Assembly (NCBI RefSeq): GCF_014068355.1
Contig: NZ_CP059674.1
Span: 682,001 to 746,000, forward strand
Reading direction: 5' to 3'
DNA length: 64,000 bases
Origin: Mycoplasma tullyi
GTDB taxonomy: Bacteria > Bacillota_I > Bacilli_A > Mycoplasmatales > Mycoplasmoidaceae
The position numbers and the translations under genes were made by a program. Under the pieces are notes generated by a model that worked only from the letters and a program-made list of their open reading frames with translations, was not told the origin of the DNA and did not search any database. Position 1 is the stretch's first letter. Every line of letters begins with the position of its first letter. This document shows positions 1 through 64,000 of the stretch, piece by piece.

Positions 1-1374
1 ACAAACTGCACTAGGAACAAAGATCTTAGATTTATTAACTTTAATCCGATTAGTTTTTCGATTAACTAACCCACCCATGATTGCAATTACAATATAAACA
101 AAAGCAATCACAGATGTTCAGTTTGCCATTAAATCTGAAAAACTGTAGATTCTTCCCACACCAGTTCCATAGTCAGCATCTGAATAAACATTATCTATAT
201 AACCTAAACCACCAATTAAACTAAAAACAACCACTAAAGGAACTGCTAAAACTAAGTTATATAGCATCCCAACTACTACTCTATTGGGATTAATCTTATT
301 AATTAGTTTCATACTAAAAGGTACTTCAAACTTTTTAATAAGATCTTCCATAAACCGATTAGCTCATAAACTTAATCCGTTAACGATTCCTAGAATTCCT
401 ATACCAATTGTAATTTGAAACACCGCATAAAGTGGTAATAGTTTATTTCTAGTAAAATATGCTTTAAACCCAAAAGGAGAACCATCAGTTGATCCTAATG
501 ACATGGCAATCGCCATGATTAGATAAACTAAGGTAACAAATAATAACCCTATTAAGATTGCTAAAGGAGTTTTTTTAGGTTGTTTCATTTCAGTTTGAAT
601 TCCAGCAGCATAATAAAACCCATCATAAGCAAAATAGATTCCACCCACTGAGATAAATAAACCAAATCCCGGTGAAAGATTGCTAAAGCTATATATAGTC
701 GCTAGATCAGTCGTTTTAACGTTTTGAAACCCTAATCCAATCTTGGGATCAACTGGTTTAGAATCGTTATGATTAAAGATTACAAAACCTAAAATTATTG
801 CTAATAATAACGGTAAAAACTTAACAACTGAGATGATTAAATTTTGAAAATTCGCTGCTGATGAACTAAGCCCAGAAACAACAATAAAGTAAGCCGATAT
901 TCCTAAAGATACAAGCATTAAAATCGCTCAATCTGCTTGCGTATTTAATCCATGGTAATTCTCATTGAATCCCCTAATTCCATCTTGTATGGATAAAAGA
1001 AAGAAAAACGGCATAAAAAAATAGGTTAATGGTACATAAATATAGACCATGAAATTCTTACACGTTTTGTATACGTAATGATTATTAAACGTTTGACATC
1101 ATCCAATAATCGATAAATTATCATTACGTACGCTTGAAATTTCTACTAAAGCTAATGCCATAGAAGTAACAGAAAACGCTGCAAATAACCAACTAAAAAT
1201 TGCAAATGCTAAAGAATAATGTGAATTCTGTAATACTGCTTGAGCTTTAAAAAAGATTCCAGCTCCAATTGATGAACCAATCGCGATTGTAATCCCTGAA
1301 AAAAATCCAATCTTCTTGGATTTAGGAGCAACCTTTAACGATCGGCTCTTATTGTTGATTCTTATCATAGACAT
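1..1374 (-). CDS. Amino-acid permease, APC superfamily (3' end cut by window edge)
   Basis: An integral membrane transporter, probably an amino-acid or polyamine importer or exchanger. About 457 residues lie in the window; the frame is still open at base 1. The N-terminal half starts with a short basic cytoplasmic tail, then the glycine-rich first helix 'ITIAIGSSIGAGIFF' (about residues 29-43), which matches the unwound TM1 motif of APC transporters. At least nine more hydrophobic helices follow. Several Trp codons are TGA. The start is ATG at 1374; a second ATG two codons in is equally possible. It is separated from the upstream EIIB-like gene by a terminator hairpin, so it probably has its own promoter. 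The substrate cannot be told from the sequence. Confidence 0.82.
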
Positions 1375-1403
1375 CGTTATGTTTTTTTCTTAATAAAAAT
1401 TAG

Positions 1404-1424
1404 CTTATCTAAGATCTAGATAAG
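1404..1424 (-). terminator. Hairpin terminator after the spx-nadK-EIIB-like run
   Basis: CTTATCT and AGATAAG form a 7-bp perfect stem with a 7-base loop. Read on the minus strand the stem is followed by CTAATTTTTATT. It sits 37 bases after the EIIB-like stop codon and before the permease start, so it separates the two units. Confidence 0.55.
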
Positions 1425-1460
1425 TGTTAATATGATCTAACTAAATAAATGATCAGTTTA

Positions 1461-1826
1461 TTATTGGTTTTTTAGTTGGTTAATCTGATCTGATAAACTA
1501 CTGGCATAATCACCACACACCAAAGACAAGTCGTGACTAGCTCACATCATCCCATTAATTTTTAAGCGATTTTTAATCTGATCTTGATTAACTTTGGTTT
1601 TATCAGCTACGTTGATTTTAATCGTATTCAACGTGGCTGTGGTAGTTTGAATATTATCAATTCCACCTAAGATATTAATAAACTCGTTAAGATCAAAAGG
1701 GATTTTTTCTGATTTAATTAATTCTTGATTAATTTGACTTGAAATTCTTTTAGCTTTTTTAGTAGCTACTAATTTTAAAATACCAAAGGTAATAATATTT
1801 AAAAAGATTCAAGTAAACTTATTCAT
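1461..1826 (-). CDS. PTS EIIB-like small protein lacking the phospho-cysteine
   Basis: A 121-residue protein that resembles the EIIB domain of glucose-family PTS permeases. It has an N-terminal hydrophobic stretch (about residues 5-20) and then the EIIB core with 'ILGGIDNIQTTTATLNTIK' at about residues 50-68. In working EIIB domains the LGG..NI segment is followed by a phosphorylated Cys just before T-R-L-R; here that place holds Thr and no Cys lies nearby. The only Cys is near the C-terminus (VCGDY). It therefore looks like a stand-alone non-phosphorylatable EIIB homologue. It follows NAD kinase and Spx, the same neighbourhood I recall for MG129 beside MG128 and MG127 in M. genitalium. Two Trp codons are TGA. 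Function unknown; a regulatory role is only a guess. Confidence 0.7.
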
Positions 1827-1917
1827 TTTAGATAGAAACAGGTCTGATCAAATTAATCAAAAATATATTAGATATGTATCTAATTATAAGATTTTTAATT
1901 TTAGCTAATAACTAAAA

Positions 1918-2706
1918 TTAGTAAATAAACGTTTTTTGCAATCTTTGGATGTAACTTCTTAGATCGTTGATCGAAACATAATCTGCTTGAGATTTAACTG
2001 CACTAATCTCAATATTAGTAGAACTTAACCCTTTTCTAATTACTGCACCATCTGCTACAATTCTTGGACAAGCATCATGATCGCAGTAATTTTCTTTAAT
2101 CTCGATTCTGATCTTAGTATCGATCGGCAAAATAATCGGCGATTGAATCGTGGTAAAACTTGAATGTAATAATGGGTATAGTTCAACCATTTGGATCGCT
2201 TTAATTCCAGGGAATAGGATGGCACCATTGGCAGATTTATTAATCCCAGTAGATCCTGTTGTTGTTGAAATTAACAACCCGGTACCTCTGAATTTTTGAT
2301 AAAACTCATTATCGATAAAAATATCATACCCATACGCTGTTGTTGAATTGATATTGAATTCATTCAAAGCATGGTATATCTGATCATCAATCTGCAACCT
2401 AATAAAATCTAATTGCGTGTATTTTAAGTGGTCTAAACGATCAGAGATCGTATCAATATTAGTCTCATTAAAACTAGTATAAAAACCTAAACTACCACCA
2501 TTGATACCAATGATCTTTAAGCCTTTGCGATCATATTTGATCGCATTCTTAATAAAAGTGCCATCACCGCCATTAATAAATAAGTAGTCTGATTGATTTG
2601 GATCATCAACTTCAACTAACTTCTTATTTAATTCTTTTTTAATTAATGGTTTAAGTGTTTCTGATTTAGGTGCTAATGAAGATATTAAACAATATGTCTT
2701 ATTCAT
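1918..2706 (-). CDS. nadK: NAD kinase
   Basis: Phosphorylates NAD to NADP, the only route to NADP in a mycoplasma. The 262-residue length is typical of short bacterial NAD kinases. The signature 'GGDGT' is at residues 46-50, followed by the nucleotide-binding segment with 'LNEFNIN' at about residue 113, and by 'TTTGSTGINKSANGA' at about residues 148-162, which matches the conserved T-x-T-G-S-T/A-G loop. ATG at 2706 lies inside the end of spx (8-base overlap), so the two are translationally coupled. Family assignment is secure. Confidence 0.93.
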   Translation of the reverse strand: MNKTYCLISSLAPKSETLKPLIKKELNKKLVEVDDPNQSDYLFINGGDGTFIKNAIKYDRKGLKIIGINGGSLGFYTSFNETNIDTISDRLDHLKYTQLDFIRLQIDDQIYHALNEFNINSTTAYGYDIFIDNEFYQKFRGTGLLISTTTGSTGINKSANGAILFPGIKAIQMVELYPLLHSSFTTIQSPIILPIDTKIRIEIKENYCDHDACPRIVADGAVIRKGLSSTNIEISAVKSQADYVSINDLRSYIQRLQKTFIY

Positions 2707-3187
2707 CTTCTTTAACTAAACCAGTTGAACCTAGCGAGCTTTCTTCATCAAACCAGTATTCATCTAGATAGTAAGCCTTAACATCAGCTACTTCTCTTAA
2801 GAATACTCTAATATCAGTTGAGTTGTATCCTACCATCAATCTTTTCGGAATTCCTGATTTATCATACTGTAAGATGATTGGTCTTTTTAAGATTGATGGG
2901 TGTTCATTAACTAAAGTAATTAATTGACTAATTGTTAATTCGTCAATATTAACTTTATTGTTTTGTAAGTATTTCGATCTCGTCGAGATAATGTCAAAAA
3001 CGCCATTTTCAGTCAATGACAAAATGTCATTAAAGTACTTTTCATCAATCGCTGTCTTATAGAAATTAACTTCTTTATGTTGAATATTATGTTCTCTAAA
3101 GAAACGTCTAACTCTAGTACAGCCAATACATGATGCTGTAATGAATAAAACTATATTGTTGCTTTGATTGTTTTGATTATCTGTCAT
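2699..3187 (-). CDS. spx: Spx/ArsC-family thioredoxin-fold regulator
   Basis: A 162-residue ArsC/Spx-type protein. Spx binds the RNA polymerase alpha subunit and redirects transcription during thiol stress. The redox pair 'SCIGC' is at residues 19-23, followed by an Arg-rich helix, and the family's '[19 protein letters not shown]' segment lies at about residues 101-119. It has an extended acidic C-terminus rich in Glu, Asp and Ser, longer than the about 131 residues of Bacillus Spx. It heads the run spx-nadK-EIIB-like and is divergent from trpS, with 71 bases between the two starts holding both promoters. Whether it acts on RNA polymerase here is inferred from the family. Confidence 0.82.
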
Positions 3188-3227
3188 GGTGTCTAATTGT
3201 CACAAGATCGTTTTATATTTATATCTT

Positions 3228-3233
3228 TATAAT
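3228..3233 (+). promoter_or_regulatory. -10 box for trpS
   Basis: A TATAAT hexamer 25 bases before the trpS ATG, in the divergent spx/trpS gap. The short distance implies a very short leader. No clear -35 box is visible, which is usual in mycoplasmas. Confidence 0.4.
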
Positions 3234-3258
3234 ATATCTTACATATTATAGTTATATA

Positions 3259-4311
3259 ATGAATAAGATAATATCTGGCATACAATCGACCGGATCGTTA
3301 CATATTGGTAATTATTTAGGTTCGATTTCTAAAAATATTAATTTGCAAAACAAATATCAATTGAATTTGTTTGTGGCAAATTTACATACAATTACCGTGG
3401 ATTTTGATCCATTAGTATCTAGACAAAATATTATCCAACTTGTAAAAATTTATTTGGCAAGTGGGTTTGATACTACTAAAAATAACATCTTCTTACAATC
3501 TGAAATTAATGAACATGCTGCACTAGGTCACGTATTGTTATGTCATACGACAATGGGTGAATTGGAAAGAATGACTCAATATAAGGATAAGAAACAAAAG
3601 TTTGTCCAAAGTAATCAAACGATTAAGATTCCTACAGGATTATTGACTTATCCGACTTTAATGGCTGCTGATATCTTACTTTATCAATCTGATTATGTAT
3701 GTGTTGGCGAAGATCAAAAACAACACCTAGAATTAACTAGAGATATTGCGATCAGAATGAATAAGAAATATGGAGAGCTATTTAAAGTTCCTGAACCAAT
3801 TATTGCTAAAGTAGGATCTAGAATTATGGATTTAAATAATCCTGATAAAAAGATGTCTAAATCATCTTTATCTAAAAAAGGAATTATTAATCTAGATGAT
3901 TCTAGAGAAGAAGTTTTAGCAAAGATTAAATCAGCTAAAACAGATAATTTAAATAAAGTTAATTTTGATTATAAGACACAACCAGAGATATCAAACTTAG
4001 TAGGCATTTATTATGGTGCGATTAACGATCACTTTAATGTAGGGCTAAAGAGTGCGAAATATAACAAATCTTTAGATGAAGAAGTCACTCCTGCTGATAT
4101 TATCAACAACTTCGAGAATAAATCTTATAAGGATTTCAAAGAAGAGTTGTTCGAATTGATCTGAAATATCTTGGACAATATCCAAACAAATATGAAAAAT
4201 ATAACTGATGAAGACGTTCTAAAAGTGTTGAAGAACGGTAAAGAAAATCTTTTACCGATCGCACAAAAAACATTATTAAGCGTTTATCAAAAACTAGGAA
4301 TGGTTGTTTAA
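3259..4311 (+). CDS. trpS: Tryptophanyl-tRNA synthetase
   Basis: Charges tRNA-Trp, which in this organism must serve both UGG and UGA codons. Class I synthetase, 350 residues, a usual TrpRS length. The HIGH motif is in '[12 protein letters not shown]' (about residues 10-21) and the KMSKS loop in '[12 protein letters not shown]' (about residues 197-208). One TGA near residue 302 must be read as Trp; the protein then runs on about 48 more residues to TAA. ATG at 3259 is the only start that keeps the HIGH region complete. The HAD gene begins 2 bases after the stop, so the two are cotranscribed. Confidence 0.95.
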
Positions 4312-4313
4312 TC

Positions 4314-5180
4314 ATGAATAATAAAAAACTATTAATAATGTCCGATTTGGATGGCACACTTCTAAACAGTCAAAGTAAGTTAAGTAGCCAAACAATTAAG
4401 GTAGTTAAACTAATCAACAAGTTAGGTCACCACTTTTGTATCGCTACTGGAAGACCTTCTAGAGCTTCGACTGATATTTACAACCAATTAGGTTTAAATA
4501 CGGTAATGGCTAATCTTAATGGGTCATATATTTGACATCCAAGAGATCGACACTTCAAAGCAATTAATTTAAGTTTTTCTAAGGATTTAGTTAAAAACCT
4601 TATACATAAAACATCAATTATTAAACTTGTTGATAATTTTATCGTTGAAAACAACGACGGAACTTACATAATGAATGAGCCAGTAAGTAACAAAGAACTT
4701 GATGAGTTGTTACATTGTTTTCATATTGATGGTAAAGATAATTGCACATTCGGTCAAGAGAAAATTCTTAACTTGAGACAAGATCCAAATACAATCTTAT
4801 TGCAAGTTAAAAACCCTAATAATATCGATGAAGTAGTTTTTCAACTAAAAGAATGTTTTAGCACGTTCATTGTTAGAAAATGATCATTACCTGTTTCAGG
4901 TAATATTATTGAAGTTAATACTGTTTATGCTAATAAAGGAAACGCATTAGATTATCTAAGTAGTTATTACGGGATTCCAAAAGAATATGTTGTTTCTTTT
5001 GGTGATGGCGAAAACGATATTGAGATGTTACAAAAATCACGTTTTGGTTATGCAATGAAAAATGCGATTTCAAGCGCTAAATTATTAGCTAGATACATTA
5101 CAAAATATAACAATAATGATCATGGTGTAGCGTTTGAACTTTATCACAAAATCATTAAACGTTCGCTTAAAAATTCGTAA
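4314..5180 (+). CDS. Cof-type HAD-superfamily phosphatase
   Basis: A 288-residue Cof/type IIB HAD hydrolase, probably acting on sugar or nucleotide phosphates. Motif I is 'SDLDGTLLNS' with the nucleophile Asp at residue 11; motif II is in 'HFCIATGRPS' (about residues 41-50), and the C-terminal 'SFGDGENDIEML' (about residues 225-236) carries motif IV. The cap domain lies between. Two TGA codons are Trp. It starts 2 bases after trpS and ends before a strong hairpin. The pair trpS-HAD matches MG126-MG125 as I recall it. The substrate is unknown. Confidence 0.87.
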
Positions 5181-5250
5181 AATATACGGTAAAATTCGCT
5201 ATTTTTATGAATCATTTTTATTAGATAAATACAAGTTAAATTATCTATGT

Positions 5251-5292
5251 AAACACTATCCTAGAATTGTCTTCAATTTCATGATGGTGTTT
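5251..5292 (+). terminator. Terminator after trpS-HAD
   Basis: AAACACTATC pairs with GATGGTGTTT (one G-T pair), with an inner AATTG/CAATT stem, followed by ATTTTTTG. It lies 70 bases after the HAD stop codon. The remainder of the 5181-5538 gap holds two more hairpins and no gene that I can support. Confidence 0.65.
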
Positions 5293-5355
5293 ATTTTTTG
5301 TAATAACTCAACCAAGATCCCAAACATTATTCGTTAGTAATTACTTATAAGTTTT

Positions 5356-5373
5356 AAAAAGCTCTCGCTTTTT
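5356..5373. terminator. A/T-flanked hairpin, possible bidirectional terminator
   Basis: AAAAAGC-TCTC-GCTTTTT is a 7-bp perfect stem with a four-base loop. It has A tracts on one side and T tracts on the other, so it could stop transcription in either direction between the two convergent HAD genes. Confidence 0.5.
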
Positions 5374-5473
5374 TCTATCGACTTATTACTACTTATCTAT
5401 CTTATATTAGAGGTAGATATAGCTAAGCATAAATATCTGTGAAAAATAATTGTATCTATCTTTTAAATAAAAA

Positions 5474-5503
5474 ACAATAATCATTAGCTAAATGAATTAT
5501 TGT
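5474..5503 (-). terminator. Terminator after the minus-strand HAD gene
   Basis: ACAATAAT and ATTATTGT form an 8-bp stem, extended by CAT/ATG past a single bulge. On the minus strand the stem is followed by TTTTTTATTT. It lies 35 bases after the stop codon of the gene at 5539. Confidence 0.65.
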
Positions 5504-5538
5504 CTTGAGTGAATCTTGAACTGATTTTTTAAGTAATT

Positions 5539-6408
5539 TTATTTGTTACTATCATCAACAATCGAGATTGTTTTTTGAATTATCTCTTTAAATTGATTGT
5601 GTCTACTTGAATGAGCAATATATGTTGAGATGTTCTTTAGTTTTGGATTTGCTCGTTTCATTGCAAACTTATATGAAGCAATCTCAAACATTGAATAATC
5701 ATTAAGCGAATCACCGATTGCAGCAGTTTGATCTAAACTAATGTTTTCTAAATCACAAACTTTTCTTAAAGCAAAAGCTTTATTAATATTTTTAGTAGTT
5801 ATCTCTAAAAAAGTCGGAAAAACATTAGCAATTTCTACAGAGTCAGCATAATTTTTTGCAACAAATCCGTTGAACTCTGCTAATCGTTTACGCTTAGTGC
5901 TAATCAAATTAATTTTATAGTATTCGCCTTCAACAAATTCTTTAGTGCAAAAACTCTTATTCTTATTAAAAGAGGCAATTATTCTTCCAATGAAATTATC
6001 AGATAAGACAACACTAGAATTAACTTGATCAGTAACTAAATAACCCTGGAAAGCAATCTTATTCTTTTTGCAATAATCAAAGATTACTTTAGTCGTTTCT
6101 GAATCAACACTGTGTTCGTATAATTTAGTTAATTCAGATTGTTCGTTGACTTTAAATAAGACAGAACCATTATAAGAGCAAAGATAATCGATCTTTACAC
6201 CAGCGGTTTGCAACTCATTTACAACCCGTTTAGCGCTTAAATAAGATCTCCCTGTGATGATTGCAATCACCACATCAGGAAGCTTTTTTCTTAAGTCTAG
6301 TAAAGAATTAATCACTTTTTTAGTGACTTTTTTACGAATTGATAATAAGGTACCATCCAGATCAATGCCAATTAGTTTTAATTGTCTGCTCTTATCTAAG
6401 TCACTCAT
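5539..6408 (-). CDS. Cof-type HAD-superfamily phosphatase (second copy)
   Basis: A 289-residue paralogue of the HAD enzyme at 4314, in the opposite orientation. Motif I 'GIDLDGTLLS' has its nucleophile Asp at residue 16; 'IAIITGRSY' is motif II; 'AAIGDSLNDYSMFE' (about residues 230-243) is motif IV. The central cap domain differs strongly from the neighbour's, so substrates probably differ. It has no TGA codon. The gene begins 24 bases after the stop of the membrane-protein gene at 6433 and may share its transcript. Phosphosugar phosphatase is the family expectation only. Confidence 0.85.
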   Translation of the reverse strand: MSDLDKSRQLKLIGIDLDGTLLSIRKKVTKKVINSLLDLRKKLPDVVIAIITGRSYLSAKRVVNELQTAGVKIDYLCSYNGSVLFKVNEQSELTKLYEHSVDSETTKVIFDYCKKNKIAFQGYLVTDQVNSSVVLSDNFIGRIIASFNKNKSFCTKEFVEGEYYKINLISTKRKRLAEFNGFVAKNYADSVEIANVFPTFLEITTKNINKAFALRKVCDLENISLDQTAAIGDSLNDYSMFEIASYKFAMKRANPKLKNISTYIAHSSRHNQFKEIIQKTISIVDDSNK

Positions 6409-6432
6409 TATTTAATTGATATAACTTTCTTT

Positions 6433-7410
6433 TTATTTTTTTCCACTTATGGAATTTAATCATCCAGAGATGATCTTCTTTACTAGTAGAACGACTAAAC
6501 CTATGAGAATTAAGTAAACTAAAAAGATCTTTCAGTTTCTACTATTAGCAGCAGCTATTGCGCGTTCCATATCTGCTTCTTCAATTGGTGCTCTACCATA
6601 AAAGTTTTCAATAGCTCTAGCTCTAATAGAACTATTGATAATCATATAGATATGAATGATTAACGTACTTATTCCTAGAGTTCCATTAACAATGATTGAA
6701 TATAATGGTCATTTATCTAATTCATTATTAGGTTTTAAAACGTATAAATAACCAAATCTTTTAGCTTCATTAATCTGTTCTCTTGTAAAATCTTGATTAA
6801 AATTAGCAATCTTAACCAGATTAATTGTGAATGCAGTCACTAATGTGACGATGATCCCAATTACAACTGTAAGATAGATTCCTGCAGCTAATCAGTTGAT
6901 ATTAACTGGAATCAATCTTAAGTTTTTATAAGCACGTTTAATGTTAACTGAAATTTGAGTCTTACTAAAGATATATTGTTGTTTTGCTCCACTTTTGATA
7001 TTAGCATAGCTACTAATCGTGCGATAGCCAACAAGTAATGTCAAGACCCCTAAAGGAAGTGCAGCTCAAACAATATGTCAAGACTGATTATTGTAATAAA
7101 TATATAAACACAATAAGATTAAGCCTGCACAAAATCCTAGAATAACTAACAACCCAAAGATTAAACCTAAAGTGTTATAAAAGATCTCTTTCTTATAAAA
7201 TCAAGGGATTTTTTGATCTAAATTGCTCAGACTTTGAGCTGATTCTTCTTGAAGGTTAGTAACCTTTAATGAGCCTGGATCAAAAACGCCATGGTAGTTC
7301 TGTTCTTGGAGTTGAGCAGCTCTTGAAGACGCGTTAATATTACCGCCATAATTATTATTATGGCCAGCATTAACTCCTAAATCTAGCGTTTTAGTTTGCT
7401 CATTATTCAT
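6433..7410 (-). CDS. Multi-pass membrane protein downstream of the EAGR-box gene
   Basis: Not recognised by family. The 325-residue protein has an Asn/Gln-rich, soluble N-terminal tail of about 75 residues, then five or so hydrophobic helices (starting near residues 80, 115, 165, 230 and 290) with basic loops between. Trp codons are mainly TGA; the first, at residue 70, ends the tail. It starts 47 bases after the stop of the giant EAGR-box gene, so it is probably in the same transcript. In M. genitalium the HMW1 gene (MG312) is also followed by a membrane-protein gene (MG313), so this could be its counterpart and a terminal-organelle accessory protein; that rests on position alone. Confidence 0.6.
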
Positions 7411-7457
7411 GCTTGTTTTTTTAGTTTATCTATTAAAAATTAATTATAAAAGATTTT

Positions 7458-10400
7458 CTAAAAATCGTTATCTAAATCGATGTCAAAAGTACTGTTGAAC
7501 TCTAGATCACTCATTGAGTTGTTAGGTTCAAATGGAGGCAATCTTAATTTATCCATTCCATGAATTGCATCGATATCATCAAAATTACTTGTTAGTTCGT
7601 AATCATTGATTCTAAAGTTTTCATCTAAATAAGTATTACGATTTGAATAAATTAGATCGTTAGAATTGAAAATATCATTGTCTATACTTTCAAGTTCACT
7701 GAAGAATTCTTTAGGTTGATGATTTGAGAAGTATTCATAACCATGATTATCAACGATTGGATCATAACGTCTGAAGTTACCGTAGTTATTATTTACACTT
7801 TGGTTGAATTGGTTACGGTAAAGTTGTTCGTAGTTACGTCTAAGGTTTGGTTGAGGAATTTTGATACTTTCAAAAGTTGAACTTGGTTGAGATGCTCTTA
7901 AACTTTCAAAGCTTTGAGTAGGTTGAGACATTCTCATACTTTCATAGCTTGCATTTGGTTGAGACATTCTTGCACTTTCAAAGCTACGAATTGCTTGATC
8001 TATGTAATCGTTTGATACTGATACGTTGCGTTTATTAGCTAGATCACTAATTCGTTTGTAATCAGATTTGATCTTTCTAATTTGTTGTGCATAGATAGAT
8101 TTCAGATCACTGATCTTTTTATTGTAGAAGCTGATCGCTCTAGTTTTATTAGCGTGTTCAGCACGTAATTCTTGAATTTGTTCTTGAATGAATTTGTGAT
8201 CGTTAGCACTAAGTTGTCTCACTCTTACATCGTGTTGCAACTTGTTAAGTTGTGAACTGATAATTGGTAAGTCTTTTTGTAATAACGCGATTTCGTTCTT
8301 AAGTGTTGATAAGATGTAGTTGTAATTCTTAGTTGCTTCTGCTTCAGAGTTCTTAAGAATTTGTTTAATATTTTGAATACTTTGTTTAACTTTAGCTTGG
8401 TATTCTTCAGATTTGAAGACATTGCTTGTAGTTAATTGAACATCTTCATAGTTCATGATGCGATCGATTAATTCATATAGATCGTAGTTATTTTCATTAA
8501 CTAATGATAATGAATTATCAAAGTCGAATTCACTAGTTGGTTCACCAAAGTTGCTTGTAGTTCTTTGTTTTCTTGAAACTTTAGGTGATGAAGGATAAAT
8601 TTCTTCAGTAATTTCAGAAGTTAATGCTAATTGATTAGATCTAACTTCTTCACGAATATCGTTCATTTCTGAACGTAATTGGTTCTTAATTTGATTGAAT
8701 GATTCCATTTGAAGTTTAGTTAATTCTTCAAACTTACTAAAGTATTGTTTGAATAGTTCTTCTGAACGTTTTTCTAAAAACTGTTTCAATTCTGCCATAT
8801 CCTTTTTGTACTCTTCGTTGGTTACAGCAATTTGGTTTGCACTTACTTGTTGTTGAATTACTGGTTCAGTTACATCTAATTGTAGTTCAACTTCTTGAAC
8901 TACATCAGTAAGTACTTCATCATCACCTTCAACGATTAGTTGATCAAATCCTTGGTTTTCATCTAATTCCATGAATTTATCATCAAACTTAGTATCTAAG
9001 ATTGGTTCGTCTAGAGATGATTTTGTAAATGAATCAACTTTAGCAGATTGTTGTAATGTAGAAGAATTGATTAAATCATTAGTTTCTTCTAATAATTGAT
9101 CGATCATATCTTTTGAACTAGAAGAATCAGCAGTTGAGAATTCAGCCTTTAATTCTTCGTATAATTCACCATTAGCTAATGGTTGTTCTAAACCTAAATC
9201 TAATGCAGTTTTTTCTAAAGATGATTTTTCATCGAATTTAGGTAAGTCACTAAATTGTGATTTAGTTTCAAATTTAAATTGATCGTTAAATTTAGGAGGA
9301 ACATAATCATCTAATAATGATCGTTCTTTATTAATTTGAACTGGTTCAAGTGGTTTGATTACATCGATTGGTTCAACTTTTGGACGGTATTCTCTATTTA
9401 CAGTAGGAAGTTTGAATTCAACCTTATTGAATAAACCTTGTTGATCATCAAACTTAGGCATGTAATCATCTAATAATGATCGTTCTTGTTTAAATTGAAG
9501 TTGTTCAATTGGTTCAAGTTTGTCATCATATTTAGGTGTAATTAAATCATCTTTAATTGATGTTGATTTAACTTCAAATTTAGGTGATAGATCATCTAAT
9601 AATGATCTTGGTTTTTCAAGTTGAACTTGTTCAAGTGGTTTGATTACATCAACACGTTCAGGTTGAATGATTTCAACTGGTTTATTAACAGCTTGAGCAG
9701 TTGATTCAACTTCTTTGTTATCAGCTAAAACAGTCAAGCTAGTTTCTGGGGTTGATGAAACTTCTTGTTTTTGAGGTAACAATAATTGTGAATCTTGTTT
9801 AAAGAACTGATGAACGTTACTCATTGATTCTTCTTTAGCAACTTTAACAGGATCAACTTTTACTTCTTCTAAGAAATGAAGTGGTTTATTAACAAATTGT
9901 TCTTCTTTCTTCTCAAAACCAGAGAACACATAATCAGAACCTCGACGAGATGTTGATGCATTATGTAAACTAATTACATCTAAATCGCGAATATTACTAA
10001 AGCTATCGAATTCTTCTTTATAAACTTTAGGTTTGCTTATTTCATTGTGTAGTTCGTTGTGTTGGTTGTTTAATTCAAACTTATCGTTTTGATAAACGAT
10101 CATTTGGTTTTCAACTTCTTTAGCTGGAGATAATAATGGACTTGCTTTAGGAACAAAGTTGTTAAGTGTGATTAACTCGTTAGGTTTAGTAGTTTCTTGT
10201 TGAGCTTTAACTACTTCTTCTTTAATCTTAGCTACTTCTTGATCTTTTAATTTAGCTGACTCAAGGATTGCTTGTTGAGCCTTAGCTAGTTCTAATTCAA
10301 GTTCATGAATTCGTTGCTTTTGTAATTCATCTTCAATTAGTTTTTCAGATTTCTTAGTTGATGACTGATCTGGTACGAATTGATCATTTTCATCAAAGTA

Positions 10401-13400
10401 ACCATTTCAAATTCAAACATTCTTATCATTGTAATATCCGAATTGTTCATTACCAATGAATTTGTTGAAGAATGGTTCACTAGCTTTTTCAGGTTCAACT
10501 GATTTAGCTTCAACTTCTTGAGATTCTTGAGGTTTAGAGCTTTCTTCTTGCTTACTGAATTCTTCGATTACTTCTTCAGATTTTGTAACTGAAGATTGAT
10601 CTGGAACGAATTGATCATTTTCATCGAAGTAACCATTTCAAACTCAAACGTTCTTATCGTTGTAATAACCGTAATCTTCATTACCTATGAACTTATTGAA
10701 GAATGGTTCTTCTTCAACTAAAGTTACTTTGTCTTCTTTTTCGACTACAACTTCTTGAGATTCTTGAGATTTATTGATTTCTTCTTGTTTAGTGAATTCT
10801 TCAATTAGTAGATCAACTTTTTGAGTTTGAGTTTCTTTGTCTGAGACAAAATTATTTTCGTCATCGAAATAACCATTTCAAACTCAAACGTTCTTATCGT
10901 TGTAATAACCGTATTCTTCGTTACCAATGAACTTGTTGAAGAATGGTTCTTCCTCAACTAAAGTTACTTTGTCTTCTTTTTCAACTAAAACTTCTTCAAC
11001 AGTTGGTTTAGGTGAATCGAATTCAACGATTTCTTTAACTGGTTGAGCATCAACGTCTATTACAGTAACTTGAAGACCTGTTTCAAATTTAGGTTCGTTT
11101 TCTGGTAAGTCTAGAGTTATAGTTTCAACTGGTTTAGCTTCAACATCAACTAAAGTAACAGTATCAACAGGTTGAGGTTCAACATCAACTACACTAACTT
11201 GAAGGTCGGTTTCAACTTTTACTTCATCTTTAGGTAGTTCTAAATTAACAACTTCAACTGGTTTAGTTTTTAAGATGTTGTTGATATCAAAATCAGAAAC
11301 TTCATTAATTGTTGGAGTTACTTGAACAATTGTGTCAGTATCAAATGTTGGTTCATCAACTACATTAACACTTACAGGTAGCGTTTCATCAATATATGTT
11401 GGTTGTTGAATAGTTGAAACTGGTTTAGTAACAACTTCTGGCTGTTCAAAGATTTGAAGATCAATCTTTTCAGCTACTGGTTCAACGAATTCGATCTTCT
11501 TAACTTCTTCAACAGGTTTTTTAATAAAGAAATCTAATTTAGAAGCTTGAGATTCAACTTCTAAAGAAGGATTAATGTTAATTGGTTGAACATCAACATC
11601 AGATGATGCAACATTAACATCTACCTTGATTTCATCAGTTAGATGAGTAATCTGATCATATTTAGGTTGACTAATAATTGGCTGAATTACATCCTGTTGT
11701 ACTAAATTGAATTGGTCTAGATTTATTGGTGTAGGAGCAAATGCTTGTTGAGATGCTTCTGGAACAAAGCTGTTTGTATCAACACTAATTACATCATCTG
11801 CTACAGCATCTTCTAAAACAACTGGAGCTTGAGCTAGTAATTGATCAGAGTCACTACGTTTTGAGAAATCAAATACTTGTTCTTGAGGTTGAAGATTAAC
11901 TTCATTACCAGCAACTGGTAAGCTCAGTTTTTCTTCTTCAAAAACAGGTGTAATTTTTAGTTCTTCTGGTTGAGCTGGAGTAGCTGCAGGGTTTAATAAA
12001 CCACGGATTTCAAATTCTTCACCAACATCGATCTGACTATCATCAATTTGTTGAATGATGTTTTCAGCATATTCTTCTGATTCAACAACAACTAAAGCGT
12101 TTTGAGAAGGATCAGTTGATTTTGGTACATCTCCTGGTAAAACACCTTGTTCTGGGGTGTAAATTAAATTACCATCGAAGTCATAGAAGTTACCTGCTTC
12201 GTCAAAGTGACCAGTTCAGATTCATTCAGATGATTCATCATAGTAACCAAAGTCAATGTTACCAATGAATTGTTGAATATCGAATCCAAATGACGGTTCT
12301 ACAGTAGAACCATCGTCAATAACTGCTGGTAAAGCAGGTTCAACTGATTCAGATTCAACTTCCTCGTATTGAACAAACTCATCATCTGTAGCTGATTCTC
12401 CAACTACATCTTCTAGAGCTTGTTCAGCCATTTGTTCTACAGCTTGTTCATCTAATGATACCGAGTCGGTGTAATCTTCTTGTTGAGGAATGAACATTCC
12501 ATATTCATTAAAGTACCCTCTTCAAACTCATTCATCGTCTTCGTTGTAGTATCCATAATACTCATCACCAACGTAGTGACTTCAGTTGATTTCATCACCT
12601 GAAACAACATCATCAGTTTGAATCAATCCTTTATCAATACCTTCGTCTTCAACGTGAGTGAATTCATCGTAGAACTGATTATCAGTATCGACCATAACAT
12701 CTTCTGGATGTTGGTCGTATTGTTCAGCAAGAACTTCTTCGGGTTGTTGTTCTTCGTATTGAACTTCTTCTTCGTACTGTTCAGGTTGAGTTTCTTCGTA
12801 TTGTTCAACTTGAACTTCTTCTGGCTGCTGATCGTATTCTTCAACAGCAACTTCTTCAGGTTGTTCCTCAGCCTGAGCTTCTTCGTATTCTTCTGCTTGA
12901 ACTTCTTCAGCTTCAGGTTGTTGTTCGTATTCCTCGGCTACAGCTTCTTCAGATGCAACTTCAACTTGTTCTTCAGGCGCAGATTCTTCTACAACTTCTT
13001 GAGGTTGTTCAGTTGCTTCTTCAGCTACAACTTCTTCAGGTTGTTGTTCAACTACTGGTTGTTCAACAGCTTCTTCAGATTCAGCCTCTTGAGGTTGTTC
13101 TTCAACTTGAACTTCTTCTTCGTACTGTTCAGGTTGAGCTTCTTCTGGTTGTTGTTCAACTACTGGTTCTTCAACAACTTCTTCTGGTTGAGCAGGTTCT
13201 TCTACTGGTTGCTCTTCACTAGCAGCTACTTGTTCTTCACTTACAGGTTCAGCGTATTGTTCTTCACTAACTGGTTGACCTGATTCGTCATAGTATTCTG
13301 GAACGAAGTTGTTGTTTTCATCAAAGTAACCAGCTCAAACTCATTCATTGTTCTCGTCGTAGTAACCGTATCCTTCAACACCAATGAATTGTTCTCAGTA

Positions 13401-14558
13401 TTCTCCTGATTCTGGTTGAGCTTGCTCAGGTTGTTGTTCGTATTGTTCAGCTGGAACTTCTTCAGGTGCAACTTCAACTTCTTCTTGAGGTGAAGATTCT
13501 TCAACAACTTCTTCAGGTTGTTCTTCAACTTCTTGAGCTTGAACTTCTTCTTCAACAGGTTGTTCTTCAGCAACAGGTTCTTCTACTGGTTGTTCTTCAC
13601 TAGCAGCTACTTGTTCTTCACTTACAGGTTCAGCGTATTGTTCTTCACTAACTGGTTGACCTGATTCGTCATAGTATTCTGGAACGAAGTTGTTGTTTTC
13701 ATCAAAGTAACCAGCTCAAACTCATTCATTGTTCTCGTCGTAGTATCCATATCCTTCAACACCAATGAATTGTTCTCAGTATTCACCTGATTCTGCTTGA
13801 TCAGCTTCTTGCTCGTATTCTTCAGCTGGAACTTCTTCAGGTGCAGCTTCAACTTCTTCTTCAACAACTTCTTCAGGTTGTTCTTCAGCTTCAACTTGAA
13901 CTTCCTCTTCTGGTTGTTCTTCTTCAGCAGGTTCTTCAACAACTTCTTCTGGCTGTTCTTCAGCTTCAGCTTCAACTTGTTCTTCTTCTTGTGACTCTTC
14001 TTCGACAACTTCTTCTGGTTGTTCTTCTTCTTGTGCTGCTTCTACTTCTTCTTCTACAGCCTCATCATCAACAACTTCATCTTCATTAGGGATAAAGTTA
14101 TTATCTTCATCGAAGTAACCAGATCAAACTCATTCTTCGTTTTCATCGTAGTATCCATAACCTTCAACACCAATGAATTGTTCTCAGTATTCACCTGATT
14201 CTTCTTCTGCTTCAGCGCCTTCTACGTAATAATTGGCAAAGAAATCAAAAGGATTACCTTCTGCATCATATAAAGCAGATGCATCTAGTTCATACTTTTC
14301 ATATGGCTCAATGAAAATTTCGTTCTCAGGATCATATGAAATATAATAAGCATTATCATCTGCATCAAAAGCTACCTGAATTGAACCATCTTCAGGTAAT
14401 TGGCCGTTTTCATAGGCTAATGAAGCAGGTAAAACTTCTTCAGCACCGTCATAGAGGTTACCAAATATCGCTTCTGATTCTTCTTCGTTAATGCTTTCAG
14501 TAGTATCTATATCATCTTCGAAGTTGTCTTTTTTCTTATTTTTAGTCTTTTTAGCCAC
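7458..14558 (-). CDS. Giant EAGR-box cytoskeletal/cytadherence protein, HMW1/P200 type
   Basis: A 2366-residue protein of the attachment organelle (terminal organelle) family. Order: basic start 'MAKKTKNKKKDNFEDD'; eight EAGR boxes (aromatic- and glycine-rich, core like 'GYGYYDENNEWVWAGYFDE') near residues 125, 261, 388, 659, 775, 1205, 1285 and 1365; acidic Glu/Gln/Pro/Val-rich linkers; a middle with 'RSLLDDYMPKFDD'-like repeats; a Gln/Lys/Glu coiled-coil region (about residues 1895-2150); four copies of an 'SFES.R.SQP' repeat; and an acidic Asn/Asp-rich tail. There is no signal peptide or membrane helix, as expected of an internal cytoskeletal protein. Most box Trp codons are TGA, so read with the standard code it falls apart. 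HMW1 of M. pneumoniae has one box and P200 six; the coiled-coil C-terminus and the following membrane protein favour an HMW1-like role, the number of boxes P200. Confidence 0.88.
7845..7990 (-). repeat. Four tandem SFES-type repeats in the EAGR protein C-terminus
   Basis: Four successive units of about 14 residues read SFESARMSQP, SYESMRMSQP, SFESLRASQP and TFESIKIPQP. The DNA repeats ('ctttcaaa.ct...ggttgagac') are imperfect, so the array is old enough to have diverged but keeps its spacing. The Ser-rich units lie just after the coiled coil. Confidence 0.75.
10370..10970 (-). repeat. Triplicated 240-bp EAGR-box unit
   Basis: Three direct repeats, each about 240 bp (80 residues), are centred near 10410, 10650 and 10890. 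Each codes for one EAGR box with core 'YNDKNVWVWNGYFDEND' and an acidic linker. The second and third copies are almost identical in DNA over the box. They keep the reading frame. Confidence 0.85.
13194..13796 (-). repeat. In-frame direct repeat of about 220 bp, offset 381 bp, each with an EAGR box
   Basis: Bases from about 13194 to 13415 recur almost base for base from about 13575 to 13796. The 381-bp offset is 127 codons, so the frame is kept. Each copy encodes an EAGR box ending 'EYWEQFIGVEGYGYYDENN'. The near-identity implies recent duplication or ongoing gene conversion. Confidence 0.85.
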
Positions 14559-14604
14559 AATAAATTCCCTGCCTTATGTCATTTTAGGCAAAACGTTTAA
14601 TATT

Positions 14605-14610
14605 ATTATA
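14605..14610 (-). promoter_or_regulatory. -10 box for the EAGR-box gene
   Basis: On the minus strand a TATAAT lies 46 bases before the ATG of the EAGR-box gene, in the gap after the MFS gene. It is the only good -10 match in this gap. Confidence 0.45.
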
Positions 14611-14658
14611 ATCTACTAAAATATTCGCTTAACCTAATTCTTGGATTGGTTTTTCTTT

Positions 14659-16101
14659 TTAAATATAAGATTTAAAAGATTTGAGTAAGAAAATTGGTTT
14701 GACTTGCTTGTTGTGATCAAGTCAACTGTTAAAGAAGTACAAGCTTAAACCTGCTAATACTATACCTATTAAAATGTATGAGATTACAGTATTAGATTTA
14801 ACAAAGTCTGTAGAAATCTTATCTCTTATAAAGGTTGTAAAGAAGTTAGCTGATGTAATTGCAATCGATGCCATTGTTTGGTTAATTCCAATCGGGGTGA
14901 TTTTATTCTTCTTAAAACCATATGATAGTGCATGAGCAATTAATAAGTTATATAAAACACCATAACCAAAACCTGAGATACCTTGAATTCCTAAATAGAT
15001 TCCACCTTTAGTTAATGTTGGAACTGAAGTTGAATTAATTAACAAGATCATTGAAGTATTGTATAGAACAAAGAATAAACTACCAATTAGTGCTACCATT
15101 CATTTGTCGAAGTATTTAACACCAACAACACCCATTAATACCCCACCAAGTAATTGCGCAGCACTAAATACACTTGATAAATAACCTTCGTATGGGGCGC
15201 TATTACCATTACCTACAAGTTGTTGTAAAGTAATTTGGGCAATCCCATCAGCTATAGCAAATCTAGTAAAGATTACGATTCCTGCAAATAAGATAACTAC
15301 AACAAAGCTATATATCTTCTTTGGAGAGCCATCTATAATGTCTTTTGGGTCTTCTTTTTTTAGACCAACAAATTGCGGATTTTCCCGTAAAAATCATCAA
15401 AAAACGATGTTCATTAAGATTACAATTACACCTATTAATCAAAGGTATTTTGTAATGTTTACATCTGCTGTTTTTTGATCTGTAATTGCTAGTGTTCTAA
15501 CTAATGATTGAACAGGAGAAGCAACAAAATCAGCAATCAATGGCGGAATTGATAAGATTGAAATCGCTAAAAACGGTTTTTCTTTAGCGTGTTGCTCATT
15601 AAATCATAGTGAAAAAGACCCAATACACGATGCTGCAATTCCTACACCAATTGTTTGAATTAAATTAGTCGCAAAACTAGGCTTGATAATAATCGGTATG
15701 AAAGTTGCTAATTGTAATAAAAGCGCGGCAAAAACGACCTTTTTTCGCGATTTAAATTTAATACCTAAATAGTCAAATAATGGTCTGAAAAATATACCTA
15801 CAAAACCATATAAACTTAATGGTAAAAATAATAAGCTTCGTTCGATTCCCAAATCGTTATGTAATGTTCCGCGATAACTGCGAACTAAAAAGATTGGTAC
15901 TCAAAAAATCGAATAAAAAACAAAGAGTTTCTTATAACCTTTGTTTTCGAATTTAATTTTCCAGAAAAAGATGATACTTATACTTAATGCAAGCAAAAAT
16001 AAAACCGCATTAATGATTAATGAGATCTTATACCTTTCTGATAAAACTATGCTTGCTTGATTAGTTAATTGTACTAATCATCAATCTATTTGATTATTCA
16101 T
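14659..16101 (-). CDS. Major facilitator superfamily transporter
   Basis: A 480-residue protein with about twelve hydrophobic helices and a polar central loop between helices 6 and 7 ('[15 protein letters not shown]' region), the usual MFS layout. The loop after an early helix contains '[20 protein letters not shown]', resembling the MFS loop-2 signature with its basic end. Substrate unknown. Its ATG at 16101 lies inside the 3' end of lepA (8-base overlap), so it is translationally coupled to lepA. Trp codons are TGA, including one 21 residues from the C-terminus. It closes the lipoprotein-lepA run. Confidence 0.8.
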
Positions 16102-17893
16102 CGTCTTGTAATAATTTTGAAAATGTTTCTTGTGGGATCTGCACTGATCCAATCGCTTTAAGGCGTTTTTTACCTTCTTTTTGTTGTTCTAAAAGTTTTT
16201 TCTTTCTAGAAACGTCACCACCATAACATTTAGCTAAAACGTTTTTACGCATTGCTTTAATTGTTTCTCTAGAGATTATCTTAGAACCAACTGCAGCTTG
16301 AATCGGGATTTCAAATAAGTGTCTTGGAATCAGATCTTTTAATTTTTCAACAATCTTCTTTGCTTTTTGATAAACAAACTGAGTGTGACTAATAAACGAT
16401 AAAGCATCAACTTTTTGTCCATTTAATAAGATATCAACTTTTACTAAATTTGAATCTCGATAACCAATGAGTTCATAATCTAAAGATGCATAACCTTTAG
16501 TAACAGATTTAAGTTTATCAAAGAACGAATAGATAATTTCAGCTAAAGGGATCTCATAAACCAGGATCTTTCTAGAACTGTCAATCTCAGATAAATCCAT
16601 GTATTCTCCGCGGAAATTTTGACATAATTCCATGATTGGTCCAATGAATTCATCAGGTGTTGAAATCTTTAATTTAACGTATGGTTCAAGCATACTTTTG
16701 ATCCGGTTACGTTCAGGCATGTTTGCTGGATTATCAACTTTGATTTCTTGTCCATCAGTTAAAAAACATTTATACATAACTGATGGTGCTAATAGGATTA
16801 ATGGAATATTGTATTCACGAACAATTCTTTCACGAATAACGTCCATATGCAATAAACCTAGAAAACCACAGCGCACCCCAAAGCCTAGAGCATTAGAAGT
16901 TTCATATTCATATTCTAGTGCAGCATCAGTTAAGACAATCTTTTCCATTGCTACCTTTAGATTTTGATAATCTGCAGTATCAACTGGATATAGACCAGCA
17001 TAAACCATTGGACTTACTTTACGATATCCAGCTAATGGTTTATCACACGGATTGTTAGCGTTCGTAATCGTATCACCAACATGTACGTCTCGGATTGTTT
17101 TAATTGAAGCAGTTACATAACCTACTTCACCAGCTTCTAGATAATCTCGACTTTTCATGTTAGGGTTTTTAATCCCAACTTCGGTAACAATGTATTTCAC
17201 ATTGTTAGCCATAAATAAGATCTCATCACCAACCTTTAATTTACCATCAAAGATCCGAATAAAACATACAACTCCTTTGTGAGGATCGTAGTAACTATCA
17301 AATATTAATGCTTTTAGTGGATCATCATCATTTGCATTTTTAGGTGGTGGAACCTTATTAATAATTGCATCTAAAACTTGATCAATATTTAAACCAGTTT
17401 TAGCTGAAATCAACGGCACATCTGAACAATCAATTCCGATTTTGGTTTCGATCTCTCGCTTAACTCGATCAACATCAGCCGAAGGTAGATCAACCTTGTT
17501 AATAACTGGGATGATTTCAAGATTATTTTCAAGTGCTAGATAAACATTTGATAATGTTTGAGCTTGTACACCTTGAGTGGCATCAACAACTAATAAAGCA
17601 GCTTCACAAGCTGCTAAACTTCGTGAAACCTCATAAGTAAAGTCGACATGACCAGGTGTGTCAATTAAATGAAAAGTATAATCTTGATCGTTTCTTTTAA
17701 ACTTTAGTTGAACTGCATTAAGCTTGATCGTGATCCCACGTTCACGTTCAAGTTCCATGCTATCTAAAAGTTGATTTTTCATCTCTCTTTTAGATACAGT
17801 TTCAGTAATCTCAATTAGTCTATCAGATAGGGTTGATTTACCGTGATCAATATGCGCAATAATACTAAAATTACGTATGTTTTTTTTATCCAT
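16094..17893 (-). CDS. lepA: Elongation factor 4 (back-translocase GTPase)
   Basis: A ribosome-bound GTPase that back-translocates stalled ribosomes. The 599 residues match the family length. G1 '[12 protein letters not shown]' is at residues 13-24, switch I 'ERGITIK' near residue 50, G3 'DTPGHVDF' near residue 79, and G4 '[10 protein letters not shown]' near residue 133, followed by domain II, the EF-G-like domains and the Lys-rich LepA C-terminal domain ('[20 protein letters not shown]'). It follows three small membrane-protein genes by 17 bases and overlaps the MFS gene. Confidence 0.96.
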
Positions 17894-17910
17894 ATCTGTT
17901 AGCTAATAGA

Positions 17911-18708
17911 TTATTTGTTAAATTCAAATTTAATGAATTGAATTGATTTCTTTCTTAATGATGCAGGGTTGTCTATATATTTCTTAGAGATTCTTACATA
18001 AGCAATTCAAACTGCAAAATAACTTAATGGGAAATAACCACACAATAATCCAATGATTGCAGCTCATGCAATCTTTGGATTATTAATTACATTAGTAACT
18101 CCACCATAAACTGAGTACACTGTACGATCAACAGTTTTATAAACATAAGGAACTGTGATTACATAGATTACATAGATAATTGGATAGATAATTCCTGGAA
18201 TCAAGTAAGTATGAAACTTACCAATATTTCTAGCTGGTGAATATACAAAAGCTAAGAATCCCGCAATAATGAAAGCTACTGGATTAAATAAGTGAACAGT
18301 TAACCCTCTTGCTAATCTAATCGGATTGGTAATATGTTTATAACCCAAACTACCAAATTGTAAGATGACATTATAACCAAAAAAGGTAAATAAGATATAA
18401 ACTATACTTGCTACTAAAAACTTATCTCTTTTAAGAAAACTATGTTTTGGTAAGAAAACATAGAAAAATGAAAAGACTACTAAGATAAAGTTACTTTGAT
18501 TAGTAAACTTATCAAACGTTCTAAAAGCATCAGTAAAGCCCTTCATCGTATCAGAGTTTGATAATAGTTCAGCAACAACTCCTTCAACAATGAAGATTGC
18601 TGTAGCTAAATTTAACCAAAACACAAAAAAGAAGATCTTTTGTGCTGTAGTTAATTCGTATTTAAATCAATGACTAATACTTTTGGGTTTTTTATCAATT
18701 AAATTCAT
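17911..18708 (-). CDS. Small multi-pass membrane protein, paralogue A of three
   Basis: A 265-residue membrane protein with about six or seven helices. It shares with the next two genes 'FDKFTNQSN' at the start of helix 2, 'FYVFLPKHSFLKRDKFLVA', 'HLFNPVAFIIAGFL' and a 'YPIIYVIYVI..PY.YK...T.YSVYG' block. The pattern of a helix-start T-x-(Q)-S/T-N and a membrane His resembles the eukaryotic/bacterial FAR-17a/AIG1 (Pr6Pr-like) membrane proteins, in which a Thr and a His are catalytic; this is a weak analogy from memory. Mycoplasma-specific DUF1600-type proteins are another candidate. It lies between paralogue B and lepA with gaps of about 20 bases, in one transcript. Confidence 0.7.
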
Positions 18709-18728
18709 ACTATCTTATCCTTTTTAAA

Positions 18729-19526
18729 TTAGTTATGTGGATTGATCACCACTTGGTTTTGTTCATATTTCTTAGAGATCTTCCTAGCTCCAAACCAAGT
18801 GAGATAGGTCGTGACAGGAACTAAAACAAATAATAAGAACATAATAGCAGGGTAAGCAAATTGCGGATAATCCTTCGTATTTGTTGCCACATTATAAACC
18901 GAATACGTCATACCATTTGGTCGGTTGTATACAAACGGAGCCATAATCACATAAACACAATAAATGGCTGGATAGATCATTATTGGTAGTAGATAACTAC
19001 TTAGTTTTTTTAATTTCAAGTTTGGATCATAAACAAACTTGAAGAAACCACAAACAATAAAAACGATCGGATTGATTAAGTGTTTAAATAGATCGATGAA
19101 CAATAAAAAAGCAGTTGCTTTTGAACCATAACCAATCTTTGAATAACTAAAAGCTAAGATTGATTTAGGCGCAACGATTACTGCTATTGCATTAGATATA
19201 CTTACCAAGTTATAAACAAAAAAAGTGATGAAAATATAAGTGATGCAGGCGATTAAAAACTTATCGTTTTTAAGAAAACTGTGTTTGGGAAAAAACACAT
19301 AAAACAACGAAAAGAAAAAGATTAAAATGTTCGTTTGATTCGTAAACTTATCAAGCGATAAAAATCCATCACGACCTCTGAATAAAAGTGAAAAAAGACC
19401 GTGAAGTACTAATAAAACACTAATTGCATTAACAATAAAAGCAAATAGAAAAATTCTTTGCGACTTATTTAATTGGTTCTTGTATCAACTCCTAACGCTG
19501 ATCTTTTTCAGTTCTAATCGATTCAT
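18729..19526 (-). CDS. Small multi-pass membrane protein, paralogue B of three
   Basis: A 265-residue membrane protein, clearly homologous to paralogues A and C: 'LDKFTNQTNILIFFF', 'FYVFFPKHSFLKNDKFL', 'HLINPIVFIVCGFFKFVY' and 'YPAIYCVYVIMAPFVY' occur in the same order. It keeps both the Thr in the FTNQT segment and the membrane His before NP. About six or seven helices, a short basic N-terminus and a basic C-terminal tail after the last helix. ATG at 19526 is 15 bases after the stop of paralogue C. Function unknown. Confidence 0.7.
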
Positions 19527-19541
19527 CAGTTCTTATCAACT

Positions 19542-20309
19542 TTATGCATTCAGTTTGGCTTTTCTTTGAGCAATTTGGAAGTAATGATTATTTGTCTTTT
19601 TAATCAAGAAGATAATTAAGATAAACGATGCAGGGAAATATAAGAATGTCATTAACATACCAACTGTAATTGCCATATTACGATTGGTAACTACATTTGT
19701 GTAATTTCCATAAACTGAATAAATGGTATGATCTGGGGTTTTATAAATCAATGGAATGGTTAATACGTAGATCAGATAAATGATCGGATAGATCATTCCA
19801 GGTAAGATAAACTTCGAATAATTTTGAATCTTTTCAATTGGATTAAAGATGAATCTTAAATATCCAGCAAAAATGAAAACGATTGGGTTAATGATTTGTA
19901 AATAAATCCCAGAAGCTAAATAGCTTTGTGAAAAACTAGCACGGTTATTGGCTTGATCTACTAAATCTTTAAAGATTCCCCCTGTAAAAAATGTAAACAG
20001 GGTATACACCATACAAAAGACTAAGAATCTTTCATTTTTAAGTACGCTGTTATTTGGATAAAAAACAAAGAAAAATGAAAAGAAGAATAATAACACACTA
20101 CTTTGGTTGGTAAAATTACCAATTGCGGTAAAACCATTGATAAATGGTGAACCAAAGTAATTAATATCTATACTAGAGTAGAAATTATAGATAACAAAAC
20201 CTAAACCGATAATGTTAAATAAGAAGACTGTTAAAAACAGTCTTTGAGATTTTGTTAACGTTTGGTGATATCAATTTCTTAAACAGAATCTTTGTTTTGT
20301 ATTAACCAT
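19542..20309 (-). CDS. Small multi-pass membrane protein, paralogue C of three
   Basis: A 255-residue membrane protein, the most diverged of the three. It has 'IGNFTNQSSVLLFFF', 'FFVFYPNNSVLKNERFLV', 'QIINPIVFIFAGYLRFIF' and 'YPIIYLIYVLTIPLIYK'. The membrane His of A and B is Gln here, so if that His is catalytic this copy is inactive. The ATG at 20309 lies 6 bases after the stop of the 1202-residue lipoprotein, so coupling between the lipoprotein and the membrane proteins is likely. Confidence 0.7.
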
Positions 20310-20315
20310 ATTTTA

Positions 20316-23300
20316 TTACGACAACTTTCTACCAAAGATGGTTCCTAAAGCATTGTACAAGCGTTGATCAAATACAGTTAATTTATTATTAGCTGTTAAA
20401 TGATTAATTGCTTGGATTTGTACTGTTGAATTACTTGCAGTCATCGCAATTACTGTTAATAATTCAGATGGGCTTAAACCTAATGCTTTAGTTGGATCAT
20501 TTAATCAACCAGCTCCAAGATTGGTTAAATCGTTGTAACTTACTTGTTTAACATAAGCAGCCACTCTTCTTAAACTACCTTGTAGGAATAAACTGTGGTT
20601 TAATTCAAAGTTCTCTGATTTAGTTGTTCCGATATAACCAACATATCGTTCAAACGCTTGAGCAGGAATCATATCGATCATTTTCTTGATCTCAGTAACT
20701 CTTTCATCAAAGCTTAATGGTTTACCATCACTATTATTACCAAAGTAAGTATTGTTTGGTACTCTAGTTTCATTAGTAATTGAACGAGCCAGTTCATCTA
20801 ATTCACGTTCAGTTTTAATGTTATCAACATAAGTTAATAAATTAGTTTTACTACCAAAACCATAGAAAGCACCTTGTTCACCTGATGAACCATAAGTTGA
20901 GAATAATGCTGATTTCAATTCATTACTAATCGGTGCAGATCCGTTTTTGAATACTAATCCAGCAAAACCATATTGAGGCATTGTTGGTGCGTTATTTGAA
21001 TCTGAAACATTGTAAGTTAATGAACTGTTATCTCAGAAGTTAGCTGGTTTAATTTTCATTGCTTCTGAAGAGATCATGTTCTGTCAGTTAGCTACAGATG
21101 AACCTAAAATTCCATTTGGATTTTGATCAAAAGTAATTAATGGGTTTAATGTTTGATTATTAGTTGTTGCATCATCTAAAGGCTGACTATTAGATGCTGT
21201 AGTAACATTAGCATTGAAATTAATTGGCAATGATCATGTTGCAAATGCAACATCACCAGGACGCATATTTAACATTGCAATGTTCTTGAAGTTTTGTAAA
21301 TTATTTCTTAATAATCATTGGAATGTGTATAAGAATCTATAGTAACTAAATGTTAGATCACTAGCTTGCTGAGGGTTTGATATTTGATCAGCTCAAGCTT
21401 TATCAACAACCTTGTTGAATGAATTGAAATCAGTATAAATTCCATAAGAAGTTTTGTCATTTAAGCTATTAAATGCACTTAGTTGGAAAACGTTTCTAAT
21501 TACATTAGTTAATAGATCTTGACTAATTCCTTCAAAACTAGATACTTGGTTATTAGTAGTATTAAAGAATTGTCTGAAATTAGGATTTGATCTAATGTAG
21601 TCAATTCTAATTTCATTTGTTAATGTTGATGTTGAAATAATTGATCCAACAGCTAAATTAATTGCTAAATATAAACCATTTCATTGATTTAGATCTTGAT
21701 CAGTTGAATTAACTTTAACAAAAGTGTTTTGACTTTGGTTATTTAATAATGTTGTTTCAACATTTAATTTAGTTAATAATTTATCAATCTCAGCATTTCT
21801 AGCTGCTCTTGTATCAGTTACATATTTATTAATTTCTGCAACTGTACCAGTGCTAGCATTTGTAGCAGTTAAACCATAAAGTGATAAGTAGTATTGTTCT
21901 AATCCATTGAATGAACCATCAGTTGCTCTTACATATGGTAATCTAGCTGCAATCCCATTGTTAGCAGTTTGGTTTGTTCTAGCATTATCTTCAAAACCTT
22001 TAGCACGGTCATAGATCTTAGCTCTGATGTTTTTAACTTCTGTATCTAAGTTAAGTGCATTTAGATAAGCAACTTGAGTTTTAACTAAATCATTAACTAG
22101 ATCATAAACTTTTTTAAAGCTAGTTCTAAAACTGAAGTTTGCATTATCTTCAATATTGAAGATGTTGTTCTTATCCATTGGATTTTTCATGGCATCTTCA
22201 TACATCTTACTTAATGCTAAGTAAAGATTTAGAGTTTGATTCTTAGTGAAATGATTTCTGATCTGAGAATTTAGATCAAAATCATATCTTTCATTCTCAG
22301 ATAAGTTAACAGATGATCTTAATAATGAACGGTAAGCTAAAAATTGTTTTTGTTTGTTAATATCTCTAGCCATACCACTTTGGTTTAAGTAGTAATCTCC
22401 ACCATCAATCGCCATTACATGGATACCATCTTTACCACGAGAAAAGATGAACTTGCTAGCGTTCATGTTTTTACTCATGACATTAGTTTTCATATTAGTT
22501 GATTCTGAAGAATCAACTGTTTCCATCCCGTTTCATTCAAAAATTTCGTGGATGTCTTTAGTTCCAGCAGCTAAATCTGCATAAGCATTATAGTATGGAT
22601 CAGTAGTTCGACCCGCTTCACCAGTTTTTAATAATGAATTATTGTTAATCTTTTGTGAGAAAGTGTTGGTTGCTGTAGTCTCGTTATCACCTGCACCTGT
22701 ACCAGTAGCTTTAGCTCTAATAAAGTTATTGATCAGATTAACATCATCAATATCAGATTGAACCATACCAACATTATCACGGTTGGTATTATTAGTTTGC
22801 TTTAGATATTGTTGAACATAAGCAGCACTAAATGATACGTCAAAACTATTAAACATATCAGAAGCAGTCATTAACAACTTACCACCAGAATCTGCTGAGA
22901 AGTTATTAGGAATATCAATTCCTTTAGTTGTATTATTTACATAACTATCCAACCCTCTAGTAATGAATTGGTTATAAGCTCTCATTCCCTTGTTTTCATC
23001 AAACGGTTGGTCTTTAGGATTTTTGAATGCTTGGAAATTATAACTAGCTACTAGTGCATTTGCACTTACAGTTCGATCATTAAAGATTGAATTAAGTCCA
23101 TCTTTAGGAATTTCATTGGTAAATACAATTCTAGACACTAAATTAGGATTTTCATCAGTCACTCACTGATTGAAAGCAAACGCTTGGATTTGTGCTAAGA
23201 ACTCATTATTAGTTTGTTCGTTATTAGATGCACTAAATCCACCATCAGTAAATCTAATGTTAGCTCAGTTAGCTGGATCGTTTAAGATTGCTCTTGAAGG

Positions 23301-23924
23301 AATCTTAGTTAAATTTGAATAAACAGTAAAACCATCAGCGTCAGTTGACATTGTTGGTGCATAGTTTAAATAAGAATCCTTAAATATCGAATCGAAGAAG
23401 TCGTTGCTAATTTTTTGATTAAGTTGGTTTTGAAGATAACTTTCTTTAGTTCCGCCATTAGGATCGAATAATTGAGTTTGGATTAGATCCATGAAGTTAT
23501 TTCCATAGATCTTCTTATTATCTTCAATTGAAGTATTTAATTGATCATTAACATCATCACTAAAGTTTTGGTACTTATTACTTAAAACTGATGATTTAGA
23601 GTTTTTGTAATAGTTAGCTAAACTATCAGCTAATAAAGATGAAAGTAAGCTTTGGAATCCTTGATTGTTTTTAAGTGCAGTTGCAAGTACAGTTTTAGCT
23701 TGATCTTTTTGACCACCTAAAATGTTACTACTATCACCGCCAACAAACCCTAGGTTTTGATTATTACCATTGTTACTAAAACCAGTTTGGAATTTGTTCA
23801 TTAGTAATTGGTTGGCATTATAAGCAGTTCCACAAGAACTTACAAGAACTCCAGCTAAAGAAATTAACGATAAAAATGAGACTTGTTTAACGATTCGATA
23901 TTTTTTATTTTTACTATGAGACAT
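20316..23924 (-). CDS. Large lipoprotein, MG307/MG309/MG338-like, copy 2
   Basis: A 1202-residue surface lipoprotein. The basic N-terminus and hydrophobic stretch end in the lipobox 'AGVLVSSC' (Cys at about residue 30). It is homologous along its length to the next gene: 'LFDPNGGT', 'NLVSRIVFTNE', 'SGGKLLM.ASDMFN.FDV', 'RGKDGIHVMAIDG' and the C-terminal 'AYVKQVSYNDLTNLGAGW' segment occur in the same order. Mycoplasmas of this group carry a family of about 1200-residue lipoproteins (MG307, MG309, MG338), and this seems to be a member. Many Trp codons are TGA. It begins 39 bases after its paralogue, so the pair is cotranscribed. Function unknown; surface exposure is inferred. Confidence 0.8.
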
Positions 23925-23963
23925 TAGCTTTTCTCCGTTTAAAATTTTACTACTTTATTTAAT

Positions 23964-26900
23964 TTATGAATTCCTCATCACCCATCTTAATCCCAGTGCA
24001 TCATATAAGCGTTTATCATTAACATCAATTAAAGATTGCTGATTAATGATCGCTAATTCTGCATTGTTTTGGTAAGAACTATCAAATGCATATCGTGCAA
24101 CAATTGATAGTAATTCATTAACTGATAAACCTAAACGATTTTCAGGTTTTGTTAATCATGATTCACCACCTAATTCAGCTACTTCTTTAAAGTTGATTTG
24201 CTTAATATAAGTCGTTCAGTTTAATAATGACTTAGCTGCTGTAAATGGAACAAAAGTTTCTGGTTGAGTTGTAAAATCAGTTGAAGCAACTTTGTTGTTT
24301 CCAACATAACCAACAAACTTCGTATAAACATCAGCTGGCAAGATCTTAGTATCACTTAATTGACTAATTAAGTTAGCTTTTCTTTGTTCAGCACTTAATG
24401 CCATTCCATTAGCATCTGTATCAAACAAGTTGATATTAACTTGCGCTCTTCTTAATAATTCAACAAACGCATCCAATTCACGGTTTGTTGTTAATGTGTT
24501 TACATAATTAACAACATCTTCAAGTGAACCACCAAATGCGTATAACACCCCGTTTTGACCAGATTGTTCGAAGTTATCAAATAATACAGATTTAACTTCA
24601 CTGTTTAGATTTGTATTATTAGCATTAGCAATACTTAAACCATTAAATCCATATGCCGTAACATTGTTATCAGTAGTTGAATAATCAATATTATTAGCAT
24701 TAGAATTAGGATTATTATTAGCTGCTTTATTTAAATTAGCAAAGTTTAAACTTGTTCCTTGTAAATAGTTAGGGTTGGCAATAAAGTTTGTAAAGTTAAT
24801 CTTATCTTGAGTGCTTGCAATATTACCATTATCATCTAACTTAGTTCCATTAGTTAACGTTCATGAAACATTAGCACTAACACCTCTAGTGATTTGAGTT
24901 GATAAGATTCGCTTAAACTCAGCTAAATTATCTTGAATTAAGTATCTAAACGTATTTAGATATCTTAGATAATTTAATCTAGCATCATCATTAAGATTAC
25001 TGATCATTCTTTCATTATCAAAGTAATTATTTAAGACAGTATCATACTCAGCTTTAGTAGTTCAAGAACCATACTTAACTTTATTAGTTTGACTTGCTCA
25101 CGTACTTTGAATGAAATAGAAGTTGACAACACTTTTAATCTGATCAGCAGTTAAACCTTCAAAGTCTTTAAACTGATTGGTTTTAGGATCATAGAAGTTG
25201 GTAAAACGTTGATCATTTAGATAAAACTGACGTTTGAAATCATTTGTTGATGTAGGTAATGCGATTGTTGTGTTGATTGCTAGATTAGCTGCCAAACTAT
25301 ATTGCGGATCATATCTTGAATCAACAAAGACATTTTGTGAGAACTGATAAGAAGCTACACCATTTAGTAATAATCCTTCAGCTGCAACTTTAGCTGCTTG
25401 GAAATACTTAGTCTTAGTATCATTAACAACTTGATCAAATAATTTACTTAATCCTTGATCTTTAGTTGTTAATGTATCAGCTGGTAATAACTTATTCTCA
25501 ATTAATAGATCTTTATAATAACTTTCAATTCCCACATAAGAACCATCTGCAGCTGCTGGGTGAGGTAACTTGCCTGCAATTCCAACTTCTGGGGTCTTAT
25601 TATTTTTAATTAAGTTATCAAACATCCCCGCTCTTTCAATGATCTTTTCTCTAGCATTGATCGCATCGTTTCTTACTTTAAGAGCATAATCATAATCAAC
25701 TTTAGATTTAACTAAATCTTTAAGAATTGATGAAGCTTTAGTTAAAGATGCTAATAAAGCTTCGTTTCCTGGTTTGTGTAAAAATGAATCTTTATTATCA
25801 ATTGCATTTAATAAGAATTCAATTGTTAAAGTAACATTATGATCTTCATAGTATTTCTTAATTGGATCTAAGATGTTAAATTGGTAAGATTTTTCACTAA
25901 AGAATTTAGAGAAGTCGGGATTTTTAACTAATTGATTTCTAAATAATAAGAACTCTTTTTGCTTATCAACGTTTCTAGCATTACCAGTTAGATAGTAATT
26001 AGCCCCATCGATTGCCATGATGTGAATCCCATCTTTTCCACGAGATAAGATGAATTGTTTTTCGATATTATTTGCATCTGCATCAGATGAAGTTGGTCTG
26101 ATGTATTCGTGAAGGCTAGCTTTACCTTCTGCGTATTGTTTGTATATGTCGTAGTAACTGTTATCAGCAATTTTATCAACTAAGATACTTGATTTAACTT
26201 TTTCTGAAAGTTCTTTTAATTGTGGATCATTAGAAGTTAAATCTAATGTCGTTGAATAAGCAGAATTTGCATCAGTTGAATTAGCAAAAATGAAATTCTT
26301 CATGATGTTGTTAGGATCTAATGTAACTGAAACAACCCCATTATCCTTATCAACATTATTAGTTAAATCTTGATATTGTTGAACATAAGCCGTGGTGAAA
26401 GCAACATCAAATGTGTTGAACATTTCACTTGCGCTCATTAACAACTTACCACCAGAGTCTGATGAAAATTGATTTAAGAAGTCAACAGTGAAGTTATCTT
26501 TGTTGTAATAGTTAACTAAACCATTGTTAGCTACTAATTGTCTAAATCCAGTTGATAGTTTAGGTGATGTTTGATCAACTACATCTTTAGGATCTGTAAA
26601 TGCTTGGAAACTATAACTAGGTTTTAGTTCATCACCTAAAACTTTTTTATCAAAAATCTGATCTAAACCACCTTTGATATTTTCATTAGTAAATACGATC
26701 CGAGAAACTAAGTTCGGATTTTCTTTTTTAACTCATTGATCAAAAACGTATGCTTGGAAATCTGCAAACATTTGGTTATCGTTTAGAACTGATCTTCTAT
26801 CAACATAACCTTCTGAATAAAACTTAAAGTTTTTTCAATTTTCAGGTTTACTGATTACATCAATTAAAGGGTTATCAACCTTTTTATTTTTGTCATCGAA

Positions 26901-27413
26901 ATAACCTAAGTAGTTGTTTTGGAAAACCATTGATGAAAAATCAGTAAACACGTTAGTTAAAACTTGTCTACGTTTGTAACTATCAGCAGTTCCACCATTA
27001 GGGTCAAAAAGATCTGTTTGTCTTCTGATTTCAAAATTTCTTCTAAACTGATTTCTTAGTGAAGTTGTTTCAGATTCAAGTTTAGTTTCAGCATCTTTTT
27101 CTCAATCGCGATATTTTTGCATAATGCTGTTTGAAGCATTATTGCTGTATCAATCTGCTAGTGAGTTGGCGATTAGAAATCTAGCAAAATCATTGAAACC
27201 TTGATCAGTTTCTAATGAATTTTGCAAAACAGCATTAAACGAGCCTGCACTAGAGTTGCTAAAATTTTCGGGATGTTGTTTGGTTTTAAATAAACCTTCA
27301 ACAACCGGATTGTTAGCAGCAACAGAACAACTACTAGCCACCATACTTATTACAGTTACACCACTTAATAAGAAGGAAGCTGCAAGAATTTTGTGTTTTT
27401 TGTTTTTAAACAT
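23964..27413 (-). CDS. Large lipoprotein, MG307/MG309/MG338-like, copy 1
   Basis: A 1149-residue surface lipoprotein. The lipobox is 'SMVASSC' (Cys at about residue 29) after a basic, hydrophobic signal. Shared blocks with copy 2 include 'LFDPNGGTADSYKR', 'NPNLVSRIVFTNE', 'SSDSGGKLLMSASEMFN', 'AYVQQYQDLTNN' and 'SRGKDGIHIMAIDGANYYL'. The MAIDG block, conserved between two otherwise diverged proteins, may mark a functional core. It heads the transcript that runs through copy 2, three membrane proteins, lepA and the MFS gene. Preceded by a TATAAT at 27481. Function unknown. Confidence 0.8.
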
Positions 27414-27480
27414 AAAACTAGTTATCTACATATACAAATAAATGAAGAAACGCCAAGGATCCTTCAACTATATGCTTATA

Positions 27481-27486
27481 ATTATA
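27481..27486 (-). promoter_or_regulatory. -10 box for the lipoprotein operon
   Basis: TATAAT on the minus strand, 67 bases before the ATG of the first lipoprotein, in the only gap (97 bases) between it and the ECF S-component gene. A palindromic AAGGATCCTT lies between it and the start codon. Confidence 0.45.
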
Positions 27487-27510
27487 CTACAATGCTTATT
27501 TTAAATGGAT

Positions 27511-28413
27511 TTATCAACGTAAACGCGATAGGTTGAAAAAGTTCTGTAAATAAGGTTCTGAGATCTTAATTAGTGCAATCACACAGATAATTAAGATTGG
27601 TAATCTTAATGTCTCTTTAATTACTCTTGGAATTAAAAAGGCACTTAGAATAAAGTCTCTTGTTTTAGGTTTTTGGTGCACGACATTAATCAAGTATTCG
27701 TTAATAGCAATTGTTCCTAATACTAATGAATACAAGATCGATAAAGTTATCATCATCGTTGAAACATACAAGAACAACTTAATGGACTCTTTTGTTTTCC
27801 GGTTTTTTAGATATAGCAATCAACTTGTTATTTCTGAAAAAACAAAAAACAAAGCCATGAAAACCATACTTAAAGTGGTTCCAAATGAATTGTTTCTAAC
27901 TAAGAAACGATTGGTTTCAGGATTGTTATATAAAGATAAGAAGATAAATCCAACTACACAAAAACCCAGGATTAAGATTTGTTGGAAAACAAAATCCCAG
28001 AAGTTTGAAGCATAGTTTCTTCTAATTCTATAAATCGAACCAAACAAGCCAGCTGTAAAAATAATCATCGGTTCTTGAATGGCAAACAATCAATACCAAA
28101 CATCACCACCGCCTAAAAAGAACGATAATGCGTCAGTTAAAAAACCAATCGGTATGGCTGCTACTATCCCAAAAATCCAACCTATTAAAGCCAATCCAAC
28201 TCAAGAAATCCCCAAACTAATTGTTGGTCCAATACGAACGACAAAAAGTCCTAAGATAACTTTAAGAGCAATAAAAATTGCTAAAAAAGAAATTAGGTAA
28301 ATGTTGTATCTTAACTTAAGTGGTCAAAACGGTAAAAAAAACTTGATGATCGCTGTTTTGTTGATTGACTTTTTAGCGACACCTAGTTCTTCTTGCAATC
28401 TTATTTTTTGCAA
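27511..28413 (-). CDS. ECF transporter S component, folate-type
   Basis: A 300-residue membrane protein. Residues about 35-110 look like the S component of energy-coupling factor importers: 'ISFLAIFIALKVILGLF' followed by 'RIGPTISLGISWVGLALIGW' and 'AAIPIGFLTDALSFFLGGG', the pattern typical of folate-family S components. The C-terminal part has further helices, longer than the about 180 residues of a standard S component. It would bind a vitamin and dock on the EcfA-EcfA-EcfT module at 41.9-44.9 kb. The start is TTG at 28413, two bases after the stop of the previous gene; no ATG fits. A TGA Trp is the last codon before TAA. The substrate is an inference. Confidence 0.72.
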
Positions 28414-28415
28414 AT

Positions 28416-29771
28416 CTAGAAAACTCCTGATTTAGATGTATCTGTTGTACTTCCTTGATCAAATATAGAAGTAAAGTCGTTGGTAGCTTTTTTAATTTCT
28501 TCTGCGTATCTATTAGTTGTTTCTTCTAATCTTTCGTTATCAATTTTAGGTTTAAAGAAGAATGACATAACAATTAATAAAAGGATTGCAAAAGGCAATG
28601 TGATTAATGAAATTCAGATAACTTCAGTGATCTTGCTAACGATCTCTGGATTGATTGTTGCAGTTGTAACAAAATCAATTCGAGGAGGAACACTATGCAA
28701 ACTAATAATTCCTTGAACTAATGAACCACCTGCAAATGGTGTTAAGAATGGTGAGAAAGAATAAACTAGTAAGAATAATAAGAAGAATACTAAAGATCTG
28801 ATTTTGAAACTATATTTAATGTTGTCATTAATCTGAGGAACTTTAACTTCCTTATTCATATAGGTGCTAATCAAAGCTACTGCATTCTGCACTCTCTTAG
28901 GAGGCGTTTTACCTGTTGCTGAATTAATGTAAGAGACTGAAGTTAGCACACTAACACCAATCAAGACCGCAGATGAAACAAAATTAGGTGTTGAAAAGAT
29001 TGGATATGAATTCTTATCAAATTGCGATATAAATGTTGGTACTGCTTGTCTTTGGAACAAGATGAAGTATCAAATCATCAAACTTGCACCCAATATTGCA
29101 AACAACAAACTTACCACAAAAGCTAGATAGTTTAATAACGGCATTAATTTAGATTTTTGTTTATAAAGAAAAATCTTACCGATATCAAGTTCTGATCTAA
29201 CTACGATACTAGCAAACTGACGGTAATCAGGTTGACCAATAGTTGTAAAGATCTTTTCTAAATTATCTTTTAGATTATTTGCTGAATTAACTCCAACTCC
29301 AAAAGGAATAGATCTATTTGATTTAATCTCATCTTCTTCGATATCTGAAACTGTAGGAGTAGCAGCTTGAGCTTTACTATCTACTGAATCTTTAGAATCA
29401 GTAGATTTACTAGATGCTTTATCATTCTTAATAATTTCGTCAAAAGACAGATTAAAGGTGTTTAAAATGAAGATATCAAGATAACGAATGTCATCCATTG
29501 CGTCATCAACATCAGTATATTTAGCTAATTCATCTACAGTCTTTTTGTCAGACGAATGTTGATTTAATCTTTCTAAAGCTACATCAACATATTCTAAATT
29601 TTGTGATGCATTTTCTGTTTGAGTTGCTAAGTATTTATAAGCAGCTACTTGTTTGAACAAAACATCTCTAAAAGCTTTGTTCTTAAGTTCAGTAGCAAAT
29701 TTCTCACTATTGAAGATAGTGTTGAGCTTATATTTAAGGTTATCTAACGTTGTATTAAGGTCTTTTGACAT
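28416..29771 (-). CDS. Membrane protein with soluble coiled N-terminus, unknown function
   Basis: Not recognised. A 451-residue protein: residues 1 to about 220 are soluble and helical, with a Ser/Asp/Lys-rich linker ('SSKSTDSKDSVDSKAQAAT', about residues 118-136); then four or so hydrophobic helices, starting with 'LLNYLAFVVSLLFAILGA' near residue 217, and a charged C-terminal tail. ATG at 29771 is one base after the holA stop; AAAGG lies 11 bases upstream. An alternative GTG four codons upstream would overlap holA. Its place beside holA and comEC recalls MG314, which lies next to MG315-MG316 in M. genitalium; the match is positional. Confidence 0.6.
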
Positions 29772-29772
29772 A

Positions 29773-30690
29773 TTAATGAACACCTTTAATGATAAAGAAC
29801 TTTAGGGTTTGATACGAATCAGATAAGTTCCTTTTATTATTAATATCTAATTTTAACAAATTAACAATAAAATTCTTGATAACGACTGCAGACCTAACGT
29901 AAAGATCTCTATAGGTATATTTTACCCAATAAAGATTAACACCCATTTTTTTAGCTATTTCTTCATCAGATAATTTCATACTTTTTCCCAGCAACATCAA
30001 GTAAATTTTGCTAAACATAGTTATTAGCATGGAAATAATCTCGGTGGGTTGTCGTTTATTTTCGATTAGATCTTCATAAATAATCAAGATTTCATCTACT
30101 TTGTTATTAATAATCTCTTTAGCAAGGTTGTATATCTTTTTATCTGAGTGATCGATAATGATCTTTTCGATTAATTCACTGTTATATAAAGTTTCTTTAT
30201 CAACATATTGCAGTTTTTGTATTTCATTCGCTATTAATCTAGCATCTGAATTAGTCTTATCACTTATTAGGTAAACTAATCAATTTGGGTATTCTGTCAA
30301 TAAATTATCTAATTGTTTTTTAATGAAACCAATTTTATATTCGTTATTTTTATCTAATGGTTTTATCTCATTTTTACCGGCTATTTTTAATAATTTTTCT
30401 TTTTTTGAATCATAATTTTTACTAACTAATAGATAAATGTTTTTAGGTGAATTATTGATGCTATTAATGATGATTTTGCTTTCATCTAAGTTGAAATCCT
30501 TATAAAGAAAAGTGGGGTTAATAATAGCCAAATCTTTGTTTGAATTGGTATCAAATAAACCAGAACTCAAATATGGAGCTAAATTGGTATTTTCATCATA
30601 ATTAACTCACACAATGTTTTGTGGATTCAACTGTTGAGTTAAATAATCTTGGGATAAGTAAAAATCATCACAAATAACCAGGTAATTCAT
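29773..30690 (-). CDS. holA: DNA polymerase III delta subunit (HolA-like)
   Basis: The delta subunit of the clamp loader opens the beta clamp for replication. The 305-residue protein has the delta pattern: an N-terminal nucleotide-binding-like fold without a P-loop, 'KNIYLLVSKNYDSKKEKLLKI' (matching the 'liv.e.. ldkr.kl.k' strand), and an all-helical C-terminus. Identity is low, as usual for delta. Its ATG overlaps the comEC stop by one base (TAATG), so translation is coupled. The holA-comEC pairing matches MG315-MG316. Position is the stronger evidence. Confidence 0.7.
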
Positions 30691-31811
30691 TAATTAAACC
30701 TTTTGATTCATATATAGCTGATAAATAGATAATAAATTAATAAATAGTAATAAGGTATTCAACTCGATAGTTGTTTAAAACTTATAAGTAGTACGTTTAT
30801 TTGAAGAACTTTTACTACCTTAATAAATCATTCATGAATAATCGCTAAAAAAGGTCACAAGATACTAAATGGAAATAAAAATAGGTTTATGAAATACATA
30901 CCTATAATCATTGGGCTTAGAATGATTGATCAAAATATTGTTAATAGATTAATTTTTCCATATCCATTAATTATCAATCCACCTAAAACGAAATTGATAG
31001 CTACACTAACTAATAAGGACTTCACAAAGTTATTTAGTTTTTTGATTTGAAAAATAGCATAAATCACCAAAATACTTAAATAGCTCAAGATATATGAATA
31101 GTTTCTAAAAGCATAAGGATTTAATAACAATAGGATGATTCCAGAACTAGCTATACTTATTAACCTATAGTTCTTGTTTCTTAAATACCTTTTGAAGATT
31201 AAGTTTAAAACTAAACATAATAAAACTCTGAGTACACCATAACTAAAACTTAATAGATAAGAATAAAATAATAAACATAAAAAAGCTACAAAATTACCGG
31301 CGATTTTGTAATTTTTAAATATTTTTAGGATTAATAAATTTATTAAAGATAAATGTAATCCACTAATTACTAATAGGTGTGCAACAGACAAGTTTAGGAA
31401 CTGATTATATAGTGAACGGTTATCGCTGTTCTTAATATTAAATAACGTTAATAATAACAATCCTCTAGACTGCTTATTGGGATTAGATTTCAAATAATTT
31501 ACTATGATAGCTCTTAAATCATATTGCTTGGGAATCTTATCTAGTAAATTCTTAATGTTAATCCCTTCAAGTCGAAAATATCCATAAACAAAGTAATAGA
31601 TTACAAAAAGCAGAAAGACTAGAATAATAGGTACACTAATCCTGTAACTGAATAAGAACAGGTTTATGCCACAAAAGACAGCACCTAAAACTAATACTAG
31701 AATTAATTGCTGTCTAACAAAAACATATCCTAATAACCATATGGAAATTAAACAAAATAACAGAGCTAATCCGTAATTTTGTTTAATGCTTTCTTTTAAA
31801 GTCTGCTCCAT
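30690..31811 (-). CDS. comEC: ComEC-type DNA uptake channel protein (competence domain only)
   Basis: A 373-residue integral membrane protein with about nine helices. The competence-domain signature 'HLLVISGLHLSLINLLI' (about residues 142-158) is the conserved ComEC segment. It has neither the N-terminal OB fold nor the C-terminal beta-lactamase-like nuclease domain of full ComEC (about 750 residues); the short form is known from MG316. Five TGA Trp codons lie in the C-terminal 80 residues. ATG at 31811 is preferred to the TTG two codons upstream. Ends in TAATG with holA. Whether it imports DNA here is not known. Confidence 0.82.
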
Positions 31812-31833
31812 ATACAAGATATGGCAAAACTTC

Positions 31834-34416
31834 TTATTTTAAAGAATTTAGTTTATCTTGTTTTAGTTTAAGTTCTTCTTGATAATTACTTAACTTCTTT
31901 AATTCAGCTTCGTATTTTTCTTTTGGAGCTTTATTTTTAAAGTTCTCGTTGTTAACGATATTTAAGCTTCTTTCAACTTCTTTTTCGAGTTTAGATATTT
32001 CAAGAACTAACTTATCAATAATCTTAGTTTTATCTTGAGTATATACAACATAATACTCATTATCTTCAGATGAAATTAAGAATAGATCATCAAGTTTTTG
32101 ATCAGATACTTTAATTAAGTTCACATTCTCAGCTTTTAAGTATTTAGTTAAATCTTTGATATAACTAACATCATTTTTATAAAGTAAATCTAAAGCATCT
32201 TTATTCTTAAGATCAAAACTTTGTTTAAAGTTTCTTATCTTGATAATAAGATTAAAGATCTGATCGAAATCAGTAGAACTAATCTCGGCCATAATTAAAC
32301 TTGGTCATTGTTCAAGAATGATTGAAGGTTTAGGATCGTCAAACTCAAAAGTGTTGTAGATCTGTTCTGTAATAAATGGAACAGAAGGATGTAGCATGAT
32401 TAAAAGCCTTCTAAAGATTTCGTTAGCTAACTCATACTTAGCTTTTGATCATTGCGCTTTTTTGTTTAGTTCAATATAAACATTAGCAAAATCATCTCAA
32501 ATGAAATCACTTAATTGTTTGTTTGATAAAGCAAATCTGTATTCTTTTAATTTATCCTGAATTCCCGCATTAACTTCATTAAAACGATTAATGATTCAAC
32601 GATCTAAACTGTCTAATGGTTCATTTGTTAATTTAGTTTGATCGATTAATTTTAGATATTTAGCTAAGTTTCACAACTTATTTAAGAATGAAGCCGCCGC
32701 TTTAATCTTTTCAACATTATATGAAACATCTTCACCAGGTGAAGTGTTTGATGTTAAAAATAATCTTAATGCATCAGCACCATACTCGTCAATGATCTTA
32801 ATCGGATCAACTCCGTTATTCAAACTCTTAGACATCTTACGATTTTGTTCGTCTAAGATTAATCCGTGTAGCAATAAGTCATGAAATGGAATCGATTTCT
32901 TCAATAACCAAGACATGAAGATCATTCTTAAAACTCAGAAGAAAACGATATCATATGCAGTAACCAACAATGAGTTGGGATAATTAGCACTAAATTCTTT
33001 TTCATCTAAACCATCATCAAAACAGATTAATGGTCAAAGTGCTGACGAGAATCAAGTATCTAATACATCGCTATCTCTTATATAATCTTCACTAGGTGAG
33101 TTGATACTTACTACTAGATCTTCTGGATTGTCTTTATGATATCAAGCTGGAATCTGATGTCCTCAAACTAATTGTCTAGATATACATCAATCTTGATTGT
33201 GATCTAATCAGTTATTAATCGTATCTAAAAAACGTTTTGGATAAATCTTGATGTTATCTTCGTTATTAACCAGTTTTTTAATCTCATCAACAAACTTTGT
33301 TGTAATTAAAAACCATTGCTTAGATAACAATGGTTGAACGATCGCATTAGATCGATCTGAATAACCGATGTTACTGACAATATCTTCAAATTTAACGTAT
33401 TTATCTTCGTCTATTAACTTCTTAACGATTAATTCTCTTGCTTCATAAAGATCTAATCCATTAAACTCTAAAGCTAGTTCGTTTAATGTTCCATCAAAGT
33501 TAATACAACTTAATTCTTCTAATTGATATTTCTTTGATAACGCATAGTCATTATGATCATGACCGGGAGTACACTTCATTACTGCACTACCAAATTCCAT
33601 ATCAATATATTCATCAACAAGAATAGGAATTAACTTGTTGTTTAATGGATTAATTACCTTCTTGTTGTGATACTTAAGATATCTTTGATCATTTGGATTA
33701 ACAAAAACTGCAGTATCTGCATAAACCGTTTCAGGACGAGTGGTAGCGATCACTAAATAATCACTACTGTCTTCTAGATAGTACTTGATATAATGCAGTT
33801 TTTGTGGGGTTTCTTTATTAATTACCTCGATATTTGAGATTGCTGTATTTAATTTAGTATCTCAATTAACAAGGGTATATTTTTTAACTATATAACCTTG
33901 TTGATATAGTTTTACAAATACATCTAAAACGTATTTGTTTGATTGTTGAGATAATGTAAACTTTTCTTTTTTTCAATTAAGTGCTAAACCTAATGATTTG
34001 GCTTGATTCTTAATTGTTTTTGAAGATTCTTGTGATCACTCATAGATATTATTAAAGTGCGTAGTTCTATCATCTTTTTTGTAATCGATATTTTTAGCTC
34101 TTTGGATTGATTCAAACTTAGTTTGGGTAGCAATCCCAGCATGATCAGTTCCAGGGATCCAATTGACCTTTCCCATTAACAATTTTTGGTAACGAACAAT
34201 TAAATCTTGAATTGATAAATTTCATGCGTGTCCAATGTGCAAGATTCCTGTTAGATTGGGTGGAGGCATGATAACACTGAAAGGTTTGGTGTTGGGATCA
34301 CTAAAATCTGAATCTTGATTAGCATAATCAGTAGCTAATCAAAAATCCACCACTCCTTCACTTACAGTTTTATGATCGTATTTTTGATTCAAATCAATCT
34401 TTTTTAATTGCTTCAT
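31834..34416 (-). CDS. valS: Valyl-tRNA synthetase
   Basis: Class I synthetase charging tRNA-Val, 860 residues. HIGH is in 'PPPNLTGILHIGHAW' (about residues 51-65); the CP1 editing domain contains 'IATTRPETVYADTAVFV' and 'GSAVMKCTPGHDHNDY'; KMSKS is in 'DEQNRKMSKSLNNG' (about residues 526-539); the C-terminus is the tRNA-binding helical domain and a ValRS-type coiled coil (last 70 residues, 'LEKEVERSLNIVNN'). Trp is mostly TGA. It lies between engB (15-base gap) and comEC (22-base gap), as valS-engB neighbours do in M. genitalium. Confidence 0.95.
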
Positions 34417-34431
34417 AATTTTTAAAAATAT

Positions 34432-34992
34432 CTAAGAAATCACTTCAGTAATCTTAAGCATTAAATTATTTAAGTTTTGTTTGTTTTTAGCGCTGATTAG
34501 AAGAATTTTATCTTCATTAACTTTAAGAGTATCCAAAATCTTTACTTTGTTGTTAGCATAAGTAGATTTAGCGTGTTTATCAATCTTATTGAACACGATA
34601 TAGTAATCAACATCTAATGTTGTTAATGTACGAGCAACATCAATATCTTGAGCAGTGATCACCCCAAGATCTAGGATTAAGAAAATGCCTGCTAAATTTT
34701 CTCGGTGGTTTAAGTAATCGGTTAAAAAAGATGAGATCTCATCTTTTTGTGACTTGTTAATCCGTGCATATCCATAACCAGGTAAATCAACAATTCGTTT
34801 ATTGTTAATCTCATAAAAGTTAATCGTAACCGTTCTACCTGGTGTTTTAGATGTTTTAGCAATCTTTGTATTCGCTAAACCGTTAATAATTGTTGATTTA
34901 CCAACATTAGAACGACCGATTAAACACACCTCTTTTTTAGAATCGTTAATGCAGTCTTTTAAATTAGTTGCACTTTTAATAAAACGATTCAT
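34432..34992 (-). CDS. engB: Ribosome-biogenesis GTP-binding protein EngB/YsxC
   Basis: A small GTPase needed for 50S subunit assembly. 186 residues. G1 'GRSNVGKST' at residues 26-34, G2 'SKTPGRTVTI', G3 'DLPGYGYARI' and G4 'NKID' near residue 135 are all present, with the typical C-terminal 'SAK' (G5). ATG at 34992 is five bases after the stop of the UPF0154 gene, giving close coupling. Confidence 0.95.
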   Translation of the reverse strand: MNRFIKSATNLKDCINDSKKEVCLIGRSNVGKSTIINGLANTKIAKTSKTPGRTVTINFYEINNKRIVDLPGYGYARINKSQKDEISSFLTDYLNHRENLAGIFLILDLGVITAQDIDVARTLTTLDVDYYIVFNKIDKHAKSTYANNKVKILDTLKVNEDKILLISAKNKQNLNNLMLKITEVIS

Positions 34993-34997
34993 GCTCG

Positions 34998-35222
34998 TTA
35001 TTTAGTTTCCTTAGTATAAGCACGCATCATTTGTTTAACTTGTGCTTCAGAAGGCTTACGACCCATTTGAGCATATAAGCTACGGATTTGTGCTTCTGTA
35101 ATCGGTGGATTCTTACGCATTTGACGTTTAAACACTTTCATTGATATGAAATAACCTAAAAACGCCCCTACAATTAAACATAAGGGGATGCTTATACCTA
35201 GCGCTAATCCTAATACCATCAT
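34998..35222 (-). CDS. UPF0154 (YneF-type) membrane protein
   Basis: A 74-residue protein with one N-terminal helix ('LALGISIPLCLIVGAFLGYF') and a basic soluble tail. The tail carries the family's 'RKNPPITEAQIRSLYAQMGRKPSE' pattern (PP-I-T-E--IR-MY-QMGRKPSE), which is almost diagnostic of UPF0154. GGGAG lies 6 bases before the ATG at 35222. Function unknown; a small membrane anchor. Confidence 0.88.
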   Translation of the reverse strand: MMVLGLALGISIPLCLIVGAFLGYFISMKVFKRQMRKNPPITEAQIRSLYAQMGRKPSEAQVKQMMRAYTKETK

Positions 35223-35310
35223 TTTTTAACTCCCAATCATTACTTTAATTACCAAATTCACTATGGATTTGATAATTATATTTTTAGATTTTGTGAGCAA
35301 CTTACATTTA

Positions 35311-37254
35311 TTAAGCTAATGTAGATTTTTGTCCATCTTCTTTAGCTGCATTAAGTTGCTTGTTTGACTCTTCGTCTTTAATTTTATTATCTAATGTTTT
35401 AATTTTATTATTAGATTTTCGTGCTCGTCTTGGTTTTCTAACATAAGTCTTATGTTCAGTTGTTTTATGATCGACTTCTGGTCGGTTTTGTGACAAGACA
35501 TCACCCCAAACTACTTTTTGTGCTCTTGAAATGAAATAGCTAGGCAGATTTTTTAATAATACTGATTTAGAAACCGCATCGATCTGATCAAAATCAGATA
35601 ATGAGATTACTGAAACTATTCTTGCAGTAACATTATTTTCTAATAATTGTTGACGGAACTCTAATGCTTCAATTAGATCATTACCGGTGGTAACAATATT
35701 AACTGTCGAATAACTATCGCAATATAGTTCGTATCCACCAAAATTGATCTTGTCTGCTTTAACGTCAACTAAATCATCAGATGAAGGTAAGATGATGTAT
35801 GTTTTATCTTTTTTCTTAGATCTAAAATTGCAAAGAGTATATTTTAATTCTTCGTTTGTTCCTGGTTGAAGAACAATCCCATCTTCTTCTGAGATAAGAT
35901 CAAGAACCTTGTTAATGTAATTGTTAGGAAGTTTATTGCAATTATCCACTAGGTATAAAACATGATTTTGTTTATTATCTAATTTTAATCTATCAATCGC
36001 TTTATCAATTAGATTAATATCAAGATTAATTACAGGTAAGTGAATCTTATTATCACTAATTGCTTTGACAATGACAGATGATAACTCAATCCAATTCCCT
36101 AATAAAACGATTCGACTAGAATCGATTGCTCCAACTTCATCTTCTAATTGATCATCATGATCACTAACATTTAATAAAACACTATTATGCTGATGTTTGA
36201 TCAGGTCAGCTTTAAATTTAACCAACGATTGATTAACATCAATTTGTTCTTCAGATAATTCTCAATCCTTAAAAGTAAACAAATAATCAGGTAACACAAG
36301 ATTATTTTGTTTTAATCGATTAACTTGATCAGCAATTAGTTCTTTTAGTTTAGTGACACGTTCTTTAATATTAGGATAAAGATCATTAGCGCTTTCATAA
36401 AGCACCATGAACTCTTCTCCTGTATATTCAAACCGCTTAGTTAATCGATCAAGCTCGTCTTGAGTTAAGAAATTCTTGATTGCTTCTTTAGTTCCAGCTG
36501 AATTACATCCATGACCAACAATGGTGTTAATATCAACAAATGCAGGTTTTTTAGAATTTACAGCGTAATGAAAACCAGCATCGACTTTATCAACATTATT
36601 CCCGTTAAAGACATTGATATATTTAAAACCCATATCTTTAACTAATGAAGAAAAATCTGTTACTAAATAATCTTGGGTTTCACCTCGTTCTTCAAAATGA
36701 TTATTATCATAGATAATAATAAGGTTATTTAGTTTTTGGTTAGCTGCTGTTTTTAAAGCTGCTAATCCATAACTAGAATTAAGATCTGCAGCACTAACGA
36801 TACAATAAATTTTATTGGTAATCGTATCGTGAGATTCTTTATTTGTTAATTTAGCATCAATTGCTAAACCAACTGCGTAAGCTAAATTATATCCAGGTTG
36901 ATAAGTTGAAAAATCATAAAGATTTCTAATTTGCTTTTCATAAGAAAAGCTCGTTAAGTCTTCAAGTTTAATATCAGGGTGTTTTAATAAATATAAACAC
37001 GCTCTGATATTCGATCCACCAAGTTGTTTTGATACTACTAACTTATCATTATAATTAGCATCAATATCATCTAGATCCATAACAAAATAGTTACGGAACA
37101 ATACATAAAGATAAGTAGCTGCACCAAACCCATATGCAGCTGAGCCAACAAAGTTAGTGTTGACTGTATCAAACATTAAAAATCTAAAGTTATTAACGAT
37201 TGAATTGGAATTTTTAGGAAAGGGTTTATTTTGATAAATCGACTTAATAACCAT
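35311..37254 (-). CDS. Transketolase-like protein without the catalytic motifs
   Basis: A 647-residue protein with the transketolase layout but not its chemistry. The N-terminal half aligns with the thiamine-diphosphate (PP) domain: 'AAYGFGAATYLYVLFRNYF', 'KQLGGSNIRACLYLLKHPDI', then 'IVSAADLNSSYGLAALKTA' where active enzymes have G-D-G-(D/C)-x-x-E-G, then 'NNLIIIYDNNHFEERG' and 'IVGHGCNSAGT'. The metal-binding GDG is thus SAAD. The second half is short and lacks the G-x-G-E-D-G-P-T-H-Q-P motif and an evident catalytic Glu, and ends in a basic Lys/Arg tail. It lies between a glycosyltransferase (17 bases) and UPF0154. A genuine transketolase would have to be elsewhere. Probably a structural or regulatory relic. 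Confidence 0.72.
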
Positions 37255-37271
37255 CTTTAATAATTTAGTAA

Positions 37272-38270
37272 TTATCTAAATAATCGTTTATTTTCACCAC
37301 TTTTTAGTTTTTCTCTAAGGTTATTTGGCACCTTAAAAATGTAGTTAGAAGCCATATATTGGTTTCTTAGTGGAATGATAATATTGTTCTCAAATTGATC
37401 TCTTAAAGATGGAACTAAGCTACGATATTCGATTCTTACTTGATCTATTATACTGGTAATTATACTAGATTTAAAATCGTTCAATTGGTCTTTAATGGGT
37501 ACGTAATTACTGAACCATTCCATCATTTTTGGGAATTCAAATAAGATGTAGCGATACTTAGCTTCTAAGAACTTAAAACTTTCAAAATCGTAATAATTAT
37601 CAGACTCAATGAAATTGATCGTTGGCTTTCAGACTACTCTAAAGAAGTCACAGTTAGCTAACATATCGTATTTAATATAGAAGTCAGGAATATGTGGATT
37701 CTTGCCATATTTCATGCCTAGAGCTTCAAAGAATTTCTTCTTGATCAACATCCCTTGGGTATAAAAAGAATTACTGAAGATGTAATCGATTGGATTGCGG
37801 TCTGAAATTTTCTTGTCATTGGTTGGAATATCATAGATTCCCTTCATCGGGTTAGCGGTATTTCCCACCATCGTTCTACCAACAACAATCTCAGTAAATT
37901 GCTCAACTACAGAAACCATATTCTTAATTGCATCTTGATTTAGGGTATTAGGCGTTTCTAAAAACATGAAGAAATGCCCAGATGCATATTTGATCAACTG
38001 ATCATAAACAGAACCTTTACCCTTTTTAACAGGATTACGATAGATTCTTATATTTTGTTCTAGTGTTTCAAAGCGTTTTAATACTTGATAAGAGTTATCT
38101 GTTGAACAATCATCAATACAGATGATTTCAATGTTTTTATAGCTTTGAAACAGAGCTGAACTGACAGTAATTTCTATATTCTTAGCATTATTATATATAG
38201 GAATAAGGATAGAAATTAAAGGGTTTTTTACATGATAAAACTCAGAAGATCTAGAATTGGTTTCATTCAT
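37272..38270 (-). CDS. Glycosyltransferase family 2 protein
   Basis: A 332-residue GT-A-fold protein. The N-terminal GT2 signature 'ISILIPIYNNAKNIEITV' (about residues 19-36) is followed by 'IICIDDCSTDNSYQVL' with the nucleotide-binding Asp pair. Where GT2 enzymes have D-x-D ('FLDSDD'), this has 'FMFLETPN' (about residues 96-103), so the usual metal-binding Asp residues are missing. No membrane helix; probably cytosolic or peripheral. It could make glycolipid or polysaccharide, or be inactive. It heads the run down to the ECF S component and is divergent from dinB. Confidence 0.78.
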
Positions 38271-38385
38271 ACCGCGTTTTTTGGTGTGCTTATTAATTAA
38301 ATTATAAAAGCAATTTCGTCAGTTTATTAGGATGTGCTAAACAATTTTTCTAATAATTTAATATATATTTAAATTATTGTTTTTG

Positions 38386-39582
38386 ATGGACAGAAAAACG
38401 ATTTTTCATATCGATTTTGACGCCTTTTTTGCTTCAGTCGAAGAGAATTTTAACCCACATTACCATAACAAACCATTAGTTGTTGGATCCAAATCTAATA
38501 GTTCTATCGTATCTAGTGCTAACTATATAGCTAGAAAATTCGGCATTAAGTCTGCAATGCCTATTTTTCAGGCTAAAAAATTATGTCCTTCATTAATCAT
38601 TGCTGAAGTCGACTACCCTAAATATGAAAGGGTGTCAGCTTATGTTTTTTCTTATCTAAGGGATTTCGTTTCCAATAAAATGGAAGTTGCTTCAATTGAC
38701 GAATGTTATATGGATGTAACCGACATATTAGAAAAAAATAGTGAGATGTCTGCAAGTGATCTAGCTAAAAAGATTCAAAAACAAATTTATGAATTGACTC
38801 AGTTAACTGTATCGATTGGAATAGGCTCAAATTTGTTTTTAGCTAAGATGGCATCTGATCAAAATAAACCGAATGGAGTATATGAAATTTGACCAGATGA
38901 AATTGAAGAGAAATTATGACCGATTGAAATCCATAAAATGTATTTAATCGGATCTAAAAAAATACCCATCCTACGTCAATTAAACATTAAAAACATCGGT
39001 AATTTCGCACAATTTGATAACAGAGAATTATTAATTGATGTTTTTAAAAATATGTATTGAGAACACTACAATCATGCTCACGGTAAAGGTAGTGATTTTG
39101 TAGACTACGAAAGAAACTCACGAAAGTCTGTGTCTGTTTCAAAAAATATCAAACACAAGGTTAGTAATTACGAATCTCTATTAAAATTGTTCAACGATTT
39201 ATTCGATGAAGCTTATTTAAGACTGAAAAATCATAATTTACTGGCAAAAAATATTTCAGTTTCAATAAGAACAGAAAAAACTAGATCATTGTCACACAGT
39301 TTAAAACAATACAGCGATAAAAAAACGTCGTTTTACAACAAGGCACTGGATTTATTCGAGAGATTACATAATGATCAATTGGTTTCAAATATTAGTATTT
39401 CTTTTGGGAGTATTAAAAACAAATATAAATTTATACCCAACTTTAATATTTACGAAGAGTTATCTAGAGATCAAAAAGAAACAATTTTGTTAAAGAAAAT
39501 TGTTAATCAAATAAATAAAGATTTCGACAAAGAATTAGTTAATATTGCCGATGATTTTGATTATTTTAAATTTCAGAAGTAA
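38386..39582 (+). CDS. dinB: DNA polymerase IV, Y family (DinB/ImpB/UmuC)
   Basis: An error-prone translesion polymerase, 398 residues. The catalytic motif 'IDFDAFFASVE' (residues 9-19) and 'ASIDECYMDVT' (about residues 102-112) are intact, so it should be active. 'VSIGIGSNLFLAKMASDQNKPNG' is the conserved palm segment. The helix-hairpin-helix and little-finger domains follow. Four TGA Trp codons fall around residue 170-225. ATG at 38386 is chosen because it puts MDRKTIFHIDFD at the start; an upstream TTG would add only three residues. Its 3' end overlaps rnmV on the other strand by 17 bases. Confidence 0.92.
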
Positions 39583-40126
39583 GAATCTCTAAATCGTGAA
39601 AATTCTTTTTTAATAGATTCAAATATCTAAATAAACTTTTGTTATTTCCATAAGGAATATTTAGTTTTTTACACAGTTCTAATCTCTTATTTTTAGTGTT
39701 TAGGTTTAAAGCTAAATATTCTTCTCAAGTTAGCGACTCACATCCGTCATCATTAGAACTAATTAAATTATTAAAAGCAGATAGAACCGCTTCATTACTC
39801 GCTTCAGCTATCCCTTTTTTCTTGGAATTCTTTAGTTCATTTAAATCGATAAAAGCTTCTTTATATTCTTTTAATTCTTTAATAAGTCTTGCTCTTATCT
39901 TTTTACCTTGATAATCTGGATCTAAAAATAAGATAACTCCTCTAGTCGAACTTAGCTCCTTAATCAAGTTAATAGTTTGATCAGAGATCTCTGATCCATT
40001 AGTTTCTATTGTTTCGCAATCAAAAAGCGACTTAAGTTTAACTGTATCAGTTTTACCTTCAACGACAATAATTTCGTTTATTCTATTTCTTTTAGAAATT
40101 TCTTTAGATCTGGTGATTTTACTCAT
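39566..40126 (-). CDS. rnmV: Ribonuclease M5
   Basis: Matures the 5S rRNA ends in Firmicutes and mollicutes. 186 residues with the N-terminal Toprim domain: 'EIIVVEGKTDTVKL' holds the catalytic Glu (about residue 24) and 'VILFLDPDYQGKKIR' the D-x-D (about residues 69-72), with the M5-specific GKKIR. The C-terminal domain continues through a TGA Trp to TAA. The start ATG lies within the 3' end of prs. It converges on dinB and overlaps it, so antisense transcripts are possible. The pair rnmV-prs matches MG057-MG058. Confidence 0.9.
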
Positions 40127-41100
40127 TCTTGATAAAGGCTATAAACATCACTGATAGAACCACCATTGATGTATTTATCTAAAACTAAACTATAGAAGTG
40201 GTCTAACTTTACAACCTCAAATTGTGGTTTGTTATCTAGATTCTTTTGTGTTTGATCAATGGTGTCAGTAATGTAAACTTTATCGATCTCTTTATTTTGA
40301 TAACATTGATCAAATAGTTCTATAGCATTTTTATTAAATAAACCATGCGTAGCCATAACTAAAACAGTTTTAGCATTATGTTTTTTAAGTAATTTGGCTG
40401 CTGAGATGATCGTACCACCGGTATCGATCATGTCATCAACGATAATACAGCATTTATTTTTAACTTCGCCTAAGATATTGATTGATTCAGCTACATTTGG
40501 TTTAGGTCGTCTTTTATCAATAATAGCTAAAGGAACATTAATTGATTCAGCAATCTTTCTAGCTCTTTTAACACCACCATAGTCCGGTGATACCACCACT
40601 AAGTCATCAATTTTATTATCCACTAATACGTGTGATAATAAAACAAAAGAAGCTTTTAGAGTATCAACTGGAATATTAAAGAAACCTTGAGTTTGGTCGC
40701 TGTGAATATCAGTTAATGTTACTCTAGTAGCTCCTGCTGTGGTTAGTAAATCTGCAACTAGTTTTGAAGTAATTGGTTCTCTTCCTGCAGATTTACGATC
40801 TTGTCTTGCATACCCATAATAAGGGATTAATGCAGTAATTGATTTTGCTGAAGCTCTTTTAGCGGAATCAATAGCAATTAACAATTCCATTAAATTATCA
40901 TTTACTGGCGAGTTAGTTGATTGAATAAAAATAACATCTTTATTTCTTAGTGTGCAATCAGGTCTAACAAAGATTTCATCATCAGCAAATTTTTGAATCG
41001 CAATTTCACCTGGTTTCATTTTCAATCTTCTACAGATTGAATCAGTCAATTTTTTAGCGGCTGACAGACCAAAGATAATATGATTGGATTTAACGTTCAT
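40078..41100 (-). CDS. prs: Ribose-phosphate pyrophosphokinase
   Basis: Makes PRPP from ribose-5-phosphate and ATP for nucleotide salvage. 340 residues. 'FADDEIFVRPDCTLRNKDV' and 'PYYGYARQDRKSAGREPIT' (ATP-binding and catalytic loop, about residues 98-116) and the PRPP loop 'CIIVDDMIDTGGTI' (about residues 218-231) are conserved. After residue 325 a TGA is read as Trp and the protein runs 14 residues further to TAA at 40078, so it overlaps rnmV by 49 bases, a long overlap. Confidence 0.95.
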
Positions 41101-41183
41101 GATAATTGGTATTCTAACAACTTTAATCTTAATAAATTATCTTTATTGACGTCAAAAAAATAGTTAAAAAGAAAAACTTTTTG

Positions 41184-41222
41184 CTTTTGGAGCAAAAGAA
41201 ATGAATAAGCAATCGCTTATTC
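41184..41222 (-). terminator. Double hairpin at the end of truA
   Basis: On the minus strand GAATAAGC-GATT-GCTTATTC (8-bp stem, 41203-41222) contains the truA stop codon, followed at once by CTTTTG-CTC-CAAAAG (41184-41198) and then T-rich sequence (CAAAAAGTTTTTCTTTTT). This ends the ecf-truA transcript; prs, transcribed the same way, begins further on at 41100. Confidence 0.65.
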
Positions 41223-41957
41223 ATAATAGACATCATATAAGTATAACCCACTAGCAGGAGCTTTAGTTATTGCTTTACCTTTTTTGGGATTATCTAATAA
41301 TCACTTAAGGTGATTGAGATCGTATTTTTTAATCCCAATATTATAAAGTGCACCTACAATCATTCTTACCATTGATCTTAAAAAACCATCACCAGTAACA
41401 TAGATATAAACTTTATTATCCTCTTGTTTCAGATCAATCTTATGAACTGTTCTGACTCCTTTATCTTTATCAGCTGTTGAGAATGATCAAAAATTATGAG
41501 TTCCTTCAAGGATTGGAATTGCTTTTTTAATTAGATCAAAATCTAATTTGAAATTAACTATCCAAGCATGATCAAAAAATAAAGGATTGTTTGCACAATA
41601 ATCAATTAGATAAAGATATGTTTTTGATTTTGCACTAAACCTAGCATGAAAACTACGATCAACTTCTTTGATCCATTTTATATATCACTTATTTTGACCA
41701 TAACGATTTAAGATCTCTCGAAGTTTTTCTAAACTAATTCGATCATCAATATAAAAACTGATATATTGATTGATTGCATGAACACCTTTATCTGTTCTAC
41801 CACTAGCATTCACATGAATCTTAGTTTCATAGATTCATTCTAATGCATCTTGTAGTTTAGATTGAACAGTATCATAATCGTTTTGAATTGCATAACCATG
41901 GAACTTGGTTCCATGGTAAGAAATATTAATTAAAACGTTTTTATGAAGCTTGGCCAA
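41217..41957 (-). CDS. truA: tRNA pseudouridine synthase A
   Basis: Makes pseudouridine at tRNA positions 38-40. 246 residues. 'ASGRTDKGVHAINQY' holds the catalytic Asp at residue 56; 'RSFHARFSAKSKTYLY' and the C-terminal 'FLRSMVRMIVGAL' are TruA hallmarks. No ATG fits: the frame opens at GTG or TTG. I chose TTG at 41957 because AGGTGAG lies just upstream at a normal distance and because 'LHKNVLINISYHGTKFHGY' is the usual TruA N-terminus. It overlaps ecfT by 17 bases, so the two are coupled. Confidence 0.93.
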
Positions 41958-43107
41958 CGTTCTCACCTAAACCAATCGTCATTCATTCTGGTGAACCAAA
42001 CACACCAAATAAAACTTTAGAAACTGCTACATAGATGAAGAAACCTAATACAACCATTAAGAATGCAAATACAACTAGATCTAGTGCGTGAACTTTAAAG
42101 ATTCGGTATCGTGTTCTAGCAAATCTTGGGTTGTAACTTCTTGCATCCATTGCGTTAGCTAATTCACCAGCATTTCTAAATGCAATTGAAACCATCGGAA
42201 TAATCAATGAAACTAATGAACGCATTCTTTCTATCGTAGTTCCATTTTTAAAGTCGATTCCTCTTGATGCTTGTGCATTAAGAATTCTTTGTGATTCTAA
42301 TAACAATGAAGGCACAAAACGAATCGAGATACTGATCGTCATTGCTAATGAGTTAACTGGAACTTTTAATAGTTTTAATGGAGATAATAGTTGTTCAATA
42401 CCAAAAGTTAACTCAATTGAAGTGCTTGATGATGTTAAGATTGTTGCTAATAAGATCATCATGAAGATCTTTAAAACAATTGATAAGGTAATAAATAATG
42501 TTTTAAAACTTAATGCGTATCAATTAAACATTAAAACAGGTTTTAAAACTAAACTTCTAGGATTAAACTCAAATTGTTTTAATTCTGCTCCTGCAACTTT
42601 AGGTACAGCAATTCGATAATATTCTTGTAACTGAACGGGTGTTAAATCAGTTCTCTTCTCATGAACTAAACTTAAAACATCATCAAAACTGATGAACATC
42701 TTAGTTTGAGTGTTCATAATCATTGGTGAATAAGTTTTAAAGAAATTGTAATCATAAAGATTAGCTACAGACTGATCATTATAATTACCAACTAAGATGT
42801 AACTATTATTGTTAGCAAACATCGAGACATTTAAAAACCCAGGGTTCCGATAGGTAAACCAGTTGATCAAAAACAAGAACAAGAACATGATTATGATCGT
42901 CTTCAAGGTCGATCAATAGATTCTAAACGGTAGTTTAGAAATCATGAAAATTAATGTAATGATTCCTAATACAATCAACTGAAAAACTAATCCGGTTGGT
43001 AAAAAGATGATCACAACAAAAGCAATAAAGATTATCAATTTAATTGACGGATTAGTTTTATGGACAACCGAGTTGCTTAATATGTACCCATTAATTGCGT
43101 TCTTCAT
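41941..43107 (-). CDS. ecfT: ECF transporter transmembrane subunit EcfT
   Basis: The membrane coupling protein of the vitamin/metal ECF importer. 388 residues, longer than the usual about 265 because of an inserted soluble loop (about residues 80-185) between early helices. The two Ala-Arg-Gly-type coupling motifs are visible: 'NAQASRGIDFKNG' and 'AMDARSYNP', which contact the ATPases. ATG at 43107 overlaps the ecfA2 stop by 17 bases. The order ATPase-ATPase-EcfT-TruA equals MG179-MG182. Confidence 0.9.
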
Positions 43108-44047
43108 AGTTCTTGATTACTTCATTGATTGCTTTTGCTAATTCTTTTACTGTTCTTGGTTCGTATTCATACAGTTTTTTAAAGATTGGATTTCTTAATG
43201 ACAAGTCATTAATGACTTGAACCACATGAGGTAGTGCAATTGATGTTGTTTGCATAATCTCAGGGTTGGTAAAGATCTGATATGGCGTTCCTGATGTTAA
43301 GATCTTACCTTTATCTAATAAGATGATCTCATCAGCGATCTCAAGTACCTTTTCCATTTGGTGCGTGATCACGATCACGGTTTTTCCTTCTGCTTTTGAT
43401 TCTAGAATCAGATCAACCATTTCGCTTTCACCCTTAGGATCTAATCCAGCTGTTGGTTCATCAAAGATGATCATCTCTGATTGAATTGCTAAAATTCCCG
43501 CAATCGCTACCCGTCTTTTTTGTCCACCCGATAATTCAAATGGACTTACATCTAAATAAGAAGAATCAAGCCCCATTCGATTAAGATAGAATTTGGCTAG
43601 TTTTGCGGCTTCTTCTTTATGTACACCTAATGCAACCGGTCCAAACATGATATCTTTTTGGATCGTGTCTTTAAATAATTGGTATTCAGGAAATTGAAAT
43701 ACCATTGAGATAATCTTTCTTAACCGTTTGAAGTTCTTAATCTTTTTGGTATTAGGCGAAATCACGATATCGTGATTGTTCTTGAAATCACGAATCGATA
43801 ACGTTCCATATTTTGAAGTTAATAACCCATTAAAATGGGTTACTAACGTTGATTTCCCACTACCAGAATTACCAATAATACAGTAAATTTTATTCTTTTT
43901 GAACGTAAAATCAATGCCATTTAGTGCTCAAAATTCTTCAGGTGTTTTTTCATCAAAAACACACTTAAGCCCTTGAGCACGTAAGGCTTCATCGTCCACT
44001 AAAGGAGTTGGTGCATACTTTAGTCTTTTTGATCAACTCTTGAACAT
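43091..44047 (-). CDS. ecfA2: ECF transporter ATPase EcfA2
   Basis: One of the two ATPases of the ECF module. 318 residues from ATG 44047. Walker A 'GNSGSGKST', signature 'LSGGQKRR' and Walker B 'MIIFDEP' with the H-loop 'VITHQMEK' are all present. The N-terminus is uncertain: ATG 44047 overlaps ecfA1 by 28 bases and has no clear ribosome site; GTG at 43999 would give 302 residues. The extra N-terminal piece ('MFKSWSKRLKYAPTPLVDD') is not part of the ABC core. Confidence 0.9.
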
Positions 44048-44859
44048 ATATTATCGATTAATTCATTATATCGTAAAGTGGTATTAATTTTGTCATCCAG
44101 CTTATTTAGTTGCATTGCTAAATCTAAACTAAAAGGGATGTCTAAATTAATGTCTTGTAAGAATTGTTTATCCTTAAAGATTTCATCAGGTCGACCTTGC
44201 TTGATCAGATTACCGTGATCCATAACCAAAACACGATCACAATTAACCACTTCTTCCATATCGTGAGTAATTGAAATCACGGTTTTACCTTGATTACGCA
44301 ACTGTAACATAAAACTCTTAATATCTTTTTTACCCTTAGGATCTAACATTGATGTTGATTCATCAAACAAGATAATACTTGGGTTGATCGCTAGAACTGA
44401 AGCAATCGCCACACGTTGTTTTTGTCCACCAGATAATTTATGAGGCTCAAACTTTAAGATATCAGTAATTCCTACTTTATCAGCAACAGAATCAATAATT
44501 CTTTTAATCTCTTCTCTTGGAATTTTACGGTTTTCTAACCCAAAAGCAATATCATCTTCAGCCGTAATTCCAATAAATTGGTTATCTGGGTTTTGAAAAA
44601 TAATTCCTACGTTATCACGTAAGAACTTTATGTTATCGCGTGAGATCGCATAACCAAATAAATAGATCGTACCTGCAAGTGGTTTTAAGATCCCCGTCAA
44701 CAACTTTGACATTGTTGATTTACCAGATCCATTATGACCAACAATACAAACGTATTCTTTTTCATAAATTTCATAAGATACGTTTTTAAGTACTTGTTTT
44801 TTCGAGTTATATGAAAACGATACGTTTTCAAATTTAATTACTGAATTCTTGTTATCCAT
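44020..44859 (-). CDS. ecfA1: ECF transporter ATPase EcfA1
   Basis: The first ATPase of the ECF module, 279 residues. Walker A 'GHNGSGKST' (about residues 38-46), Q-loop 'IIFQNPDNQFIG', signature 'LSGGQKQR' and Walker B 'SIILFDESTSMLDP', where Ser replaces the usual Pro after the catalytic Glu, as in EcfA1. H-loop 'SITHDMEEV'. Starts 46 bases after the gpmI stop, so the module may be cotranscribed with the glycolytic genes upstream. Confidence 0.93.
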   Translation of the reverse strand: MDNKNSVIKFENVSFSYNSKKQVLKNVSYEIYEKEYVCIVGHNGSGKSTMSKLLTGILKPLAGTIYLFGYAISRDNIKFLRDNVGIIFQNPDNQFIGITAEDDIAFGLENRKIPREEIKRIIDSVADKVGITDILKFEPHKLSGGQKQRVAIASVLAINPSIILFDESTSMLDPKGKKDIKSFMLQLRNQGKTVISITHDMEEVVNCDRVLVMDHGNLIKQGRPDEIFKDKQFLQDINLDIPFSLDLAMQLNKLDDKINTTLRYNELIDNICSRVDQKD

Positions 44860-44905
44860 TTATCTAATTATAAAGACCAAACTAATGAATTAGTTTAAAA
44901 ATGAT

Positions 44906-46417
44906 TTAGATTAGTGGTTCTTGATCCATCTCTGATGGAATAGAGATATCTAGGTATTTTAGAATCGTTGGCGCAACGTTAGCTAAAATACCTTCATTCT
45001 TAGTAAATTTAACGTTTTGATCGGTGATTGTGAAAGGTACAACGTTAGTTGTGTGTTTAGTTACTTTTTGGTTATTTTCATCGATCATTTCTTCAGCATT
45101 ACCATGATCAGCTGTAAAGAATACGGTTACATTATTCTTCTTAGCATCAGCTAGTAATCTTCCGATCTCATGATCTAACGCTTCAAGTCCTTTTAGGGTT
45201 GCTTCATAATTACCAGTATGACCAACCATATCAGGGTTTGCAAAATTCAACACAGTTACATCATAGTTCGTATAAACTTTTAGCAACTGATCAACGATTG
45301 CTGCAGCTGACATCTCAGGTGCTAGATCATACGTCTTAACATCTTTTCTAGAAGGTACTAAAACTTTATCTTCGTTATCATATTCTACTTCAACACCACC
45401 ATCAAAGAAGAAGGTAACGTGGGCATATTTTTCAGTTTCAGCAATTCTTAATTGCTTCTTATTAGCATCTTTTAGTACTTCACCTAAAGTGTTCTTTTCA
45501 ATCTTTGGAGGGTAACAGATTGCTGAAGGATTAATTCCTTCATATTGCATCATAATTACGAAGTAAAGATTATTTCTTCTTAGTTCTGGATTATGATCGT
45601 AATAATTAGAACCAAAGATGTAGTGACTTAATTGACGAGCTCGATCTGGTCTGAAATTAGCAAACACAACACTATCATTATCTTGAATAGTGATTTCATC
45701 ACTCTTGTAGTTAGCATTATAAGCTGGAACAATGAACTCGTCAGTTACATTTTGATCGTACGAATCTTTTACATAAGTTTTGATATCATCAAAACCTTTA
45801 CCAGTATTTGATAACAGATTGTTGTAAGCTAAATCAATTCGATCTCATCTTTGGTCACGATCCATTGCATAGAATCTACCAGAGATACTACCAATCTTAG
45901 TATTAGTTGCTTCTGCTTTTTTAATTAATTCATCTAGATCAGACAATAATTGTTTTGGAGGTACATCTCTTCCATCACCGAAGATATGTAAAACAGCCGG
46001 TACATTGTGTTGGTGTGCTAATTCCATAATAGCATAGATATGATTAATGTGTGAGTGCACACCACCATGAGATACTAATCCTAAGATATGTAGTTTGCTA
46101 TTATTCTTCTTAGCGTGATCAATGGCATTTAGTAATGCTTGATTACTAAAAAACTTTTTGGTTTCGATCTCTTTATTAATTAAAGATAGACCAGTATAAA
46201 TAATTCGCCCAGCTCCGATATTTAAATGACCAACTTCAGAGTTACCAATCTGACCATCAGGTAAACCAACAGCTTCACCACTAGCTTGAAGCATAATTGT
46301 TGGATTATCCTTCATTAAACTATCTAGATTAGGCGTCTTGGCGTTTTTAACGGCATTACCGTGGGTAGATGAACTAATTCCATAGCCATCAAGAATCATT
46401 AATAGTGCTTTTTTCAT
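44906..46417 (-). CDS. gpmI: 2,3-bisphosphoglycerate-independent phosphoglycerate mutase
   Basis: Interconverts 3- and 2-phosphoglycerate in lower glycolysis, with two Mn ions. 503 residues, a family-typical length. 'LMILDGYGIS' gives the first metal Asp; 'GQIGNSEVGHLNIGAGR' holds the phospho-Ser; 'FFTADHGNAE' and 'NFANPDMVGHTG' supply other metal ligands. ATG at 46417 is 4 bases after the tpiA stop; an upstream TTG inside tpiA would add six residues and is less likely. Two TGA Trp codons at most. Confidence 0.95.
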
Positions 46418-46421
46418 TGTG

Positions 46422-47171
46422 TTATTTTGCTTCAATAAGTTGAATAAATTTGCGCGGATCTAATGAAGCTCCACCAACTAGTGCTCCATTAATATCTTTT
46501 TGTGCTAATAGTTCAGACACATTTTCGGGGTTAACTGATCCACCGTATAGAATTGGCATCTCATTTGCGATTTCTTCAGATGCTAATGAACTTACAACAG
46601 ATCTGATATAAGCAATTGCATCTTGAGCAGTTTGAGCTGAAGCAGTTTTACCAGTTCCAATCGCTCAGACTGGTTCATAAGCAATGATTAAAGACTTAAG
46701 TAAAGAACTATCAATTCCTTTAAGATCTTTTTCTAATTGTTCTTTTAATACAGCTTTGGTTTGATTAGCTTCGTATTGTTCTAATGTTTCACCAATACAT
46801 AAGATTGGTGTCATTTTGTTCTGTAATAAAGTTTTTACTTTTTGGTTAATTAATTCATCAGATTCATGAAACAAGTTTCTTCTTTCAGAATGACCAATGA
46901 TTACGTAATCAATACCAATGTCTTTTAGTTGTTCATAACTAACAGTTCCAGTGTTAGCTTTGTTCATTACATAATTAGCATCTTGAGCTAGAATAAAACA
47001 TTCTTTTCTTTTTAATTCGTTTGCTAGTCCCAAGTGCACAAACACTGGCGCTACACCAAAAACTACTTCGTTTGTTTTGGTTAAATTTGCTTGATTTAAA
47101 ACACTAAAAAACTCTTTGACTTCTGAAGTAGTTTTATATGTTTTTCAATTTCCAAAGATGTATCTTTTCAT
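46422..47171 (-). CDS. tpiA: Triosephosphate isomerase
   Basis: Interconverts dihydroxyacetone phosphate and glyceraldehyde-3-phosphate. 249 residues. 'GNWKTYK' (catalytic Lys near residue 10), 'IIGHSERR' (catalytic His), 'IAYEPVWAIGTGKTAS' (catalytic Glu and loop 6) and 'YGGSVNPEN' are conserved. Trp in the EPVW motif is TGA. Next to gpmI, as in MG431-MG430. It also takes up the triose made by deoC upstream. Confidence 0.96.
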
Positions 47172-47197
47172 ACTATTTATATTTCCATTTTCTAGGT

Positions 47198-48829
47198 TTA
47201 TTTAATTAAACCGATGTATCGCTTAAGCGTTGCAGTAATCTCATCAGCTTCGTGACTTAATTGTTTTAGCGAATTACCATAAAAATTATAATAAAATTTA
47301 AATTTCGGCTCTGTACCCGACAGTCTAAATCTGATTCAAGAATCGCCTTCTAAAATCCAATCTAAACAATCTCCAGCTGGATTTCATTTGATCTCAACAA
47401 TCTTACGATCATTAATATAAGGTTGATCGTAATTCTTTAATTGTTCCATAAAATCAGTTGCTTTTTTCTTTCAATCAAGACCATCGATTCAATTAGTAAT
47501 CGTTGCATTGTGAATAAAGCCAAATTGTGGGTAGATTTCTCGTTCTAAGAAATCAACCATTGTGATTCCTCGTTTTAGACATTCATTATGAATTTCTAAT
47601 GCAAGTGCAGCGGTTTGGAACGAATCCTTATCACAACCAAGTGTTGTTGGTAGTGCTCCAATTGCTTCTTCAAATCCTAAGATGAAATCTTCGTGATTTT
47701 TGTGATCTATTGCTTTATTACCAATTCACTTAAAACCTGTACCAACGCGATAAACAACACCGTTGTATTTAGCAATAATGCGATCAATTAAATTTGTTGA
47801 TACGTATGATGAAACAATATAAGGACGTTTGGTTAATTGCTTATACTTCAAGATGTAATAAGCAAAGATAATCCCCATCTCATTACCATTAAAGTATCTA
47901 AACTCATTATTGTGTCTAACAGCAACTGCTAATCGGTCAGCATCAGGATCAGTTGCTAACATAATATCAGCACCGTAGTGTTCAGCATACTTAAGCGCTA
48001 AATCTCAAGATTCTCTAGCTTCTGGATTAGGTGATCTTGTATAAGTAAAATTCTCATCATACTTACATTGTTCTTTAACTGGAATAACATTGTAATTAAA
48101 TTTTCTTAACATCTCTGGTAATCAGTATGATGCAGCTCCGTGTTGACCAGTAAAGACAATTTTAAAATCCTTAACTTCTTTATGATCGGTTGTATAAAGA
48201 GTTTTGTAGATATCAGCAAAATAAGAATCATAAATTGAATCTGGAATAAACTTAACCAAACGATCGTTTGGTTCGTATTCTAGATTTAAGATTTCATAAC
48301 TCTTAGGCATGAATTCAATGATCTTTTTAGCATCATCATTCATTAATTGTGCACCCTTTTCGTTATAGGTCTTAAACCCATTATCAGTTTTAGGGTTATG
48401 AGACGCTGTTACATTAATTCCACCATCTGCATTATATCTAGGGATTGCATAAGATAAGATTGGTGTTGAGCTGATCTTATTAGATTCAAATAAGTAAACT
48501 TCAATACCCATTGAAGTCAATACATCAGTAATGATCCTGGTAAAGTGAACACCATTCTTACGGTTATCATGTGCAATCACACATCGTGGTGAATAACCAA
48601 ATTTATCAATTAAAAAACGACCATAACCATATGCCATTTGAGCATAAGTAAAGTCATTTAAGTATTGATAACCAGGACCCATTTTTTGGCGGATACCAGC
48701 TGTTCCAAATCCTAATGGTTTTTCGTCAAATGCATATGCTAATTCTTCTTCAGACATTGCTTTGATTTGAGCTTTTAGTTCTTGACTCACTCTTGGGTGA
48801 GCTAATCAATATTTAACGATATTATTCAT
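47198..48829 (-). CDS. manB: Phosphohexomutase/phosphopentomutase (alpha-D-phosphohexomutase family)
   Basis: A 543-residue enzyme of the PGM/PMM family. The phospho-Ser loop 'NVTASHNPKTDNGFK' (about residues 141-155), the metal loop 'ATDPDADRLAV' and a sugar-binding 'VGTGFKW' segment are present. In mollicutes this gene lies in the deo cluster and probably moves phosphate between C1 and C5 of (deoxy)ribose, or C1 and C6 of hexoses. It is annotated manB in MG053. Several TGA codons are Trp. ATG at 48829; 19 bases after cdd. Confidence 0.9.
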
Positions 48830-48848
48830 AATTATTAATCCCTTCAAA

Positions 48849-49253
48849 TTATTTAGCACTCATTGCTTTGTGATTAAAACCTAATGGTAGTAGTTGATTT
48901 AAATAATAGGTCTTTTGGGTTTGATTTTTATAATAGATGGTTACTAAAGTTGAGTTATCACTAAACTCTCACAATGCTTGGCGACACATTCCACACGGCG
49001 AGGCATTAGGATCGTTTGAATCACTCATCAAATGGATCTGTTTGATAACAGGTAGATGATCAGAATCACTACTTGTAATCATACTTCCAATTGCATTTCG
49101 TTCAGCACATAAACTAATTGGATATGACGCACATTCAACATTCACACCACTATATTCCTTATTCTGATCATCTACTAAGATACAAGCTACATGAAAGTTG
49201 GAATAAACACAGTAAGCTTTATCTAATAGTTGTAATAATTCGTTATGTTTCAT
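48849..49253 (-). CDS. cdd: Cytidine deaminase
   Basis: Deaminates cytidine and deoxycytidine to uridine forms for salvage. 134 residues. The zinc motifs 'CAERNAI' (catalytic Glu) and 'PCGMCRQAL' are intact, giving three Cys ligands as in the tetrameric family. '[13 protein letters not shown]' is the N-terminal family block. ATG at 49253 lies inside the end of deoA (11-base overlap), so it is coupled to it. Confidence 0.95.
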
Positions 49254-50502
49254 ATCTAATTGTTTTCTTTGCTTTATCCATAATTGTTTGATCAATTGGT
49301 TTAGATGAATATAAACTCATGATCGGTTCATCTAAACTAACTTGATCATTATTCTTTTTGTGTAAGTAGATTCCAGCTTGGAAATCAATTGGTTGATCTT
49401 TAATCATTCTACCTGACCCTAGTTCAACAGAAACCATAGCTAGATCAACTGGTGAAGTGTAACTGATCTTTCCAGTTTTATTAGCTTTAATTTGATACTC
49501 ATATTTTGGGTTAAAATATGAGTCGTTAAGAACTTCTTGTCAATTGCCGTTTTGAGACTTAATTCAACTGATGAATTTGTCAAATGGTTTAGGTGTTTTT
49601 AGTAGATTTTCTAAGCTTTTTAAAGCTTCTTCTCTATTAGCAAACTGTTTAGTTTCAACTAGAATTTCAGCGATCAGATTATCCATTAAGATTTTAAATG
49701 AATTGTTTTTAGGTAATTCATTTTTCAAGTAAGCTATCGCTTCTTTAATTTCAATTGCATTACCAATGCTATTACCTAAAACTTCATTCATATCATTTAG
49801 TTCACACTTTAAGTGACGATTGAATTTTTTAGCTAAATTTAGCATTCGCTTTTTTAATTCATTAGCTTCATCGATTGTTTTACAAAAAGCACCTGAACCA
49901 TACTTAATATCAATAAAAATGTAATCTGAATTGAGTGCAAATTTCTTAGAAATAATTGATGAAGCAATCAGATCTAAACAATCTGTTGTTGAAGTAACAT
50001 CTCTTAATGCGTATAAGATTTTATCTGCCAAAACTAAATCATTAGTTTGAGCAATAATAAACATATCATTGGTTTTAAGAATTTGTTTAGCTTGATCAAG
50101 ACTAATAAAACAATCAACACCAATTGATTCAAGTTTATCAATCGTTCCACCAGTATGAGCTAACCCTCTCCCTGACATCTTAGCAACTTTAAAATTAAAG
50201 CAAGCTAGGATTGGTGCTAGTGCGATTGATACCTTATCACCAACACCCCCGGTGGAATGCTTATCAATTAACTTTTTTTGATCTGATTCAAAGTTTAATG
50301 TTTTACCTGATTTAATCATGAAATCAGTTAGATAATACAACTCATCATCATTTAAGCCATTAAATCAGATCGCCATTAATAATGCACTGATCTGATAATC
50401 GGGAATCGTTTTTTTCACACAACCATCAATGAAAAAACCGATCTCTTCTCTAGTTAAAATTTGCTTTGTTTTCTTCTTCTCAATGATATCAATAATGTTC
50501 AT
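49243..50502 (-). CDS. deoA: Thymidine/pyrimidine-nucleoside phosphorylase
   Basis: Splits thymidine or deoxyuridine with phosphate to base and deoxyribose-1-phosphate. 419 residues. '[16 protein letters not shown]' (phosphate-binding loop, about residues 78-93), '[17 protein letters not shown]' and '[20 protein letters not shown]' are the family signatures. The C-terminal alpha/beta domain is complete. ATG at 50502; it follows deoC by 13 bases. Confidence 0.95.
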
Positions 50503-50515
50503 AGATTTGTTTAGA

Positions 50516-51187
50516 TTATTTAGCTAAATCCATGGTTTTTAATTCTTGCATTAATTTAACTGAACGAGAAGTGCCGATACGATCAGCACCAGCTTGAACA
50601 AATTCGATTAGTTCTCTAGCAGTAGAAATCCCCCCACTAGCTTTGATTTGAATCTTGTCTTGAGAAGCTTGTTGCATAATCTTAATGTCATTTAAACTAG
50701 CACCACGAGTTGAAAACCCAGTTGAAGTTTTAATAAAATCAGCTCCACCATCAATACAAGCTAAAGTAGCTTTTGCAATCTGTTCATCTGTTAATAATGC
50801 AGTTTCTACGATCACTTTTAAAACTTTTTCACCACAAGCTTTTTTAACTTGTCTGATCTCATCAATCACACAAGCACAACCATTAATTAGTTCTGGAATA
50901 TTGATCACCATATCAATTTCATCAGCACCCATCTTAATCGAAGTTTTAGCTTCATGAACCTTTTGTTCACTAAAAGTTTGACCTAAAGGAAAACCAACTA
51001 CCGTACAAACTTTTACGGGTGATTTAGCTAAGATCTTTTTTGCAGTTTTGATATAAGCTGGATTTACGCAAACACTAAAAAAACCATATTCAATCGCTTC
51101 ATGACATAATCTTTCGATCTCCTCATATGTCGCGTTTGGTTTTAAATTAGTGTGATCAATTAATTTGTTGAAATTTAGAATACTCAT
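50516..51187 (-). CDS. deoC: Deoxyribose-phosphate aldolase
   Basis: Cleaves deoxyribose-5-phosphate to glyceraldehyde-3-phosphate and acetaldehyde. 223 residues, short DeoC type. '[15 protein letters not shown]' holds the catalytic Asp, '[15 protein letters not shown]' the Schiff-base Lys region, and '[17 protein letters not shown]' the active Lys (about residue 153). The end 'KASGGIS' closes the phosphate site. Six bases after deoD; next in line to deoA. Confidence 0.96.
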
Positions 51188-51193
51188 AATTTT

Positions 51194-51904
51194 TTATAGT
51201 TTAGTAGCTACATTAAGCGCTAATTCAACCATATTCTTAAAGGTTGTTTGACGCTTATCTGGACTCATTGATTCGTGTGTAACTAATGAATCTGATACTG
51301 TTAAGATTGTCATTGAATGTTTTTTAGCTTTTTGTGCATTAGCGTTCAAAGCAAAACCTTCCATCTCTACAGCAATCGCGTTTCATTTCTCATTAGCTTG
51401 TTTTGGAGTGTATAAAGTTTGATAAAACGCATCTTCACAGATAACTAACCCTTCGTGGTAGTTAATCTTTAATTCAACTGCTGTTTTTTTTGATAGTTCT
51501 AATAACTTTTGTGAAGGGTAATTAGTTTTATTTTGTACATCCACCCCGATTAACATCGCATAAGGTGATTCACTATAAGCCTTACTTTCTAGAATCACAT
51601 CACCCAAATTAACGTTCTCAACTAATGCACCACATGAACCTACACGAATAATGTTTTCAACATCATAAAAATTATAAAGTTCATGAGTGTAGATCCCAAT
51701 TGAAGGATTACCCATCCCATGACCCATAACTGTAACTTCTGTACCTTTATATTTACCTGTAAAAGCAAACATATTTCTTACTTCATTAACTAGTTTGTAG
51801 TCTTCTAGAAATGTTTCTGCGATCCATTTAGCTCTTAATGGATCACCAGGCATAATTACAGTCTTTGCGATCTCTTCTTTTTTTGCTTTAATATGTGGAG
51901 TCAT
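51194..51904 (-). CDS. deoD: Purine-nucleoside phosphorylase, DeoD type
   Basis: Splits purine (deoxy)nucleosides to base and (deoxy)ribose-1-phosphate. 236 residues, hexameric PNP length. 'IMPGDPLRAKWIAE' (phosphate-binding), 'VMGHGMGNPSIGIYTHEL', 'IIRVGSCGAL' and 'NAIAVEMEGFALNA' (ribose-binding Glu-Met-Glu) are typical; the catalytic Asp lies in 'LTVSDSLVT'. It heads deoD-deoC-deoA-cdd-manB, 84 bases after the importer permease. Confidence 0.96.
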
Positions 51905-51988
51905 TCTTTAATTACCTATCTTTTTCGAATTTGTCTATATATATTTAATTATCTAACTTATAAAACTGATTGTTAAGATTATTTTTTT

Positions 51989-52921
51989 CTACCTTAGTCC
52001 TTTATCAAAATGGTTTCCGACATTCTTAGGCCCAATTGAGAACTTACCAAGTAATAACATTGTTGCTAATGTTAATGCATATGGAATAGTTCTAATTAAA
52101 TAAACCTGTGATTGGGGAACTTCTGTAGTTGAAGTTGAATAAACTAATAGTGAACTGAATACCAAACCAATGACAGTGATTGGTAGTAATTTCCATCCAC
52201 TAACGATTAAGATTGCTAAAGCAATAAACCCAATGCCATCAACATCTCCAGCAAATGATCTACCAGATTGGTAGTAACCAAATAAAGCACCACCAGATCC
52301 AGCTACAACACTAGCTAGAATAATCCCAATTCATTGGTATTTAGTAACATTAATTCCTTGTGAATCAACAGCATTAGGGTTTTCACCTACTGCTCGATAT
52401 CTTAATCCAATCTTTGAAAAGTTCATCACTACATATAGAATGATGAAAAAGATAACGAATAAAACAAAGATGATTATTGCTTCAGTACTAACACTATTTG
52501 ATCTTAATGTTCGATTATAAACATTATCAAGACTTGGTCTTCCAAATAGTGTAGTAGCACGGTCTGATAAGATCTGTCCAATTCCAGTTGCTAATAAGTT
52601 AATTCCAGTACCTGCAATCACATGATCAGCTTTTAATTTAATCGTGGCAAATCCAAATAAGATTCCTACAGGAACTGATAATAAAGCAGATAATAATATG
52701 GAAGCTAAAAACGTTCAGTTGTATGTGGTTGATAATACTCCACCCATTGCTCTAAAAAAGATATTTGAGAATAAAACAAAGAACGTTGCACCAAACGTCA
52801 TTGTTCCATTAATGGCAATATTAACAATCCCGACACGTTCAGATAAATAACCACCAAAAACACCAAGAATAAGGGCAGGGGCTAGAATTAATCATTGATC
52901 TAGTTGTGTTGGTGAAAACAT
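51989..52921 (-). CDS. Nucleoside-type ABC importer permease 2
   Basis: A 310-residue permease of the branched-chain/ribose type (BPD_transp_2), as in NupC/YufQ-like nucleoside importers and MG121. About eight to ten helices. 'ERVGIVNIAINGTMTFGA' near the N-terminus and 'GENPNAVDSQGINVTKYQW' (EAA-like cytoplasmic loop, about residues 195-213) are characteristic. Its ATG overlaps the previous stop by one base (TAATG) with a perfect AAGGAGG just before, so it is translated strongly and coupled to permease 1. Confidence 0.87.
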
Positions 52922-54570
52922 TATCTAGCCTCCTTATTAATGTTTAGATTACTAATCTTTTCATTTATTGATTTGATGTGTTTATCAACTTGTACCTTCA
53001 TATCATCTTGCAATGTCGTAGCAAGTTTTTGAATTCTTCTTTCTTCTTTATTTCACTTACTTAATTTATTTAATAGTTTTTGGTTTTTAGAACTATCATA
53101 ATCTTGAATTATTTTTTCAGTAGCAAGAATTGAGTTAAACACACAACTGTGATAAAACTCATTAACGATGTTAATGCGTTCTTGCACGTATTCATTTTTG
53201 TAGATGTTTACCTGATCCTTATATTCTTTTAAGAAAAGAATTTTAATCGGGTTAACTAAACTCATCAAGAAAACTTTAAGCTTGCTATTATATTGTTCGT
53301 TTAGTTGATGACTTAAATCTTTTTGTAGTTTCTTAACTTTGAATAGATGCTTCTCAGATAAAGCAGCCATATTGTTCTCTAAGTTTTGATATTCGGTTAT
53401 ATTTTTATCTCCATAGATCTTGATGATTATTCATCTTCATGGTTTTAAGTAATTCATCAAACCATAAACCGAGATAATGTACATCAATACACCTAGAGTT
53501 AAAGATAACGTTTGTGGAGTTGGTAAGTTTGCTGGACCTTGACCTACTGAGATCAATGAAAACAACATTGATACGATCACAATTCCTCAAGGGTTGTTTA
53601 AGGCAATTAATGAAATCGCAATACCATTAAACCCTTCAATCGGAACAGAAGATAAACCAAATCTTCCTACTGAACTAAAATCAATTGCTTGAGAAGCTTG
53701 ACCACTATAAACAACAACACCTAAGATTCCTGCAATTGCTCCTGAAATTGCAAAAGAACTTAATTGTAATAAGTTCTTATTGTATCCAAAGTATTCAGCT
53801 GAACTGCTAGATAAACCTGTAGTTTTTAGTTTGTGTCCAAACACCGTAAATCTTAATAATACTCAAACGATTACAACACAAACTGCAGTTACTGCAATTG
53901 TTCAAACTCAACCCGTATTACTAGTAAAGAATGTTGGACCATCAACAACATAGAATGCATATTGATCAGGGAATTTAACAGATAAGAAATTACCATTTAA
54001 TCTTTGAGCACTATCAATGAAGTGATTATTAATAATCGTGCCTACGATTAATAAAATAATTCAGTTTAATAAGATCGCAGATACTACTTCATTGATCTTC
54101 AAGTAGATCTTAAATATTCCAGTTAATACTGAAACAAATGCAGCCACAAACATCGATAAGATGATTGTGATTAATTGTCCCCCTACTGCTGGTGTAAAAC
54201 CTGCTTGTGCTAAATAATGGGTAATAATGAAAGCAAAGCTAGCACCAGCAAGCATCTGACCCGAAATTCCAATATTAAAGATTTTTACTTGCATAGCAAA
54301 ACCAAAAGATAGTCCTGCTAAAGTAAAAATCCCAATATTGGTAATGAAATCTTGTTGTTGTTTTTGATCTCTTAATCCTCTAGTAAATAAAGATATAAAT
54401 GCAAAAGGGTTTACGTTTGTAGCTACTAGAATTCCATAAATTACTAACAAAGCAACCAGAATTAAAACAATAATACTTAAAACTCTTCTTCTGGTTGATT
54501 TATGTTCTGTACGATAAAATAATCGATCAAAACCGATCAAAAAATTCGGATACTTTTTAAACTGATTCAT
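52921..54570 (-). CDS. Nucleoside-type ABC importer permease 1 with long cytoplasmic tail
   Basis: A 549-residue permease. Residues 1 to about 385 are the BPD_transp_2 domain: '[19 protein letters not shown]' and the coupling loop '[16 protein letters not shown]' are typical (compare YufP, MG120). Unusually, about 160 charged residues follow, rich in Lys, Glu, Gln and Asn, starting with '[16 protein letters not shown]' and ending '[15 protein letters not shown]', predicted coiled coil. ATG at 54570 overlaps the ATPase stop by 14 bases. TGA Trp codons are frequent. Confidence 0.87.
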
Positions 54571-56215
54571 TCATTGCTTCTCCTGCTAACAATTGACCGA
54601 TTTTGGATCTTGTCATCTCTTCTTTAGAACCAACACCAATGAAATTATTACGACTAATAACTGCAATCGTATCAGCTAGTGCCATAATTTCATCTAGTTC
54701 ATAAGAAACTAATAAAACTGCTTTACCTTGTTTTTTAGCTTCAATAATTTGACCGTGGATGTATTGGATCGCTCCTACATCAAGACCTCTTGTTGGTTGA
54801 GCTAAGATTAACAACTCGTGTTTTTTGCTCATTTCTCGACCAATAATTAACTTTTGTTGGTTACCACCAGATAATGATCTTGATAATGCTGTTCCGTTGG
54901 CTGTTCCTCGAACATCGAACTTATCAATGATGTCCTGAGCGTATTTTGCAATTTCAAACGGAACAATAAAACCTTTATCTGAGAAAGGTTTTTTATCAAT
55001 TAAATTATTAACTGAGTTTAGTCTGACATTCTCATCCAAAGTCAAACCATGTTTGTGTCGGTCTTCTGGAACAAAAGAGATCCCTAATCTTGATCGTTTC
55101 TTAATAGATAGTTTTGAAATGTCTACTAATTTGTTATCATCTCTAAAAAAGATCTTGTTTGATTCAGATTTCTTCAAACCTGAGATAAGTTCAATTAGTT
55201 TAGATTGCCCATTACCCTCAACACCAGCTACTGCAAAAATCTCACCTTTTTTAATCTCAAAATTAATATATTTCTTTTGGTGTTCAGAATGACTAAGCTT
55301 TTCTCATGTTTGCTTAGCTGTCTGTCATCCTTTAGTAAAAGTTGTCTTAGTTACTGAAGAAGCTTTATTTAATAATTCATCATATTTTTCTTCAGCTGTC
55401 TTAGTATCTAAATTTAGATCTCTAACACTTAGAACAACTTCATCACTTGTCACAGGTGATTCATTGATTGAAGGAATAATAGTTCTACCAACCATTAGTT
55501 CAGCCATATCTTCTATAGAAGTGTTCTTTACATCAACTGAATCAACATATACACCTTTTCTAATGATAGTTGCATTATCAGCAATCGCTTTAATCTCATG
55601 TAACTTATGACTAATAATAAGGATCGTTTTATTTTTAGCTTTAAACTCTTTTAAGATTTCTAGAAAACTTTCAATCTCATTATCTGATAATACAGCTGTA
55701 GGTTCATCAAAAATTAAAAGATCAGCATCACGATAAAGAACTTTTAAGATTTCGACTTTTTGCTGTTCACCAACAGTTAAAGAAGATACCTTGGCATTTA
55801 GATCAATCTTAAAATTATATTCATCAATGATCTTCTTTAATTTATTAACACTCTTCTTATAGTGAATAATTCCAAATTTTGTAGATTCAGATCCTAAGAT
55901 GATATTATCAATCACCTTAAAGTTATCTATCAACTTAAAGTGCTGGTGAACCATTCCGATCTTTGCCTTTGAAGCATCTTTAGAAGATTTAAAGTTAACT
56001 TCTTTACCCCAAACATAAATCTGCCCTTCATCTTGTTTGTAAAGTCCAAACAAGATTGACATAAGAGTTGATTTACCTGCTCCATTCTCACCGATAATGG
56101 CGTGTATTTCATTCCTCTTAACTGACAGATTAATTCCTGAGTTAGCTTTTATCTGGCCGTTATTAAAGGATTTATGGATATCAACCATTCGCAATGCATA
56201 TTCTTGTGTATCCAA
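54557..56215 (-). CDS. Nucleoside-type ABC importer ATPase, duplicated
   Basis: A 552-residue tandem ATPase like YufO/RbsA and MG119. First half: Walker A 'GENGAGKST' (about residue 40), signature-like '[12 protein letters not shown]', Walker B '[12 protein letters not shown]'. Second half: '[13 protein letters not shown]' in place of a full Walker A, signature 'LSGGNQQKL', Walker B region '[15 protein letters not shown]', where Gln replaces the Glu. The start is TTG at 56215, with AGAGGA seven bases before it; the next ATG is ten codons in. No substrate-binding lipoprotein is adjacent; it must be elsewhere. Confidence 0.9.
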
Positions 56216-56587
56216 ACTAAGATCCTCTCATTTTATTTTGTTTTATTTTAACTAAAATTAAAGAAAACTAACCCAATTCTCCAATTATTAATAATAGTTC
56301 TTTGTTTAGATAAATTTTTATAAATATACATATTTATTTTGCGATTATTTCTGGAATAAAAAAGTGATTACAACTTAACTTTTTCAGTAATTTTATGTTG
56401 TGCGTAGGTTATTTGGAAATTGATTTACATATCTAGTAACATACCTTATTTATTAAAGATATGTATTTTTATCGAGAAAAGAATAAAAAAATAAACAAAG
56501 CTTTAAATCAACAATTAAAACTTCATTTAATTTTTCATAACTTAATATGTTTATCTAACTAACTTCGTCCTTGTTTATTTACAAACT
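56216..56587 (-). other. AT-rich intergenic region between the importer and the vlhA array
   Basis: About 370 bases without a gene I can support. The importer promoter should lie at the left end (TAAAAT-like box near 56245). I see no clear hairpin for the end of the vlhA gene and no RNA gene. It marks the border of the vlhA locus. Confidence 0.5.
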
Positions 56588-58672
56588 TTAAGATTGTGAA
56601 CTACCTGAAGTAGAAGCAGTAGCAACCGCATCACCTTGTGCAGCACTATTTAAAGTAAATGTTAAATTCCCTATGTACGGAGTATCACCAGTGTTTATAC
56701 CAGCTAAAAGAATTTTGTTTAAGCCTTTTTGTAAACTTAAAGTTTTATTAGAATTTGTTGAACTACGAGCAGTAGTCATGTTATCCATTGTGTTAAAGTT
56801 CCCCACAGTATTTCAATCAGCTTGTTTATTCGCTATGAAATCTACAGCATGAGTACTATCATTGTCTTTATAGAATCTTATGCTTCTTGTTGCATTAGCC
56901 ATACTACTTGAAAAAATGTAAGACCCACTAATAGAATAGTTACCAGCTTGCGGAGCATTCACATAGATTGTGTATGTTCTATGATCGCCATCCAGATTAG
57001 TACCAGAAGGAGTACTATTGAAATTTGGATACATACGCATTACCGTATCTGTAATAGTTCCAAGTCGACTCTGATTACCACCGATAAATCCAACAAAATA
57101 AGCTGGACTAGAAATTTGCGCACTATTAGTACTTCTTGGGTTAGTTAATTGATAAAACAACATGCTGTAGTTTGCAGCTAACCCATAACCTTTCAAGAGA
57201 TCAACTGAAACAGATTTTTGATTATTATCTTCTGATAAAGTATTACCAAAAATACTATCGTAAATCTTATTTTTATTAGTTTCATCATCTGATGAAGTTA
57301 TGTACATGTTTCCGATTAAAGGTGCTACTTTAGATGCACTTTCACCATTCATTGTCGGAACGCTAAACTCAACTGTGTTTTGACCAAAAATTAAATCAGT
57401 TAACTTAATTTTAGCTACATTAATATCAGCTACTGTTGGAGTTTCATTCATTGTAGCAGTTTGATTCATTGCTGGGTCAGCATTTTCTAAAGCCATAGGC
57501 GGAGCAGCTTCTGTTGCACGACTAGTGCCTGCTGATTGAGTTGCTGGTTTAAATTCAACAGTTTGTGCCTCTTTATTATTCAGTTTATACTGTAACCCAA
57601 CGTTATCACTAGTTTTAATTAACTTATAAGGGAAATATAAATAACCTGTTGATGGTCCGTAATTATTAAATGTTAGGGTGTATTTTCCGTCTGTTCCAGT
57701 TAAACTATAGATTCATGATACATCACTCACTGGTTGTGTTTGATTTAGTATTGCTGTATTACTTGTTCAAGCTTTTCTTTGTGCAAAACTTCAATTAGGA
57801 CGATCGCTTCCACTTGTACCTGTACCAACATCTACACTATAACCAACAAAGCTATAGTTTCCTGGTTGTTGTTGATTACTACTATCAACACCTGTTAATT
57901 TAGTTTTATCTAAAACTTCTTTAAGAAAACCTGTTGATAAAGTTTCTGCGTTACTCTTTCAATCATTAAGTTTAGAAAGGGCATCCGTAATCTTAGTATT
58001 AGCACCAGCTACATCTTCTGCTTTTAATGTTACACTTCCATCCATTGTTTCTAATGGTTGGTTGGTAAGCGTCTTACCAGATTCATATAGAGTTGTTAAA
58101 TTATTTTTAATTGTTTCAAAATAAGTCTCTGTTAAACCACCTAAAACATTATTCTCGTTTTTTACCGTTAATTTTAATGAATTGTATGCAGTGACTAAGG
58201 GTTGATTGGCACTATCAAAAGTTCGTTTATTGTTAGCAGCTGTGTCAATAGCTGTTTGTAAAGTTGATGTGGCATTTTTAACTTGTTCTACAGTAGCATT
58301 CTCATTGTCTAATGTAGATTTAGAAGTTGAGTATGCAGATGTTAAAGTTGCTTTTATTTTTGCATAATCAGCATAAAGACTGATATTATTAGTTTCAGAA
58401 TCAATTAATGTTGTTAAAACTTGCCTAGCAGCTGCTAATTGTTGATCAACATTGTTAGCTTCAGTACCACCGCTTGGGGCATCATTCATTTCTGCGCCAC
58501 TATTTGAATTGGTGTTTTTATTGAGGGTGGTGTTAGATGGATTTTCGCTATTACTTGAAGAACTTGAATTCGGAACAAGTGATATTGCTTGAGTACAGCT
58601 TGCAGCTGCTAACATTACAAATGAACCCATACCCAATAAACTAACAAACTTAATAATGTTTTTTCTTTTCAT
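56588..58672 (-). CDS. vlhA: VlhA haemagglutinin lipoprotein (1st in array)
   Basis: A phase-variable surface haemagglutinin. 694 residues. Signal 'MKRKNIIKFVSLLGMGS' with lipobox 'LAAASC' (Cys at residue 25-27), a Ser/Asn/Thr-rich tether, then a helical repeat domain ('AARQVLTTLID', 'LQTAIDTAANNK') and a beta-rich C-terminal domain with 'DTPYIGNLTFTLNSAAQG' at the end. Other family blocks are 'NYSFVGYSVDVG', 'FAQRKAWTSN', 'YLYFPYKLIKTSDN' and 'LIGNMYITSSDD'. An extra segment near residues 395-425 is Ala/Thr/Met/Pro-rich and absent from the two neighbours. Upstream are a TATAAT at 58691 and a GAA tract of 13 units; M. gallisepticum vlhA is expressed at 12, so this copy is probably silent. Confidence 0.93.
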
Positions 58673-58690
58673 AAACAATAAAAATAAAGA

Positions 58691-58696
58691 ATTATA
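58691..58696 (-). promoter_or_regulatory. -10 box of the first vlhA gene
   Basis: TATAAT on the minus strand, 18 bases before the ATG of the first vlhA gene, and about 111 bases from the GAA tract. No equivalent TATAAT is seen before the second vlhA gene. Confidence 0.45.
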
Positions 58697-58807
58697 TCTA
58701 ACTTAAATAAATTAAGAAAAATACATGAAATTAAATAAAAATCGAATTAATTTAACTTCATTTTCGTTTATTGACAAGTGGGTAATGATTCGTAACCTTC
58801 TAAGAGC

Positions 58808-58846
58808 TTCTTCTTCTTCTTCTTCTTCTTCTTCTTCTTCTTCTTC
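58808..58846 (-). repeat. GAA trinucleotide tract, 13 units
   Basis: Thirteen uninterrupted GAA units on the coding strand (TTC on the plus strand), 135 bases before the ATG of the first vlhA gene. In M. gallisepticum the length of this tract switches vlhA transcription, with 12 units for ON. At 13 this gene should be OFF. Confidence 0.9.
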
Positions 58847-58863
58847 TAGAAAATAAGGGTTTT
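58847..58863 (-). promoter_or_regulatory. Conserved flank upstream of the GAA tract
   Basis: On the coding strand AAAACCCTTATTTTCTA runs directly into the GAA tract. The same 17 bases stand in front of the second tract (61083-61099), although other upstream sequence differs. It may be a binding site for the activator that senses tract length. Confidence 0.5.
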
Positions 58864-58915
58864 AGAGTCTTGCCACTCAGATACATATACGTTACTTTAG
58901 GTTTTTTACATAAAA

Positions 58916-58941
58916 AACACCAGAACTATAATCCTGGTGTT
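58916..58941 (-). terminator. Terminator of the second vlhA gene
   Basis: AACACCAG and CTGGTGTT form an 8-bp perfect stem; on the minus strand the stem is followed by TTTTTTATG. It lies 49 bases after the second vlhA stop and before the next upstream region, so each vlhA gene is its own unit. Confidence 0.7.
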
Positions 58942-58989
58942 AATGATTTTAATAACTAACCTAAAAACTTATTATAAATAAGGATCTTA

Positions 58990-60972
58990 TTATCTAGATT
59001 CAGGCATCGTCGAAGCTACAGTTGTACTTGGGTTTGCATTCTCTTGCGGAGTATCACTCAAAGTAAATGTTAAATTGCCTATATAAGGAGTATCACCACT
59101 TACTTGACTGACAATAACTTTATTTAAACCTTGTTGTAAATTCAAGGTTCTTTTAGAACCTGTTGTGATACCACTAGTCTCACTAGAACTTGTATCAATT
59201 TGTCCTAATTTACTTCAACTACCTAAACTTTTAACAGTAATGCTTACCGCATTAGAATCATTACTACTATCTGTAGAGAATTTTATGCTTCTAGTTGTAG
59301 TAGTATCACTACTACCAGCTGAATAAATATAAGTACTATGAATACTGTATTCACCAGTTTTTGGAACATTAACATAAATTGTTAATGTTCTACTATCATT
59401 ATCTTGAGCTGGAGATGTATTATTGTTGCTTGGAGTTGGACTAACGTTTCTTATTTGAGCACCACCGATAAATCCAACTAAATAAGCGGGTTCAGATGTT
59501 GGCATTGCATCATTCACAGTGTAATTACTTAGTTGGTAAAATAACATACTATAGTTAGTACCCAAACTATAACCGTTTAATAGATTAACTGTAACAGAAT
59601 TATCGCTGGTTACATCATTACCAAAAATGCTATTAGAGATCTTGTTAGCATTATCTGAATTAGAGGTTAAGTACATATTCCCAATCATAGGAGCTACTTT
59701 TGCAGGATCACCTGTTGGAAGACTAAATTCGATCTTGTTTGCACCAAACTTTAAATCTGTTAATGTGATTTTCGCTACATTAATATCACTAACAGATGGA
59801 GTTTTACCATTATAAGTATCACCTTCATCAAAAGTAATAGCAGTTGCTTCTGGTGCATCATTTAATTTATATTGAAGCGCGACATTACCTGAATCACCTG
59901 ATTTAACTAATTTATAAGGGAAATATAAATAACCTGTTGAAGGACCGTAATAATTAAATGTTAAGGTATATTTTGCATCAGTCCCAACTAAACCATAAAT
60001 TCATGAAACATCAGTTACCGGTTTATCTGTATTAAGAATATTATCGTTAGATGTTCAAGCTTTTCTTTGAGCAAAACTCCAGTTAGGAGTCATATTAGAT
60101 CCTGATGTTACATCAACACTGTAACCTACAAAACTGTAGTTACCAGGTTGATCCATATTGTTAGTTACACCTGTCAGTTGAGTTTTAACTAAAGCTTGTT
60201 TAACATAACTTGTGGCTAAAGCGTCAGCATTAGTCTTTCACCCATCAAGTGCACTAAGAGCATCTTTGATATCTTTATTTGCTTTACTAACATTATCAGC
60301 AGCAAGACTAGTGGTTCTAGAAATAGAATCTAATTTTTGATCAATTATTCCAGTACCTACATCAAACAATGAAATTAATTTATTTTTAATAGCACTGTAT
60401 TTATCTTCAGACAATCCATCTAAAGTAGTTGCTTTAGATTGTAATGTAACTTTTAATTCATTATATGCAGTTACTAAAGCTTGGTTATTATTGTCAAAAG
60501 CTTTTTTATCGGTTGCAGCTTTATCAATTGCTGCTTGTAATGCAGTTTGTAATGACTTCACTTCGTCTAAAGATGCGTTAGTATTTTCTGATGCATCTTT
60601 AGTTGTTTTATATGCTGTTTTTAATGCATTTTGAATTTGAGCATAGTCAGAATATAAATTAACGTTATTGTTTTCGGTGTCAAGCAAATTGTTTAATGCT
60701 TGCCTAGCAGAAGCTAATTGTTGGGCAGGATCGTTCGCCTTTGCACCACCACTTGAAGGATTGTTCATTCCTGCACCACTTTTTGAAGTAGCATTTTCAT
60801 TTGGTGTCTCGCCTGACATATTTCTACTATTACTAGAAGAGTTCTGGTTAGTATTAGTAGAACTTGACTTAGTAACCTGTGAAACTCTTTGGGTACAGCT
60901 TGCAGCCGCTAACATAACAAACGAACCAACACCTAATAAACCAACGAACTTTATAATATTTTTATTTTTCAT
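58990..60972 (-). CDS. vlhA: VlhA haemagglutinin lipoprotein (2nd in array)
   Basis: 660 residues, close paralogue of the third copy and more distant from the first. Signal 'MKNKNIIKFVGLLGVGS' and lipobox 'LAAASC'. The tether is Ser/Asn-rich; the helical part has 'ALQAAIDKAATDKKAFD'. The C-terminal part has 'YSIHSTYIYSAGSS' and 'RTLNLQQGLNKVIVSQVSG', almost identical to copy three. The C-terminus 'TMPESR' is variable. A tract of 13 GAA units lies 71 bases before the ATG. Predicted silent. Confidence 0.93.
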
Positions 60973-61043
60973 AAGAATAAGATCGATTTAGCTTTATTTT
61001 CCTTACGGATGTCTTTCTTTCCTTAACTTTAGCGTCTAAGAGA

Positions 61044-61082
61044 TTCTTCTTCTTCTTCTTCTTCTTCTTCTTCTTCTTCTTC
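61044..61082 (-). repeat. GAA trinucleotide tract, 13 units
   Basis: Thirteen uninterrupted GAA units on the coding strand, 71 bases before the ATG of the second vlhA gene. Same length as the tract of the first gene but nearer to its start codon. Confidence 0.9.
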
Positions 61083-61099
61083 TAGAAAATAAGGGTTTT
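61083..61099 (-). promoter_or_regulatory. Conserved flank upstream of the second GAA tract
   Basis: AAAACCCTTATTTTCTA on the coding strand, identical to the flank at 58847-58863 and in the same position against the tract. Confidence 0.5.
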
Positions 61100-61151
61100 G
61101 GCTTATAACTGTCAACTTTTAAAAAAGTAACTTCCCTTTTTAAATAAAAAA

Positions 61152-61178
61152 AGCACCAGAACTGTTAATGCTGATGCT
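61152..61178 (-). terminator. Terminator of the third vlhA gene
   Basis: AGCACCAG and CTGATGCT form an 8-bp stem with one mismatch, followed on the minus strand by TTTTTTTATTTA. Same place and a related sequence to the other vlhA terminators. Confidence 0.6.
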
Positions 61179-61225
61179 TACAATTCATAACTTACTTAGA
61201 ATCTTGTCAAAGATAAATAATTTTT

Positions 61226-63211
61226 TTATCTAGATTCAGGAGTAACTGAACCTCCCTCTGCATTATTCTCATTCGTATTATTTACTGCATTCACTTGCGG
61301 AGTATCACTTAAAGTAAATGTTAAATTGCCTATATAAGGAGTATCACCACTTACTTGACTGACAATAACTTTATTTAAACCTTGTTGTAAATTTAAGGTT
61401 CTTTTAGAACCTGTTGTGATACCACTAGTATCACTAGAGCTTGTATCAATTTTTCCTAATATACTTCAACTACCTAAACTCTTAACAGTGATACTTACAG
61501 CATTAGTATCATTACTACTGTCTGTAGAGAATTTTATACTTCTTGTTCCAGTAGTGTTGTTATTTCCTGCTGAATAAATATAAGTACTATGAATACTATA
61601 CTCACCTGTTTTTGGAGCATTAACATAAATTGTTAATGTTCTACTTGAACCATTAGTTATCGGATTTCTATTGAAATTGACATAATTTGATTGTGCAGTA
61701 GTATTATTAGCAATACGTTCCCCCGAACCACCAATAAATCCAACTAAATAAGCAGGCTTATTAGTTTGCATTACACTGTTTTCAGTGTAATTACTAAGTC
61801 GATAAAATAGCATACTATAGTTAGCACCAAGACTATAGCCATTTAATAGATCAACTGAAACAGAATCATCTTGTGATGTATTGTTACCAAAGATGTTGTC
61901 ATAAATCTGATCAGCATTATCTGAATTAGAAGTTAGATACATGTTACCAATCATTGGAGCTACTTTAGTAGAATCACTTGTTGGAACACTAAATTCAATG
62001 GTGTTTGCACCAAAGTTTAAGTTAGGTAATGCAACTTTAGCTACATTAATATCACCAACTGTTGGAGTTTTACCATTATCAGTTCCCATATCTCCAAAAG
62101 TAATCTCAGTTGGATTAGGTGCATTATTTAACTTGTATTGCAATCCAACATTATCACCAGTTTTAACTAACTTATAAGGAAAATATAAGTAACCTGTTGA
62201 AGATCCGTAGTAATTAAAAGTTAAAGTATATTTTGCATTAGTTCCAGCTATCCCATAAATCCATGAGATATCAGTTACTGGTTGAGGTGAATTAAAAATA
62301 TTCTCATTACTCGTTCAAGCTTTTCTTTGGGCAAAACTTCAGTTAGGGTGAGCACTTGAATCGCTTGTTACATCAACACTATAACCAGCAAAGCTGTAAT
62401 TACCAGGTTGAACCGTATTATTAGAATCAATACCTGTTAGTTTATCCTTAACTAAAGCTTGTTTGATATAGCTCGTAGCTAAAGCATTAGCATTAGTCTT
62501 TCAACTATCAAGTGCGCTAAGAGCATCCTTGATATCTTTGTTTGCTTTAACAACAGTATTTGCAGCTAGATTAGTTCCAGAAATAGAATCTAATTTTTGA
62601 TTGATTATTCCAGCACCTACATCATACAATGAATCTAATTCATGTTTAATACCACTGTATCGTTCTTCAGTCAATCCTTCTAATGTTGTTGTTTTAGATT
62701 GTAATGTAGTCTTTAGTTCATTATATGCAGTTACTAAAGCGCGATTATTATTATCAAAAGTTTGTTTATCAGTTGCAGCTTTATTAATAGCTGCTTGTAG
62801 TGTTGTTTCTATAGATTTAATTTCAGCTAATGTTGCATTGGTATTTTTAGATGCATTTTTAGCAGTTTTATATGCTGATCTTAAATCACTTAGAATTTGG
62901 CCATAATCAGAATACAAGTTAATGTTGTTATTTTCAGTGCCAATTAAATCGATTAGTGTTTGTCTAGGAGTTGCTAATGGTTGATCAGTAGTATTAGTTT
63001 TTGCACCACTGCGCGAAACATTATTCATTTCTGCACTACTACCTGAATTAGTGTTGTTATTAGACGATGTGTTAGAAGTGTTGTCTGTATCACTTGTAGT
63101 TTTTGAATTAGAGGTTAGGGTAATATTTTTAGTACAACTTGTAGCTGCTAACATTACAAATGAACCAACACCTAATAAACTAACGAACTTGATAATGTTC
63201 TTTTTATTCAT
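61226..63211 (-). CDS. vlhA: VlhA haemagglutinin lipoprotein (3rd in array, no GAA tract)
   Basis: 661 residues. Signal 'MNKKNIIKFVSLLGVGS' and lipobox 'LAATSC', one residue different from its neighbours. It matches the second copy nearly throughout: 'GNMYLTSNSDNAD', 'YLVGFIGGSGER' and 'YSIHSTYIYSAGNN'. The 224 bases in front of it hold no GAA tract and no copy of the AAAACCCTTATTTTCTA flank. A TATATT lies about 25 bases before the ATG. It may be silent for good, serve as a recombination donor, or use another promoter. Confidence 0.92.
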
Positions 63212-63332
63212 GAAAGTTAAATTGAAGGTTTAATATAACTCGAATCTATTAATTTAAATATACAAAATTTAATAAAACAAATTTATTTACTTTGTTCTGC
63301 TTATAGAAGTTCACTTTTAGTTTTCAATAAAA

Positions 63333-63359
63333 AACATCAGAATTATTGATTCTGATGTT
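63333..63359 (-). terminator. Terminator of the fourth vlhA gene
   Basis: AACATCAGAAT and ATTCTGATGTT form an 11-bp perfect stem with a five-base loop; on the minus strand it is followed by TTTTTTATTG. Confidence 0.75.
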
Positions 63360-63435
63360 AATTACTTAGCTTAACTAATCTAACTTCTTATTCTGAAATA
63401 AACGATTTTATCAACAATCCTATGAAGGATTTAAA

Positions 63436-64000
63436 CTACATTTGATTAGGTTCTGCATTCCCTTGTGTAGAGTTTTTTAAAGTAAATACTAGATTACCAA
63501 TATAAGGAGTGTCACCACTACTTACTCCACCGATATCAATTTTGTTTAAACCTTTTTTAAGGTTTAAAGTCATATTTGTTGTACTTGATCCATTAGCAAT
63601 ATTTGTATTATTAGATGTATCAAATTTCCCTAAAGTGTTTCAGTCGGTTTGTCCCATAATATTTAACATTAAAGAATTACTACTAGCTTCACCAGTACTC
63701 TTGTTAGAGAAACTTATCATTCTGTTTTGATTTGTTAAATACGAACCACCAACATAATAATCTCCATCTTTTGGAGCATTAACATATACAGTTAATGATC
63801 TATTAGCACCATTGGTGTTAGGTAATCTATTAGATCCTGAAATAGCTGGTTGATCTTCACGACCTGCACTACCACCAATATAACCAACTAAATAAATAGG
63901 GTTATTAGATGGAGCTTGGTGTAAACCAGTAAACTGTCTAACATATATCGAATAGCTTGCAGATAAACTATATCCATTTAATATGTCTACAGTTACAGAA
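63436..64000 (-). CDS. vlhA: VlhA haemagglutinin lipoprotein (4th in array, C-terminal part only)
   Basis: The last 187 residues of another vlhA gene, cut by the window edge. It has 'ILNGYSLSASYSIYVRQF', 'YLVGYIGGSAGRED', 'SLTVYVNAPKDGDYYVGG' and the C-terminal 'SGDTPYIGNLVFTLKN', and ends 'EPNQM' with TAG. It is more diverged from copies 2 and 3 than they are from each other. The N-terminus and any GAA tract are outside the window. Confidence 0.9.

Follow-up and report, generated by a model that had tools for sequence, protein, structure and literature searches.

The five genes at positions 17,911 to 27,413 of the window, a 64,000-nt stretch of the Mycoplasma tullyi genome, probably form a lineage-specific operon at the MG307/MG309 locus, in which surface foldase lipoproteins of the Mpn444 type (LipA and LipB) are co-expressed with three DUF1600 membrane proteins (M1 to M3). 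Open reading frames were called with genetic code 4 and agreed with the layout given in the initial annotation, i.e. lipoproteins of 1149 and 1202 aa, three multi-pass proteins of 255 to 265 aa and lepA, with gaps of 6 to 39 bp (Table 1). In the order of transcription, these gaps measured 39 bp (LipA to LipB), 6 bp (LipB to M3), 15 bp (M3 to M2), 20 bp (M2 to M1), and 17 bp (M1 to lepA). Paralogy within both sets was confirmed: LipA and LipB, 34% identical to each other, matched PF12506 (DUF3713) over their full length (cut-off 27.2 bits), and all three membrane proteins matched PF07667 (DUF1600; 119 to 131 bits, cut-off 25). Across the whole genome (867,815 bp), LipA and LipB were the only DUF3713 genes and M1 to M3 the only DUF1600 genes.

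Table 1. Features of the lipoprotein/DUF1600 region (positions in the window)
Feature	Position	Strand	Description
candidate promoter and leader	27443..27486	-	-10 box TATAAT (27486-27481); 7-bp hairpin TGAAGGA...TTCTTCA (27466-27443)
LipA	23964..27413	-	1149-aa lipoprotein, DUF3713, Mpn444/MG309 relative; lipobox Cys29; PF12506 730 bits, residues 40-1118
LipB	20316..23924	-	1202-aa lipoprotein, DUF3713, LipA paralogue; lipobox Cys30; PF12506 779 bits, residues 65-1172
M3	19542..20309	-	255-aa six-pass DUF1600 protein; PF07667 119 bits
M2	18729..19526	-	265-aa six-pass DUF1600 protein; PF07667 131 bits
M1	17911..18708	-	265-aa six-pass DUF1600 protein; PF07667 127 bits
lepA	16094..17893	-	599-aa ORF, read as lepA in the initial annotation; 17 bp downstream of M1

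Judged by their sequences, LipA and LipB are ordinary members of the DUF3713 family. Both begin with a signal peptide and a lipobox (SMVASSC29 in LipA, VLVSSC30 in LipB), which supports the surface location proposed earlier. LipA was homologous to PDB entries 9qgq (E = 1e-108) and 9gn0 (E = 4e-102) from residue 37 to the C-terminus, and LipB to 9qgq (E = 6e-95). Full-length homology, the lipobox, and a giant ectodomain are thus common to LipA, LipB, and Mpn444/MG309 (PDB 9qgq, 9gn0, 9gnh). Mpn444 of Mycoplasma pneumoniae carries the PDB title "homotrimer of the extracellular PPIase", so that the family, initially described as having no known function, includes a relative deposited as a trimeric extracellular PPIase. 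Trimer and PPIase are the depositors' terms for Mpn444, whereas LipA and LipB are known here from homology; foldase activity and trimerisation would extend to the M. tullyi proteins on that ground. Pfam and NCBIfam searches of LipA and LipB returned no named PPIase domain, and the literature searched contained no text on the function of Mpn444. A fold prediction for LipA from a six-sequence alignment reached a pLDDT of 37, and the model was discarded. MIB-MIP and P116-type lipoprotein systems were set aside, as neither protein had a Pfam match of useful score besides DUF3713.

LipA and LipB would be exported by Sec, lipidated at Cys29 and Cys30, and anchored at the surface, where their large ectodomains would fold and most likely trimerise. 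They would most likely act there as extracellular prolyl isomerases or foldases on surface proteins. In other bacteria, the job of an extracellular foldase is done by PrsA and SurA. The two proteins add tandem members to a family that was present in all 46 well-assembled Mycoplasmoidaceae genomes examined and has a recently solved representative, so that surface folding in wall-less bacteria becomes open to comparison among paralogues.

Gene order established the locus as orthologous to MG307/MG309 (MPN436/MPN444), adjoining HMW1. Synteny with M. genitalium comprised the DUF3713 genes, HMW1, ECF-S, the MPN449 family, holA, and comEC; the HMW1 neighbour scored 124.8 bits against TIGR03836 (cut-off 85.2), and LipA and LipB share their chromosomal neighbourhood (HMW1 and the MG313-MG316 genes) with Mpn444/MG309. 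The lipoprotein half thus corresponds to a locus annotated long ago and is not the undescribed system that was proposed. Two differences from the Mpn444/MG309 system were noted: (i) one other gene lies between MG307 and MG309, whereas LipA and LipB stand in tandem with no intervening gene; and (ii) three DUF1600 genes follow LipA and LipB. The lipoproteins are usual for their family, and the relocation and tripling of the DUF1600 gene are specific to the bird-mycoplasma branch.

Co-transcription from LipA to M1 is probable. The 97 bp between LipA and the upstream gene contain a candidate promoter, with a -10 box and leader (Table 1) that six genomes of the branch have conserved and that occur before LipA only. 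The closing pair of the leader hairpin was T-A in five of these genomes and G-C in G083; the fold z-score was only -0.9 to -1.7 and lends the structure weak support. Alternatively, the hairpin may terminate transcription of the gene upstream. In its main text, the operon map of M. gallisepticum (PMC4245973) names neither lepA nor the lipoproteins.

The majority of ORFs in the window lie on the same strand as LipA to M1, and overlaps or gaps below 20 bp are frequent. With short same-strand gaps being the norm, the packing of the five genes says little by itself about a common function. The same norm speaks for a rival history in which a DUF1600 gene landed behind the lipoproteins, was amplified, and was retained through read-through from the LipA promoter, the two sets of proteins having unrelated jobs. 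We give this reading a chance slightly short of even. The housekeeping gene lepA, which lies in the same run, also speaks for it. This gene is probably a neighbour rather than a functional part of the unit: it lies about 720 bp off in G083 and at another site in M. genitalium, and its linkage to the lipoprotein and DUF1600 genes is incidental.

M1 to M3 are six-pass proteins with a positive-inside topology. M2 was 41% identical to M1 and 34% identical to M3, and its AlphaFold2 model (pLDDT 85, pTM 0.82) consisted of six long helices; a search of the PDB with this model gave no fold match (best E 0.26, TM ~0.2). Length, six passes, and, but for the His that M3 lacks, a Thr/His/Tyr pattern are common to M1 to M3 and other mycoplasma DUF1600 proteins. 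Conserved DUF1600 residues (Thr, His, Tyr, Asn) lie together in the membrane's outer half; M1 and M2, in which Thr69/His139 and Thr62/His149 are present, therefore most likely act on a ligand or substrate on the outside. M3 kept the Thr, but the conserved His is replaced by Gln (Q138) and the conserved Asn by Ser, as would fit a degenerate copy. Its dN/dS of 0.21 to 0.29 nevertheless indicated purifying selection, which acts on all five genes. M1 to M3 provide a natural experiment, with three recent copies of which one is without a residue kept by nearly all relatives.

By profile comparison, DUF1600 belongs to the Pr6Pr superfamily (NF038065), of whose DUF1600 branch M1 to M3 would be co-expressed members. 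Over 177 columns, HHalign gave 99.2% (E = 2e-19). Among the controls, neither the reversed alignment nor any of six column shuffles exceeded 0.2%, and five unrelated families from the window stayed at or below 0.7%; block shuffling of the Pr6Pr alignment (five runs), with ten-column motifs left intact, gave values as high as 90% over 16 columns, compared with 177 for the real pair. FTxQSN, HxxxP, and YPxxY patterns were common to both families. In direct HMMER searches, M1 to M3 did not match NF038065 (NCBIfam) at E values up to 10. The literature searched contained nothing on Pr6Pr and a single mention of DUF1600, in a list. The orphan Pfam family DUF1600 is now tied to a widespread superfamily.

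A less probable reading takes M1 and M2 for membrane hydrolases or acyl-transferring enzymes like AIG1 and ADTRP, the FAHFA hydrolases of PF04750, in which Thr and His would form the catalytic pair, with M3 as a pseudoenzyme; together with the lipoproteins, they would remodel lipids or lipid-modified surface proteins. We regard it as improbable. As in M1 and M2, these hydrolases have six passes and a similarly placed Thr and His; at about 260 aa, the M. tullyi proteins carry the Thr close to where helix 2 ends on the outside and the His in helix 4, and the His is missing from one paralogue only. The Thr-to-His spacing is 70 in M1 and 87 in M2, versus 91 in AIG1 (T43/H134) and 84 in ADTRP (T47/H131; PMC8123165). 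However, Pr6Pr and DUF1600 profiles both scored below 1% against human AIG1, the same as shuffles; the AIG1 query sequence was checked in part, against primers in PMC11139994. A scan of 149 genomes from the phylum gave no match to PF04750, the PDB gave no fold match for M2, and DUF1600 has further conserved residues (Tyr192 and Tyr211). Foldseek also returned six-pass ORFs of alphabaculoviruses, e.g. Orf126 of Sucra jujuba NPV (probability 1.00, TM ~0.5); at E values of 0.02 to 0.4 and 5 to 12% identity these matches are a lead only, and the baculovirus paper gives no function for Orf126.

The M1-M3 copies were monophyletic (95/86), beside the solo gene of M. genitalium (~555.7 kb, L071:5668), which is 37% identical to M1. 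Their phylogeny traced the triplet to the gallisepticum/imitans/bradburyae branch, where a gene that is solo elsewhere moved beside the lipoproteins and then tripled; M3 lost the His after that. In the ancestor of the gallisepticum branch, a solo MG443-like gene took up its place behind the lipoproteins. Both components were duplicated in tandem, as first suggested, but they did not grow as one unit: the tripling of the DUF1600 gene is recent and confined to the branch, whereas DUF3713 copies in tandem occur across Mycoplasmoidaceae.

The order LipA-LipB-M-M-M was fixed in all six branch genomes, which argues against mere neighbourhood and for a single surface machine, with M1 to M3 as a membrane base that docks LipA/LipB trimers for export, lipid handling, or the processing of host molecules, the roles suggested in the initial annotation. 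The outward-facing conserved DUF1600 residues would suit such a machine, which we nonetheless consider unlikely; a physical complex of the lipoproteins with the membrane proteins is speculative. The co-occurrence check proposed in the initial annotation had a mixed outcome: many genomes encode both families, but each family also occurs alone: two whole genera (10 genomes) have DUF3713 without DUF1600, and seven genomes outside Mycoplasmoidaceae have DUF1600 above the cut-off without DUF3713. Where both were present, they were mostly unlinked, including in M. genitalium and most Malacoplasma. DUF3713 and DUF1600 are therefore not obligate partners. In contrast to M1 to M3, which were relocated and triplicated with one copy losing its His, solo DUF1600 genes lie in unrelated contexts, in Malacoplasma e.g. 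next to the genes for ribose-phosphate pyrophosphokinase and for a Toprim protein, as unrelated jobs would predict.

Against unrelated jobs stands a second adjacency, which hints at a linkage between the families. In M. penetrans (G024) and in Malacoplasma MAG2 (G025), the DUF3713 array is followed immediately, on the same strand, by a member of a distantly related DUF1600 subfamily, after 89 and 120 bp, respectively. With about 0.1% per independent location and no more than about 60 locations, the number of such events expected by chance is below 0.1, a rough estimate that ignores phylogeny; the two cases are probably one event. It is a long shot that, in a wall-less bacterium, a trimeric surface foldase is coupled to a dedicated set of six-pass enzymes with an outward Thr-His site (two active, one a pseudoenzyme), and that M. 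penetrans evolved this coupling independently, using the other subfamily. If true, this would give DUF1600 its first function and the Pr6Pr superfamily a hint of one. Large proteins encoded beside the DUF1600 genes of G072 and G074 (1268 and 1320 aa) did not match the DUF3713 profile; by eye, the one in G072 has a SecA-like start.

The ORFs of the window, read with genetic code 4, their family matches and their identities bore out the coordinates, sizes and paralogy that the initial annotation gave for the two lipoproteins and three membrane proteins. The tight packing from which it argued to joint action is not evidence by itself, because dense same-strand packing is common in the window. Beyond the ECF S-component-like gene, further upstream of LipA, lie an MPN449-family gene, holA, a comEC-like gene and valS. 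The downstream neighbours of lepA encode an MFS-like protein and an HMW1-type protein of 2366 aa (window 7458-14558). The HMW1-type protein combines an N-terminal domain of HMW1 (TIGR03836) with eight EAGR boxes, and is about twice as long as its M. genitalium counterpart (1140 aa in locus L068). At 56588-63211 there is also a tandem run of three vlhA-type Mycoplasma haemagglutinin genes (PF05692), which carry FIVAR domains.

Genes of the locus, in window coordinates
Feature	Position	Strand	Placement
ECF S-component-like gene	27511-28413		upstream of LipA across a 97-bp gap
LipA	27413-23964	minus	first in transcription order
LipB	23924-20316	minus	39-bp gap after LipA
M3	20309-19542	minus	6-bp gap after LipB
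M2	19526-18729	minus	15-bp gap after M3
M1	18708-17911	minus	20-bp gap after M2
lepA	17893-16094	minus	17-bp gap after M1

In the gap before LipA (27443-27486), a -10 box (GTAGTATAAT) and a 7-bp inverted repeat were present in six of six genomes. The closing pair of the repeat is changed from T-A to G-C in genome G083, and a G-U pair occurs in the window and in M. imitans; the folding z-score of the hairpin is weak (-0.9 to -1.7). In several relatives, a GATATAG repeat flanks both sides of the -10 region. Possibly, this element is an operator or leader. Terminators in M. gallisepticum are described as having some five A-T and two G-C pairs (PMC4245973), so the hairpin could belong to the upstream gene as its terminator or act as a leader element. 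The shorter gaps after LipA showed no comparable element, although TAAAAT is present in the 39-bp LipA-LipB gap. The unit from LipA to M1 is likely carried on one transcript.

LipA and LipB (34% identity) match DUF3713 (PF12506) along their length, with 730 and 779 bits, and both carry a lipobox (SMVASSC29 and VLVSSC30, respectively). The only solved relatives in the PDB were (i) 9qgq, 'Homotrimer of the extracellular PPIase Mpn444 from Mycoplasma pneumoniae', the PPIase function being the depositors' statement; and (ii) 9gn0/9gnh, 'Uncharacterized lipoprotein MG309 homolog'. LipA is homologous to them from residue 37 to the C-terminus. The lipoprotein half of the locus is known in kind. All 46 well-assembled genomes of the family have DUF3713, with one to six copies each, and among the 198 genomes searched in the order none outside the family does. 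A 580,076-bp genome (G080) has the same lipoproteins and neighbours, but neither DUF1600 nor lepA, in block L068, which we take to be MG307-MG308-MG309-MG310-rpsD-HMW1-MG313-MG314 of M. genitalium. In a quick tree, LipA copies of the gallisepticum branch (gallisepticum/imitans/bradburyae relatives) clustered together, as did its LipB copies, and alvi-like and other Mycoplasmoides genomes formed two groups of their own; the pattern may reflect either recurrent duplication or blurring by gene conversion. In genome G079 (L063:15679-20000), a 938-aa BNR-repeat (sialidase-like) gene and an N-terminal LipA-copy fragment, 95% identical to LipA of the window, lie where relatives have MPN449/holA. One of six tandem DUF3713 genes in G024 (C1:911058-914582) has an in-frame TAA and appears broken.

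The co-occurrence of the two families gave mixed evidence on the proposal that lipoproteins and membrane proteins act together. The order of two lipoprotein genes followed by three membrane-protein genes is conserved in six genomes, which counts for a link. A second adjacency was found in M. penetrans (G024, 1,358,633 bp) and Malacoplasma MAG2 (G025), where a DUF1600 protein of a distant subfamily (415-445 aa) is encoded just downstream of the DUF3713 array, 89-120 bp away on the same strand; by a rough estimate, fewer than 0.1 cases of two independent adjacencies are expected by chance. DUF3713 arrays in G022, G023, G029 and G031 have no DUF1600 gene downstream. Against a link, however, ten genomes of genera g3 and g4 have DUF3713 and no DUF1600, and seven genomes of other families have DUF1600 over the cut-off and no DUF3713. 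The families are also unlinked in M. genitalium and in four further genomes of Mycoplasmoides. Because each occurs alone and the two are often unlinked, DUF3713 and DUF1600 are not obligate partners. A functional link specific to the gallisepticum branch is possible. The arrangement itself is a branch-specific rearrangement.

A tree was built from 41 DUF1600 proteins, from which M. bradburyae (G078) was omitted as nearly identical to G077. The window, G079, G077, G081 (M. imitans) and G083 contribute 15 copies, which formed a single clade (95/86); the sister of this clade is a solo gene of M. genitalium at 555.7 kb. One DUF1600 gene was therefore relocated behind LipB and triplicated. Nothing in the gallisepticum branch corresponds to the second DUF1600 gene of M. 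genitalium, at 159 kb. G077, G079 and G081 carry orthologues of M1, M2 and M3. Of the three G083 copies, only one could be assigned clearly, to the M3 type, and the other two pair with each other (86/77). In M3 of the window, G079 and G081, Gln stands in place of a conserved His, and in M3 of G081 Asn stands in place of a conserved Thr; the rest of the 41 proteins keep both residues. The dN/dS values (0.21-0.29 for M3, 0.10-0.16 for M1 and M2, 0.11-0.17 for LipA and LipB) point to relaxed yet remaining constraint on M3, so M3 is not a pseudogene. A separate tandem duplication within DUF1600 was noted in G001 (L099:4445-6829), a pair of 387-395-aa proteins not adjacent to any DUF3713 gene.

M1-M3 were assigned to DUF1600 by profile match; in NCBIfam the sole report was for M1 against the MAGa3780 family, below the threshold. 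A structure model of M2 from 18 sequences (pLDDT 85, pTM 0.82) contains six long helices. An N-in/C-in topology is predicted for these proteins, because Lys plus Arg density in 33 relatives is higher in inside-assigned loops (0.19-0.29 per residue) than outside (0.07-0.12). Judging from helix ends and this topology, the most conserved residues (Thr62, Gln64, Asn66, His149, Pro153, Tyr189, Tyr192, Tyr211 and Thr215 in M2) would lie in the outer half of the membrane or the third outer loop. HHalign matched DUF1600 to 16 Pr6Pr proteins from Bacilli at 99.2% over 177 columns (E 2e-19, a pairwise value not comparable to a database E-value). As controls, six column shuffles and the reversed alignment stayed at or below 0.2%, and five unrelated families from the window at or below 0.7%; five block shuffles preserving ten-column motifs reached 5-90%, over no more than 48 columns. 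Membership of the superfamily is well supported, and the membrane half belongs to an orphan family, DUF1600, now tied to Pr6Pr.

The Thr and His of DUF1600 lie at places similar to those of AIG1 (T43/H134) and ADTRP (T47/H131), which are Thr hydrolases with six passes (PMC8123165). A direct test of DUF1600/Pr6Pr gave under 1% against a human AIG1 sequence that agrees at both sites with published primers (PMC11139994); we regard the resemblance as a lead. Foldseek searches against viral models returned, at probability 1.00 and with weak E-values, baculovirus six-pass proteins without known function.
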